Source: Antedon mediterranea (Eukaryota > Echinodermata > Crinoidea > Comatulida > Antedonidae). Taken from it: a stretch of DNA of 64,000 bases. The stretch covers positions 16,846,288 to 16,910,287 of the forward strand of contig NC_092676.1 in the NCBI RefSeq assembly GCF_964355755.1. Direction: 5' to 3'. Shown one piece after another: positions 1-64,000 of the stretch (its first letter is position 1; each line of letters starts with the position of its first letter). A model generated the notes under the pieces. The model saw nothing but the letters and a program-made list of their open reading frames with translations, searched no databases and had not been told where the DNA came from. The position numbers and the translations under genes are program-made.

Positions 1-76
1 GATTCTCATAAGCATACCAGTGTCTGTCATCAATCATTGTGACAATGACAATACTAAATCACAATGCCATACTTAC

Positions 77-180
77 GTTAAATAGTATACCAGGCCAATC
101 ACAAACGTAAGTGACAATATTGAAAGAGCGCCTCCTGCGTAGCTGATGACTGTTAGGATTGTGTCATGAATTGTACTTAT
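77..180 (-). CDS. Gene A exon 27: linker and transmembrane helix 1
   Basis: After a TTCACAG acceptor the exon reads ISTIHDTILTVISYAGGALS, then ILSLTFVIGLVYYLT, in phase with exon 26, and ends at a GTAAGT donor in phase 2. The I-x-x-I-S-Y-x-G-x-x-[LI]-S-[IL] pattern is typical of TM1 in adhesion (class B2) GPCRs. The homologous exon of gene B is 98 nt with the same end phase. The remaining six helices and the tail lie beyond base 1. Confidence 0.88.
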
Positions 181-3100
181 CTGTGAACATTTATGTAGTA
201 AAATATATAATATATTAAAATAAATACTGTAAGATATAAACCCATTGGTGGTGTCACACACCAATCGGATTTTGTGATGTAGTAATGTTCGGTACTACCG
301 TTATCGTTAGTCCCTCAATTTATTACAGTCACATCAATATTGTATTACACTATAGGCCTACTAATAATAAAATGAAAGCGACCAGAACTTTACTTTAACA
401 TCCTGCAGTTGTAGGAGGTATTACATGGTATTGACGGGAAAGATGCTCATATTTGAAAAGCAAAAGTGCTACGTAGCTAGACAGTTGTATTACAGTTGCA
501 CTTTTACTGTAAGCCAATCGTTGTTATTGTCTAGATTGATTAATAACAAAATAACAACACCAGTTTCATTATAGTTCGACACCTTTATTGTCCTGAAAAG
601 TTCCGACACTTCACTTACTGGGCTGCTAGACGCCATTTCATATGGCATCCATTGGAGTTTGTAGCACCCCAGTATTTTCTACTTCATCATTTAGGTATAT
701 GTTTTTTTTGGATCCGAAAATATCCAAAATATTATTGGCTAGCAAATTTTATGTGTACATAAGACAAAGAGGAAAAAACACATAGAGACGATAGTAATAG
801 TGATAAATACTATTATTCTGGAAAAAAAAGCACGGATCACGTAAAAAAAACCCATATATGATGTCTGGACTTTCTAGAACACTAATGGTATACTGTCGAG
901 CTATATTGTGCCTACAAGTGTAGATAGATATATGTACCTCAGCTTCATTAACTTGAACAAGTACAGCAAAACTTGTTGTATGATTGCATTCGCATGACAC
1001 ACTGTGGTCGTCCGCTAACACTTTCTTACATCCATACTGAGACCAAACCCTATTACGAAGAAAAATACGTGATTAATCCAATCAAACGATTGATAACAAT
1101 TGATGTTGATAATGCTAGTAATGTCATAAAGAAGTGATCTGAATTACTTACTCGAAGCTTGTGTCCCAGAAAGAACACACAATAGCCCTAGTTTTATTTG
1201 TGCCTTTTCTGAATTTAATCTCCTTTTCTTTGATTACCATATCTTTTCCATCATTAAATCCTGTCGTGTTAGTAGCTAATGAAAAGTTAACTCCCATCTG
1301 AACTTTTCTTGAGTTGGATGTTAATGTAACCGATAAAATCCCACTTGCCGTATTAGCGGTACCGTAAGTCTCTCTGTTGATTATTAATGTTTAATGTAAT
1401 GTTAATAATTAAACACATTTTAATGAATTACAAACAGTATTATGAAATAAAACGATAATATTGACGTGAACTAATTAGGTCGTCGGAAATCAAAAGCTCC
1501 CTAAAATGGTCACGTTGAACGAAACACGACGGGAAGCCACAGGACGGTGCTTAACAAAATGGAAATTACGTCGTCTTAACTTTAACGATAAATTTGTCAT
1601 ATTCCAGTTTACGGAGAACGACTAGAAGTAATGTATATATAACCTTTAATATACAGTTTAAATTACCCTTAAACGTGGAATTTTCAAAACTCTAACTAAT
1701 ATTTGAACTTCTAATTTAATGAAATAAGATTTTTATTGGGTTAAAATGGCTATGTTAAAAGCGGCGTTTGAATTTTAGGAAGGTAAGGCCTAAGCTGTAT
1801 CACCAGAGCCAAGCGATTCAGAAGGGCCCCACGCCACGAGACAGGGAGAGAGATACGTCGTCTTCACGTAAATAACTAGAAAGCCACTCCGAGAGTGCAT
1901 ACCTCAGCCTACTGTAAAATTCTCCTACATTAGATTTCTCCGGTTAAGAAAAATATATATATATTTGTGTGTGTCTTAATTCTGTTTGTGATTTAGGCTA
2001 ATTTCATTACAAGCATGTGTATGCGAGTTTGGTGTAATGGTTATGTAACAAGCCTTTCAATTAACAATAGCTTCAGTTGACTAACAATAGAACAGCAACC
2101 ACGTGAAAACCAAACGAGTGAATTTGAAAAGAAATAGGTTTCTTAAACTACTTGCATCAAAAAACGTGCACATTAAATCAAATTATGTTTTAAAATTACA
2201 AATATCACAAATTATAACTCTTGCCTCTTGTTCAAAAATGAAGTTTTTTGGACAAGTAGTTCTCGAGAAAATGCAATTTCAGTTTACTTGTTCCTTTAAG
2301 ACTGCTCGCCGGCTTTTAAAAAATTCTGTCCTATCTTTTAACACTAGCAGGTCTAAAAAAGTATATTAAAAAGTGGTCCAGAATTGGGACTGTGGTCCCA
2401 AATGGTCCCAAAATTTAATGGAATGGTCCTTGACCACATATCTATCTGTCTATTCATTTTGGTAAAGATCTTGTAATTACTTTTTGAGTAATCCTGCTAA
2501 CAAAAAAATGAAAGCACTCAGAAACTGAGTGAAGTACTTGGCAAAATATATCCACTGACTCAGAGCATGCTGAAAGATACATTTTTTTTTCCATATTTAA
2601 AGAGGGTGATCCATCCAGCAATTGCTGATCATTAGGGACCCTCAGAGGTTCACAAGACAAACATATACACAAGATGCTCTACATAAACAAAGTCTTATTA
2701 CAAGTCTTTGGGAGTGGAGTTGTAATTTTGTCCTTACAAAAAATCCTGACATGTGACGGGACTTGAACCTAGGACCCTGGGAGTGGTAGCCAAGCATCAT
2801 TTAGGTATTAGCTTTACATATATTGTTAAAATCCTGCTGGGGTTAATAATTTGTTTAAATAATTTTTTGATACAAACAATTCCGGCATTGCAACAATGAC
2901 CTTTCTAAAATCAAGATTGACCAGAATAATGGTCGAGGAGTGTCTTGAAGCTGTGCCGATTTGCGGCGCCTCTGCCTTAACCCATGTAGTAAGCTTAACC
3001 GCTTGGCCAGTCGACTAATGTTTTGGTCCATATCAAAGAATATGTCCATGTTAAATACTCTAGTAGCTAGATCAACTTTCGTATGCACTTTGAGGTCCAG

Positions 3101-6100
3101 AGAATTTGACTTCAGAAATTGGTTTAGGATGGTCAAACAATCATTTTTGGCTTGGTTACACATTTTGAAAATGTGGCGAAAGGTCAAAAGGTCAGGGTGA
3201 AAGGTCATAAGACCAAACACCAATATATCCTTAAATCTCAACAACCACTGGTCACAGCGAAGTAATTTTGGTCTCAAATTGATCAGAAGTTATATATTTA
3301 TATTCAGTCTAATGGGACATTTTAGTTCAAAATGACCGGAAATGTCATTTCTGACCTTTGACCCACAACCCAGGGCATGTATTTATCTCCGTAACTACTG
3401 GTCGTAGACACTTGAATTTGGTTTTAAATTGTTCGAAATATATATTTTGTTATTTGTTACACATTTTGAAAAATGTTACAAAAGGTCAAAGGGTCAGGGT
3501 CAAGGGTTATATAAACAAATAAATAAAGGTACTTGTATCTCGGCAACCACTGGTCGCAGCAAGTCAATTTTGGCCTCAAAATGTTCAGAAGGCATGCATT
3601 TATATTCCATCTAATGGGGCAAGTACAATCATGTAATAAAAGGTATCAGAAACAACTATAATAGACCAATTCATTGTCATTATATTCCGTAACACTGTTG
3701 CAAAATATTTTTTAATGTTACCGATAAAACTTATACATATTATGTATAAGTTTTGTCGGTGTATATACAGGTCTGTTCCCAGTGTAGATAATAAAACAGT
3801 ATATGTTTCTGGAGATTTATTATCAATACCACTATAAACTTTGACATGTTTTAGGTACTGAATGCATTGACAACATAAGCATCAGAAGTTATCATAATAA
3901 AATCAGTACAACACTGTACTACAGTACACAAGGGTGTTTTCAGGAAAGCTGGACATACTGTACAATAGTAATGAAACGATTGTTGTCAAATTGTAGTCAC
4001 AAACAGATGATAGAATGAAGATCCATTATGAGTGCAATTGTGTCAGGATAATGATGTCATTGTTTTATATCATTATACTGTACTGGCACCTGGAGGAGAA
4101 GATCCATTTAATGTTATCTATGACAGTGTCACTTTTATTCTAAAAGACAGAAACATTTCGTTAAAAAGCATAAAGAAGAAAACGAATCATGTAAAGTACC
4201 TTTTATCAGTTGAGAAACGAATTATAATTATTAAAATTAGAGTATTTATTCGAATTAACACCCGCTTTGAATAAAAGCCTCCCTCAAATAAACGCCACCA
4301 TTCCCTCCAATAGAACATCATGTGGAATACGCCCGCTACATGCATTTACAAAATAATTGTATCACAACACATTACATTAACTACCATAATCTACAATTTA
4401 CCAAGCATTTTTTCACTTTTCGATATTAATTGTGCTGTATTTTTTTTTACATCTAGGTGGTATTTATTTGATTATACATATTACCATATTATACCCCAAA
4501 TAAAGATGCCTCCCCCCCCCCCCACCTAAAAACCCCTTTGAACAATAAATGCCCGGGGCGTTTAATCGGATACACATCGCAAGTTACTTCTAGCATTCTG
4601 AAAGAATTGTTGAGCTTGACGTTTCTATCAAAATGTTCTTGGGGACAGCAATAACTAGTACTTGAAATTGAAACAATTTAAAGTATCAGTTATTGCATAA
4701 CATTACTGTCTAAGGATAGGTTATGTAGAGATATGTTTTTTGTTTGAAACATTAGTAATAGTATTTCTGTTCATCTTTTAACCACATTTTCTATTACAAT
4801 GAATGTAAATATGTATATTTCTAACAATTTGATACCAAATTTAAGTTTCTACGACCAGTACTTACAGAGATATGAATATGCAATGATATGTGGGTCAAAG
4901 GTCAGAAATGGCATTTCTGATAATTTTTTACTAAAATGTCCCATTAGATTGAATATGAAAGCATGCCTTCTGAACATTTTGAGACTAAAATTGACTTGCT
5001 GCGACGAGTGGTTGCCGAGATACAAGTATCTATTTATATTTGTTCATATAACCCTTGACCCTGACCCTTTGACCTTTTGTAACATTTTTAAAAATGTGCA
5101 ACAAATAATAAAATGTTAATTTCGAACAATTTAAGACCAAATTCAAGTGTCTACGGTCAGTAGTTACGGAGATACATACATGCCCTGGGGTGTGGGTCAA
5201 AGGTCAGAAATGGCATTTCCGGTCATTTTTTACTAAAATGTCCCATTAGACTGAATATAAATGTATACCTTCTGATCAATTTGAGACCAAAATTATCTCG
5301 CTGTGACCAGTGATTGTCGAGATTTTAGGACCTATTGGTGTTTAGTTTGATAACCTTTCACCCTGACCTTTTGACCTTTCGCCACATTTTCAAAATGTGT
5401 AACCAAGCCAATAATGATTGTTTGACCATCCTAAACCAATTTCTGAAGTCAAATTCTCTGGACCTCAAAATGCTTACGAAAGTTGATCTAGCTACTAGAG
5501 TAAAAAGAAGACAGAATGCGTGCTATTTAATATATCGTACGGAAGATAAGCTTTTGTGACAAACAATATATCAATTTACCTGAAAATCAATAGGCATGTT
5601 CTGTAAATAAGGAAGGACACACACTGGTACTAACTAAACTAATTATCAACTAACAATAGTTTAACTTGAATAACAATAGAACAGCAACGCCAAAAACAAA
5701 CGGGTGAATTTGAAAAGAAATAGATTTTTTTTAAACTACTCGCATGAAAAAGTCGGTACATTGAATCAATTGTTGTTTTGAAATTACAAATCCCAAATTA
5801 TAACCATTGCCTCTTGTCCAAAAATGAGGTTTTTTGGACAAGTAGTTCTCGAGAAAATGTAATTTTAGTTTACGTGTTACTTTAAAACTGCTCACCGGCT
5901 TTTGAAAATTGTCTATCTTTTAACACTAGCCGGTCTGAAAATAATATCATTTTTGTTATTTGTGAAGTTATTAATAAACCAATTTTGTTGATTTTCAATA
6001 GGCATGGTTTGAAAGTACATACCTATCTACAACCAAAAATTCAGAACGATAACTTGAAAACTGTAGGCGCTATCGTGCTAACAAACAAACATAAATACAA

Positions 6101-9100
6101 ACATACATTCATACATACATACAAACAAAGTGAATACTATACTTGGCAAAAAGGAATTTTGCCAAGTAACAAACAAACACACGCTACCGATTACATATAC
6201 CTCCTTGGCGGAGGTAAATAAACGGCTATGCTGACTGTTATGATTTTACGCTCTAGGGAACACAGGATGCTGTATTCGTCGTCCGCCCCCAACCGTCGTG
6301 TTAAGTCCCTACTAAGTAACTTGTACAACTTACTTGTTTTCGTCGAGTTCAGTTGAATAACTTTCCTGATTGATGTGCATTATGGTTAGCCCCAATGAAT
6401 CTGTTATATTAAATATAATCGATAGCCGATAAAAAGGATTATTTTATTATGCAAAAAAAATGAAATGAATTTAACTCCGTTAGGAGTGTTATAACTTTCT
6501 TTAAACATGATTGCATGCAATTTCAGCTTGTTTCATCATTTCACTATCTCAAAGGTAGTGTATTGATAGTGACAACTTCAACTTTCAGACACATTTAGCA
6601 ATTGTATATTGTGACTATAAGGGAACACATTTTGATTCAGGTACCCAGCGTTTCGCTTTAATTTGGGGACCTTAAAAGAAATAAGCTTTTTATTAAAAAT
6701 TCTTGGGTTATCCTCAGTTTATTCATATATTTTCTTCAATCTTGTTTTCATTTTTTTAATTTATCTGTTGTTTGTAAAATTGAATGAACTGAACTAAAAT
6801 TAAAACCATGATGATTATGGTAATGCTGGCGGATGATAATGGTGGTGGTGAATTTCTATTCTATTTTTCAAGTAATTTTATATAGGAGTAGTAGTTTTAA
6901 AATCTGTGGACTTCGTTCTCCATGGAGCAAGTAAATTTACCCATGTCTAACTATTCGTTTACTTCCTCTTTTATTCATCTTACCAAATGACGAAAAACTT
7001 TCTGGAAGAATAGGCTTCAATTTTCCAGCAGTTTGGTACTCTGTCCCATCTACCTCATTAGTTGTAGTTGGGATATCAAAAACAGTGTTTTCAAATTGGG
7101 ATGTATCCATGTGATAGCACCCTGCAACTACATAGAAAAAAATATTTTTATGATAACCATTTATCTTTCTTTAAATTTCTCTTAAGATATATTATCCCGT
7201 TAAAAAAATATTCACTTTAACCAAAAATTGAATCGTAGAAATTAAATAGTTACATGAAAAAAATGTAATTTAAAGCAAAAAATAGTAAAAATTGAATGGA
7301 AATCGATGGGTTTTGGTTGAATTTAACAGTTTATTTTTGTTTTTAAAAGTGAAAACATTCTTTTTAGTTTTTTTCTAGTGATTAACTTTATTGAAACTAC
7401 GAAATTGCCCTTTTTTTTTTGTACTAATCTTCATTTTTCATATTTTGGTGGACAATACATCTATAAGTTAATACTGTATTTAAAATGTATTATTAACATT
7501 GGACCTTACCAAAAACATACCAATGAGAACAGTGCTTCAACAAAATAAATATAGAAATCGTATTTAATTAATACATAACCTCCCCTTTAATCACCTATCC
7601 ATAAATCGAAGTAATTTTGATTAACTCTATCTAATTTTTTATTTTAAAAAGACCCACGTCAGTAAAATGGAAATAGTTACATTTTGCTTTCCTCCTTTGG
7701 AGTAAAAAAAAATATTCATAGTGTAAATACGTGACGTGACACCGGTAACTGGTGGTCTGCATAGTGGTAAGTAACATTGTCTCATGTGATAACTCATTTT
7801 CAGTAAATAAACTACTGTTCCCGATATGAAAATTCTTTCCCGATAAATGTACTATGTAATTATTACTGTATTAAAAAGAAACGTTTGCATACCCATGTTA
7901 TCTTCTTTTACGATAATACTTTCCCCCTTGGGTAAATTTCCAGTCATCTTACTAATGATGTCCTCTGTTAAAGTAGCAGCATTTAGTTTATCCGCATTTT
8001 TCTAAATAAAAAACGTGTACATTTCCTAAACCATATACATCATCCTTTGGCGGGTGGATTTAATATCAATAGAGAAATGTTAAAGATTTTATTTTACAAA
8101 AAAATGTTATAACTGAGAAAATATACATTGATAAGAGAAAGCAATGTTAAAAAGTTTATGGATAACTTAGCAATACAATTTAGTTTTTAACCATCTACTA
8201 GATAATACAAGGTGGATGATGGATGGAGTATTAGTTTACCAATATTGTATTGCTTCATACTGGTTATCTACATTATAACAATAGACCTACACATAAATAT
8301 TTGTAAAATGTTTAAACTTACCAAGTTATTTCTTGGATCAAGTAACACTCTTGTCATTTTCAAAATAGTCTAAAAATCAACAACATTATTTTAAAATTTA
8401 ATACTAGTTCATATTTTATATTCATTTATTTAGATAAAATACTACTCTTTATAGATAAAGATTAATTTATTTATTTATTTGTAGTCTTTGTATTGGCATT
8501 TAAGCGACATATTTTAAACCGAAATCAAAACATTATAAGCTTTACTTTTTTTTGGAAATGATGAAATAAAATCAGGTTTATTTGTAAAAACTGGTGTATT
8601 AAACTAAGATGAGACCTGGTATAATACCTTAGTACTGTTTCGGTATTCTTCAACACTAGAAGTGTTTCCCAGTGATATTTTCTTGAGAATACTGTGTATC
8701 GATGTGACTTCTTCTTCTGTGAAATCTCGATCGTCATCGATTCCAGATTCACTTACGGCGTTCAAAACGTTCTTAGCGGGCGCATCGTCCAACTAAAATC
8801 AATTCAATAACAAAAAAATTAATATAACAGGCCTACATAATTTGAATTACGTGATACAAACACAACGTCTTGTGGACAACTTCTTTTAAAAGACCGTATT
8901 ATTAACTTAAGCATTCAGGACATTACAAGTTAAACACACAGAAAACATGTCACGGTATTTGAAGGCAGTTTGCCTGTTTATTAATTTTAACAGAAAATAT
9001 CCATGTTAACTTACCATGCGCTCTAAATTGTTAAAACTGTTGAAACCTGTCAAAGGGTAAAATGAAAATCAGCTTTTAATTAAATTTTTGTATTTATTAT

Positions 9101-12100
9101 ATCGCAGATATCTTTTGTTGTTTTCCTACTAGCAGAGACACTACTAACTTGTAGGCCTACATGTAAGGCTTATATGTATTTATGTATTTATCATTAGTAA
9201 CACCAGTCACCAGTCACTCTTCCCTGGTAACAGTAACACTTTATTTGAAAATTGTACTGAATGTAGATGGCCCTGAATTTACCATGTGTACAGGATATCA
9301 ATATCTGACCGGTAACTGGTACTTCAACTTGGCTTAGATCACATAAATGTAAAGTGGTAAAACTACTTACGTCTTGTTCGTGGTATTCTTTGAGTGGTAT
9401 CCATTGTCGTAGCTACTGTCTCGATATCACTCTTGTGTGTAGTTTCTGAACTATCCACATTAATTTCATCTATCATTAACAAAAACCGAAATGTTTTTAC
9501 CTGATTTTACTTTACAAAATAGAAATATATGTAGATGTCTGTAATAATAATCAACAAAGTATCCAAAAGTGTTTAGAAACAAACAAGGGTTTAAAAAATA
9601 ACAGATTAGATTTACAAATAACTAAAGTGTGTAAATGTGTCAATTGAATTTGACTCTAGGATAGGATAGGACTGCAACTCGAAGACTTTATCGACATACC
9701 TCTTTGGGCGACTAGATGAAACAAAAAGTGTATATTTTGTACTGACTAGACGACCTAAAGTTCGTTTACAGACTGAAGGTGTACAGTACGTTCAATTAAA
9801 ATGATTTGACAATTGAACATCATTATAGCTTATAAAACTGTATATATTTCCTTTTTTAAAGTGAGTAACTGTTTTGGTATTGATTTTACTATTATTTTTA
9901 ATAACATATTTTAAAAATATAAATAATAATAATTACTGGTCATCAGTGTTATAATACAAACTGTATTACGGTATTAATTTAAGAAAACAATTTAATGCTG
10001 TTTATTTTTATTTCCCAGAAGTCATTATTTCTTTATTTTTATTATATCATATTGAGAAAATATTTTTCTTTCAGATTGTGCACCGTTTATCGGTTACAAT
10101 AGCAGCTCTGACGGTGAGAAATAGAAACTTGACTATACCGTAATTTATTTTTTAATTATAATATATTTAGCTCAATATTGTGTGATGGAAAGTTCATGAT
10201 GTTTAATAAGAGTATATTCAATTGTCTGGTCCTGTATATCAACATCATATTGACTAACCTATGTAAGCACTCGTAGCGGTAGACAGTACTTCCTCTATAA
10301 TTATCTCTGTTACAATTTCTTCATCTTCCTCTTGAATCAGTGTAGTATAGTCAACATCTAACTCTACAAAGTACCGATAGTGTAATGTGATTATTGTAAT
10401 TATTCTCCAACTATTGTAGCATTATACCTCCTATGCTATATTCAATGTCTCGCCCACTTAGTTTGTTTAACTTACACTCCCCTATACTATGTCCATACTA
10501 CAGTAGGCCTACACTTCCCTATAATACTTATCATACTACACTTCCCTATTACTTCACATTAGGCCTACCTACGCTTTCCGTACCATTTTATATTTCAAAT
10601 AACACTTACACTTCCCGTACCACTTACACTTCCCGTAACACTTATACTTCCCGTATCATTTACATTTCCCATACCACTTACGCTTCCCATACAATTTACA
10701 CTTCCCATACCACTTACGCTTCCCATACCACTTACACTTCCCGTAGGCCTACCACTTACGCTTCCCATACCACTTACACTTCCCGTATTACTTACACTTC
10801 CCGTACCACTTACACTTCCCATACCACTTACACTTCCCGTATTACTTACACTTCCCGTACCACTTACACTTCCCGTATCACTTAAACTTCCCGTAGCACT
10901 TACGCTTCCCGTATCACACTTCCCGACCACTTACGCTTCCCGTACCACTTACGCTTCCTGTACCACTTACGCTTCCCGTATTACTTACACTTCCCGTATC
11001 ACTTAAACTTCCCGTACCACTTACACTTTCCGTACCACTTACACTTCCTGTACCACTTACACTTCCCGTACCACTAACACTTCCCGTACCACTTACACTT
11101 CCCGTACCACTTACACTTCCCGTAGCACTTACGCTTCCCGTATTACTTACACTTCCCGTATCACTTAAACTTCCCGTACCACTTACACTTCCCGTACCAC
11201 TTACGCTTCCCGTACCACTTACACTTCCCGTACCACTTCCCGTACCACTTCCCATACCACTTACACTCGTCGTTCCACTTACACTTTGTATACCAATTAC
11301 GCTTCCCGTACCACTTACACTTCCCGTACCACTTAAACTTCTCGTGTCACTTACACTTACCGTACCACTTAAACTTCTCGTGCCACTTACACTTCCCGTA
11401 CTACTTACACTTCTGTACCACTTACACTTCCCGTATCACTTACACTCGTCGTTCCACTTACACTTTGTATACCACTTACGCTTCCCGCACCACTTCGGGC
11501 CTACGCATCACGCATCACTTCCTCTACCATTACCAGTTCAATTCAACACATCCCTCACACTTACACACTTCCTCTACCAATAGCACTTACATTTTGTTCT
11601 TACACTTTTAACATTTAACTTCCACTGCAGTACTACAGTTTACTTGTATTTTAGCGAGGACAACAATATCAAATACAGTACAATATTGTTGTCTCAGATT
11701 TTAGCCAACCATAATGTCTCCTAGGCTTTCTACTGTACTACATACACAGTTTGCTATACTTACTGCACCGCATTTACAACCACACTTTAGTATCGTTGTA
11801 TACATCATTCCCGGATTAATACATTAATACCATTACCATTACCAGCAGTTCACTTACCTGTGTATGTTACATATCTTTCATCCTCTTCTATCGTTTTAGC
11901 AATATCCGCTTCAACTATAAATTGATTATAAAAGATACATATTATAGATATACAACATTGTACTGTAAGACAACGTACTCTCAAAACACGTTTGGAATGT
12001 CTCCTCTGAAAAATCGTTTATATAAAATGGCGTCTGCATCTGTATATGCCTTGAAAGGCATGGCACATAAATAAGCCACTTCTCATCCTGTTCATCATCA

Positions 12101-15100
12101 AGTTAAGTTGGCGATCAGGTGTGAGAGAGATAATTGTACCTTACATGTGACGTGCAACGACAACAAGTGTTGTTTCATTTTAGTTGAAATACACACACAA
12201 TTTATTCAGTAACCAACCGAGTTCTCAGCGTTTTAAGTCACTACTGCGGAGGATGCCATACGAGAATCGAGCGATGTGTACTATTGATAATTATGCCAGA
12301 TTTCACACGTTTTAGAAAACCGAAAACGGTCGATCATATTTTTTCGAAGGAGCAAATTAAAGACGTCCACTTAGAGTTAATTATGAACATTTTCATTTCA
12401 TATCGATATTGGAGGTGTCGTCACCCAGTGATATTTTCTGCCGTGTACCTGATGGGTACTTACGTGTTGTTTGAGGTTCTTGTTCAGTGGTTTCCATCAT
12501 TGGTGTATCTACCACATCACTTTGGTGTGTAGTATGCCTGTCTGTATCTATTATATAAAAATGAATGTTTTGAATGAATAGAAAACCTAAACAATTTCAA
12601 AAAATGCATGTTGAAACTGGAGGTATTGTCGACCAAGTGACATTTTCTGTTCTATATATTTGTTTAAAGAAGCAACGACCTCTATATTGTCTATTATGTT
12701 TTAATACGTATTATATATACAGGGTATTCATGAACACATTCAGAGTGACAGAGGGCTTGTTGTTTAACATTTCAGCTCTATATTGACGATACAAGTACTC
12801 GACACTTTGATACAATAAGCGTTTGTGAAGTCACCAATTATTATCAAGTTTCTGTAACGCCCAAAAACATAGGACGGTAACTTAAAAACTGTGGTCGAAA
12901 TTGTGTTAAACAAACAAAGCAAGTACTAGGCCTAACACTTGGCAACATATTTGGCCAAGTAATAGAAAGAGACCAGTGGTTAGTACACATCCAACTGTGT
13001 ACTATTAATATTATGCTGAACTTTATAGCTTTTTAAGAAACCACATTTTACAAAAAACCAGTAAAGAACGTAGAGAAGGTTTCCTCAACCAAGGCTATCT
13101 AATAACAAGATGCTGAGCTCAGGAGATGCGACACCGCGCGCCACGGAGAATATGTACAGTACTGTCGGCATTTGTCACGCGTTTCTGTCTTGTCAAGGCG
13201 AGCTAAGTGTCCTGTTGTTAGATTGCCCTGCTCCAACTCAAGATTTGAACAAAACAGTCGACCATACAACTGATTGTCATTGCAGGATCATATATGTGGC
13301 ATCGTTGCCCAGTGAAACTTGCAGCTTCGTGTTTTGTGGAAAACAACCTTTATTTTATTTTTATTTAAAGCGTAAAATTCTCATAGATTATGTGTTTATA
13401 CCGCTAAGTGAATGATTTGTACATATCACACGAGGTTGTAGTTTTTCGACTGTGTAGACCTATATTATTAATAATTTGTCGGAATTATAGCTGCTTTTTT
13501 AGAAATGTAATTTTCTACTCAACTGCGTATGTATTAGGTTTATTATAATGCAATTATAATTTTATTTCAGGTAGACATGGATGATAATACGTACGAGTTG
13601 TCTGATGTTCTGCTTGAGTGGTTTCCAATGGCGTACCTGTAAAGAACAGGAACATGCTTAGAAATCCAAATCAGCTCTGAATAAACGCTATAACATATTT
13701 TGTCTAACTTATTAGTTTCCAAATTCTTTTTTAACTAAAGAAAATGGTCGACTAAGAATGAAATTAATAAATGCCATGCCACTCTTTATTGGTTCTAGCA
13801 ATTTACCGTTATGTTTACGTAACATCATTTATTGCATCAAAGGAAAGTTTACTCAAATCGGAAATGAATTTTAATGTTCTAAAACACTACGTATTTATAG
13901 GTTTATCATTTCATAATGCAATTATAATTTTATTTAGGGTAGACATGGATGATAATACGTACGAGTTGTCTGTTGTTCTGCTTGAGTGGTTTCCAATGGC
14001 GTACCTGTGAAGAACATGAAAATGCTTAGAAATTCAAATCAGCTCTGAATAAATGCTATAAAATATTTTTTCTCAACTCATTTCTTTCAAAATACTTTTT
14101 TAACTGAAAAAACGGTCGACTAAGAATGAAATTAACAAATGCCACTCTTTATTGGTTCTAGTAATTTACCGTTATGTTTACGTAACATCATTTATTGCAT
14201 CAAAGGAAAGTTTACTCAAATCTGAAATAGATTTTAATGTTCTAAAACATATTTATTAGGTTTATCATTTCATAATGCAATTATAATTTTATTTAGGATA
14301 GACATGGATTAATGTTAATACGTACGAGTTGTCTGTTGTTCTGCTTGAGTGGTTTCCAATGGCGTACCTGTGAACAACATGAAAATGCTTAGAAATTCAA
14401 ATCAGCTCTGAATAAACGCTATAAGATATTTTTTATAACTTATTAGTTTTTAAACTCTTTTTTTACTGAAGAAAATGGTCGACTAAGACTGAAATTAATA
14501 AATGCCACTTTTTAGTGGTTCTAGTAATTTAGCGTTATGTTTACATAACATCATTTATTGCATCAAAGTTTACTCAAATCTGAAATGGATTTTAATGTTC
14601 TAAAACACTACGTGTATTAGGTTTATTATAATGCATTTATAATTTTATTTAGGATAGACATGGAATAATGTTAATACGTACGAGTTGTCTGTTGTTCTGT
14701 TTGAGTGGTTTCCAATGACGTACCTGTGAACAACATGAAAATGCTTAGAAATTCAAATCAGCCCTGAATAAATGCTATAAAATTTTTTTTGTCAACTTAT
14801 TTGTTTCCAAATTCTTTTTTAACTGAAAAAAACGGTCGACTAAGAATGAAATTAATAAATGCCACTCTTTATTGGTTCTAGCAATTTACCGTTATGTTTA
14901 CGTAACATCATTTATTGCATCAAAGGAAAGTTTACTCAAATCGGAAATAGATTTTAATGTTCTAAAACATATTTATTAGGTTTATTATTTTATAATGCAA
15001 TTATAATTTATTTAGGATAGACATGGATTAATGTTAATACGTACGAGTTTGTTGTTCTGTAGTTTCCAACATCGGCGTTGTAGTTGGAGGTTCTAGAAAA

Positions 15101-18100
15101 TATAACAATTTGAAAATTGTTAGAAATTGCAATGACATGATTTAAAAAGAACTAGAACTAGAATTATAATAACTACAAAACTGTTCTCTAACAATCTTTC
15201 AAACGGTTGAAATATCACTTTTTAACAAACCAAGCGAATTTAGTTACTTACCTTCACAGTCTGAGTCAAATGCCAATTCATACGCAATTGCCGCTGAAAA
15301 CAACAATTTAAAAGTTTAATCAGTAATATAGAGGGTCTATAAAGGCCTCGACCCCTGTTTTAAATCAAAAGGACTTATCGTAAGGGTATAAGACCATACA
15401 CAGCCCATTACATTACCATGGAATGGCACAAAATGACTATGAACAGACAGTTATTACCAATACCATTGTTAACTTGATCACTTTTTATATACGTAGCAAA
15501 TGCGGAACAGTAAGTACATTAGTATACCTTCTTTACTTGGGCCTTTTACAAATGCTACTCGCAAGTAGCATCCTGTTCCTAAACAACCTTTGACATGAAG
15601 TTTGACAAAATCTGCACGTAGTTGATGTAGAAACATGCTAAGTACACATTGGTATCTCGATGCTCTACTGACTTGAAATCTCTGTAAATGTATTATTAGC
15701 ATTATCATTGTCATTATTTTGACACTAAGATACGTCTGAAGCAATAACACACATACATCATATAACTGGCTTATAATTGTTTTTATTTATAAAAATGACC
15801 ACTCGAAACGTGTATGCCGCACATACACAGAGAAGAAGTTAAACATGATTAACGGATTAAGATAGGGCTAATATGATTCTGAACTAAACATCACATGGAT
15901 GTTCAGAGAAAAATAGCCTGATAGAATATAAATACTGAGCAAGTGGGTGTAGGCGGGAGGGTAGATTGAACTTCTTACTGGCAAAAAATGTAGAGGTGTT
16001 AAACTCGTGGAGACCAAATTCAAGTGCTTGAAATTACGCCGTCTCTAGTTTGAAAATAGATTTGTGTTCGACTCAATTCTTATTTAAATTGTTTCCCGAC
16101 GGTAACTGGCTGAGTTGCTTGCTGTCGAATGGGTATGAAATAAAATAATTCTCTAATTTAAACCAACCAGAAGTAGGTCTAGTTAGAACATGGTTTAAAA
16201 TATAACCCGTTGTGATTACAGACATTCATATATATCTTCATAAAAATTATAAAGTCGCTCTCACGACGCCAGTCAAGAAGCCGATTTCCATGTATATTAT
16301 TCTTACCTGCAAACCATCTTTGTCAAATGCAAATTCAGAATCATTGGTATCAAAGTTATAATAATTGCTAAATTCTAGCTCAAACTCGGAGACCCATCCA
16401 TCGCGTTCAGCATTCCTTGTTCCATCACCCAGTGTCACAATGCCAAAGATAGTTGTTCGTCGACGAAGGTCAAATGAAATCCAAGGGTCATCGTCATTTG
16501 GATTCGGGTGCCATGATGAGTGACTATTAACATGTGCTTTTTTTGGTGGACTATTATCAACCTGAGATGACGCTCTGAAAAAACGGTCTCTATATATAGT
16601 TGAGTTGTGAAGCCCTACGTATCCACAAACTTCATCGGCAGTTACATCTGGAATTTAAATATAAAATGCAATTTCCAGATGTAAACGCATTATTGTTGTG
16701 TTTTTCTTAATATAAAGTATCTGCATTATCGTAAGTTCTACAATCAACATATATTATTGATTATTACGGAACCTGAAGACTTAAGACAGTGATTGTGTGT
16801 AATAATAAACACCTGCTTAACCCCTACCTAAGAATCTATATGGATCAGAAAAAAACAAAAATGCAGTACGATGAAAAGAAATGACATGATCAGCTCATTT
16901 TACTTGAAAAGCCGAAGAACTTCTGCAAATCGCAGACTAAATGTTACGAATAGGGGGCGCTGTTCTACACCTAAGCAATGGACTCCTAGCAACCACTAAC
17001 ATCTAGTCATTGCCAGAAGGAGACTGTTGGAACGTCGCACACATAGGTATTCATGGTTTAAATTAAAGAATTATACACAGATAAAAAAAAACAGATGAAA
17101 ACATTTTACAATACAATTATTCCTGTAAAAAACAATAAGTACAGAAGAATGTTGGTGAAAACCAATAATTGGCCTTGTAGACCTACGATGTCATATAGGC
17201 CTATTTAGTGAACATTGAGTTGTAAATATATACTTATGTACCATTAGCGGAGCGAAGTCTAAGTATTTCCATCCTTAAGTAAGGTCCTGTACCATGATGT
17301 CCTGCAACATGAAGTTTCACATGTTGAGCAAGTACGCCTTGCTGGAACATATTCGTTGTGCGGTCATATCGTGAAGTTGCGTCAGACCTAAATATGTGCT
17401 GATTGAAAAAAATAAGACCGAGTTAGTATGACAGTCTACACCTAATCTCTCGCTTTTAATTATTTAGTGATATGCTCACCTAACTAAGCTTAATTTCCAG
17501 GTAAACGTAATACAGTTATGTGGTTTGTGTATAGATTTCTTTTACGTTTACGGATCCGTTCTATCTTTGGTTTTTCAAGAGTGCATAATTATATATTATA
17601 TATGCTTTTCATTTATTTATTTATTTCATTTAGTTCATTTAGTTCATTTACACGGACTAAACATACACCATACTTCTAGACAATATCATTGTTACTTTAT
17701 ATACAGTTAAAGCCTGTTTTCCTGTCGACGTTATTCGACGCTATCGTTAACAAAAATCGGCGATCTTCAACGTAAACATTAACATTTTAAAGATTTACAG
17801 GAAAAGGGACTTTTTAAACTAACGATGACGATACAAAATGTCAGCGATTTACAGGAAAAGGTGTAATAATCGACGGTAATTGACGCTACAAGTCGCGATC
17901 GTTGACAATCGCAAGAGTTTTTGAATCCAGTTCAAAAGCGATATCGCAACGCTAAAACGTAAGAACTGACCAATCATCATGGCGATACAGCACATGACGT
18001 TACATAATTGATGGCAAATTCTGCTTACTACATTTATTTTTGTTGCATCGCGGAGCAAGGCCTAGCCTTACCAAAGTTACTATAAAATTTTACTTTTCCT

Positions 18101-21100
18101 GTAAATCGTTAACATTCCAATGTTTACGTAGAAAATCACCGATTATTGTTAACGATAGCGTCGACTAACGTCGACAGGAAAACAGCTTTTCATCTGGAAT
18201 ATATTAACTCGCGTAATGTAGCATATAACATGGAAATAGTTTATTTCGATCTTGATTGTGTTTGGTTTTAAACATTAAATGGCTAGCCTAGAGAGAGCCG
18301 GCATAGCTAGGCCTAGCCCTATGCCTAGTAGAATTAATAAACCTTTTTTAAACTTTTGTTGTAACAATATTTATACCTAGCGTGAGCCTAGGGTGCTATG
18401 AAAAGTGTTTTTAAATGTTTTTTTTTATCATTTGTGTAAATCTTTTGCCGGCAACACATTTTTGGGTCTAAAAAAAAAAAAACTTTTCCTACCAACCTAC
18501 CCATTTTTGGGATTTACCCAAAACGTGGCCAACACAATAATTAGATTTTTTTTGGCCTAATGATATTTAAGTTAGTCATAATTATTTGTTATCTAATCAG
18601 CAGACACTACCAAAATAAGATTTAAATTGTTTACTTGTTTTTTCACATTTTTAAGAGCATACTTAAATCCATTAGTTCATGAAATAGTATTGGCAATGTT
18701 ATATAATTTAACTTAAAGATGTATTGTCTCTTGAAACACACAAAAAAAATATTCTAAATTTAAATTGGCCATATCAAAGTAATATTAAAGTTATTCACTT
18801 CAAGTCGAAAATTCCAGCCAAAAACAACAAGTTTACGAAATAACAGGTAAATTAAATTGATTACATTTCATCTGGAAAATCGTCGCGAGCGAAAGTAAAC
18901 AAAGATTTCAAACCACGAGTATGCATTATGCATGATGCTAAGATTGTTTACAACTCGTCACGGTTCAGAAGATATTTTAACACAGTTCGGGGGAAGTTTT
19001 ATGATTATGCATACAGAGTAGCCAAACAAGCGCGTTGCATTATGGGATATGTTTTGATCGAAAACTTTGACTGGATATTTTTGGTGAAAGTTAATAGGGA
19101 GGTTTCGCAACGCTACGAATACGATAACGAAACGGATACGTCACGCACACGTATTCGTTTTCGTAAGCCAGTAAAAATCTGTTTCGAATGGCAACGAAAT
19201 ATTGAAGGCGCTGTCCAAAATATGACTGCGGTAAATTTGAACGAAGCGCATGTTCTTGGCTGCCTAGGCCTAGCGTAACATCAAAGCGAGTGAGGACTTT
19301 AAAAATTGTTATTTATCAAAATTTACCTGGCATTTTAGTAAATTACTTTTAGTAAATTACTTTCAATAAATCTATAATTATATTATCATCATGAATAATT
19401 CCTGGATTAATGCAAAATGTGCAAAAAATAGAACAAAAATCATACTCGTTTTGTAGTTACGAATATGACTGATGATATTCGTCAACACGAAAACGCTTTA
19501 CGAATATGAAATGGGGATCAACTCAAAAGTTTCACAAATGTGTGACGTATCCGTTTTTGTTATCGTATTCGTGAGGTTGCGAAACCTCCCTAGTAACTAT
19601 TATGATACTTTAAAAAGACCCACTATTTTTCGAAATCTTTTTTTTTTTATTTATTTATTTTATTTTTTTGGGAATTAGTCAAAGGGACAATACATCTTTA
19701 ATGTATACATTTAATTGAATTTTTAAAGAATTATACAGTTTTTGGTGTAAAAATATTTATTAATTTTACCATTTCAAGTAAGTGCTTAAAAGAAACATGA
19801 GTATGTATTTAACAAAGCATATGTGGACATATTTTTTTTTTATGTATTGTCACAATAATCACTATCCTACCAACAAATATTTCATTGTTATGTATCGTAT
19901 TTTGTGAATGTGTGATACTTAGAAAGTATATACTTTTACATTCACAAACATTAATTTTTATTGTTGTTTTTAAAATAACACTGACATTCAATCATGATTT
20001 TCTCAAAACTGTTATTTGTATTCATTTACTTGTATGTATATAAGTATACATGCTTCGACATAACTTACGATATCCAAAGATCAAACATTAAGTTTGGTAT
20101 CATTGTAAAAGATATTAAATCTTCTACGAGATAGAATATAAATCTGAAAAATTTTAATGTTCGACTTAACTTATGTTTCACTTTGCCAGAGCAGGTCACA
20201 TTTAACGTTTAAGCAGAATACACACACACACACACACACACCAGCGAAGAGTGAAATTACATTCTGTCCTGTACAGTGGGAAAGCCACTTCGCGTTTTGA
20301 CCGTTAAATCGTGTAAAATCGACTTACTTCCGCATTGACGATTTTGAAGCGCCACCTATCGTTGAAAACTGAAACCACGATTTTTCGTCGCCAAGCAAAT
20401 AAGTGCTGTTTTATTTTAAGCTCTCATGAATATTTAAGAACCGCCCAACATTACCTATTATGGTAAAAGCATTTCCTAATAAGTATAATTGAATAACCAA
20501 CAATCGGTTTCCTTCAAAGAAACCGAAGCTAATACAATACATTCGGCGACTGAAGTCGGGACTCGTGAAATTTATAAATGTGGTACGATTTGACTACTGT
20601 TTTGTTGTCCATTTTCTGAATAGTCGGAGGTGCATCCCAACAAATTAAAAAAATTATAATCAATTGTTTTATCAAGAATAATATTAGTTTAATCGAGTAT
20701 GATATATTTCTATCCTGTTCAAAATGTGTTGGTGTATTCTCAGGCCTCGAAAGGTAGGTACATTTTCTAGCTGTGAGCGTGGTTTCGGCAACGCGAGACA
20801 CGTGTGTCAGTATAGGCGATAGCGAGACGTGTGTTGTACTGTGTTGATGCTGATCCGATAGTCGTTAAGTTGTACTGGTTACGAGTATCATTGGTCCTGG
20901 CCGGCCTAGCCTGGTGATCTGATCCCCCCCCCCCCCCCCAAAAAATACTTTTTTTCAATCAGTATTAATTTTATTTTTCATTTATTATTTGATTTAATAG
21001 GCTCAATAGATGCCTAGCTAGGCTACTAGTTAGTAGGCCTAGATTATATAAATAATAATAGTAAATACTTTAATATTAATTAATAAAATACAGCTTCCAT

Positions 21101-24100
21101 TTGCCTTACTTTTAATGTCATATAATATTATAATTATATATACAACCAGACATTAAAATTTTTTTTAAATAATATTTATTATTTTTTCTGACACTTTCAG
21201 GAAGCGTTGATGATGCAGAGTTCTTTGTCTTTGTGACTTCAAACTGAGAGTGAAGTGGATAAAAAGATGACACCGGTACCTACCGACATTGTCATATACC
21301 CAAACTATAATTTAATTATTTAAAACAAAATGTTGAATTACAAATATGTATGTTGCAGAGGATTTAGATGAATTACAATACAAATATTTATGTTGAATGC
21401 AAACCTACTACTATACTCTGTAAATTATGTTATTGTCATGTGGTAGACCTTAAAAATTGAATATTTATTGTATGTTAGGCCTAGGCTATTTTATATTTTA
21501 TTAATACTGTATTAATAATAATACTATTAATTTATATTATACAGTACTAGTTTGTACATGTTTTTACCCAAAAAAAATGAATAAATAATTTGTTATTCAA
21601 TCTAATTGCTTGTTTGTTCATCAATAACAAAACAATTGTAAGCAAGTATATAACAGTTCTTGTTAGCCGCTTATTTCAGGTCATATTATTAATATTAGCT
21701 AGGCCCGACGCGCCCGATCACAACGTCACTAAGTGACTTTCCGCCCCTGGAACAATCGCTCGCTAATAGGGCTAGGCCTCGGACTCGTATAAAAGCTATT
21801 ATAATAGTTATGATAAATATTCCTCAACTAAAATGTATACTGTGATAAATAAACAAGTAAATAATATACGTTGTATTGGAATGTATTTATTTATATGAAT
21901 TCTTATACGCGGACAATTATAAACACCGCGTATATCGTTCGCTATAAATAAATTCATAAACACGATGACGATGTGTTTACAAAATGGCGGTTTCACTAGT
22001 TTTCGATGGAACAAATAGTGGTACCTTTAGTTTGAATAGTCGGAGCTGCATTCCAACCACCGAATTTTGTATCTTAATATCGTATTCTGTAGATTATTAA
22101 TTTTTCTAACAGGGATTTTAAATTCAGGACTGTTCAATTTTTCTAAATATTTTATTTTAACGATTTTCTAGGGTACAATTTCGGAAAAAAGACATTGGTT
22201 GATTTTGCCGTTAAATTACAGATTATCGTTTTGTTCAAATACATTTAATTTTACATGACAATATATTAAAACCATTTATGAATTTATTTCACTAACAATA
22301 TTTTTCCGATAATCAGCTAAATTTACAAATATTGTGTTTTTCCAACACCCTAAAATTTAGCAATTTTGAACTAAATTAGAAAAGTAGGGCGCCCTCTCCG
22401 AGTCGAAATTTGACACGATTTGTCGACTGGCTGTCCCACTGTGTACATATCTATGGCCATAGGCCTACAGTATAATAAAGAGACTGTAGGGCCATTATAC
22501 TGTTATGTACATCTATTCAATACAGAGTACCAAACATAGTAGTACTGATGTATTATATGTTATTGTAATATTGATGGCATAAAGATACACATGGGATTTT
22601 TTTCTGAGGTTTTTCATGAATAATAACTCATTATTTGTTGCATCAATTGCCTATAGGAAAATGCGCTCTGGTGTAAAAGAGGTATAGTTCGACAAACTAC
22701 GATCACTTACCTCTGCGGTGTCAGCATTAACCGCAAAAACAGAAGGAGTAAAATGTTCGTTTTCGCTTAATTCCAATCTGAATTCCGTAATCCATCCATC
22801 ATGTGCTATATCAATTCCTCCATCACCCTGTGTTATGATTCCAATGATTGTTTCAATTTTTCCGATGTCTACACTAATCCAAGGCAAGTTGTCTGTAGAA
22901 TCATGGCACCACGATCCAAAATTGTTCAACATGGCTTTCTGAGCCTTGAATGATGGAGAACGCGAAGAGGCATCGAAAGCAGACGATGGTATCTTAAATC
23001 TCCCCTCCAATCCAACTTGCATAGTTTGGTTAATAAAGTAACCTACAATTTAAAAAGATTTTATCGACACATCTGTATGTTACATTTGTAGTAAAAGTCT
23101 ACAAACAAAACATTCAACAATCAGATTTTTATATTATATTATTTGAATTATACCATTTTCCTATAAAACATCGTGAATAATGTCAACTAGATAGAAATTA
23201 CACGGGAGAGATCCCATTTGTATCAAGCATGCAGTAACGGAGTTATGCAATTGTGGAGGGTAACCTTCTGTCCTTAAACAGCACCAGTGTCGTGTTTTTT
23301 AACTCAGAGGGACTTTTTTTATTGACACCAATAAAAATACTGATGTATTACAAACCCGAAGGCGACATGGAAGGTGTTTGTGTCAAAACGTGTAACTAAC
23401 AAAAATTCAATCTAGAGGAATCAGAGGATGCGTGTATAATAACCGGGGTACTAATATAAGTAATTCTCTCTTTAAAAAAGGGGGTTTTTAGATTTGACTT
23501 GTGCATATAAATGTAAAATGTAAATAACGAGAATTGTATCACCGTCATATGAAGACAGTTAAAAAACAAATGCTTTGATTCGTTAACAGATTGACTTTCG
23601 TATACAGTATTAAACAATAGTTAAAATTATGGCAATTGGACAAAAATTTTCAGAATTATAAAAAATCAGAATTAGTATATTTCATATAGGCCTAAAATCC
23701 TACCTGAAACTTCTTCATCCGTGACTATTCCTGATTGACTACCTGAACCAGTAGTTATACCTGATGATACGTCTTCAACCGTAACTATTCCTGATTCTTC
23801 ACCTGGCTGAATACCTGAATCAGTAGTCCTACTTAATAACCCAACATCTGTAACGGTTCCTGCGTAAAATTTAACTAGTGAAACATTATTTGAACTTAAC
23901 TCCAAATTATATAACGATAAATAATACCGTAATTTATCAAATATGATTGGTAAATTATGATTGCAAACTTACTTTGAACGCACGTGTAATCAACTTCTGT
24001 ATATTTGTAAGTGTCAGGACAAGGGTCGCTAACTGTTGACAGTTTCCTTATTTCACAATGCGGTTGGCCGTTGCAGATTTCAATAAAATATGCCGTCAAA

Positions 24101-27100
24101 TCAATTCCGCAGTTATTGTTGTGTATAGAAGGGTGAGGGCAAAAACCTGAGTTATAACGTCCATAACGTACAGATTTAACGTTAATATATCCATCTTCAT
24201 TGCATTGCGGATTTCCAGTATCCGGCTCACATACTATAAGCTTAGCAACTATAATTTGAGAAAAATAAAGATAATTATGTGAAAATGTAGGCGTACATCC
24301 TATTCCCTGAAGTCTTGTCTATTTACCATTCATTCGATTTTTTGTAAACCTTAACAGCTGGATGGACACAGACTAGGTGGCTCTTACCTTCACTTGATCC
24401 ACTTCCTGATCCACTACCTGATCCACTTCCTGCTAATCCACTTCCTCCTGACCCACTTCCTGATCCACTACCTCCTGATTCACTCCCAGATCCACTTCCT
24501 CCTGATCCACCTCCTGATCCACTTCCTGATACACCTCCTGATCCACTTCCGGATCCACCTCCTGATTCACTTCCTGATCCACTACCTCTTGATCCACCTC
24601 CTCCTGATCCACTTTCCGATCCACCTCCTGATCCACCTCCTGATTGACTTCCAGATCCACTTCCTGATCCACTACCTCCTGATCCACCTCTTGATCCACT
24701 TCCGGATCCACCTCCTGATCCACTTCCTGATCCACTACCTCCTAATCCACTACCTCCTGATCCACTACCTCCTGATCCACTACCTCCTGATCCACCTCTT
24801 GATCCACTTCCGGATCCACCTCCTGATCCACTTCCTGATCCACTACCTCCTGATCCACTACCTCCTGATCCACTACCTCCTGATCCACTTCCTGATCCAC
24901 TACCTCCTGATCCACTTCCTGATCCACTACCTCCTGATCCACTACCTCCTGATCCACTTCCTAATCCACTACCTCCTGATCCACTACCTCCTGATCCACT
25001 ACCTCCTGATCCACTACCTCCTGATCCACTACCTCCTGATCCACTACTTCCTGATCCACTACCTCCTGATCCACTTCCTGATCCACTACCTCCTGATCCA
25101 CTACCTCCTGATCCACTTCCTGATCCACTACCTCCTGATCCACTACCTCCTGATCCACTACCTCCTGATCCACTTCCTCCTGATCCACTTCCTAATCCAC
25201 TACCTCCTGATCCACTACCTCCTGATCCACTTCCTCCCGATCCACTACCCCCTGATCCAGATCCACCTAATTGTAATAGAACACTGTGTTTATTTACTTG
25301 CTTTTATTTTTATTTATATTTATTATTTTTTTAGGGTGCTTGTTAGCTTAAACAAGGCCATATAGATGGCTGCAGTCGCGTGCTCATTAGTGTTTACCGA
25401 CCGACCGACCAACCTACCAACTGACCGAAATTACTGAACACGTTTAAAAATGTTGAAATGTTTAAAAACTTTTATATTTTTTTAATTTAAACGTGCGTAG
25501 CCTGTCACTTTTAACGTAATTCGAGTTGAAAAGTAAGTCAAGAAAACAGAAATCGGGCAAAAAGAGTGCGCAATAACATTTAACGCGCAGTGGGCGCGCA
25601 AAAATCTGCGCACTCATGGCAATTTTGTAAACGCTTAAAATTGCCTGAAACGTACTCTTATTTAATCGAAAATAAATTTTGAAAATGTTAAGCACGCGTA
25701 CGCATGCGTTACATGCGCTACGCACGTAATTGTATTGCCATATGATGATTTATGCCCTGAAATTTATGAGTACCAAATTTTATTTAATTGTGATTCAGGG
25801 TTGTGAAGATATGATTATAAACGTGATTTCGTTTTAAATCGTGCGTACACCACGTAATCTTTAATTGCGCACCGTGAAAACATAACCACATCGATTCCTG
25901 GCCATAAGGAATATACTGTGAAAAATTGACTAGATTAAACTGATATCAAGATAAGGTCAGAAAGCGATAAAACGCATAGTGATACCGGACCGACAGACAG
26001 ACCGACAGACCGACATAGTGAACTATAGAGTCGCGTCCACGCGACTAAAAATATGTGCTCTGCACAGATCTTAAAATATGCATCCTTCATGTACATGGTT
26101 GTAGTATATGAAAAGAAAAAATAAATTCAATTAAATTGATTTGTGTATTATTTATCATAAATATAGAAAAGCATTATGATATGAATACATATCATAGTTT
26201 TTGGAGAGACTATCATTTGTTTTCTTTCAATATGTAATTCTGTAAAGTGCAAATAAAAAGTATAGTGTAGTCGATTGAGTAGTCTAATGTTGAACACTAC
26301 TTACTTTGACTACCACTACTGCTGTTTATGTATAGGATACTCAATAAGATGATGACCTGAAGAAGTATAAAGGAAATGCAAGTTTAATTTCTTTATTTTA
26401 GTTAAAGACATGATGATGATTTTGCAAGTCACTTGCCATCTCAGAGTATGCTGATCGATATTAAAGGCCAGTAATTTACATAAAATTATAATATTAGTAG
26501 TGAGCTAGAATTTGATACCAATAAACTTTTTATCTTAACATATTTACGTGATATAATGTTGGTGTGGCCTAATGACGTCTTTTTGGTACCCCTTCTAGTA
26601 TTATTAGATAAGCCTACAAAATGTTTGTATCGAGTGCTGTTGTCAAAAATTACGAAACTACAAAAGATAATTGACAAATGTGATGTGGTAGTCGGCAGGA
26701 AAATGTTAGGCCTTATATGGCCTTTAGAACCACACTTTGATCTAGTCTTTTCTTGAAACGATTCACTGAGGAACCAGTTACCACATAGTCAGGGAGGGAA
26801 TTCCAGTAATGATCTTTGAGAGAAGAAGTCCCTTCTGCAATCGAGGGATTTAAAATGGTTGTTATTTTAGATGGTCTTGTAAAAACAATTTACATTAACT
26901 TTTATTGAGGTTATTTGTTGGTTGTAAAGGTCTCTATGACCGAACTACGCAAAACTATTACGTGTATGTGTATAAAATTTAATGATAACTGAATTTATAT
27001 GCAACTGGTTGCATATATTTTGAATTGTGGTGCTCGCGATAGTATTATTTGTGAGATTCCTGTTATTGTTTTACTATTATGTTATTATGTCCTCTCTTTC

Positions 27101-27812
27101 TTCATAGTGGCATCAGATGTAAGTGGGGTCAGTATAGGCAGTTACTCGAATGAAAAGAGTACATATCACAACTCTAAAAGAAAATTGTTACCATAGAAAT
27201 GATGTTTTCGTCAAAAAATCAGACGATTGTGCTGTCCCAAACGAATTGGTTAAATAACTACTTATATTAAGTGAAAGATAAAGTTCGAAAAAAAATATTA
27301 TTTGAGCTTGTAAATGTCGAGGTAACTGAAATAATGATATACCTAATTGAAATGTTATCATAGGCTGGCCACAAGCTCAACACTCTTCTAATTTTCGAAT
27401 TTGATATGGGCCTACTAAAATAAGAATTGCAGCCTCCATTGTACAAGCACATGGGGGACGTGGGAAAATTTTGATTGCTAACAATTGGTTTTAAATACTG
27501 AAACTAGAAACTAAAACAATAATTTCAACGCATACACATGAATGAAGTTATCTACAGTATACAGACAACACTCTCAATAATACCAGAATGTTTGGAAACG
27601 GGAAACTATGACCTAATTTAAATGGTTCCATAATTCTTTTACCATTAAAAACCATTTCTAAATACCAGACTTTGCAGAAAAATAAAATATTAGGCCAGTC
27701 CATTGGTGTCCATTATTGGGTAAGTAACAGGTTGATAATTTAAACATTTCTCAGGAAAATAAAATAAAAATAAATTTCTTACCAAATTTACAATGCGAAT
27801 ATGTCGGTACAT
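77..27812 (-). CDS. Gene A: lectin/discoidin adhesion GPCR (5' complete, 3' cut by window edge)
   Basis: Spliced gene read from 27812 leftwards. Coding exons (plus-strand coordinates): 27783-27812, 26305-26356, 24388-25266, 23973-24248, 23704-23859, 22711-23042, 17242-17398, 16307-16647, 15528-15681, 15252-15293, 15045-15092, 14682-14723, 14326-14367, 13963-14004, 13595-13636, 12464-12547, 11858-11914, 10259-10363, 9371-9469, 9015-9046, 8628-8792, 8322-8369, 7893-8001, 6941-7127, 1152-1373, 938-1049, 77-180. Every junction is AG/GT with matching phase, giving about 1,319 residues up to TM1. Order: signal peptide (1-27), Gly/Ser linker (28-320), SUEL lectin (321-412), linker (413-464), discoidin 1 (465-627), discoidin 2 (628-792), stalk (793-1004), GAIN (1005-1285, GPS near its end), TM1. 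Established for aGPCRs: the GAIN domain self-cleaves at the GPS and exposes a tethered agonist. The lectin and discoidin domains suggest a cell-surface receptor for glycans, lipids or matrix; the ligand is unknown. TM2-TM7 are expected left of base 1. Exon usage in the stalk array is inferred. Confidence 0.87.
938..1373 (-). CDS. Gene A exons 25-26: GAIN subdomain B with GPS
   Basis: Exon 25 (1152-1373) encodes ETYGTANTASGILSVTLTSN, then VQMGVNFSLATNTTGFNDG, and ends AIVCSFWDTSFE. Exon 26 (938-1049) continues VWSQYGCKKVLADDHSVSCE and CNHTTSFAVLVQVNEAE. The arrangement C-x-F-W ... W-S-x-x-G-C ... C-x-C-N-H-T-T-S-F-A-V-L is the GPS with its two disulphide pairs and an intact cleavage triplet H-T|T. 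The sequence after it, TSFAVLVQV, matches the tethered-agonist (Stachel) consensus T-x-F-A-V-L, so this receptor is predicted to be autoproteolysed and self-activated. Splicing: GTAAGT and GTACAT donors, AATAG acceptor. Confidence 0.92.
1874..2370 (+). repeat. Dispersed repeat family, long copy
   Basis: The part 1874-2102 (starting AACTAGAAAGCCACTCCGAG) is nearly identical to 63418-63645. The part about 2075-2370 (motif TTTTTTGGACAAGTAGTTCT) is repeated at about 5660-5945 in the same orientation. This suggests one longer mobile element of which the three loci hold different pieces. The small open frame at 2103-2369 is not a real gene. Class unknown. Confidence 0.65.
2560..2800 (-). mobile_element. 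tRNA-derived SINE-like fragment
   Basis: On the minus strand 2798-2740 reads ATGCTTGGCTACCACTCCCA then GGTCCTAGGTTCAAGTCCCG. The second part carries a good RNA polymerase III B box (GGTTCAAGTCC). The ATGCTTG(G/T)CTACCACTCC block is shared with the segment at 36784-36960, and both have a GGATGGATCA block further on. I read them as members of one tRNA-related SINE family. No intact tRNA fold is present. Confidence 0.5.
2900..5560. repeat. Large inverted repeat with internal tandem units
   Basis: The left arm (about 3000-3640) is the reverse complement of the right arm (about 4870-5510). For example, ACACATTTTGAAAATGTGGC at 3157 is mirrored near 5382, and GTCAGGGTCAAGGGTTATAT near 3493 is mirrored near 5050. 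Each arm itself contains about two units of roughly 300 bp, each with GGTCAAAGGTCAGAAATGGC-type sequence. The loop (about 3640-4870) is unrelated AT-rich DNA. It is probably two copies of one mobile element in opposite orientation. Open frames in the arms are incidental. Confidence 0.75.
3719..3762. repeat. Short near-perfect hairpin
   Basis: ACCGATAAAACTTATACAT is followed by a three-base loop and its near-exact complement ATGTATAAGTTTTGTCGGT (one mismatch that pairs G-T in RNA). It sits inside a gene A intron. It could be a collapsed MITE; its sequence is too simple to claim a microRNA precursor. Confidence 0.5.
5660..5945 (+). repeat. Dispersed repeat family, second copy
   Basis: This matches 2075-2370 with scattered substitutions and small indels, including AACAATAGAACAGCAAC and GGACAAGTAGTTCTCGAG. 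With the first copy it brackets the big inverted repeat, so the set may be one composite insertion. Confidence 0.6.
6941..8792 (-). CDS. Gene A exons 21-24: GAIN domain, N-terminal part
   Basis: Exons 8628-8792 (LDDAPAKNVLNAVSESGIDD... to YRNSTK), 8322-8369 (TILKMTRVLLDPRNNL), 7893-8001 (KNADKLNAATLTEDIISKMT... to VKEDNM) and 6941-7127 (CYHMDTSQFENTVFDIPTTT... to RIVRHG). The helical pattern, then 'LLDP.NNL', then the 'FENTVFDIP' strand match GAIN subdomain A and its passage to subdomain B. Exons 22 and 23 are exactly 48 and 109 nt, as are the homologous exons of gene B. For exon 24 I chose the distal donor GG|GTAAAT because only it restores phase with exon 25; the nearer G|GTAAGA would not. 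Confidence 0.82.
7160..7480 (-). mobile_element. Degraded TTAA-type MITE copy
   Basis: The right edge GGTGGACAATACATCTATAA is the mirror of the terminal repeat of the element at 61010-61310 (AAGATGTATTGTCCCC...). Interior blocks such as CAAAAATTGAATCG and TTTGGTTGAATTTAAC also resemble that element. The left terminal repeat is no longer clear. It lies in the gene A intron between exons 23 and 24. Confidence 0.4.
9015..12547 (-). CDS. Gene A exons 16-20: acidic/Thr-rich stalk exons
   Basis: Five further small exons lead to the GAIN domain: 12464-12547 (HTTHQSDVVDTPMMETTEQ...), 11858-11914 (VEADIAKTIEEDERYVTYTG), 10259-10363 (ELDVDYTTLIQEEDEEIVTE...), 9371-9469 (EINVDSSETTHKSDIETVAT...) and 9015-9046 (FNSFNNLERM). 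All but the last are phase 1-1. Exons 16 and 19 are paralogous to each other and to the cassettes in exons 11-15 (shared THxSD and ETT(E/Q)..TTR), so the whole stalk looks built by exon duplication and divergence. There is no recognised domain. The intron between 10363 and 11858 holds the GTAAGT minisatellite. Confidence 0.67.
10595..11520 (-). repeat. 18-bp minisatellite carrying GTAAGT in each unit
   Basis: Dozens of copies of the plus-strand unit CCACTTACACTTCCCGTA, with CTTACG and TTACTTAC variants, lie in the gene A intron between exons 17 and 18. On the coding (minus) strand each unit contains GTAAGT, the consensus 5' splice site, and reads Gly-Thr-Gly-Ser-Val-Ser. The minus frame is open over 10914-11255 and, shifted, over 10595-10930; single-base changes and inserted TAGGCCTAC blocks break it. 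I treat it as intronic, though it may derive from an exon end of the stalk. Confidence 0.85.
13595..15092 (-). CDS. Gene A exons 11-15: tandem array of stalk cassette exons
   Basis: Five copies of a roughly 360-bp unit, each with a small phase 1-1 exon: 15045-15092 (48 nt), 14682-14723, 14326-14367, 13963-14004 and 13595-13636 (42 nt each). The 42-nt exons encode variants of TPLETTQAEQQTT. The oldest-looking copy encodes EPPTTTPMLETTEQQT. Each has an upstream pyrimidine-rich CACAG or TACAG acceptor and the same C|GTACGT donor. Intron sequence is copied along with the exon (shared blocks such as TTATTGGTTCTAG on the plus strand). Because all are symmetric, any number can be included without a frameshift. 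The product is a Thr/Gln-rich stalk, probably O-glycosylated. Actual inclusion of each copy is not provable here. Confidence 0.68.
15252..15293 (-). CDS. Gene A exon 10: 14-residue stalk exon
   Basis: A 42-nt phase 1-1 micro-exon with good splice sites (TTTTCAG and GTAAGT) encodes AIAYELAFDSDCE. It keeps the frame between discoidin 2 and the stalk cassettes. The ELAFDSD part resembles EFAFDKD near the end of exon 8, so it may be a remnant of a duplicated discoidin exon. Function unknown. Confidence 0.6.
15528..15681 (-). CDS. Gene A exon 9: C-terminal half of discoidin domain 2
   Basis: A 154-nt exon, phase 0-1, encodes RFQVSRASRYQCVLSMFLH, then QLRADFVKLHVKGCLGTG and CYLRVAFVKGPSKEG. It aligns well with exon 7 (FRSDATSRYDRTTNMF against FQVSRASRYQCVLSMF, HVKLHV against FVKLHV). 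This confirms that exons 6-7 and 8-9 are duplicated domains. Acceptor TTACAG; donor GTATAC. Confidence 0.88.
16307..16647 (-). CDS. Gene A exon 8: N-terminal half of discoidin domain 2
   Basis: The 341-nt exon, phase 1 to 0, encodes VTADEVCGYVGLHNSTIYRD, then FFRASSQVDNSPPKKAHVN, SSWHPNPNDDDPWISFDLRR, TTIFGIVTLGDGTRN and DGWVSEFELEFSNY, ending GLQ. It is a clear F5/8C domain with the same exon border as discoidin 1: both split after the first two thirds of the domain, in phase 0. That suggests the two domains arose by duplication of an exon pair. Acceptor TTCCAG; donor GTAAGA. Confidence 0.9.
17242..17398 (-). CDS. Gene A exon 7: C-terminal half of discoidin domain 1
   Basis: This phase 0-1 exon encodes HIFRSDATSRYDRTTNMF, then QGVLAQHVKLHVAGHHG and TGPYLRMEILRLR. 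It matches the last part of F5/8C domains (loss of contact, then a-x-[YHF]-[VI]-[RK]-[LI] and L-R-[ML]-E-[IL]). The acceptor is AATCAG immediately before CAC. The nearer TTTAG at 17390-17388 would put a stop in frame or break phase with exon 6, so I rejected it. The donor is GTACAT. Confidence 0.84.
17714..18185. mobile_element. MITE with long terminal inverted repeats
   Basis: The left end CTGTTTTCCTGTCGACGTTA and the right end (reverse complement CTGTTTTCCTGTCGACGTTA) match, and the similarity continues inward for about 60 bp (GACGCTATCGTTAACAA, then TCGGCGAT and TGTTTACG on the other side). There is no coding capacity. It sits in gene A intron 6. The superfamily was not determined because the target duplication is unclear (AAAGC on the left, CTTTT on the right). 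Confidence 0.8.
18713..19701. mobile_element. TTAA-flanked non-autonomous DNA transposon
   Basis: It begins TTAAAGATGTATTGTCTC and ends with its complement GGGACAATACATCTTTAA, with TTAA at both edges as in piggyBac-type insertions. The same termini bound the element at 61010-61310. It contains a second element (19094-19590) inserted inside it. The open frame at 18928-19278 crosses the boundary of the inserted element and has no recognisable domain, so it is not called a gene. Confidence 0.7.
19094..19590. mobile_element. Nested MITE with GGGAGGTTTCGCAAC termini
   Basis: The left end GGGAGGTTTCGCAACGCTAC and the right end (complement GGGAGGTTTCGCAACCTCAC) are inverted repeats that continue over about 45 bp (ACGAATACGATAAC...ACGGATACG). 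Each end is flanked by TA, which fits a TA target duplication (Tc1/mariner-like; inference). It lies inside the TTAA element. Confidence 0.75.
20216..20242 (+). repeat. (CA)n microsatellite
   Basis: About 12 CA dinucleotides in gene A intron 6. Confidence 0.9.
20274..22440. mobile_element. Possible 2.2-kb non-autonomous element with CAGTGGGANAGCCA ends
   Basis: The left side reads CAGTGGGAAAGCCA and, 20-30 bases on, AAATCGTGTAAAATCGACTT. The right side, reverse-complemented, reads CAGTGGGACAGCCA and then AAATCGTGTCAAATTTCGAC. The ends are therefore matching but diverged inverted repeats. Inside are a poly-C tract (20925-20939) and two GAATAGTCGGAG blocks (20617 and 22034). I could not identify a clear target duplication or a transposase. 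Confidence 0.4.
22711..23042 (-). CDS. Gene A exon 6: N-terminal half of discoidin domain 1
   Basis: The 332-nt exon starts in phase 1 (YFINQTMQVGLEGRF...) and ends in phase 0. It carries the F5/8 type C hallmarks: an S-S/A-rich first strand (IPSSAFDASSR), GSWCHDS, LPWISVDIGK, TIIGIITQGDGG and DGWITEFRLELSENE. The pattern W-I-x-x-D-[IL]-G followed by [IV]-x-G-[IV]-x-T-Q is diagnostic of the discoidin jelly-roll core. The second half of the domain is in the next exon, 5.3 kb away across an intron full of mobile elements. F5/8C domains bind phospholipids, glycans or matrix proteins; which applies here is unknown. Confidence 0.87.
23704..23859 (-). CDS. Gene A exon 5: acidic/Gly-Ser linker
   Basis: A phase 1-1 exon of 156 nt encodes a low-complexity segment with repeated SGI(V/T)T-type units: TVTDVGLLSRTTDSG, then GEESGIVTVEDVSSGITTG and GSGSQSGIVTDEEVSG. 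It separates the lectin from the first discoidin domain. It resembles three decayed copies of a Ser-Gly-Ile-Val-Thr unit, so it probably also arose by tandem duplication. No known domain is visible, and an unstructured extracellular linker is the likely role. Splice signals: acceptor ACGCAG at 23862-23860, donor GTAGGA. Confidence 0.72.
23973..24248 (-). CDS. Gene A exon 4: SUEL / rhamnose-binding lectin domain
   Basis: A single 276-nt exon (phase 1-1) encodes about 92 residues with the SUEL-type galactose/rhamnose-binding lectin pattern: an early Cys (VCEPDTG), a Cys pair, VRYGR (equivalent of the family ANYGR motif), FCPHPS, NCGID, YFIEICNGQPHC, then DPCPDTYKYTEVDYTCVQ, which holds the DPC motif and a KYT variant of the usual KYL. 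The eight or so cysteines typical of the fold are present. The family binds L-rhamnose or D-galactose, and it is also the N-terminal domain of latrophilins (ADGRL), where it binds teneurin. Here it sits behind a Gly/Ser spacer and before discoidin domains. Acceptor TTATAG; donor GTAAGT. Sugar specificity cannot be read from the sequence. Confidence 0.87.
24388..25266 (-). CDS. Gene A exon 3: (GGSGS)n glycine-serine linker
   Basis: This 879-nt exon is almost entirely a tandem array of 15-bp units (minus strand AGGAGGTAGTGGATC) and 12-bp units. In the frame set by the flanking exons they read GGSGS and GSGS. It starts after an ATTAG acceptor at 25267 and ends SSE-G at a GTAAGAG donor (24387-24386), phase 1 on both sides. 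No stop interrupts the Gly/Ser frame over about 293 residues; rare substitutions give Glu, Gln, Leu, Val or Arg. It lies between the signal peptide and the lectin domain, so it should be an extracellular flexible spacer with many Ser sites for O-linked sugar. The other frames are also open only because the units are multiples of three. It could instead be an intronic satellite, but matching phases and splice sites favour coding. Confidence 0.72.
25340..26049. mobile_element. Tetranucleotide-array element, copy 1
   Basis: It runs from ACAAGGCCATATAGATGGC through ACCGACCGACC, an internal region and a second GACCGACAGACAGACC array to the end AGAGTCGCGTCCACGCGACT. The final 18 bases form a hairpin (AGTCGCG/CGCGACT). 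Internal blocks such as AAGCGATAAAACGCATAGTG and the GTGCGCAATAACATT region recur in inverted orientation at 37147-37960. It lies in gene A intron 2. No protein is encoded. Confidence 0.75.
26305..27812 (-). CDS. Gene A exons 1-2: start codon and signal peptide
   Basis: The start ATG is at 27812-27810. Exon 1 encodes MYRHIRIVNL and ends at a GTAAGA donor (27783). Exon 2 (26305-26356) follows a CTTCAG acceptor and continues VIILLSILYINSSSG, ending in phase 1 at a GTAAGT donor. Joined, these give a basic n-region, a hydrophobic core of about 12 residues and a polar Ser/Gly end, which is a classical secretory signal peptide. Neither exon is recognisable alone; the call rests on their fit to each other and to the in-phase Gly/Ser exon. 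The intron (26357-27782) and the DNA upstream show no other coding signal. The 5' UTR and promoter are not defined. Confidence 0.75.
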
Positions 27813-29170
27813 GTTGACAGATCGGTTGATAAACAATTTCAAACAATTCTCTATTCACGCATCTTGAAGACTTTTTAGTTCAACTTCGACTACTTCGGCG
27901 TCGGTGTAATTATATTTGAAATATACTGCTATACTGCTAGACAAAAAAATGTATTATTGATCTGCTGTATTGACGGTATTGCTTAGTTCTATCAAAACAC
28001 TGAGTTAGATAAATTTCTGTATTAATAAGCAATCGATAGTATTGAGTAATCATGAGATGTGGGGGTGACAACAAATAAATTATTAATTAACTTCCGTTCA
28101 ATTGAAAACGTCATATTGTGTAGTATATTATATTTAAACAATTGTTTTAGAACGTAAACATAAATGGAAGTATTGCAAGGTTTTAAGTTTAATCCCTAAG
28201 GGATACATTTACCTACTTTTGTAAACGAAATAGTTATGCTGGGATTTGTATAAACGTATATTAAATCTTTCAAAATAGTAAATCGGCCTGTTTCAACATT
28301 ATGATGCTGTACTCGAGCTGTTCAACCGGTTTTCAGCTATAAGTAATTATCGTAGAAAGAGATCTCGTATTCTTATGTGCGGTATTTTTCAGCATCGACA
28401 TCTATAGACATTGTTTAGCACGATCGGAAAACTCCCCTATTTGGGGAGAATCGTTGAACCTAAATTCGTTTTAATTGTCAATAACTAATTATTTAACTTA
28501 ATCTCATTAGTGCTATGGTTTTCATTAGGTGTTAAAAATCAGTATTGACACTATGTACCAAATTTATATACCATCGTGTAAAAATTCCAAAAGTTATGCG
28601 CGATTTACCAATTTTTACCTTTACGTAAATTTATATATAGAAACACTTCGTTTCAACTTTTAAGTACGATATTGACTGAAATACAACGTGGATAATGTTA
28701 GGTTGCATAATATATTGTTATGTTCTCACACAATACTGTTTTACGCAAGCAATGGAGCTTTCGATTTATGACGATCTACGACCATTTCTTGTGACCTATG
28801 ACCCATGCTAATAATTATATGTTACGCATACGTTGGAGATTACGACACTGAATTCGGTATCAAAAAATCATAGGTCGTCACAAATCGAAAGTTAATGTTT
28901 CTTCTGATTAAAATTATTCTACTAATACCCGTGTAGCTTTCTAAATCGTGAAGCAACCAATTAATAAAACCTATCAATAACTGAAAAAAACTATTACCAA
29001 TTACAGAAAAACACCTAAAACTTACTTATCTACAAAAACCTATAAAAGCCACCTCAAATTTCCGATGTACTAACCAATTCTTGACGCCCTATTTACCAAT
29101 TACTGTAAAAATATAACGATTCATTAGGAAACCTAATGTATAAATTCCTGATGTAGAGTCTAACCTATTC
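27813..29170. other. Intergenic region upstream of gene A
   Basis: AT-rich, without coding signal. A diverged inverted repeat (CTTTCGATTTATGACGA near 28757 and TCGTCACAAATCGAAAG near 28875) may be a small MITE. The promoter of gene A must lie here or just upstream of its ATG, but I see no TATA box I would defend. Confidence 0.5.
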
Positions 29171-29179
29171 ATTCCTAAA

Positions 29180-30050
29180 TTGAAAAAAACATGCAGAAGC
29201 AATCACTCTTATACAACCACTTCTGATGAAATCACTATTGATGCAACCACTTCTGATGAAACCAAACCTGATGATGCAAACACTTCTGATACAGCCACTT
29301 CTTTTGCAACCACTCTTGATGCAATCACTCCTGGTTCAACAACTCATGGTGCAACAACTCCTGATGCAACCACTCCAGATGCAACCACTCTCGATGCGAT
29401 CACTCCCGATGCAATCAATCCTGGTGCAGTCACTCCAAATGCAACCACTTCTTATGCAACCACTCCTTGTGCAACCACTCCTGGTGCAATCATTCCCGAT
29501 GCAATCAATCCTGCCAAATCATTCCAGATGCAACCACTTCTTATGCAACCACTCTATGTGCAATCACCCATGATGCAAGCAGTCCTGGAGCAACCATTCC
29601 TGATTCTTGGTGCAATCACTCCAGATGCAACCAATTGTAATTCAATCACTCATGATGCAACTACTCCTGGTGCAATAAATCCTGATGCAATCATTCCTAA
29701 TCCAACCACTCCAGATACAGCCACTCCCGATGCAATCACTCCCGATACAATCATTCCTGGTGCAATCACTCCAGATGCAACCTTTTCAATTTTTCATATG
29801 CAACCACTTATACATTCACTCCTTGTGTAATCATTCCAGGGGCAACCACTCCTTATACATTCACTCCTGATGCAATCACTCCATGTGCAACCACTCCTGA
29901 TACATTCACTTCTGGTGTAATATCTTCAGGTGCAACCACTCCTGATACATTCACTCTTGGTGTAATAACTCCATGTGCAACCACTCCTGATACATTCACT
30001 GTTGGTGTAATCACTCCAGGTGCAACCACTCCTGATATATTCACTGCTTA
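29180..30050 (+). repeat. 15-bp minisatellite (ACTCCTGATGCAACC type)
   Basis: Tandem 15-bp units with variation. On the plus strand the first 330 bp read as (TTPDA)n after a short Ser/Asp-rich lead. Around 29510 the frame is lost and later units drift in phase and sequence. On the minus strand the right part reads VNVSGVVA(H/P)GVITP units. It sits between the two receptor genes. It could be a former mucin-type stalk exon; no splice sites or flanking exons support a live gene. Confidence 0.8.
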
Positions 30051-30194
30051 TTCCATCTACCAATATAATTTATGGTGGAAATTCATAATAATATGTATAA
30101 ATTCCTAATGAATGAATACCTAAATTCTCAGTTATGAATATATTGTAAAAAGTACATATGCAGTATGTACATTTGTGACAAGTTGATATTATAC

Positions 30195-30383
30195 AGATAT
30201 TGACTGCTTAGAGGCTACATATAAGATTTGACATCCCTGAGGGAATGATATTGAGTTCGAGGGAATATATATTTCCCGAAGCGCCAGCTGAGGGAAATAT
30301 ATATTCCCCGAGAACTTAATATCATTCCCGAGGGGATGTCAAATCTTATATTTAACCGATATAAAAGGCAATATCTGTTATAT
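30195..30383. mobile_element. Foldback MITE (long hairpin)
   Basis: The arms AGATTTGACATCCCTGAGGG...GGGAATATATATTTCCC and their near complement (GGGAAATATATATTCCCC...GGATGTCAAATCTT) pair across a short loop at about 30283. The outer sequence CAGATATTG and CAATATCTG also pairs. The total is about 190 bp that can fold almost end to end. Non-coding. Confidence 0.8.
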
Positions 30384-30814
30384 TATATAGCCAAGAACAA
30401 GTCTGCTGGGTTGGGTGAAGCTAGGCTAGGCCTCCTATATTTGTATTGTATTTAAACAAGCCTGCCTAGACACCTTACCTTGCGAAGAATAATATACAGA
30501 TAATTACTAATTAATGATTCCTTGGCAATAAAATATTCACTTAGGCCTAGGTCGTTTAAATTAACAGAAGAATTTCCATCAATAAGCCTATTAATAATAA
30601 TATTATAATCAGGTAGGCCGAATAAAAATTCGTCTTCTTAACTTCTCTTCGAGGAGCCGAATCACCGGATGTTCAGCGCGTACTAGTTACTAGGTTACTA
30701 CACCGTGAGTATTGACCAATCACAAACGGTGTTTCATCACATTTAGGGTGGACTAATAACAAATGAGGGCGCTATGTATGCATAGCTTAAATAGTTAAGA
30801 AGATTAATTTCTTC

Positions 30815-30900
30815 AAGCAAGTTCAGTGGCGCAGCGGTTGAAGCGTTGTCTTGCGATGGAGTGACAATTCCACCCGAGTTCAAGATCGAGTTGATGACTT
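30815..30900 (+). mobile_element. tRNA-derived SINE head
   Basis: AGTGGCGCAGCGGTTGAAGC looks like a polymerase III A box (TRGYNNARNGG), and GAGTTCAAGATCGAG, about 40 bases on, is a B box (GGTTCRANNCC-like). The spacing fits a tRNA, but the arms do not fold into a complete cloverleaf, so I call it a SINE head rather than a tRNA gene. Confidence 0.5.
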
Positions 30901-31134
30901 TTGTTTATTTATCGGCAACGCGAGTGTTGGCACACGAAAATTACACAGTCAATATCATCGAACTCGAGAATCTATATGTTTAATGACAGGGGACACGATA
31001 ATTACGCGAAAATTACAAAGTCAATATCATCGTTCTCGAGGATATATACGATTTACGATCCTCGCAGCGGTAGTCATGTGATGCAGTTTCAACCAATCAC
31101 GTTCGCGTATTTACATAGGCTATGTAATATTATA

Positions 31135-31237
31135 CAAATAATGAATGTTTATGAGTGCAATGGTACAAATAATGGCACTTTCATCATTCACCAAGTGCCA
31201 TTATTTGTACCATTACACGAATACAAAACATTCATTA
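31135..31237. repeat. Inverted-repeat hairpin
   Basis: AATGGTACAAATAATGGCAC and GTGCCATTATTTGTACCATT are perfect complements separated by 16 bases. The outer AAATAATGAATGTTT and AAACATTCATTATTT also pair. A small foldback element. Confidence 0.8.
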
Positions 31238-31259
31238 TTTGTTTTATATAACATCTAGA

Positions 31260-31375
31260 CGTTTTTTTTTCGTACACAAAAATGTTTCAAAAAGTACTAT
31301 TTAACGATCGTTGAATAGTGCGTACTATTGCACGCCATGTGACCCACATTCGTCCAATCAAATGACAGGAATTTA
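31260..31375 (-). repeat. Dispersed repeat shared with gene B intron
   Basis: The reverse complement (GGAATTCCTGTCATTT-like, ATGTGGGTCACATG, CGTGCAATAGTAC, ending TTTTCGTAC) matches 46996-47105. It is a short interspersed repeat of unknown class. Confidence 0.6.
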
Positions 31376-31391
31376 TATAGGTGTTATATAA

Positions 31392-31809
31392 ACGTGTATA
31401 TTTACCTAATGAGAAGCTTGAATTCAGTATAACCATATTTGTTTTCATTTGTAATTTTCGATACGATGTTAATCAATGTAAAAATGAAAAATGCCAATAA
31501 AATAAAATGATTAAAACCTTTCTTGTTAAACTGTGTCTATCTTGTTTGTGTTCGGTTCTACATCTACAAACTAATAGTGTAACATATGCAGTATACACAT
31601 TTGTGACAAGTTGATATACGTGTATATTTACCTAATGAGAAGCTTGAATTCAGTATAACCATATTTGTTTTCATTTGTAATTTTCGATACGATGTTAATC
31701 AATGTAAAAATAAAAAATGGCAATAAAATAAAATGATTAAAACCTTCCTTGTTAAACTGTGTCTATCTTGTTTGTGTTCGGTTCTACATCTACAAACTAA
31801 TAGTGTAAC
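31392..31809 (+). repeat. Recent direct duplication (2 x 192 bp)
   Basis: Segments 31392-31583 and 31618-31809, both starting ACGTGTATATTTACCTAATG, differ at only a few positions. They are separated by a 34-bp spacer (CAGTATACACATTTGTGACA) that also occurs at about 30158. The unit period is therefore 226 bp. No coding function. Confidence 0.88.
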
Positions 31810-32834
31810 CTTATTAAAATCAATGGCATGATTTCTTAATATGTAGCAAAGAATTATGAGTTCGAGTCTACTATTTTTTGAAAATTCTTTCATGTGTAGG
31901 CATCTATAAATTATAATATTAAATTATTTCACTATAGCTCAGCGATTTATGATTTTCCTTAAACTATCAAATATCTCTTTTACTACTTAAAACCATCAAA
32001 TAATGATTACACACTGTGTACGTCAAAATACACAAGACTGGGAAATCATTCAATGAGGCATAATTTAATTAATCTGCTCTATAAGCACTAATAAATGATT
32101 GTCGATTGGTATTCATTGAAGATATTAAACACCATGGTTATATCGACTTCATTAGTAAAAGTTAGTTATTATTTTTTAGAGAGGGTAGCACCTTGACGTC
32201 ATAGTATGTCTTAGGTTTACAAAATATATCATTGGTCAATAGCTTTCAGGTTCTCTAACAATCAACAAAGAAGTAGCACCATGACGTTGTAGTATATACT
32301 AAGATTACAAGGAAGTTTGATTTGGTTAATACGATAGAAACATTCCTCTAACGATCGGCGTGCCAACAATTAAGAGAGATGATGCGTTGTAGATTTTTTG
32401 TAAGTAATATAATACACATTTATGTAAGGAAATATTATAAATAAGGGAAAAAATTAATCACCAATATAAAGTAAGTAAGTAAATTTATTAGTTTTGGGAA
32501 GTTAAAAGGTACCGCTAAATCACTGGATGCTACACAATGTATATGAAAGGCGTCACAACCATCAATCTGTTTCGCTAAAAGTTGTTTTCATTGTATAGTT
32601 GCAGGCTCATTTCTTTAGCTCTTAGGGTAATATAAACTAAGTTACTAAGCCTTATTAAGAACAGACATGGCCAGCTGCTAAGACTCTTACTGTGTGTAAG
32701 ATGTGCACTATATCAAATACTCTAGATACTCTACTATTTCTAGAGTTAAACTATGGAATTTCAATTTACATTGCTTGACAAGAAAATTGTGTGAAAATGT
32801 AATGGAATTGTGATTGTAACTACTGTAAAATAGT

Positions 32835-33060
32835 TTTGCGTCAGGATAATTGGTCAGATGTTTGCCCAACCCTGACGTAATTTGTACTTTATATCAAGTA
32901 CATTGGCAATACTTTCGAGAAAAAAAAAATCGCCAGGCTAGTCATCAGGAGGTCGTGTGGTTGAGTCCCGTCTGAGAATTACTTACTTGCAAGTATTATC
33001 AATGTACTTTATAAAAATATGGTATAAAGTACAAATTATGAGTAGGGTAAACATCTAACC
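32835..33060. mobile_element. GGTCAGATGTTT-type MITE with insertion
   Basis: The left TTGGTCAGATGTTTGCCCAA and CTGACGTAATTTGTACTTTA are mirrored by the right TAAAGTACAAATTATGAGTA and GGTAAACATCTAACC. The middle has a tRNA-like stretch with GTGGTTGAGTCCCG (B-box-like). It is the same family as 35868-35996. Confidence 0.6.
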
Positions 33061-35867
33061 AAAAATATAGGTATAATTTTTAGTATAACTTTATGATTAT
33101 TTTTTACCAACTTTAGGTAATATTACTGTTGATGATTCATACAATTTTATCGGAAGGTAAATATATTTACAAATAAGTTTCATGATTGATATTTGTGTTT
33201 ATGTGGGATAACAACCAAATTAATTATCGTTTGTATCTACCGTTGGTCTGTCTATTAAAAAAATGTATTTGTTTTAAATTATTAAATAAATATTTAAAAT
33301 TTGCTCTAGTAGGCCTACTTTCCGTTTACATTACCTATCTTTAAGATATCAAGAAGTCCTTTTTTAACAATATACTTCTTATGACATGGCGTAAAATGAC
33401 ATTTAGATAATTGGATAAAAAAAACGTTGTCCTAAGACACTCTAGTGTGTTTCATTTCATTAGGGTTATGTTATATCTGATGATCATTGGAAATGGAAAT
33501 ATTCTTCAGATGATTATCATCATGCATTTAAAAAATTAAAAATTCACAAGTTGGAAATTGGTTTTACCATTTTCTTGATTTTGGTTTAGTTATTTATAAT
33601 TCAATTCAGCTTGGTTCATGCCAATCGTACAGAAATATTCCATCATCATTACATTCGTTTTGTCTTTATTTAAACAAACTGAGCCAATTAATTTTAGCTA
33701 AATGTTTATTTCCTATACCTTGATCTCAAGTTTCTTTTTAATTCTTTACATAGTAATTTTGGTTGTAATTATATAATTATAATATCTTTATTTTTATCCG
33801 TGTACCTTCTCGTAGATTAAAATCCAAATCCATCATGTTCCATTTGGGAGGGTGAATATCAAAAGGGATTTTTTGTGGATTAAATACATTATATAATTCT
33901 TTTTTAGTTAAAGTCTAGATCTAGATGGGTCTATATCTATATTTGTTTACAGTCATTGAATGTATTTTATGTTAACCCTCCAGTTGGTTTTGGTTTTTGA
34001 AATAAAATAATAAATTATTATATAAATACAAACTGCTTTGTTCAATGCGCGGCGTGATGCTTAAACGGAAGACACATTTTTTTCTATAATTTGAAAAATC
34101 TATAAATGTATTATTTTATTATTAACTGTTGGTACAATTATATTAAATAACTATTTACTATCAATTAATTAAATAAATAAATATTCAATTAGTATATCAA
34201 CGTCAAATTAATTCAATACGATAATAGAAAACGTTTTTTTCAATTATTGAGTCTATAATTGTCCAGCCATGAACCTAAGGTACATACCGCCTTGTTTCCA
34301 CATCAACAAACAAATACATTTGCCAAGCGTATAATTTAAAGTCGATTAGATTAACTTTGTTAATAACCAAAGCGGGACTTATAGAAATACTGCTTGTATA
34401 CACTACATTTAAAGCTTCTAAAACATGTAAAATGTATTACAATATGTAGCAGTTAGGCCTACTGAATTCGATAAAAGGATTTATCCCCACATCTAATTAC
34501 ATTGTTATATATAAGGTTATGTTTAATCAGTGGACATTGTCAACAATTTTACGCCTGCAAAAGGAAATTATGAGAAATGTTTTTTTTTTTTTTATTCAAC
34601 AGAAGATTTAATAAATACATTATTTTCCTGAAATTAACGTTTGATACTTTCAAATGGCAATTCTATTTTCAAACATAATATAGTTTATCTAATAGATAAT
34701 ACCATTAACGCGTCCAAAGCAAAACGTTAAAGCCACATAAAAAATTATAAAAGTAAACTTTTAAACATTATTTAAAAATAATGATACTACGAAAAAGCTA
34801 CATTTGAAGGGAAATAGTGTTCTATTAAATAACTTTTTTTGCTTTAAAATCTTTAAAAAAAAAAGTAAACTACCAAGGTATCACACTTCTAACATGAAAA
34901 CATTTCTAAAAGTATAATTATATAGATAATAATAATTTCACTATGAAAAAGGTTTCTTAGTACAAACAAAAATACAGTTAATTGTTTCTAAATGTTCATA
35001 TGTTTTGTATTATAGGTTTTAAACGATTGTAAATATTGCATTACTCTGAAAATAATATTGTCTATATTATTTTCGTATTTCTTTGCCAGAACAACCATTT
35101 GTGTTGATCTAGCGTTTAAATCTAATCAATATTTGTTAATCAAAAATATAAAATATAAGAAATATCCATTTTCAATGTTTATATAATATTTTGTATTCTG
35201 AATTATATATGATTTTAAATATTGTATTATCACACAAGAGTATTGTCTAGTTCCTTTTCGTAAGCCTATTTCATTACCAGAAGAAGCCTTTGTGTTGATC
35301 ATGGGTTTTAATAATCTATAATCAAGTTGAATAGAATTGAGTTTTATTAGGTTTTAGGTTGTTTTTAATTAACAAAGACGTTCATAGTTTACATTGACGC
35401 CACACATTTCTCATAATACTTAGAGACCCGTCATTTTTGTAGTAAAAGTTGGAAAAAATGTAATTTTAGGTAAAATTTATATTCATAAATTCATAACAAT
35501 AATATAATTTTAATAGGCCCGTAGTAATGTTAATATAACTATAAAACTAATAGACCAAAAAATATATTCTACACACTCCAAACACGCTCTTGCATATTCT
35601 TCTTTTCATGTGAACTCATATACGAATAATTTAACCTTGTAACAAAAGTCAATATTATATCATACACGTAAATTTAAAATCGTTGTTTATTAATAATCAA
35701 TGATGCTTCTCGTATTTTAGGTCACGATTTTGTTGTAAAACCTGTTTTATAGATTTTGTGTAATGTTTTTAATAACACCGCGGAACTTAGCAACACAATA
35801 TTGACAAATAACGACGTTATGTAATTCATAAATATTCATTCTATTATTTAAAAAAAATCATAATACA

Positions 35868-35996
35868 CGTTTTTGGTCAGATGTTTTGCCCTACTCTGAC
35901 GTAATTTGTACTTTATACTAAGTACATTTATAACACTTGCGAAAAAATTAATTCCCGAGATTTGTCAGAGTAGGGCAAAACATCCGACCAATTCAA
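35868..35996. mobile_element. GGTCAGATGTTT-type MITE, compact copy
   Basis: The ends TGGTCAGATGTTTTGCCCTA and its complement (TAGGGCAAAACATCCGACCA) enclose about 80 bp. It is just upstream of the first recognised exon of gene B. Confidence 0.75.
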
Positions 35997-36320
35997 GAGT
36001 TACCACGGTAGTTAAAACACAACTAAAATAGACGTATTTATTTATCAATTTCGGTGTAAAATATAAAATGATACACAAAGCAGGAAAAGCTATAAAGTTT
36101 AGGATCGGCTGTTGCAATAATAATTAGATTAAAAAGTGGTGAAAGAGTATTTGTATTCTAGAATTATTTATTCATTTTAATGACACATAAAAAAAGGAGA
36201 TATGAGACATGAGCTGTCAAGAGCAACTATCGCCAAATGACCTGACCCTCCCACTAATTAATTATTGTGATTCTTGTTCTAAAATGTTTATTACAAATTT
36301 AGCATTGTCTTTTTCATCAG

Positions 36321-36634
36321 GTGCTGTTTGCAATGAATATGCTGGCTATATTGCAGAAAGTAGTCTAGGTTATTTAAAATTTAGCTCATCATCTGAAGCA
36401 TCAGAGCAAACTAAGGCAGACGAGGTGATATTGGATGGAACAAACTACTGGATGAAAGCAAACGACGACGAATCCGGATGGATTCAGATAGATTTAGGAT
36501 CAGATGTATCTATATTTGGTGTTATTACGCAAAGTAGTGGTATGACACCAGCTTCGTGGATTGACAAATTTAGTATACGATGTTTGGCAGAAGATGAAAC
36601 CGATACAGAGGCAGAGGACTCAAACGGTAACAAG
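36321..36634 (+). CDS. Gene B exon: N-terminal half of discoidin domain
   Basis: After a TTTTTCATCAG acceptor the exon reads AVCNEYAGYIAESSLGYLKF, then a Ser/Glu-rich stretch, YWMKANDDESGWIQIDLGSD, VSIFGVITQSSGMTP and ASWIDKFSIRCLAED, ending NGNK at GTAATA. W-I-x-I-D-L-G ... F-G-V-I-T-Q is the F5/8C core. The frame stays open upstream to an ATG at 36209, and another ATG lies at 36283, but the peptide before the acceptor is not a convincing signal sequence. I therefore place the exon start at the splice site and expect an upstream exon. Confidence 0.85.
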
Positions 36635-39600
36635 GTAATATTATAATATTGGTTTTTTTAATACATAGCAAAATAAGTGCATAATGAAATGTGTTAGCAG
36701 TGCATTCATGATATGAATATAACTATAGTATGTATTTAGTACATAATTACATTATACATATGATTGTGTAATTGAGAAAATTAAGTGGAGTTGTGGCTTG
36801 GTGGTTATGATGCTTGTCTACCACTCCAAGGGTGGATGGATCACTCTCATTAAATATAGTTTTTAAAAAAACTTCATGTTGTGGGCATAATTGAAATGAA
36901 AGAATATATGTGAATAGGATAGATCCCGGTGTGCTCAATGCAATTGCAACAAGCCAGAGGTGTGGCATCTTCAAACGAAATCAGTCATAAGTATGATTTT
37001 CGAAATTGAGATTTTTACAAACACTAAAGTTACATTCATTGTTTTGAGAAAATAATAATGCTGGTAAAGTTAAGTAACAGGAAATGACAAGAAGCACAAA
37101 AAAATAAACATGGCGATTATGTCCACACCTTAGAAACGTGTTGTTTTTAGTCGCGTGGAAGCGACTCTATAGTTCACTATGTCGGTCGGTCGGTCTGTCT
37201 GTCTGTCTGTCGGTCTGTCGGTCTGTCTGTCGGTCTGTCTGTCTGTCGGTCCGGTATCACTATGCGTTTTATCGCTTTATGACCTTATCTTGATATCAGT
37301 TTAATCTAGCTAAATCAATTTTTCACAGAATATTCCTTATGGCCAGGAATCGATGTGGTTATGATTTCACGGTGCGCAATAAAAAAGTACGCGGTCTACG
37401 CACGATTTAACGAAATCACGTTTGTAATCATATCTTAACAACCATGAATCACAATTAAATAAAATTTGGTACTCATAAATTTCAGGACATAAATCATCAT
37501 ATGGCAATACAATTACGTGCGTAGCGCATGTAACGCATGCGTACGCGCGCCTAAAATTTTCAAAATTTATTTTCGATGAAATAAGAGTACGTTTCAGGCA
37601 ATTTTAAGCGTTTACAAAATTGCCATGAGTGCGCAGATTTTTGCGCGCGCACTGCGCGTTAAATGTTATTGCGCCCTCTTTTTGCCCGATTTCTGTTTTC
37701 TTGACTTACTTTTCAACTCGAAATTACGTTATACGAGCACGTCAAAAGTGACAGGCTACGCACGTGTAAATTAAAAAAATATAAACGTTTTTAAACATTT
37801 CAACATTTTTAAACATGTTCAGTAATTTCGGTCAGTATAGTTCACTATGTCGGTCGGTCCGTCTGTCTGTCGGTCTGTCTGTCTGTCGGTCTGTTTGTCT
37901 GTCGGTCCGGTATCACTATGCATTGTAGCACGCGACTTAATGGCTGTTGGCCTTGTTTTATTGTTGTATTTCAATGTAAATTTGCACAAGTGTTCACTCT
38001 AACTATTAAATAATAAAGTACGAATGAATTTAGCTGATTGTTGCTTTTGTGTACCTGTCGATAGAGAAGAATGGAAGATTGTGCGACATAATACTTGTAA
38101 ATTGTATTTACGCCTTAGAGTATAATTATATTTCTTTCTATTATATTTCATGTCTACCGTATTTATTATGCAAGTTGCTATTGCAAAATGTAGTTGTAAA
38201 TACAATAATAAGTCCACAGAACGTCTCGGGACTGTTTTTTCGGAACCACCCATTATTGCATTTCGTAGACCTCCCAACCTTCGTGATATATTAGTCAGAT
38301 CCAACTTTAAGAGTGAAATTAACTCTCATGACAGCCAAAATGTGGGCAGTCACCTTTGCAGCAAATCTTGCAAAACTTGTTCATTGGTTGATTCTACTGA
38401 AAATTTTAAGAGTAACCAAACTGGCCGCATTTTTCGGATAAGACAATCAATTAATTGTCTAACCAAAAACGTCATTTATCTCATATACTGTAATATTTGT
38501 GGCAAACAGTACGTCAGAGAAACAAAAACACTCTCCGTATGAGAATGACACAACACAGATCAGCTATCAAAACATTCAAGCTTGATCAACCTGTAGCCGA
38601 ACATTGTAATTCAGCTGGTCACTCGATTGCAAATTTCAGAGTTATTGCAATAGACCACGATGTCAAATGGAGCGAAAAAACTCGCAAAGACAAGGAAAAC
38701 CACTGGGAATTACAACTTAAAACCACAAAACCTTTTGGACTTAACATACTCCCAGATCGGTAAAATTATTCCATTGACATTTAAGTTTCAATATTAACCA
38801 CCATTTAAGCTATTTTTTAGTCTCATTCCAAAATTGTTTATATCTCTATACCAATACCTTCTTTGTTTTCTACTCTTATTCAGACTCCACCCTGTCTCCC
38901 TTTGTTATATTTCTTTTGTTCCTGTCCACCCAGGCAGCACTTGCCAGCTTTATACTATACCGTTATCCAAATTCCTTCACTTGCACTGATGAATGGCTAG
39001 TGTTGCCCGAAAGCTAACTTTTCTGGCTGTTTTACTTCTCGTTTTGATTTAGCTTTTCGCTTTTATTTTGTATCTCCATTGAGATCCAGCCGCTGATACC
39101 CACAGCATTGTCATTTTTTCAGTAATTTGCCTTTGGATTTACAATAATAAACACAAATATATTTAGTGATTTGTATGTGATTTTTTCATAGATATTTTCT
39201 GCAAGTCCTAGGAATGAAAATGACTACGTGGTAAACATGTTTTCATCTCCAGTTAAAGGGCGATATATCAAACTCAATGTCATTAGTTGCAATAACAGAT
39301 GTGCATTGAGGCTAGAAATTATTGTCTGCTCAAGTAAGTTGTTTTTTCTAAGATAAGTATTCTTATAAAACAATTAAGTGTGACAATGGCTAAGCGGGTA
39401 TTACTTATAAAACAGTGTGTTTGTTTGCTTGTTCCACCCCGAAACATGATTAAAATCTACAGTTATCTGTACTTGTGCAGACATATTAAAAAGCTCCCTC
39501 TCTCTCTCTCCCTGTGTGCAAACTTCTTTAAACTTTACCTTATGTTTATTTGATTTGATTTATTCTCTTAATCCGTTTAATACAGTTCATGTGTTCATTT

Positions 39601-42600
39601 ATACTCTACAGAATATATGAATGAAAATGTTGGTAGTTCACAAGAAATGTTTGTTGAAATACCCCTCAAAATGTCAGATACAAAAGAGTTACCAGAACAG
39701 CAAGTAATACGACTTCGGCGTAGTGCCGGCTATGATGTGACAGAAGAAATCTTGTATACTGAAATAGTTGAAATTATTTACAATACTACCGAAGATTGGA
39801 TTACTTCAACCACAGACACAGATATCAGCACGTCACAAACCATTTCATCAATAATCATCACAAATACGCCTCAAACACAAGCAACCGATGAAAACACAGC
39901 AGCCACTACTAATGCCCACGCTACAAATGGGAACAGTGCCACAACAAATGCACCTCAAACACAAGCAAACAATGAAAATACAGCATTCACTACTAATGCC
40001 CATGCTACAAATGGGAACAGTGCCACAACGAATGTACATCAAACACAAGCCAACAATGACAATACAGCAGTCAGTACTAATGCCCAAGCTACAAATGGGA
40101 ACAGTGCCACAACAAATGCACCTCAAACACAAGCAAACAATGAAAATACAGCAGCCACTACTAATGCCCAAGCTACAAATGGGAACAGTGCCACAACAAA
40201 TGCCCCTCAAACACAAGCAAACAATGAAAATACAGCAGCCACTACTAATGCCCACGCTACAAATGGGAACAGTGCCACAACAAATGTACATCAAACACAA
40301 ACAAACAATGAAAATACAGCAGCCACTACTAATGCCCAAGCTACAAATGGGAACAGTGCCACAACAAATGCACCTCAAACACAATCCAACAATGACAATA
40401 CAGCAGTCACTACTAATGCCCACGCTACAAATGGGAACAGTGCCACAACAAATGCACCTCAAACACAAGCAAACAATGGAAATACAGCAGCCACTACTAA
40501 TGCCCACGCTACAAATGGGAACAGTGCCACAACAAATGCACCTCAAACACAAGCAAACAATGAAAATACAGCAGCCACTACTAATCCCCACGCTACAAAT
40601 GGAAACAGTGCCACAACAAATGTACCTCAAACACAAGCCAACAATGACAATACAGCAGCCACAACTAATGCCCAGGCTACAAACGGTAACAGTGCCACAA
40701 CAAATGCACCTCAAACACAAGCAAACAATGATAATACAGCAGTCACTACTAATGCCCACGCTACAAATGGGAACAGTGCCACAACAAATGTACCTCAAAC
40801 ACAAGTCAACAATGACAATACAGCAGCCACAACTAATGCCCAAGCTACAAACGGTAACAGTGCCACAACAAATGCACCTCAAACACAAGCAAACAATGAT
40901 AATACAGCAGTCACTACTAATGCCCACGCTACAAATGGGAACAGTGCCACAACAAATGTACCTCAAACACAAGTCAACAATGACAATACAGCAGCCACAA
41001 CTAATGCCCACGCTACAAATGGGAACAGTGCCACAATAAATGCACCTCAAACACAAGCAAACAATGACAATACAGCAGCCATAACTAATGCCCAAGCTAC
41101 AAATGGGAACAGTGCTACAACAAATGCACCTCAAACACAAGCAAACAATGAAAATACTGCAGTCACTACTAATTCTCAAGCTACAAATGGAAACAGTGCC
41201 ACAACAAATGCACCTCAAACACAAGCAAACAATGAAAATACAGCAGTCACTACTAATGCTCAAGCTATAAATGGGAACAGTGCCACAACAAATGCACCTC
41301 AAACTCAAGCAAACAATGACAATACAGCAGTCACTACTAATGCTCAAGCTACAAATGGAAACAGTGCTACAACAAATGCACCTCAAACACAAGCAAACAA
41401 TGCAAATACAGCAGTCACTACTAATGCCCAAGCTACAAATGGAAACAGTGCCACAACAAATGCACCTCAAACACAAGCAAACAATGAAAATACAGCAGTC
41501 ACTACTAATGCTCAAGCTACAAATGGGAACAGTGCTACAACAAATGCACCTCAAACACAAGCAAACAATGATAATACAGCAGTCACTACTAATGCCCAAG
41601 CTACAAATGGGAACAGTGCTACAACAAATGTACCTCAAACACAAGTCAACAATGACAATACAGCAGTCACTACTAATGCCCAAGCTACAAATGGGAACAG
41701 TCCCACAACAAATTTACCTCAAAATCAAGCAAACAATGAAAATACAGCAGTCACTACTAATGCCCAAGCTACAAATGGCAACAGTGCTACAACAAATGCA
41801 CCTCAAACACAAGCCAACAATGACAATACAGCAGCCATCACTAATGCCCAAGCTACAAACGGGAACAGTGCCACAACAAATGCACCTCAAACACAAGCCA
41901 ACAATGACAATACAGCAGCCATCACTAATGCCCAAGCTACAAATGGGAACAGTGCCACAACAAATGCACCTCAAACACAAGCCAACAATGAAAATACAGC
42001 AGTCACTACTAATGCCCAAGCTACAAACGGGAACAGTGCCACAACAAATGCACCTCAAACACAAACAAACAATGAAAATACAGCAACTACAACTAATTCC
42101 CACGCTACAAACGGTAACAGTGCTGCAACAAATGCATCTATAACACAAGCAAACAATGAAAATGCTCAAACTACGCCCAATACAATTTCTACAAACGAAA
42201 ACATCACCTCAAATCAGGTGGCAACAACCGAAACGATCAATGCAAGCGGTGGTGCCACAAATGAAGCTTACAACGATAATGTAACAATTATTCATTACGA
42301 AAACGAAAATATCAACGTTACAGATGATAAAGTCGACGATGAAGTTACGACCAACGTCCAGACTACAACCAGTGTTAAAATGACGACTGAAATTCCTTCA
42401 ATATTTGATGACGAAACTATAGAGCTTGTGAGTTGTTTTGCAATAATTATCTAATAATTTTTGTAGTAAACAACCTGTATTCTATTAGATTCGACTTGCC
42501 TGATCTGATTATTTGATAGAGGTTGTAGGTCTGTAGCATCCATTATATTATGAAACATGAATTTTGGTTCTTCTTCGATCTGACAAATTCATAAATAGAT

Positions 42601-45600
42601 AATAAATAATAATATAATAATATTTTACATTTATATAGCGCCATTCCAACAAACATTGCTCATGGCGCTATGGTCTTAGATATTACACTTTTCTATAACA
42701 TGCTTCCCTCCAAAGGAGTCAATTTATGTCTACAAACTGTTAGCGCTCATTTTGTCTGTCCACTGCAGTGGATGCGTGAGCTTGTACATCGGGTTAAACC
42801 CCTCTCGCCTCGAATGGATTACTGTATTAACCGAACTGTCACTCACTAAAATAACATTTTTTCTGGCATCAATAGAATATTATATACCGAAAGTTATTCA
42901 ACCTATAACTATTCAGTACAATTGAACTTCTTTTACAGATATCAAGTTTATCGAATGAAACACAGGATAACATACTATCAGTTTCCGCTCAGTATTTGAA
43001 TCAAAATGACGATAACCAACTTAGTGAAAGTGATATAAACCTACTGTTATCTACTTTGGATGAAATTGCATCTTTTGATCAGGAAGGGAGTGAAGATGAA
43101 ATCAAAACAAGAGCTGAGGTTGGTCTATTTTGAATATGTTTTTGCATTCTTGCCAAAATTAATGATAAACACTTGAACTATTTCCCACTTACATTATTAC
43201 TATTTTCATTATTTTATAGAATTTGAGAGACGTTGCAGAGAATCTGTTTGATCCTGCTAAAAAATTGGTAACTATCAATACTAATTATTAACATAACGGC
43301 TTTAAAAGATCCCATAATTTTAATGTAGTACTATATTGCATTAAGCCACGCAGTATTGTTGGCCTACATGCAATTTATATTGCAGTTTTTGTTGGTTTTT
43401 TTTTTCATTAAAAGACCCATTATGGCTAAGATAAATCACATTCAAAGTTCTGAAAGCATGACGAAAAATTATTGTCAAAGATGTGTTGTCATTATTACCT
43501 TAAATTGACATAGTGTCTGTGTTTATATCAGTTACATTCCGTATTGCAATTGTTCATTTCCAGGATGAAGATGATATACTGGGAGTTGCGGTTTCAATGG
43601 AACTTATTCTTGTCAAGTCAGCTGCAAACCTACCGACAGGAACCAACTTTACTTTGTCGTCTAAAAATACAGGTTTGAAATTGGATATGATATATAGCGA
43701 CATAAAATTTTATAGTTATGATATACATTATATTCGAGCTATTTGTTATACATTTGTTAGAAAAAGCAAGACCCCAGAAGTATAAAAATATAAACATAAA
43801 ACCCTTAATATTGCACGATGAAATTAGAAACTTGCCCAATAATGGCTTTTAGATATGTTATTCAAACTGCGTGTTTCTTCCATTTTAAGGAATCAACTAC
43901 CTGAATCACAGGAGTGTCATGGTAATGAAACATTTCAAAAGAATATTTATTAATCAATAACTAATTGTGTTAAAACTTATATCGCTGTAATTGTTTACTT
44001 TCAGCCATAAATATTATCAATACAGATTCTGTTGAGGAGGCAGCATCTTTAGTGTTTAATTTCAACCACGAAATTGACTCCAATATTTCCTCATCAATTG
44101 ATGATAAGAAGACATTTAATGTCAACTCACTTGGTCACCTAAAGCTTAAAGACTCAGCCTTGGACAAAGTTACAGGTAGGCCTAATGTGCAATACAGTAA
44201 TTTCAACACCATATAGAAACTTAAAGATGGATTTAGTACTTCCCAATCCTCTAGTCTACTAAAGATTAGAATCAGCCTCGGAACAAGTTTACAGGTTAGT
44301 GCTGGTATAAATACTGTCAACTCACCTGGTCACGTAACGAAAATATAATCAGCCAGGTTAGTAGCCTACAGTCCGTTAACCTGGTCACCTAATGACTATA
44401 TATTCAGCCATGGATCAAGTTACAGGTTTAGTATAAATACAGTCAGCACGCCTGATCACGTAACGATTATATAATCAACCATGGATCAATGTACATATAA
44501 GTATAACAATCAACTCACCTGGTCACATAACGACAATAATCAGCCAGGCTAGTAGCATAGAAATACAGAAAGCACACCTGGTCAAGTAACGACTTTACTA
44601 ACATCAAAATATATAATCTAATTCTAACATATAGCTTTGGATCAAGTTACATGTTAGTAATAATACCAATAATTACCTCGTAACATAAAGTATAGACTCC
44701 CAGCAAGTTACTCGACTCGCCTATCCACCAATAGACTAGATATTTGTATCTAAGAGGTAAATAGCAAAACTTCACGCTCTGGTCACTTGACATTGGACGA
44801 ACAGTAAGTAGCAATAATTTAAAATAGCCTGGTTACCTTATTTTAATACATTAAAATGTGTTGCCTTGTTAATCTGTAATTAAAAAAAAAACAGTCACTT
44901 CGTTATTGATGTCAACACATTGACATTAAGTTGCTTTTTCTTAACGTAGGTACAATAGGGATGTCTGTAATTTATTATGACAAAGATGTTTTTAAATCAT
45001 CTCAAGCAGTCAATAACGAAGAATTGAAAAGGTAAGAAAACATTTTCTAAAAAAGTAAACAACAAGTAGTACGGTAAAAAATAGAACTTAAAACTTGATA
45101 AGTTGCTTAATTTTGATATGCAACGTGCGCATAGATACTTTACACACACCAACAGTTGAGTTGGTAGTCTTTGAGTGCCGCTTACCTGGCTAAATTGACT
45201 ATAGCCAATGCTCTTTAGAGGGAGTGTAGAGAATGTATTAGAGTCTGTTCCAAGCGTATGCTTTCTCTGGCGTATTAATCCACGAGACCGTACACAGACT
45301 AAAAGCGATTCCACATACAAAAGTATATTCTACTATATCAACTTTTATTTCTTGTAACTCCGTATTACTATTAATACAATATAACTTTCTACCAGTCAAG
45401 ACCTTTCTTCTCTATACTCTATACTCGCCACCATATCGTCCCATCGTCCGTTATTGTTTATGTTTGTAAGACGTTACGATCCTACAAAGAAGTAAAAGAA
45501 TATAAAACGTCCCTACGCTTTTCATTTCTAAGCCCTCACTCTGAAGAGCACGATTTATTTTCGGTTTATCCAGGTAAGCTAGGCGACTAAGTTTAAAATT

Positions 45601-48600
45601 AACATTTATTTAATTGCAGTAAATCAAAAATATTAGCAAGTGGTGTGATTTCATGCTCTGTGTTTGTTGATTCGGAAATACGTTCTGTTCCCGTTGAATT
45701 TTCTCTGGAATACGACACTGTAAGTGTATTTAATATAGATTATTTTAGTAAGGTTTTAGATCATTTGTTTCATTAGACATCATCATTATATAATATTTGT
45801 ATTTGTTTCAGATTCTTGCAGACGAAAATGAAAATCAAGATGGAATCAAGGAAGAAAAAACAACAACTTGTCGCTTTTGGGATACACCGTCTGTGTATGT
45901 TTCTTAATAAAATGATAATATATTAAATTTCATACCAATACACCGATACTGTAAAGTTATTCATTATAATAACATAACATATCTGCTATAAACTTTATTT
46001 ATAAAATTAATAAAATAATAATAAATATTATATAACTTTTCTCCGGTTGAGACGATTTTTACACTTGTTGATTAATACCACACGCGTTTTATTTGTGAGC
46101 TACATTATTTTTAATTAGGTATTTTGTTTACAACAAATTCGCCACAAACTTATTCTTTTATAATTAAATTAATTTTTTAATTTTGTGTAGAGATTGGTCT
46201 ACAGAAGGGTGTACCAGTACATCGAAAATAAATACTGAAATGCAATGTGAATGTTCTCATACAACCAACTTTGGCATAGTAGTCGAAATTGAAGAGGTAA
46301 TTTGTTTAATAAGTCCAGTGAATTCGAAATAGTAGTGTGGTTGGCCCATTTCATTTTTATGGGTCTAAATAAAAAGTAAATAGGCTACGGCACACAACAT
46401 ATAAAAATTGCAAATTAAATAAACTAAAATTAAAGAAAATAAAAATTACTTAATTATGAAAATTTAAAATCATCTCAGATATTATTTGGTAGAGCAAATT
46501 CTTCTTTATAATGATATCTCTATAACTAGCACAGATTGTTTTGATTATTGTTATTTATCATAAATAACTGCAAATTACTGATACTATGATTGGTATGTCA
46601 TGTTCAGTCCCTAACTTTACCGTGTGTTGAAAAAAGCATTTCCATTACAAACACACGCAGATACCATACAATGGAAAGTACAGTAGGCCTAGAATGTTAA
46701 ACCTACTTCTATTCAAGGGACAACCACCCCGTTATGCGGACACTTTACCGTGAAACGAACAAAGAGTGATAATGTTGGATCCCGGAGGTGTCCCCTATAT
46801 TGTCAAAATCATATATTTAGCACTAACTTCAAATTTCATTTACTAGGTTTCCAGCAGTATTGATCTGGCACATATTGTTTATATTTTTATTATTATTGGA
46901 CTGATAATGCTCTTCCTTACACTATTCATTCTGATATGCGTCTAGTAAGTACTGTTTAATTTCAACTTAATCAATATTCAATGTATATAACAACTACAGG
47001 AATTCCTGTCATTTTATTGGACTAATGTGGGTCACATGACGTGCAATAGTACAAACTATGTATCGATCGTGAAAGATAGTACTTAATTTTCCCGTACGAA
47101 AACAATTATTACTGTTTATATTTTTGTTCTTTGTAGTGCTTTTACTCGTGCACATTGGCTTATAGTACATGGTAATCTTGTACTATCATTAGTATGCTGT
47201 TTTATAACATTTTTGGCGGGAATTGAAGATACAAACACCATTGTAAGTTTGGTACAATTTATCATGTCTTTATAAATTCATATAATGTATTGATGATTAA
47301 AATAGAGCATTTGCCTATCTAACTAATACTGTACACGCTGACCTTAAACCAATCCAGCATGTGAATATAATTAAATGTAGGCCTTCGTCGTAAGAAAGGA
47401 CTTTGTTTTCTTTTTACAGGGTGGATGTAGGGCGACTGCAATTTTTCTCCACTTCTTTCTGCTTGTTCACTTCATGTGGGTTTTGCTAGAAGGAGTCTAT
47501 CTTCATTTTACCATGATAACACCATTCCCTCAAAATGGAAAGATGCTTATCTCTCAAATTTTGATTGGTTGGTGCTTACCTTTGGTAATAACTTTCTTCA
47601 CAATGGCGTCATATTATGAAGGATACGGCAGGAATGACGTGTAATGTTATCGTTTCATTGTGTATTCAAGTTTTGTTTACAAGTTTATTTAACCTAAAAA
47701 ATGTCATAACGCGTATAAAAAATAAAAAATCACCACTCGTTATTTCTCTTAAAAGCGAATGCTGCTGCTATTGATTTTAACATTATTTTTTAACTGGCTA
47801 ATGTTATCATAAAAAAACAAAAAAAACAAGTTTGTTGATAATGTATTAGTTTAGCGTAACCGTATGCACCACGAACGCATTTACAGTATTCGTTACAAAA
47901 GGAACATTTTGAGTATTCATTAAATCTTTGTACTTTCTATAGGTGTTGGATGACCACAGATAAAGGTTTCTTGGCGGCGTATATACTCCCAGCAGTTTTA
48001 ATCATGCTAGTAAGTGGACATAGTTGTATTCTGTCATTAATGATTTTTGCTTTAAAAACGTAGGTTTCACATGCATTAATTATCATGTTAAATTAACTGT
48101 ACATGTTTGTGTATGTGGTAGGAGTATTGGAGTGACACATTGAAGTACTTTAACCGGGTATTCCGTCCACTTTTTATACTACCTGCAAATTTAATTTTTT
48201 TTTAAACACATTACACCAGTGATGTCTTTCCCATTTCACTTCCTATTTACTGATTTAGGCTTATTTATTTTGTTCATTTTAGTTACAGTTTGCTTTATTT
48301 AAACACTAACAACTAGGGTTTTATTACAATCAATAAACTAAGATGTTTTGGAATTATCCTTACGACACTAAAATCCATGTGTTTTTTTTACAGAGTTGCA
48401 TCAGTTGTTTAATACTTATCAACTACAATAATAACAAGAATGTGTACAGGGATGTCAACCATCTGGAACCATATCTAGTGTAATGTACCTAACCGATCGG
48501 TTTAAAACCAATTAATATATCACTATAATCAAACATTATGAATACTATATGTTCATAATAGGTCATTGTGACAAAAATATCATTGGCAATGTCAAAATAT

Positions 48601-51600
48601 CATAAATATAAGTAAATATTACATTTAGGCCTAAATGTTTTACTATCAATTATTACTAATATTTCTTCGATAGGATCTCACTGAGGGATATTTGTGTTGT
48701 GGCTGTTCTAACTGGTTTGACTTGGTTGTTCGGAGGTCTAACGACGAAGCACATCAACTCTCTAGGCTATCAAGTTTTCTTTGCCATGTTTGGTCTCGTT
48801 TTATCCATTTACATCTTCATATTTTTTGGAATGCGAAATCATATAGTAGGTGACAATTTATGTGGGCTTAGAATTAAAAATAGTATTGTTACATTGAAAT
48901 GTGCGTGGATATGATGAAATGATTTTAGTCCCAAATGTCACTTGAAATATACACGAGAGTATAAAGCTATTGAATAGTACTGTTTAAAATAAATAAGTTT
49001 GTGTCTATTTTGTTAAGATTGTAATTAAGAGAATATGGCTATGTAAGTGTGTGTACTTCGTATATATAATACTATAAAATGTAGGGCCATAAAACAAGGC
49101 CATATTACATGGCTGCAGTAGCGTGCGCAAATTTGAGTTAGTGTTTACCGACAGACCAACCAACCGACCAACAACCGACCGACATAGTGAGCTATAGAGT
49201 CGTGTTTGCACGCGACTAAACAAGAATAGTGTTTTTAAAATTCCTATATGTTATCACTATTGTAGGTTCAAGAGTACTACATGAATGAATCAAATGCCCG
49301 CACGAAAGTTGCAAATTTACAGAATCAAGATCAACAACATTTGGTAAGTAAATTATAATCAACACAAACAGCACATTAAAACATCCCCAAATATTATACA
49401 TGACACGTTTATCTAGCAAGTTCACTAAAAAAACAAAATAAGGATTTATTCATACAATTTAACATTTACCGTTGATAAAAGAAAACTACTGTGAAAAAGT
49501 AATCTTTTCTTTCAGAGAATCTTACCTCCAGCTCGTCAGTCTCCTGCTCTTTTTCATGCAACGGGTAAGAAAGAATCACTTTTACGGTCATGTGCGGTTC
49601 AAATTTAACGTTTTATTTTGTACAATTTGGACAATGACAATTTATCCAATTCGAGGTTTTAACTTAATAATGTCATGATTATGCTGCCAAAATCACAGCG
49701 TAACAACAGCATAATTATTGGTTGATTTAGGTTGGCTAATATCGTGTTTTTCGGAATCTGTTTCAAGTCTAATAAATGCTCAAATTAAAATTCTTTATAT
49801 AGAATTAGGCTATGCCTAGTCTAGGCCATTTATTCTGATTAAACACAGAATACTAATAGCTTTCAATTATTATGATTATTTTATTTAGAAAGTATACCAT
49901 TACATAATCGTATACAAGAAACTGAAAATGATCCATACAATGTGTCTGATACAGAGGATGGATTGAAGACTGTAAGTTACATCAATTATATTTTAACTTA
50001 ACTAAATTTACTATTAATTATTGATACTGTTATGGATATGGATTAAATACAAATATCATAATGTATTAATATTGTTTATAAACGGGAAAAGGTAGTTGAT
50101 TGGAGTAGGCCTGGTTGAGATGGTACTTGGTAGTTTCAAGGGTATTGAATATATTTTACCTATAGTGGCAGGAGAGTACAGTAGCCCACGATTGTTTCTA
50201 TTCCACACTCCATAAGCTTCAATTGAGACTTAGTTTATAAGGACGATATCAATTGTAATTTATCTACCCCGAAATTTGCGAGTTATTAATTAATATTTAA
50301 AATCAACGATGTTTATTTGTATTACTTTCCTTGTAGCCTCAATTAGATCGGTCTCCCAGTCCAAGACAAGAATACAACGAACAGGATCTACCAGGGCTAG
50401 TGCAAGAAAATACAGTACATGAGGACCAAGAAAAAACCAAGGTGGTACATACACCACCGATACTAGAATTGCCAGAAGACACTCTGCAAGACAATGTCGT
50501 AAAACCTGCAGACCCAAATAATGAAACTGAAAGTGCACAACTTCTGCAGCTTCCTAATGCCACAGTGACTAAAGTAAAAGAACCAGTGGTAGATGATAAA
50601 CCTCACAAATTAGCCCCTGAACAACTACCTGAAGAAAACAAAGATACCAATTTAGAACAACCAAAGCAAGATACAGGTGAAGATATCCCAATATTACATT
50701 CTTAGTCCGTTGTACACGATTGCATTTCAACAATCCATAGTATTCTTGAAAGAAAAATTTCTACTAATACATTGGCAGTATTTCTAACAATATTTTTTTT
50801 TTATTAAATTATTAATTAGAACAGAATGATGAAATACAAGATTCCTCAACTTCAGAAAAAACAGAAGTAATTAAACCACTTATAGAAAATGATAAAGAAT
50901 TAGACAATGACAATACGAATAAAAATGACAAACCAACAGCAGAACAAAACAAGTTAGAGCCCAGTAAGGAGCATAAACACGATACAAATCCAAAAGAAGA
51001 ACCGGTACAAGAAAACATTCCAAATCCAGATGACTTAACAAAACCCGAAGATGAAAATATGAAAATTGACGATGACAATCCAAATAAAAGGGAGGGCCAA
51101 TCGGAGGAAGACAATGACAAGTCAGAAGACAAAATAGTAGAACTTAAACAAGATACAAATCCAGATGAAATTCCAGACAAAATTGAAAGCCAGAACTCAG
51201 AGGAGTCAACAAAAACAGAAAATAAAACTATAGACAATGAAGATAGTGATATCGACAAAATTGACAGACAAGCAAAAGAAGAAAACAAAACAGATAACAC
51301 AATAAAAAGTAAACAAGATGAGGAAAAATCTGAGGAAACATCAAAAGAAGATGAAACAACACCAGAAAATGAAAGTATAGATAGCGAAAATGAATCAGAG
51401 GACAACTCAGCAGAACAAAGCTCAAATTCAAGGCCAACCACAACCAACAATGAAATTCCAAAAGATATGTCAACAAAACCAGAAAATAAAAATATAGACA
51501 ATTTCGATAACAATACCGATGGAAATAACGAACCTCCAAACAAATCAGAGGAAAACACCGTAGAAACTAAACAGGATAAAAATCCAGCTGAAAGGCCGGA

Positions 51601-52975
51601 TGAGGATAAGTCAGCAAAAACAGAAGATGAAAAAATGGACAACGATGACCACAATACAGACACAAACGACGAATCACCCGCACAACAAGAAATTAAAAAT
51701 GATAACACAACAGAAACTAAACCCAATAACATTCCTGAGGTCCAGGAAGAAACTCCGGTCAAAGTTCAAAGTTCAAATGAAGATGAGTCAATAAAAACAG
51801 AAGTAGAAAACACGGACAACGACGAAAGCAATCCTGATGAAACTGAAGAGCCACAAGCTGAACAGAACGAAAAGACAGAGAACAAAACGGACTCGAAACA
51901 GGATAAAAATGAAAAAGAAACCCCGGTCAAAGATCAAAGTTCAAATGAAGACGAGTCAACAAAAACAGAAGTAGAAAACACGGATAATGAAGAAAGCAAC
52001 CCAGACGAAACTCAAGAACCACAAGCTAAACAGAACCACAAGACAGAGGACAAAACAGACCCGAAACAGGACACAGATCAAGAGGAAATCCCGGTCAAAG
52101 ATCAAAGTCCAAATGAAGATGAGTCAACAAAAACAGAAGTAGAAAACACGGATAACGATGAAAGCAATCCAGACGAAACTGAGGATGCACAAGCTGAACC
52201 GAACGACAAGACAGAGGAAAAAACAGACTCGAAACAGGACACAAATCAAGAAGAACCCAGGGTAACAGATCAAAGTTCAAATGAAAACAAGTCAACAAAA
52301 ACAGAAGAAGAAAACACGGATAACGATGAAAGCAATCCAGACAAAACTGAGGAACCACAAGCTGAACCGAACGACAAGACTGAGGACAAAACAGACTCGA
52401 AACAGGACACAAATCAAGAAGAACCCCCGGTAACAGATCAAAGTTCAAATGAAGACGAGTCAACAAAAACAGATGTTGAAAACACGGATAATGAAGAAAG
52501 CAATCCAGACGAAACTGAGGAACCACAAGCTGAACAGAACGACAAGACAGAAGACAAAACAGACTCGAAACAGGACACAAATCAAGAAGAAATCCCGGTA
52601 ACAGATCAAAGTTCAAATGTAGACGAGTCAACAAAAACAGATGTAGAAAACACGGACAACCAAAAGGGCAATCCAGATGAAACTGAGAAACCACAAAACC
52701 CGAAAAAGGACGTAATTCCCGAAGATCAAAACCCCGACAAAAAATATGAACCACAAACAGAACAAGAAGACAAACCAGATGAAAAAACAGATTGTACAAA
52801 AGATAAAAATCCAGAAGAATCCCCCATCAAAGATGATGAGAAAACCAAAGCAGAAGAGGAAAAGCGCAAACGAATAGCAGCTTGTTTGGCAAGAGCGAGG
52901 TCTGTAAGTCCGTTTACCGTTCCCATGACTCGTGAAGAACCTCTTCAACCAGGATTTACACTTTCAAAGAAGTAA
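36321..52975 (+). CDS. Gene B: discoidin/mucin-like adhesion GPCR with giant acidic tail
   Basis: Exons: 36321-36634, 39192-39333, 39612-42427, 42939-43118, 43220-43267, 43564-43672, 44005-44175, 44950-45031, 45620-45719, 45812-45894, 46191-46296, 46847-46944, 47137-47242, 47420-47640, 47943-48009, 48394-48479, 48674-48845, 49266-49343, 49516-49564, 49889-49971, 50337-50676, 50820-52975. All junctions are AG/GT with matching phases and join into 2,534 codons plus a stop. Domains, counted from the first listed exon: discoidin 1-151, mucin-like stalk 152-1090, GAIN 1091-1383 with GPS, seven TM helices about 1384-1633, cytoplasmic tail 1634-2534. It is an autoproteolysing surface receptor; ligand and G protein are unknown. 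The first exon (start codon and signal peptide, expected to end in phase 1) was not identified. It is a divergently transcribed paralogue of gene A. Confidence 0.9.
36784..36960 (+). mobile_element. tRNA-related SINE-like segment
   Basis: GTGGCTTGGTGGTTATGATG then CTTGTCTACCACTCCAAGGG resembles the 5' half of a tRNA with an A box. The B box is degenerate (GGTGGATGGATCACTC). It shares blocks with the minus-strand segment at 2560-2800. It lies in the gene B intron after the first discoidin exon. Confidence 0.5.
37147..37960. mobile_element. Tetranucleotide-array element, copy 2 (inverted)
   Basis: It begins TTTTTAGTCGCGTGGAAGCG, with a (GTCG/GTCT)n array, about 570 bp matching copy 1 in reverse, a second GTCGGTCCGTCTGTC array, and the end GGCTGTTGGCCTTGTTTTAT. 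It lies in the gene B intron between the two discoidin exons, so both receptors carry one. Superfamily unknown. Confidence 0.78.
38120..39115 (+). pseudogene. Penelope-like element fragment (GIY-YIG endonuclease region)
   Basis: A broken open frame encodes FRRPPNLRDILVRSNFKSE, a Cys-rich stretch (SHLCSKSCKTCSL), then CLTKNVIYLIYCNICGKQYV, and after a frameshift near 38530 LRMRMTQHRSAIKTFKLDQP, VAEHCNSAGHS, RKDKENHWELQLKT and PFGLNILPD. The VIYLIYCxxCGxxYV ... HR order is the GIY-YIG nuclease of Penelope-like retroelements. In the expected YVGET the G is R. The reverse transcriptase part is missing (5' truncated). The non-coding tail (TGATGAATGGCTAGTGTTGC, CCCGAAAGCT) fits the 3' region of such elements. 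Inactive, in a gene B intron. Confidence 0.82.
39192..39333 (+). CDS. Gene B exon: C-terminal half of discoidin domain
   Basis: A 142-nt exon (TTTCATAG acceptor, A|GTAAGT donor) encodes IFSASPRNENDYVVNMFSSP, then VKGRYIKLNVISCNNR and CALRLEIIVCS. The R-Y-I-K-L-N-V and L-R-L-E-I-x-V-C endings are the usual last strands of F5/8C domains. The domain is split at the same place and in the same phase (0) as both discoidin domains of gene A. The 2.5-kb intron before it holds a SINE, a tetranucleotide-array element and a Penelope fragment. Confidence 0.88.
39612..42427 (+). CDS. Gene B mucin-like stalk exon with 27 x 28-residue repeats
   Basis: One 2,816-nt exon (CTACAG acceptor, phase 1; GTGAGT donor, phase 0). 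It begins YMNENVGSSQEMFVEIPLKM and then has VIRLRRSAGYDV, a dibasic R-x-R-R|S motif like a furin/proprotein-convertase site. From about 39880 to 42165 come 27 tandem 84-bp units, each 28 residues, built around NGNSATTNAPQTQ and NENTAATTNA. Units are about one quarter Asn and rich in Thr, Ala and Gln, yet the consensus contains no N-x-S/T sequon, so any glycosylation of the array would be O-linked. A unique acidic segment (INVTDDKVDDEVTTNVQTTT) links to GAIN. Two other frames and the antisense strand are open only because the unit is divisible by three. Role: an extended extracellular stalk. Confidence 0.88.
42610..42700 (+). repeat. Possible SINE tail (TTATATAGCGCC motif)
   Basis: CATTTATATAGCGCCATTCC and CTCATGGCGCTATGG form a small inverted repeat with GGCGCTAT/ATAGCGCC arms. 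This sort of terminal motif is common in dispersed repeats of marine invertebrates (from memory, not checked). Intronic in gene B. Confidence 0.3.
42939..44175 (+). CDS. Gene B GAIN domain, N-terminal exons
   Basis: Four exons: 42939-43118 (ISSLSNETQDNILSVSAQYL... to KTRAE), 43220-43267 (NLRDVAENLFDPAKKL), 43564-43672 (DEDDILGVAVSMELILVKSA... to SSKNT) and 44005-44175 (INIINTDSVEEAASLVFNFN... to SALDKVT). They form the helical subdomain A and its passage to subdomain B. The 48-nt and 109-nt exons match gene A exons 22 and 23 exactly in length and phase (LFDPAKKL against LLDPRNNL). A small candidate exon at 43891-43921 was left out: skipping it gives a direct phase match, while including it needs a phase the neighbours do not offer. 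Confidence 0.83.
44230..44680 (+). repeat. Minisatellite derived from the end of a GAIN exon
   Basis: Right after exon 44005-44175 the intron has about six decayed copies of the exon's last 60 bases plus donor: (C)AACTCACCTGGTCACGTAA, then ATAATCAGCCATGGATCAAG, then TTACAGGTTAGTA. The exon original reads GTCAACTCACTTGGTCACCT then GCCTTGGACAAAGTTACAG|GTAGG. Most copies have stops, so they should not be used as exons, but several retain ACAG|GT(T)AGT-like donors. Confidence 0.75.
44950..46296 (+). CDS. Gene B GAIN subdomain B and GPS
   Basis: Exons 44950-45031 (TIGMSVIYYDKDVFKSSQAV...), 45620-45719 (KSKILASGVISCSVFVDSEI... to SLEYDT), 45812-45894 (ILADENENQDGIKEEKTTTC... to FWDTPSV) and 46191-46296 (DWSTEGCTSTSKINTEMQCE, CSHTTNFGIVVEIEE). 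The GPS shows C-x-F-W, W-S-x-x-G-C and C-x-C-S-H-T-T-N-F-G-I-V. The cleavage triplet H-T|T is intact. The tethered agonist would begin TNFGIVV, in which Gly-Ile replaces the usual Ala-Val. One intron (45720-45811) interrupts the region that is a single exon in gene A. Confidence 0.92.
46847..48845 (+). CDS. Gene B seven-transmembrane domain
   Basis: Six exons: 46847-46944 (TM1, IVYIFIIIGLIMLFLTLFIL), 47137-47242 (TM2, HWLIVHGNLVLSLVCCFITF), 47420-47640 (TM3-TM4; GGCRATAIFLHFFLLVHFMW then VLLEGVYLHF; QILIGWCLPLVITFFTMAS), 47943-48009 (CWMTTDKGFLAAYILPAVLI, start of TM5), 48394-48479 (end of TM5 and loop) and 48674-48845 (TM6 VVAVLTGLTWLFGGL; TM7 GYQVFFAMFGLVLSIYIFIF). Hallmarks of class B2 receptors are present: [FH]-x-W-x-L-x-E-G-x-Y-L-[HY] in TM3, CWM in ECL2 with the TM3 Cys, and G-L-T-W-[LI]-F-G in TM6. 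Reading through the last donor (GTAGGT) would end the protein shortly after at 48914. This is the signalling core. Confidence 0.95.
46996..47105 (+). repeat. Dispersed repeat in gene B intron (between TM1 and TM2 exons)
   Basis: An inverted copy of 31260-31375, with AGGAATTCCTGTCATTTTAT, AATGTGGGTCACATGACGTG and CCCGTACGAAAAC. It does not touch the splice sites. Confidence 0.6.
49098..49219. mobile_element. Tetranucleotide-array element, short copy
   Basis: Only the termini remain: ACAAGGCCATATTACATGGC, a short CCGACCAACAACCGACC array, then CATAGTGAGCTATAGAGTCG and TGCACGCGACTAAACAA. About 120 bp, in a gene B tail intron. It may be the minimal mobile form of the family. Confidence 0.7.
49266..50676 (+). 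CDS. Gene B cytoplasmic tail, proximal exons
   Basis: Four exons follow TM7: 49266-49343 (VQEYYMNESNARTKVANLQN...), 49516-49564 (RILPPARQSPALFHAT), 49889-49971 (SIPLHNRIQETENDPYNVSD...) and 50337-50676 (PQLDRSPSPRQEYNEQDLPG... to QPKQDT). The segment is polar and rich in Ser, Pro and Glu, with RSPSPR-type sites that could be phosphorylated (inference). The last donor is G|GTGAAG, a weaker site. If that intron is retained the reading frame ends 29 nt later as EDIPILHS and a stop at 50705, giving a receptor with a much shorter tail. Confidence 0.83.
50820..52975 (+). CDS. Gene B terminal exon: 717-residue acidic repeat tail
   Basis: The last exon (AATTAG acceptor, phase 1) runs 717 codons to a TAA at 52973-52975. 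It is extremely rich in Glu, Asp, Lys, Asn, Thr and Gln, with almost no hydrophobic residues. From about 51750 to 52690 it holds between five and six copies of a 56-residue (168-bp) unit containing NEDESTKTEVENTDN, NPDETEEPQAE and KTDSKQDTNQEE. The C-terminus is different: KRIAACLARARSVSPFTVPM then GFTLSKK, a basic, possibly amphipathic end that could be a binding site. A disordered intracellular scaffold or spacer is likely; the composition recalls neurofilament-like tails but no homology is claimed. Antisense open frames here are shadows. Confidence 0.88.
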
Positions 52976-53990
52976 CTCGCTTTAAATGAATTCATTGTTT
53001 ATGCTTATTGTTATTATTATTTTGTATATATACATTTACAGTCAGTCACTCATTCGGTCATACAATGTTTAATTCACAATTACTATAGGCCTAGTTCAAA
53101 CGTTATTGTATAAAAGGTAGATCCGACGAAAGTAAAATATAGAATTACTCGAACATTAAATTTAGTTTAGTTTTAATCATTGTATGATAATAATCTTAAA
53201 CAACAATGTGTAATCAACCCGATTCTGCTGTCAATATGTTCGTATGTAGACAGGTACGGAATGTATACCTATAGACTCGTATCTAGATGACTGCAAATAG
53301 TCAATCACAATTTACCTAATGACAGCTAATACTCGGTTGTGAAATGAATGTAATGTCTCAATATTGATAAACATAGTTTATATCATGCTAACGTCTTCAT
53401 AATATTGTTTAATTAGATGATTTTAAATTCAGTAGAAGCTTGTGTGCTTAGTCTAATTGTTATACTTCAGTTAAACATTGTTCATTCTTCCTGGAAATAT
53501 CTAATGTTCAATAGTGTAATTTCTAAATTTATATAGCTAATTGCTTATTACGTGATATTTATTAACTTAAATAATGTATGTATGCCTACTTTAAAATACT
53601 TTCCGTATGCCATATTCGCGTAATATTCGTGTAACATGATAGGACTAGCTAGTTTTTGTAAAGTAGAAAACAATTTCGAATTTCCTTTTAAAAGGTGTAC
53701 GGTAATATAATTGAACGGTGTACTATAACCTTTTTATTAAAGAAAACAACGTTGTACATAATTATCTTGTGTTGTTTGTTGATTTAATAATTCAAGACAA
53801 TGACTTAAAATCGAAGATGAAATGATGATGACCCATTGCATACTTTTGTAGTAGATACACTCCAAGATATCAACGCAAAACACAATAAACCCAAAAATAT
53901 CAGGTAACTATCACTGAATGTTAAGTAAACTGTCTCGCCTTATTACTATATCTTCAAACCCTGTATTATTTTAATTGGCTTTCCATCAAC
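52976..53990 (+). other. Probable 3' UTR of gene B
   Basis: AT-rich DNA without coding signal directly after the stop codon. A canonical AATAAA lies at 53884-53889 and is the best polyadenylation-signal candidate, giving a 3' UTR of about 0.9 kb. Other less standard A/T-rich sites exist. No further gene begins here. Confidence 0.4.
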
Positions 53991-55200
53991 AATGAGAAAA
54001 TGGCAATGCTTCTAAAGGAGGTTCTTCATTAGTTGTAGTGTAGATGTTTCTGAGAAGATTTCTTTTAGATATTTTAATTGTTTATAAGAGTTTCTCTTAT
54101 GGAATAATGGTTATCCAGTTTCTGAGGAGCTCCTTTATTAGAAGTGTCGATTTCTTCATTTTTTTTAGAAGTTCAATTTACCAAAGAGGTTTTTTCATCA
54201 ATTATAGAAAGAAGTTGTAGAAGTTTCAATGTGTCTAATAAGTGTCGATGTTTCCCAAGATTTTCTGCATTAGTTGTAGATTAAGTGACTCTAAGGAATT
54301 TATCCATTAGTTGTAGAACTTTTAATGCTTCACATGAGTTTCTTCATTAGCTGTAGAAGTGTCTATGTTACCCAGGAGCTTATACATCAGTTATAGAAGT
54401 GTCAATGTTCCCAAGTTAAGTTTCTTCATTAATTGTAGAAGCGTCATTGTTACTTAAAAAATATTCCTCAATTGTAGTTGTAGAAATTTCAATGTTTCTA
54501 AAGGAGATTCTTCAATAACTGTAGAAGTGTCTATGTTTCCAAGGAGCTTTTTCAATAGTTATAAAACTGTCAATGTTATTAGTTTTAGAAGTTTCAATGT
54601 TTCCCATGAGTTCTTTATCAGTTATAGAAGTGTCAATGTTTCCCAGAAGATTCTTCATTAGTTGTAGAAGTGACAAGGTTTCCCATGAGTTTCTTCATGA
54701 GTTGTAGAGGTGTTAATGTTTCTTATGAGTTTCTACATCAGTTATAGAAGTGACAATGTCCCCGCCGAGGAGTTTCTTCATTAGTTATAGACGTGTCAAT
54801 GTTTCCGAGAAGTTTCTTTGTTAATTTTAGAAGTATTATTGTTACTTAAAAAAAGATTCCTCAATTAGCTGTAGTTGTAAAAATGTTAAGGTTTCTAAAG
54901 GAGATTCTTAAATAGCTTTAGAAGTGTCTATGTTTCCCAGTAGTTTCTTCAATAGTTGTGAAGTGTCAATGTTTCCCAGGAGTTTCGTCATTAGTTGTAG
55001 GAGTATCGATGTTTCCTAGAAATGTCTTTATTAGTTTTAAAAGTTTCAATGTTTCCCAGGAGATTCTTCATTAGTTGTAGAAGTTACAAAGTTTCCAGAA
55101 GAATGTCTTCATTGGTTGTAAAAGTGTCAATGTTCCCGAGGAGTTTCTTCAATAGCTGTAGAAGTGTCAAGGTTTTTCAATGAATCTTTAGTTGTATTTT
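53990..55200 (-). repeat. Decayed tandem array (~42-bp units)
   Basis: Some 25 diverged units of the plus-strand type TTCTTCATTAGTTGTAGAAG then TGTCAATGTTTCCCAGGAG. The minus strand of a consensus unit reads NIDTSTTNEETPG, close in style to the Thr/Glu stalk of gene A (TPLETTQ, PTTTNEVDG). Frequent indels leave no frame open beyond about 60 codons. It may be a dead stalk exon or a simple minisatellite. Confidence 0.7.
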
Positions 55201-56655
55201 ATTATTCAATGTTTCTATATTAAGGGTAACGATTTTCTCTTTTAAACTGTGTTGTTGGTGTTTGGCAAACGCAAAAGTGGATCAAAGTACCAATATAGAC
55301 CTATTTAAGTATCTTAAGTAATTATATTTAAGTAATTATCATTTCCATGACAGCTACACGCATCCGTCTTTTTTCGACTATGCTATACCTACTTGACTCT
55401 TCTATATGGCGTTTATTTTTAATAGGCCCATTCATTTAATCTATTGTGTGGAATCACGTCCTACCGTAAAACCTCGAAAAGAAGCACTATGGGATTCTGC
55501 TTTTTAAAGTATTTTTAGGTGGCCTTTTCAAGATGAGTTTTTTTTAAGGATTACTTTTGCAAACTAAAAAGGTGGGGCTTCTTTTCAAAATGAATGCTGT
55601 GAATTTTGTGAATTGTTACTACAATAATAGGATTTTTATACATTATCTGCCCAGTTCGCATATTTCTGATGAAAAATATCTTTTTAAACTTTAAAATGAA
55701 TGTACAATTATGAACTTGATGACACATTTTATCTGCATCACAAGTTATCTTGTATTAAATTCATTTGTGATATTCAAATAGTCTCGTAAAAAAGTCCAGT
55801 GAACTTCATTTCGAGATCGATTATTTTAGCAAAACAAAAGTTCTTTTCGAACAGAAACCCAGTGCTTCTTGCCATTCATTAAGTGATGCTGTATTCACAA
55901 CAACCGGTTGGCGTTAGAGACCCGCTTTATTAAAGTGATGACTAATGGATTCACAAGGTCTATAAATGACACTATTCTTTAAGTAGGATAGACAAGAGCG
56001 TGACGTGGTCAAGCAGGATCTTAACAATAATACAACAATAATAATAATAATTAAACCGCAAATCAATTGTTTCAAATCTATTCCGTATTCGAATAAATAT
56101 GGCAAGAACAAGGTGTAGGCCTAGATTTTATATAGGCCTTTCGGCTTACAAAAAATATATTTTTGTTTATATTTAAAATTTTTTTTACAAATTTACAATG
56201 CTTATGATATTTTTTTTTAATTTAATGAGGGCCAAAAAAATATTTGTTAAGCGTCACTCACCCTCTCCTCATTTTCGAGCCGCCTCTGTTCTTTTACGAC
56301 TAAAATCGATTATAGCCAGAATACAGGAAGATATAGTAATGTGGTTTTCTTGAAGTTGAAAACATGAAATAAATAATGTGTTCTTATTTTAAACAGTTAA
56401 TGTGACACACTAACAATATAGTAAACAATAAACAAATAATCATAAGGACGGCATTTGTCATAACAATGATTATGATAATGTAAGACCTACATGGCTCAAT
56501 ATTCATTTTAATTACACATCAGAAACAAAATAAAACAATAATAAAACTGATGCCGTACAGATAAATATTTATTGATAATTTTATTTATTTATTTATTCGG
56601 TATATAAAAATATATTGCAAAACGACAGTCAAGGACTGAAATGAATTGTATTACA
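55201..56655. other. Non-coding intergenic stretch
   Basis: AT-rich sequence downstream of gene B. I found no exon, RNA gene or clear mobile element. The 65-codon open frame at 55914-56111 (minus) has no recognisable features. Confidence 0.5.
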
Positions 56656-57434
56656 AATAACTAACAAGGCCAACAGCCATTAAGTCGCGTGCTACAATGC
56701 ATAGTGATACCGGACCGACAGACAGACCGACAGACCGACAGACAGACAGACCGACCGACATAGTGAACTATAGAGTCGCGTCCACGCGACTAAAAAGGCA
56801 TGATTTTGACGAATTTTTGAACTTTTTCATCAAAACGTGCGCAAATTATCCAATTCGACGTGCTCAGTATGACGTAATTTTAAGTCGAAATTGTTTAAAA
56901 GTTGGTAAAATTATTAGAAAAGGCTGCAAAAACATAAATCACGCGAAAAAAGTATGTATTTAACGCTACATGCGCACCGCGCGCGTATGGGAATTTTTGA
57001 CATGCTCAAAATGACCAGAAACGCGTAGAAAGTTGATTAAAAATTAATTTTGCGCATTTTAAAATTGTAAATGCGCGTGCGCGCATAACTTTGTGTAAAA
57101 CACACATTTTTTTTCAACAGAAAGTTAGCACCTGATATAAATTAAACTTTTGCAAAGTTTCAATTTAAAATGTTATTTGGTTTTTGACCTATGTTAAATA
57201 CGAGAAAATCGTTAAATCGCGCGTAAATCACGTTGCGCAACTCTAACGTCATTCACAATAGGAGGTTTCACGTAAATGCCCACATGTTGACATCAAAACA
57301 GTTCAAAAAATACAGAAAAGCGATAAAACGCATAGTGATACCGGACCGACAGACAGACCGACAGACAGACAGACCGACAGACAGACCGACCGACCGACAT
57401 AGTGAGCTATAGAGTCGCGTCCATGCGACTAAAA
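56656..57434. mobile_element. Tetranucleotide-array elements, two adjoining copies
   Basis: A short copy (about 56656-56793, ending GAGTCGCGTCCACGCGACTA) is followed by a longer segment with a different interior, rich in GCGC. That ends at a second array (57340-57400) and GAGTCGCGTCCATGCGACTA. The shared AAGCGATAAAACGCATAGTG block ties it to the other copies. Confidence 0.7.
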
Positions 57435-57559
57435 ATTAGTTAAAATTGCTATAAAAATAGAAACATCTTATTAAAATTAGATACCGTACCATAAAATTAT
57501 AAAACATACATGAATAAAAAACCTTAAAACATTCACTTATTACATATCTAAAAAAAGAG

Positions 57560-59900
57560 CTAGTGGTACCTATTAATTATATCCACCATGGTGGGAACTG
57601 AAGACGACCTAAGTCTGCTGGTTTTACACAGTGGTGGCGCCAGCGGGGGGGCTACGGGGGCTCTAGCCCCCTCGTCGGGGAGCCTAGCCCCCCCGTCGGG
57701 GAACACGGGTACTTTTTGTCGGGGAATATAATATACAGTAAAAAACGTTCGCGTTCACTTCATATAGCTTCAGCGCCTAGAAAACCACGACGTTCCATTG
57801 ACCGTGAGAGTACGTCAGAGTGCTATTATGCACTTTTATGCATTCATTTATTGCCAGCGATCTAACTTACTACTAAACATTAGCTAGGTACGCACTTGTC
57901 TGGCGGTATCCCTTTGTACGAATCGTTCAACGTTGGGTTGAGACGCGTGATATCAAGTTCCATCCAGGGACCAAAATGTGTAATGTAGTTATTTTCCAGG
58001 CGAAGTTTACCGACGGTTACCGAAGAAAACACGGGTACTTTTTGTCGGGGAATATAATATACAGTAAAAAGCGTTCGCGTTCACTTCGTAGCAAGCTTCA
58101 GCGCCTAGAAAACCGCGACGTTTCATTGACCGTGAGAGAGTACGTCAGAGTGATATTATGCACTTTATAAGCACTCATTATTGCCAGCGATCTAACTTAC
58201 TACTAAACAATAGCTAGGTTCGCACTTGTCTGGCGGTATCCCTTTGTACGAATCGTTCAACGTTGGGTCGAGACGCGTGATATCATGTTCCATCCAGGGA
58301 CCAAAATGTGTACTGTAGTTATTTTCCAGGCTAAGTTTACTGACGGTTACGTCGTGTACTGCGTCGACGTACGCTACACTACAGCAAAAACGAATTATGT
58401 TAATTGTTCGTATGTTCACCAATTTTTTAAATTTACAAGTAACATTCTGTACCGTGGGGCACCTAAAATAAATTTTTCATCCATTACTAAACAAAAAAAC
58501 ATGCCATTTTCGCTTAGCCAACATCTTATTATAGCTAAGTTATTACATTTTCAATGTCCTGTATGTCATGAATTTCTCACCACTCGGAAGTCCAGATGGT
58601 ACGCACGCATACACTTGTTGGGAGGAATAAACTTATTTCCCCGACTGAAAAAGTTCTACGCTTGCGTTTTTTAAGCCTCTATGCCTGATGTTTCCGAAGT
58701 ATAAAATGCAATTTTTTGAAGACCTGCAGCTCTAGTTTTAAACAGTTTCTTAGCTCAGCCCCAACAATAAAGCTGGTCATATTTCGAAGTACAAGAAGTG
58801 CATTTTCCGGGACCTAACATCTCTATTTTTCAAACATTTCTTAGCTCAGTCACAACCTTGATAGGGACTTATATATTTTATTTCATGTTTTGAAGTATAA
58901 TAAGTCCAATTTCCGGGACCTCCAACTCTATTTTTCTAAATTTTCTTTGAACTTTTATTTTTTAAATTGAAAAAATATGGATTGAAACAGTCATCGCGCA
59001 TCGTTTTTTTGCACGCAGTATTTTATTTATGCATTATAAAAAATGGAAAAAATGGCTACCCTAAATCTGATTAAAATGACCTCAAATGACGCTAGAACGC
59101 GTTGCTTCCGGGGGCTTCGCCCCCTGGACCCCCACCGGGGGCCCTTGGCGGCCCCCTGGCCCCCAGCCTAGTGATGCTCGCTTCGCTCGCATAGCCCCCT
59201 CGTCGGAGAATGTAGCCCCCGCGTCGGGAAGATCCTGGCGCCACCCCTGGTTTTACAATGAGGTACTTCTAGAAAGCGGTTGAATCTGAGAGACCGAGCT
59301 GGCTTATGAAGAGGGGAAAGTATTTCTCTAAAGAGCTCGGATTTTAATAAGCCTTCCCCGAAAGACAACACCAGTTTGTTTCTTCTCTCAACAAGAGTAC
59401 GGTAAACCAGTAACAGACAATGCAGGATCATAGCACACATAGTTGTTACCTAGCATGATTCGCAAAGCTCTCTTTTGTACCTTTTCAATAGGCTTGGACC
59501 CTCATGTCCTTAGTGATAGCGCCATGCCAAACAGGGGCAGCATATTCTAAAATAGGTCTTATATAAGCCATATAAACAGTCAACAGATCATTAATTAAGA
59601 TTCCAGCTTTCTTCAAAATGCACAAGGAAAATAAACGTCTAGAAGCTCTAGACACAATATTATTAGTGTTAAGTTCCCATTTCATTATGATCAACACGAT
59701 CAACAAGATCAAAAGCTTAGTAAAGTCAGTGGCACATATAGGTTTAAACATATCATTTACCCTTCTTTGAGTGTAGAGTCAATAAGACTAACAAGATATA
59801 GTGAGTTGAGGAAGCCTTTTTCCTACTACCAAATTGACGAGAATCTATTTTACCCCTTAATAATAATACGCGTTCATATTATTTAACCAATAATAGGCCT
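57560..59900 (-). pseudogene. LINE (non-LTR retrotransposon) reverse-transcriptase remnant split by the hAT element
   Basis: On the minus strand, 59751-59480 encodes NTNNIVSRASRRLFSLCILK, KAGILINDLLTVYMAYIRPI and LEYAAPVWHGAITKDM, the thumb region after the RT core of CR1/Jockey-like LINEs. With frameshifts it continues as KVQKRALRIMLGNNYVCYDP, LVERRNKLVLSFGEGLL and SLRFNRFLEVPHCKT to the hAT edge. It resumes beyond the element as RLRSSVPTMVDIINRYH and a stop near 57570. Upstream, DFTKAFDLVD is a vestige of the RT active-site region A, directly joined to the thumb by an internal deletion. Inactive. Confidence 0.8.
57629..59249. mobile_element. hAT-type DNA transposon (non-autonomous), 8-bp TSD
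   Basis: Termini CAGTGGTGGCGCCAGCG (left) and CAGGGGTGGCGCCAGGATC (right, reverse complement) are short inverted repeats of hAT style. The element is flanked on both sides by GTTTTACA (57621-57628 and 59250-59257), an exact 8-bp target duplication as made by hAT transposases. Inside, about 320 bp are duplicated in tandem (about 57700-58020 and 58025-58345). A 129-codon frame at 58285-58674 shows Cys/His spacing (FQCPVCHEFL) but no transposase motif I can name. GC-rich subterminal GGGGGCT/AGCCCCC blocks are present. Confidence 0.85.
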
Positions 59901-60693
59901 ACTCTACAATAAAAAATTGTAGGCCTAATGTATAGGCTATTTTGTTTTGTTTTGCTTATTTTTGTATATGTATAGCTTTTGTTTTTTAAATCAGTTAATA
60001 AAATAAGATTTTGAATAGGCCATTTTAAAATTTTAATTAATACAAAAAAATTGTTTGATTAATGTTTTAATATATAATAATAGGCCTCCTTAAAAAGTTA
60101 TGACGCGTTTTTTAACTTCCGGTTTTCGTGGCAGTGTTTTAAGTGGATGCGATCTACTGGGCAGCGGTTTTGTTTACCGTAACCTAATTAATTTGCGGAG
60201 GAGGTATTTTGACAGGTAATTATATGTATTCCTTATTAAATCCCAACTAGAAATATTTATAAACCGTCTATGACTAGGCCTAGTGTTTTATTTTGCACTA
60301 GAGTATTCGATCGTTACATGAGAACATTCGCTAGGCCTAGGCCCTCCTAAAAAAGCCGCATAGCCATAGTAGCGTTGTTACCGCCGGTAGACCTAGATAT
60401 CTAAAGAAAACACAGTTGCGTTTGGTGAGGCGCCTGGAAGGACAGTGAGTGTTATAAGGCTTTGTACTACCTAGGGGCCTTAGCTTGTATTACCGTATTA
60501 GGCCTAGTACTGGTAAGTTTTACTCTAGAACTAGGCCTAGGCCTAGACTTAATGTTATTTGCAAATTGCTGTAGTTTGACCATAATTAATAATAATAATT
60601 ATAATATTGATAATTTATTAATTAGGCCTAGGCTAGTCTAGTACCGCCAACCCATTCTCTATCTAGGCGCTATCTCTACTACTAGGCTAGGTG

Positions 60694-60895
60694 GGGAACA
60701 GACGATCGGGACCACGGACGTTCGGGCCCAAGACGATCGGGCCCTGAAAACGTGGTCCCGATAGTCTTCAGCGTTGGGCCCGATCGTCATACCATTAGGC
60801 CCGATCGTCCAGTGTTTTCAGAACCACGTTGAGCCCGATAGTCTTACCAGTTGGTCCCGATCGTCTTAGCGTTAGGCCCGATAGTTTTGTGTTAT
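60694..60895. repeat. Cluster of CCCGATCGTC-type motifs in both orientations
   Basis: Nine imperfect copies of GG(C/T)CCCGAT(C/A)GTC are spaced roughly 15-40 bases apart. The first three point one way (GACGATCGGGACC, GGACGTTCGGGCC, GACGATCGGGCCC) and the next six the other way (GGTCCCGATAGTC, GGGCCCGATCGTC, AGGCCCGATCGTC, GAGCCCGATAGTC, GGTCCCGATCGTC, AGGCCCGATAGTT). It is GC-rich against AT-rich surroundings. No known element or binding site was recognised. Confidence 0.7.
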
Positions 60896-61009
60896 ATAAA
60901 ATAATGTGCCTCCTCCTCCTCCTCGCCACATTTCATCATTTTTCATTCCTAGTGCTACTGTAGTGTCAAACGTGCTTTTCTTGCGTAATTAAGATTTTAA
61001 TTAAAAAGG

Positions 61010-61310
61010 TTAAAGATGTATTGTCCCCAAAAACATGAAAAATAAAGATTAATTAAATCAGACTTTGAATATTTATTTTGTAGTTTAAATAAAGTCAATC
61101 ACTTATAAAATAAATGGTTAAATTCAACCAAAAATCCACTGGCTGGCAGCCAATTTGACCATTTTTTGTTTTAAATTACATTTTTTTCAGGCAAATATAT
61201 TTTTTTTCGATCCAATTTTTGGTCAAAGTGGATAACTATTATGTTACATTAAAATGGAATATTAAAAAAAAAAATTTGTTTTAATTATACAATAGTCAAT
61301 ACATCTTTAA
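61010..61310. mobile_element. TTAA-flanked MITE (301 bp)
   Basis: It starts TTAAAGATGTATTGTCCCC and ends CAATACATCTTTAA. TTAA edges and termini are shared with the element at 18713-19701. The interior has inverted blocks (AACCAAAAATCCACTGGC; CCAATTTTTGGTCAAAG) and no coding capacity. Confidence 0.75.
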
Positions 61311-62270
61311 TTAGATTTTTTCTAAAGTATTTAATTAAGTTAACTCTGTTCCATCCACTTGACCACCACCCTCTGTGTATCAACAGTTGTTGTGAGTTTA
61401 AATACTGTTGTTTGCGATGCATGTCTTACGTTATCTGAACTAAAAAAAAAGGGTAAATTGCAAAAGCCAGACTCAATGACGACCAAAATGATCTATATTC
61501 TTTGCTAGTGCATCCTGAATATTGTGAAACAGTTTTTACAGTACTTATTCAATGTACAAATTGCGCAAGATAGACACTCTCTTGCTCAAATTGAAATTAT
61601 GTAGGCTAAAACACAATATGATACAGTAAACTATGAAACATTTTTGGGAAAAACCCAGGATTAAATTTACTACTGAGAAAGTACATAAATGTATTGTACA
61701 GTAGTATTAATTTTTGTATACGTATAATAGAAATGACAGATGTTATGTTACACTCAGGACCTAATAATTTACAATTAAATTATACAGTAGTCGGTTACTG
61801 TACAGTAAGCAGTTAGCAACCATTAATTATTGATTTATTTTCTATTGTTGATGCCTTGTAAGTTGTAAATACATGTTGAGTTGACTAAATTACTGTAGGA
61901 GTTATGGTTATTTAAAAATGATTTTAAATCCTAACATTTAACTATAGTTCATTGCAGTGGACTATGCTTAAAACCCAATAAATTAACACGTAATAACAGA
62001 AATGTAACAAATTGTTTGGACTCATAACAAGTTGTTGATATTTACAAGATTATAAAACACATACTGTATGACAATGTATTAAAAATGAATCTACATAACT
62101 GTAAATTTATATTTATATAGATGCGTTGAGGCAGCAAAAATGCTCAATTGAAATCAAGAGCGAATATATATTTATGAATTAGATAGAACACAAGTGTCTA
62201 TTACACGGTGTTTCACGTTAAACGGTCTTCAGATAGACTGAACAATACCGTATCTTAAGGTGTTATAAGG
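61311..62270. other. Non-coding intergenic stretch
   Basis: AT-rich, with several GTACAGTA-like words but no exon, RNA gene or element that I can support. Confidence 0.5.
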
Positions 62271-62272
62271 CT

Positions 62273-62650
62273 TTAGTCAGGTGGTATGTAAATTTTCTTG
62301 TTATGACAACATTTTGAAATCAGTTCAGACCTTTTGTTTAACAAATTTGTTTTGTTTACATTTAGAATACATAACTTTTCATCTAAACAAAGACTACAAC
62401 GCCCATAAGCGGCGTTCTTAGTGGAGGAATATTTAATTACTTTCCATTTAATTGTAAACATTACGTCATTACTTTTCAAAGACCATACGTACTTTGAGAG
62501 CTCGGATTCTTTACTGTACGTTTCTTTTTTGAAAGATTTCTTGTGATTGTTAAACCTAGTTTTAAACTGCCCACCCGTCATACCAATATATGTCTTAGTT
62601 TCGTTATTGGTTATGACGTCGGCGGAGTAACTATAAATTTATGTATGTAC
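62273..62650 (-). pseudogene. Retroelement C-terminal fragment with GIY-YIG-like end
   Basis: On the minus strand: ADVITNNETKTYIGMTGGQF, KTRFNNHKKSFKKETYSKES, ELSKYVWSLKSNDVMFTIKW, CSLCLDEKLCILNVNK and LLNKRSELISKCCHNKKIY. The T-Y-I-G-M-T ... F-K-x-R-x-x-N-H ... E-L-S-K-Y-[VI]-W order and the Cys/LNKRSEL ending are the GIY-YIG terminal region of another Penelope-type element, different from the one at 38 kb. Only about 115 residues remain, with no start or upstream RT, so it is a dead fragment. Confidence 0.7.
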
Positions 62651-63417
62651 AATACCGTACAGTGGTGCTTTACACACAGTACTGTAGTTTTGTATACTAA
62701 ATACATTGAATATTAAAAACAATTACAATACAAAGGAAAATCTCTTGAATTTAACTCTCAAGTATTTCATGAAGTCCACTCAAGAATTGATCTTTTGATC
62801 TCATGGGCCTTTTAAGTAATATTAGTACATGTCATTGATTACATTCTTGTTTCTATAGTTACAGAATACTACACTATACTGACCCTTAAAAAAAAAAATT
62901 AAGTCAGTGCTTTTTTTTCTTGTACAGTCTAGATTTTGCTTAATTAATTTACTATTAAAGTATAATTTATTTTTTTTATTATTTTTTTTTTCATGTCTTA
63001 TTCTCAAAGTTATTTGTGATCCACTTAGTGCTTCAGTGCAATGACACTGATAGTGCCATCATATTGATTAAAATAAATTAATAATATATTGATTTTGTGG
63101 TTAAAACAAGACATTTTTTTTTTAAATTATCTTTAATAACTGTAAAATAATACTGTACTAACTATTAGGAAAACAATGCCATGTTATTTCTTCTAATTCT
63201 ATTGAAATACAGTACAGTGGACTACAGATAGTCACAACACCTTTACAAACTGTCTCAGCCTAAAAGCTTTGAACTAAATCTATTCAGATCATTTACTGTA
63301 CTTACAAAAAAAGAATTGAAAAGTCATCAATAATATAATTAAGATTATAATAGAATTCCAATTTGTTTAGATGTTATCTTGAGCATAAAAAGAGGCAATA
63401 GTTTTACTACAAAGACA

Positions 63418-63645
63418 ACTAGAAAGCCACTCCGAGAGTGCATACCTCCGCCTACTGTAAAATTCTCCTACATAAGATTTCTCCGGTAAAAAAAATATAT
63501 ATATTTGTTTGTGTCTTTAAATGCTGTTTGTGATTTAGGCTAATTTCACTACAAGCATGTGTATGCAAGTTTGGTGTAATGGTTATGTAACAAGCCTTTC
63601 AATTAACAATGGCTTCAGTTGACTAACAATAGAACAGCAACCAGC
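63418..63645 (+). repeat. Dispersed repeat, third copy
   Basis: About 95 percent identical by eye to 1874-2102 (CCACTCCGAGAGTGCATACC, GGTGTAATGGTTATGTAACA). The flanking sequence differs, so this is an interspersed repeat rather than a segmental duplication. Confidence 0.75.
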
Positions 63646-64000
63646 CTTAATAAGCTGACCAATAAGCCTATTCAGATCATCATTGACTGTTTTTGTTATT
63701 GTAAATTGATAAAGTCATCAATAATACAATAAAGATTAGATTAGAATTCCATTTGTTCCTAAAGGATTGATTCTTCCAGACAGAATTACTCTGTTTTTTT
63801 GCAATGAAACACTTTCTGTAGTGTACTGTAAGGTCTGTTTTATGCTACAGTATGAACGTCAATCAATAGATAAACATACATTGTTCTGACTTGCATTAAT
63901 CAAAAGAAATTAGAAAACTTTTCATTCTAGGAACTATAGGATTAACCAATTAAGCTGTCTTTAATGAAATATTATTTTTAAAATATAGTCATAGTCATAG

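Follow-up and report, generated by a model that had tools for sequence, protein, structure and literature searches.

An in-frame Gly-Ser minisatellite in a crinoid adhesion GPCR gene, probably read as a free N-terminal tail

The predicted third exon of an adhesion GPCR gene of the crinoid Antedon mediterranea consists of a minisatellite that reads almost entirely as glycine and serine. We consider it probable, though far from settled, that this exon is a coding minisatellite which, if spliced in, gives the receptor a disordered, free N-terminal Gly-Ser tail. The window analysed here is a stretch of 64,000 nucleotides (NCBI RefSeq assembly GCF_964355755.1, contig NC_092676.1, positions 16,846,288 to 16,910,287) and contains no ambiguous bases.

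The Gly-Ser array

A first-pass annotation of the window had described a Gly-Ser exon of about 290 residues at 24388-25266, made of 12- and 15-bp units and placed between a signal peptide and a lectin. The coordinates proved exact. The array covers window positions 25266-24388 on the minus strand, is 879 nt long, translates into 293 residues with no stops, and sits in frame, with a signal-peptide-like start ahead of it and a SUEL domain behind. The tract had also been called uninterrupted Gly-Ser, which is true of the reading frame, open throughout, but not of the residues. Gly (162) and Ser (117) account for 279 of the 293 residues; four Leu, four Glu, three Arg and single Gln, Val and Ala residues make up the remaining 14.

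Tandem Repeats Finder (TRF) reported periods of 15, 27 and 42 bp over the array. Counted by codon, the units are GGSGS (n = 25), GSGS (n = 14) and variants of these. Every one of the 59 distances separating GGATY anchors is divisible by three. In an 18-mer array within one of the gene's introns this holds for 34 of 37 (3 off). The contrast is small, and such spacing is partly built into 12- and 15-bp units. The longest exact internal repeats measure 82 nt (shift 108 nt) and 76 nt, and each of the 15 longest repeats listed is shifted by a multiple of three. Repeats of this length make instability of the array plausible, and judging from the sequence, changes in length are to be expected. There are 4 off-consensus codons in the first third of the exon, 6 in the second and 15 in the last, suggesting that homogenisation was probably more recent in the first two thirds than in the remainder. 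Growth of the array was probably through duplications of 12- and 15-bp units that kept the frame, and these too would be younger in the first two thirds.

The receptor gene

The gene model comprises 35 exons encoding 1,626 residues; it starts at window position 27812 and ends at C7:16840660, which is 5.6 kb past the low end of the window (Table 1). The exons were picked by eye to satisfy splice and phase rules and then joined by script; all introns are GT-AG and all phases are consistent. The encoded order is a signal-peptide-like start, the Gly-Ser tract, a SUEL lectin domain, an acidic Ser-Gly linker, two discoidin (F5/8C) domains, a Thr/Glu-rich stalk, a GPS and seven helices.

Table 1. Features of the receptor gene in window coordinates, except where a C7 position is given.
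Feature	Position	Strand	Basis
Exon 1: start codon, MYRHIRIVNL, signal-peptide n-region	27783-27812	-	gene model
Exon 2: VIILLSILYINSSSGSQ, presumed signal-peptide hydrophobic core; phase 1 at its end	26305-26356	-	gene model, hydropathy
Exon 3: 879-nt Gly-Ser minisatellite reading 293 residues, phase 1-1	24388-25266	-	TRF, translation, gene model
Exon 4: SUEL (rhamnose-binding) lectin domain	23973-24248	-	Pfam 7.9e-14, solved lectins
Exon 5: 52-residue linker, acidic near Ser-Gly (DSG, EESG, EDVSSG)	23704-23859	-	gene model
Exon 6: discoidin (F5/8C) domain 1, first part	22711-23042	-	Pfam 2.3e-10
Exon 7: discoidin domain 1, second part	17242-17398	-	with exons 6 and 7 joined, match reaches end of Pfam profile
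Exon 8: discoidin domain 2, first part	16307-16647	-	Pfam 1.1e-10
Exon 9: discoidin domain 2, second part	15528-15681	-	position, likeness to exon 7
Exon 10	15252-15293	-	gene model
Exon 11: Thr-rich stalk, resembles mini-exons by inspection	15045-15092	-	gene model
Four 42-nt stalk mini-exons, phase 1-1	13595-14723	-	TRF, gene model
Individual mini-exons, spaced 356-368 bp	14723-14682, 14367-14326, 14004-13963, 13636-13595	-	
Exons 12-16: Thr/Glu-rich stalk	9015-12547	-	gene model
Exons 17-20: region in place of GAIN domain	6984-8792	-	position; no Pfam family of its own found
Exons 21-22: remaining GAIN-like region and GPS (CNHT/TSFAVLVQ)	938-1371	-	Pfam GPS 1.4e-10
Exon 23: first transmembrane helix	77-180	-	7tm_2 over joined exons
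Exons 24-31: beyond the window	C7:16846040-16840660		gene model, 7tm_2 over joined exons

Judged by its predicted domains, the receptor is an adhesion GPCR that carries a lectin domain and discoidin domains. Over the joined exons, Pfam matches were obtained for the secretin-like seven-helix domain (7tm_2, 6e-51) and for a GPS motif before the first helix (4.7e-11; sequence CNHTTSFAVLVQ), and the SUEL match of exon 4 (7.9e-14) stood at 6.4e-13 in the joined model. The region before the GPS fits a GAIN domain in size and place, and in residues 994-1626 the Pfam scan (E 0.01) returned only the GPS and 7tm_2. The lectin domain has eight cysteines and both the YGR and DPC motifs. Its best matches among solved lectins were named L-rhamnose-binding lectin, CSL3 and CSL2, with latrophilins behind, and the best solved seven-helix chains were ADGRL2 (1.2e-38), ADGRL3 (1.9e-37) and then ADGRD1.

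The receptor shares with the latrophilins (ADGRL1-3) a SUEL lectin near the N-terminus, a GPS and a seven-helix domain. Latrophilins further carry olfactomedin, hormone-receptor and latrophilin C-terminal domains. None of these three families was found at E 0.01 in the scanned parts of the joined model (residues 1-27 joined to 321-792, and residues 994-1626), though an exon may have been missed, and the receptor has two discoidin domains that set it apart. On this domain content it is not a latrophilin.

The stalk includes a second repeat system. Each of the four mini-exons is 42 nt long, has phase 1-1 and adds 14 residues, RTPLETTQAEQQTT or a near copy. They belong to a 363-bp tandem repeat at window 13545-15049 (4.2 copies) with one 42-nt exon per copy, that is, a tandem exon duplication. 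Gain or loss of one such repeat would change the length of the stalk by 14 residues.

Evidence for and against a coding exon 3

The frame of exon 3 had been described as set by both flanking exons. This is borne out: the exon has phase 1-1, both neighbours are in phase 1, and an AG stands directly before the array and GTAAGA directly after it. The splice sites had also been rated as good, which applies to the donor but not to the acceptor. The donor is 18th among the 34 of the model, and of the 2169 GTs in the gene span 1.2% score equal or higher, whereas the acceptor is weak, ranking 31st of 34, with 18% of the 1826 AGs in the gene span scoring equal or higher.

The open frame was rejected as proof of coding. 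One antisense frame is likewise open across the whole array, so that an open frame alone proves little, and the zero stops seen compare with only 0.33 expected. Nor was purifying selection seen in exon 3 in a simulation that placed the same 24 single-base changes at random in the array: 11 of the 24 single-step changes are synonymous as compared to 9.2 expected (P 0.20), or 9 of 20 when repeated contexts are counted once. The 24 derive from 25 off-consensus codons, one of which was excluded as lying two steps away. Assignment of the odd codons to the nearest consensus codon is a choice, since AGA was assigned to AGT but could derive from GGA, the change being nonsynonymous either way. What argues for a coding exon, as far as the sequence can tell, is its position, its phase, its edges and the contrast with the intronic 18-mer array, which has stops in all six frames.

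We infer that exon 3 is spliced in and translated. That it is instead a cassette or unused exon, mostly skipped, with the array effectively intronic, we hold to be rather unlikely. The phase of 1-1 means that skipping, or a change in length by whole units, leaves the frame intact, and the weak acceptor and the undetected selection are likewise consistent with skipping. The window is rich in tandem arrays (42 TRF rows), one of them in an intron of the receptor gene, and a further tandem array lies upstream of the lectin exon at a second SUEL locus. Against this, the exon 3 array is stop-free in precisely the frame of its neighbours, with usable sites at its very edges, whereas the second-locus array, like the intronic 18-mer array, has stops in all six frames.

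Uniqueness of the array and other repeats

A 29-base pattern, searched across the genome with up to two mismatches, gave 31 matches, all of them in exon 3, and the reversed control gave none. With a 147-residue protein query, both genomic matches fell in exon 3, one passing the exon edge by a base; the low complexity makes such a search insensitive, as a second stretch of exon 3, although 100% identical, scored only 28 bits. With a degenerate pattern there were 27 matches (16 in exon 3, five in one array on C1 and six single), and since its reversed control yielded 18, the single matches mean nothing. The array at C1:29845473 has a 15-bp period and 7.4 copies and reads GTGSG ahead of a poly-proline stretch, a formin-like arrangement; it is another possible coding Gly-Ser minisatellite.

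An interspersed repeat lies directly upstream of exon 3 at 25350-25900, where the query ended. From 2813 first-look candidates, 39 other copies were scored on C1-C11, with 92-95% identity. An origin of exon 3 from this repeat is unsupported, as most copies end their match about 84 nt before the exon, and an origin from exon 5 is unconvincing, the eight matches shown being just 12-19 nt long.

Several other arrays were observed in the window. More than half of the donor-like GTAAGT hexamers in the gene span (38 of 65) fall in the intronic 18-bp minisatellite (10603-11495, downstream of exon 13). A plus-strand ORF of 957 aa (39581-42454, stop to stop) contains 28-residue Thr/Asn-rich repeats in 84-bp units, and another of 719 aa (50816-52975, stop to stop) contains 56-residue acidic repeats in 168-bp units; neither matched a Pfam family at E 0.01. 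The 84-mer array (2304 nt) and the 168-mer array (951 nt) each have one frame that is open from end to end, suggesting that coding minisatellites may be common in the window. At 29199-30036, a 15-bp repeat is overlapped in part by a plus-strand ORF of 228 aa, and the whole array has stops in all six frames.

The genome contains 12 SUEL lectin matches, 11 besides exon 4. Six of the 12 lie on one strand within about 40 kb (C2:24013577-24053627). A second candidate SUEL adhesion GPCR is found at C3:8197798-8225468 (L015), where a SUEL match and two seven-helix matches share one strand over 28 kb. No Gly-Ser array was present among the tandem repeats 8-10 kb upstream of three of the 11 other SUEL loci (L013, L015 and L016), a range that exons farther upstream would escape.

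Possible glycosaminoglycan attachment

Serglycin carries Ser-Gly runs, and the tract may similarly be a serglycin-like Ser-Gly attachment region. The receptor would then at times be a proteoglycan, with the glycosaminoglycan chains doing the work. This is compatible with the tail reading, and we regard it as unlikely. The 293 residues include 107 Ser-Gly pairs, 100 GSG and 69 SGxG motifs, and these runs are what the tract has in common with serglycin and other Ser-Gly repeat proteoglycans; it differs from them in being poor in acidic residues and in belonging to a seven-helix receptor. Ser-Gly is given as the most frequent attachment site, with repeats that favour heparan sulfate (PMC4598785), and xylosyltransferase 1 is described as poorly tolerating replacement of either Gly flanking the serine, at -1 or +1 (PMC13038410). 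The latter source also states that Glu and Asp tended to increase and Lys and Arg to decrease xylosyltransferase activity, and that an attachment site is not predictable from any consensus (PMC13038410). The tract contains just four acidic residues, all Glu, plus three Arg. Three of the Glu form E-S-G contexts, located in the last quarter of the tract, and exon 5 is richer in acidic Ser-Gly contexts. A Ser-Gly region of SULF1 without an acidic cluster is described as unmodified in a preprint (PMC13405426). An adhesion GPCR review gives glycosaminoglycans as ligands of ADGRA2, and the word 'proteoglycan' is absent from its searched part (PMC13197933).

A part-time proteoglycan could also present its length-variable glycosaminoglycan tail, through galactose-containing linkage sugars, as a cis ligand for its own galactose/rhamnose-binding lectin, with allele length and skipping tuning the masking. 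We consider this improbable. The stalk mini-exons would in that case tune reach separately.

A probable free tail rather than a tether

The first-pass annotation had regarded the tract as a linker whose length sets the reach of the lectin from the membrane. The gene order does not support this. The GPS and the seven helices place the membrane anchor C-terminal to the lectin, and between the two lie exon 5, two discoidin domains, the Thr/Glu-rich stalk and the GAIN-like region. Because the tract is N-terminal to the lectin, it would be a free terminal tail, not a linker, once the signal peptide has been cut, and the length of a free-ended tract should not set the distance of the lectin from its own membrane. 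The stalk, unlike the distal tract, could set this reach.

The mature receptor would thus carry, at its extracellular N-terminus and outside the lectin, a hydrophilic and disordered tail of about 290 residues. Such a tract is probably tolerated for two reasons, the solubility and lack of structure of Gly-Ser sequences and the symmetry of the exon. The likely effect would be steric and entropic, with a mobile and perhaps partly glycosylated tail around the face of the lectin that might affect ligand access.

It is very improbable that exons 1-3 are part of another transcript and that the lectin gene begins elsewhere. The selection of exons by eye leaves room for such an error, but phase is consistent from exon 1 to exon 5, and exon 1 has an open frame (ORF 27690-27854) that begins after a stop at 27855-27857, close upstream of the start codon. 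A length-tuned tether, with an uncleaved signal sequence anchoring the N-terminus and the tract limiting movement of the lectin from the membrane, is extremely improbable: the N-terminal hydrophobic stretch has a hydropathy of 1.86 over 19 residues, comparable to the weaker ones among the seven helices, a value that does not decide between a cleaved and an uncleaved signal, but with about 11 residues the stretch is short, and by inspection it is followed by small residues suiting cleavage, and the signal peptide of adhesion GPCRs is cleaved as a rule.

Discussion

Coding VNTRs are familiar from DRD4 and MUC1, which are in-frame minisatellites in animal membrane or surface proteins. The array in exon 3 is likewise an in-frame minisatellite in a membrane protein, differing in residue content and position. 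The linkers of filamentous phage pIII carry a GGGS motif and sit between folded domains, whereas the receptor tract would be a terminal tail and is longer. Both are natural, flexible and rich in Gly, and both belong to a surface protein, as described for pIII (PMC10175506). In the bacterial periscope proteins, a change in repeat number has been proposed to alter a surface adhesin (PMC8201768). There the repeats are folded rods between the ligand domain and the surface. The repeat of the receptor is Gly-Ser, which by its composition we infer does not fold, and it is distal to the lectin, on the N-terminal side and away from the anchor. Among the titles and abstract openings listed in literature searches, none showed a Gly-Ser tract in an adhesion GPCR, which is not a claim of absence from print.

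One gene contains two separate repeat systems, of which the distal tail should not set reach and the duplicated stalk mini-exons could. If translated, the tract would be a natural counterpart, nearly 300 residues long, of engineered Gly-Ser linkers, located at the free terminus of an adhesion receptor that signals. Such a tract would reveal what length of bare Gly-Ser chain an animal receptor tolerates, whether the secretory route adds glycans to it, and whether ligand access differs between length variants.
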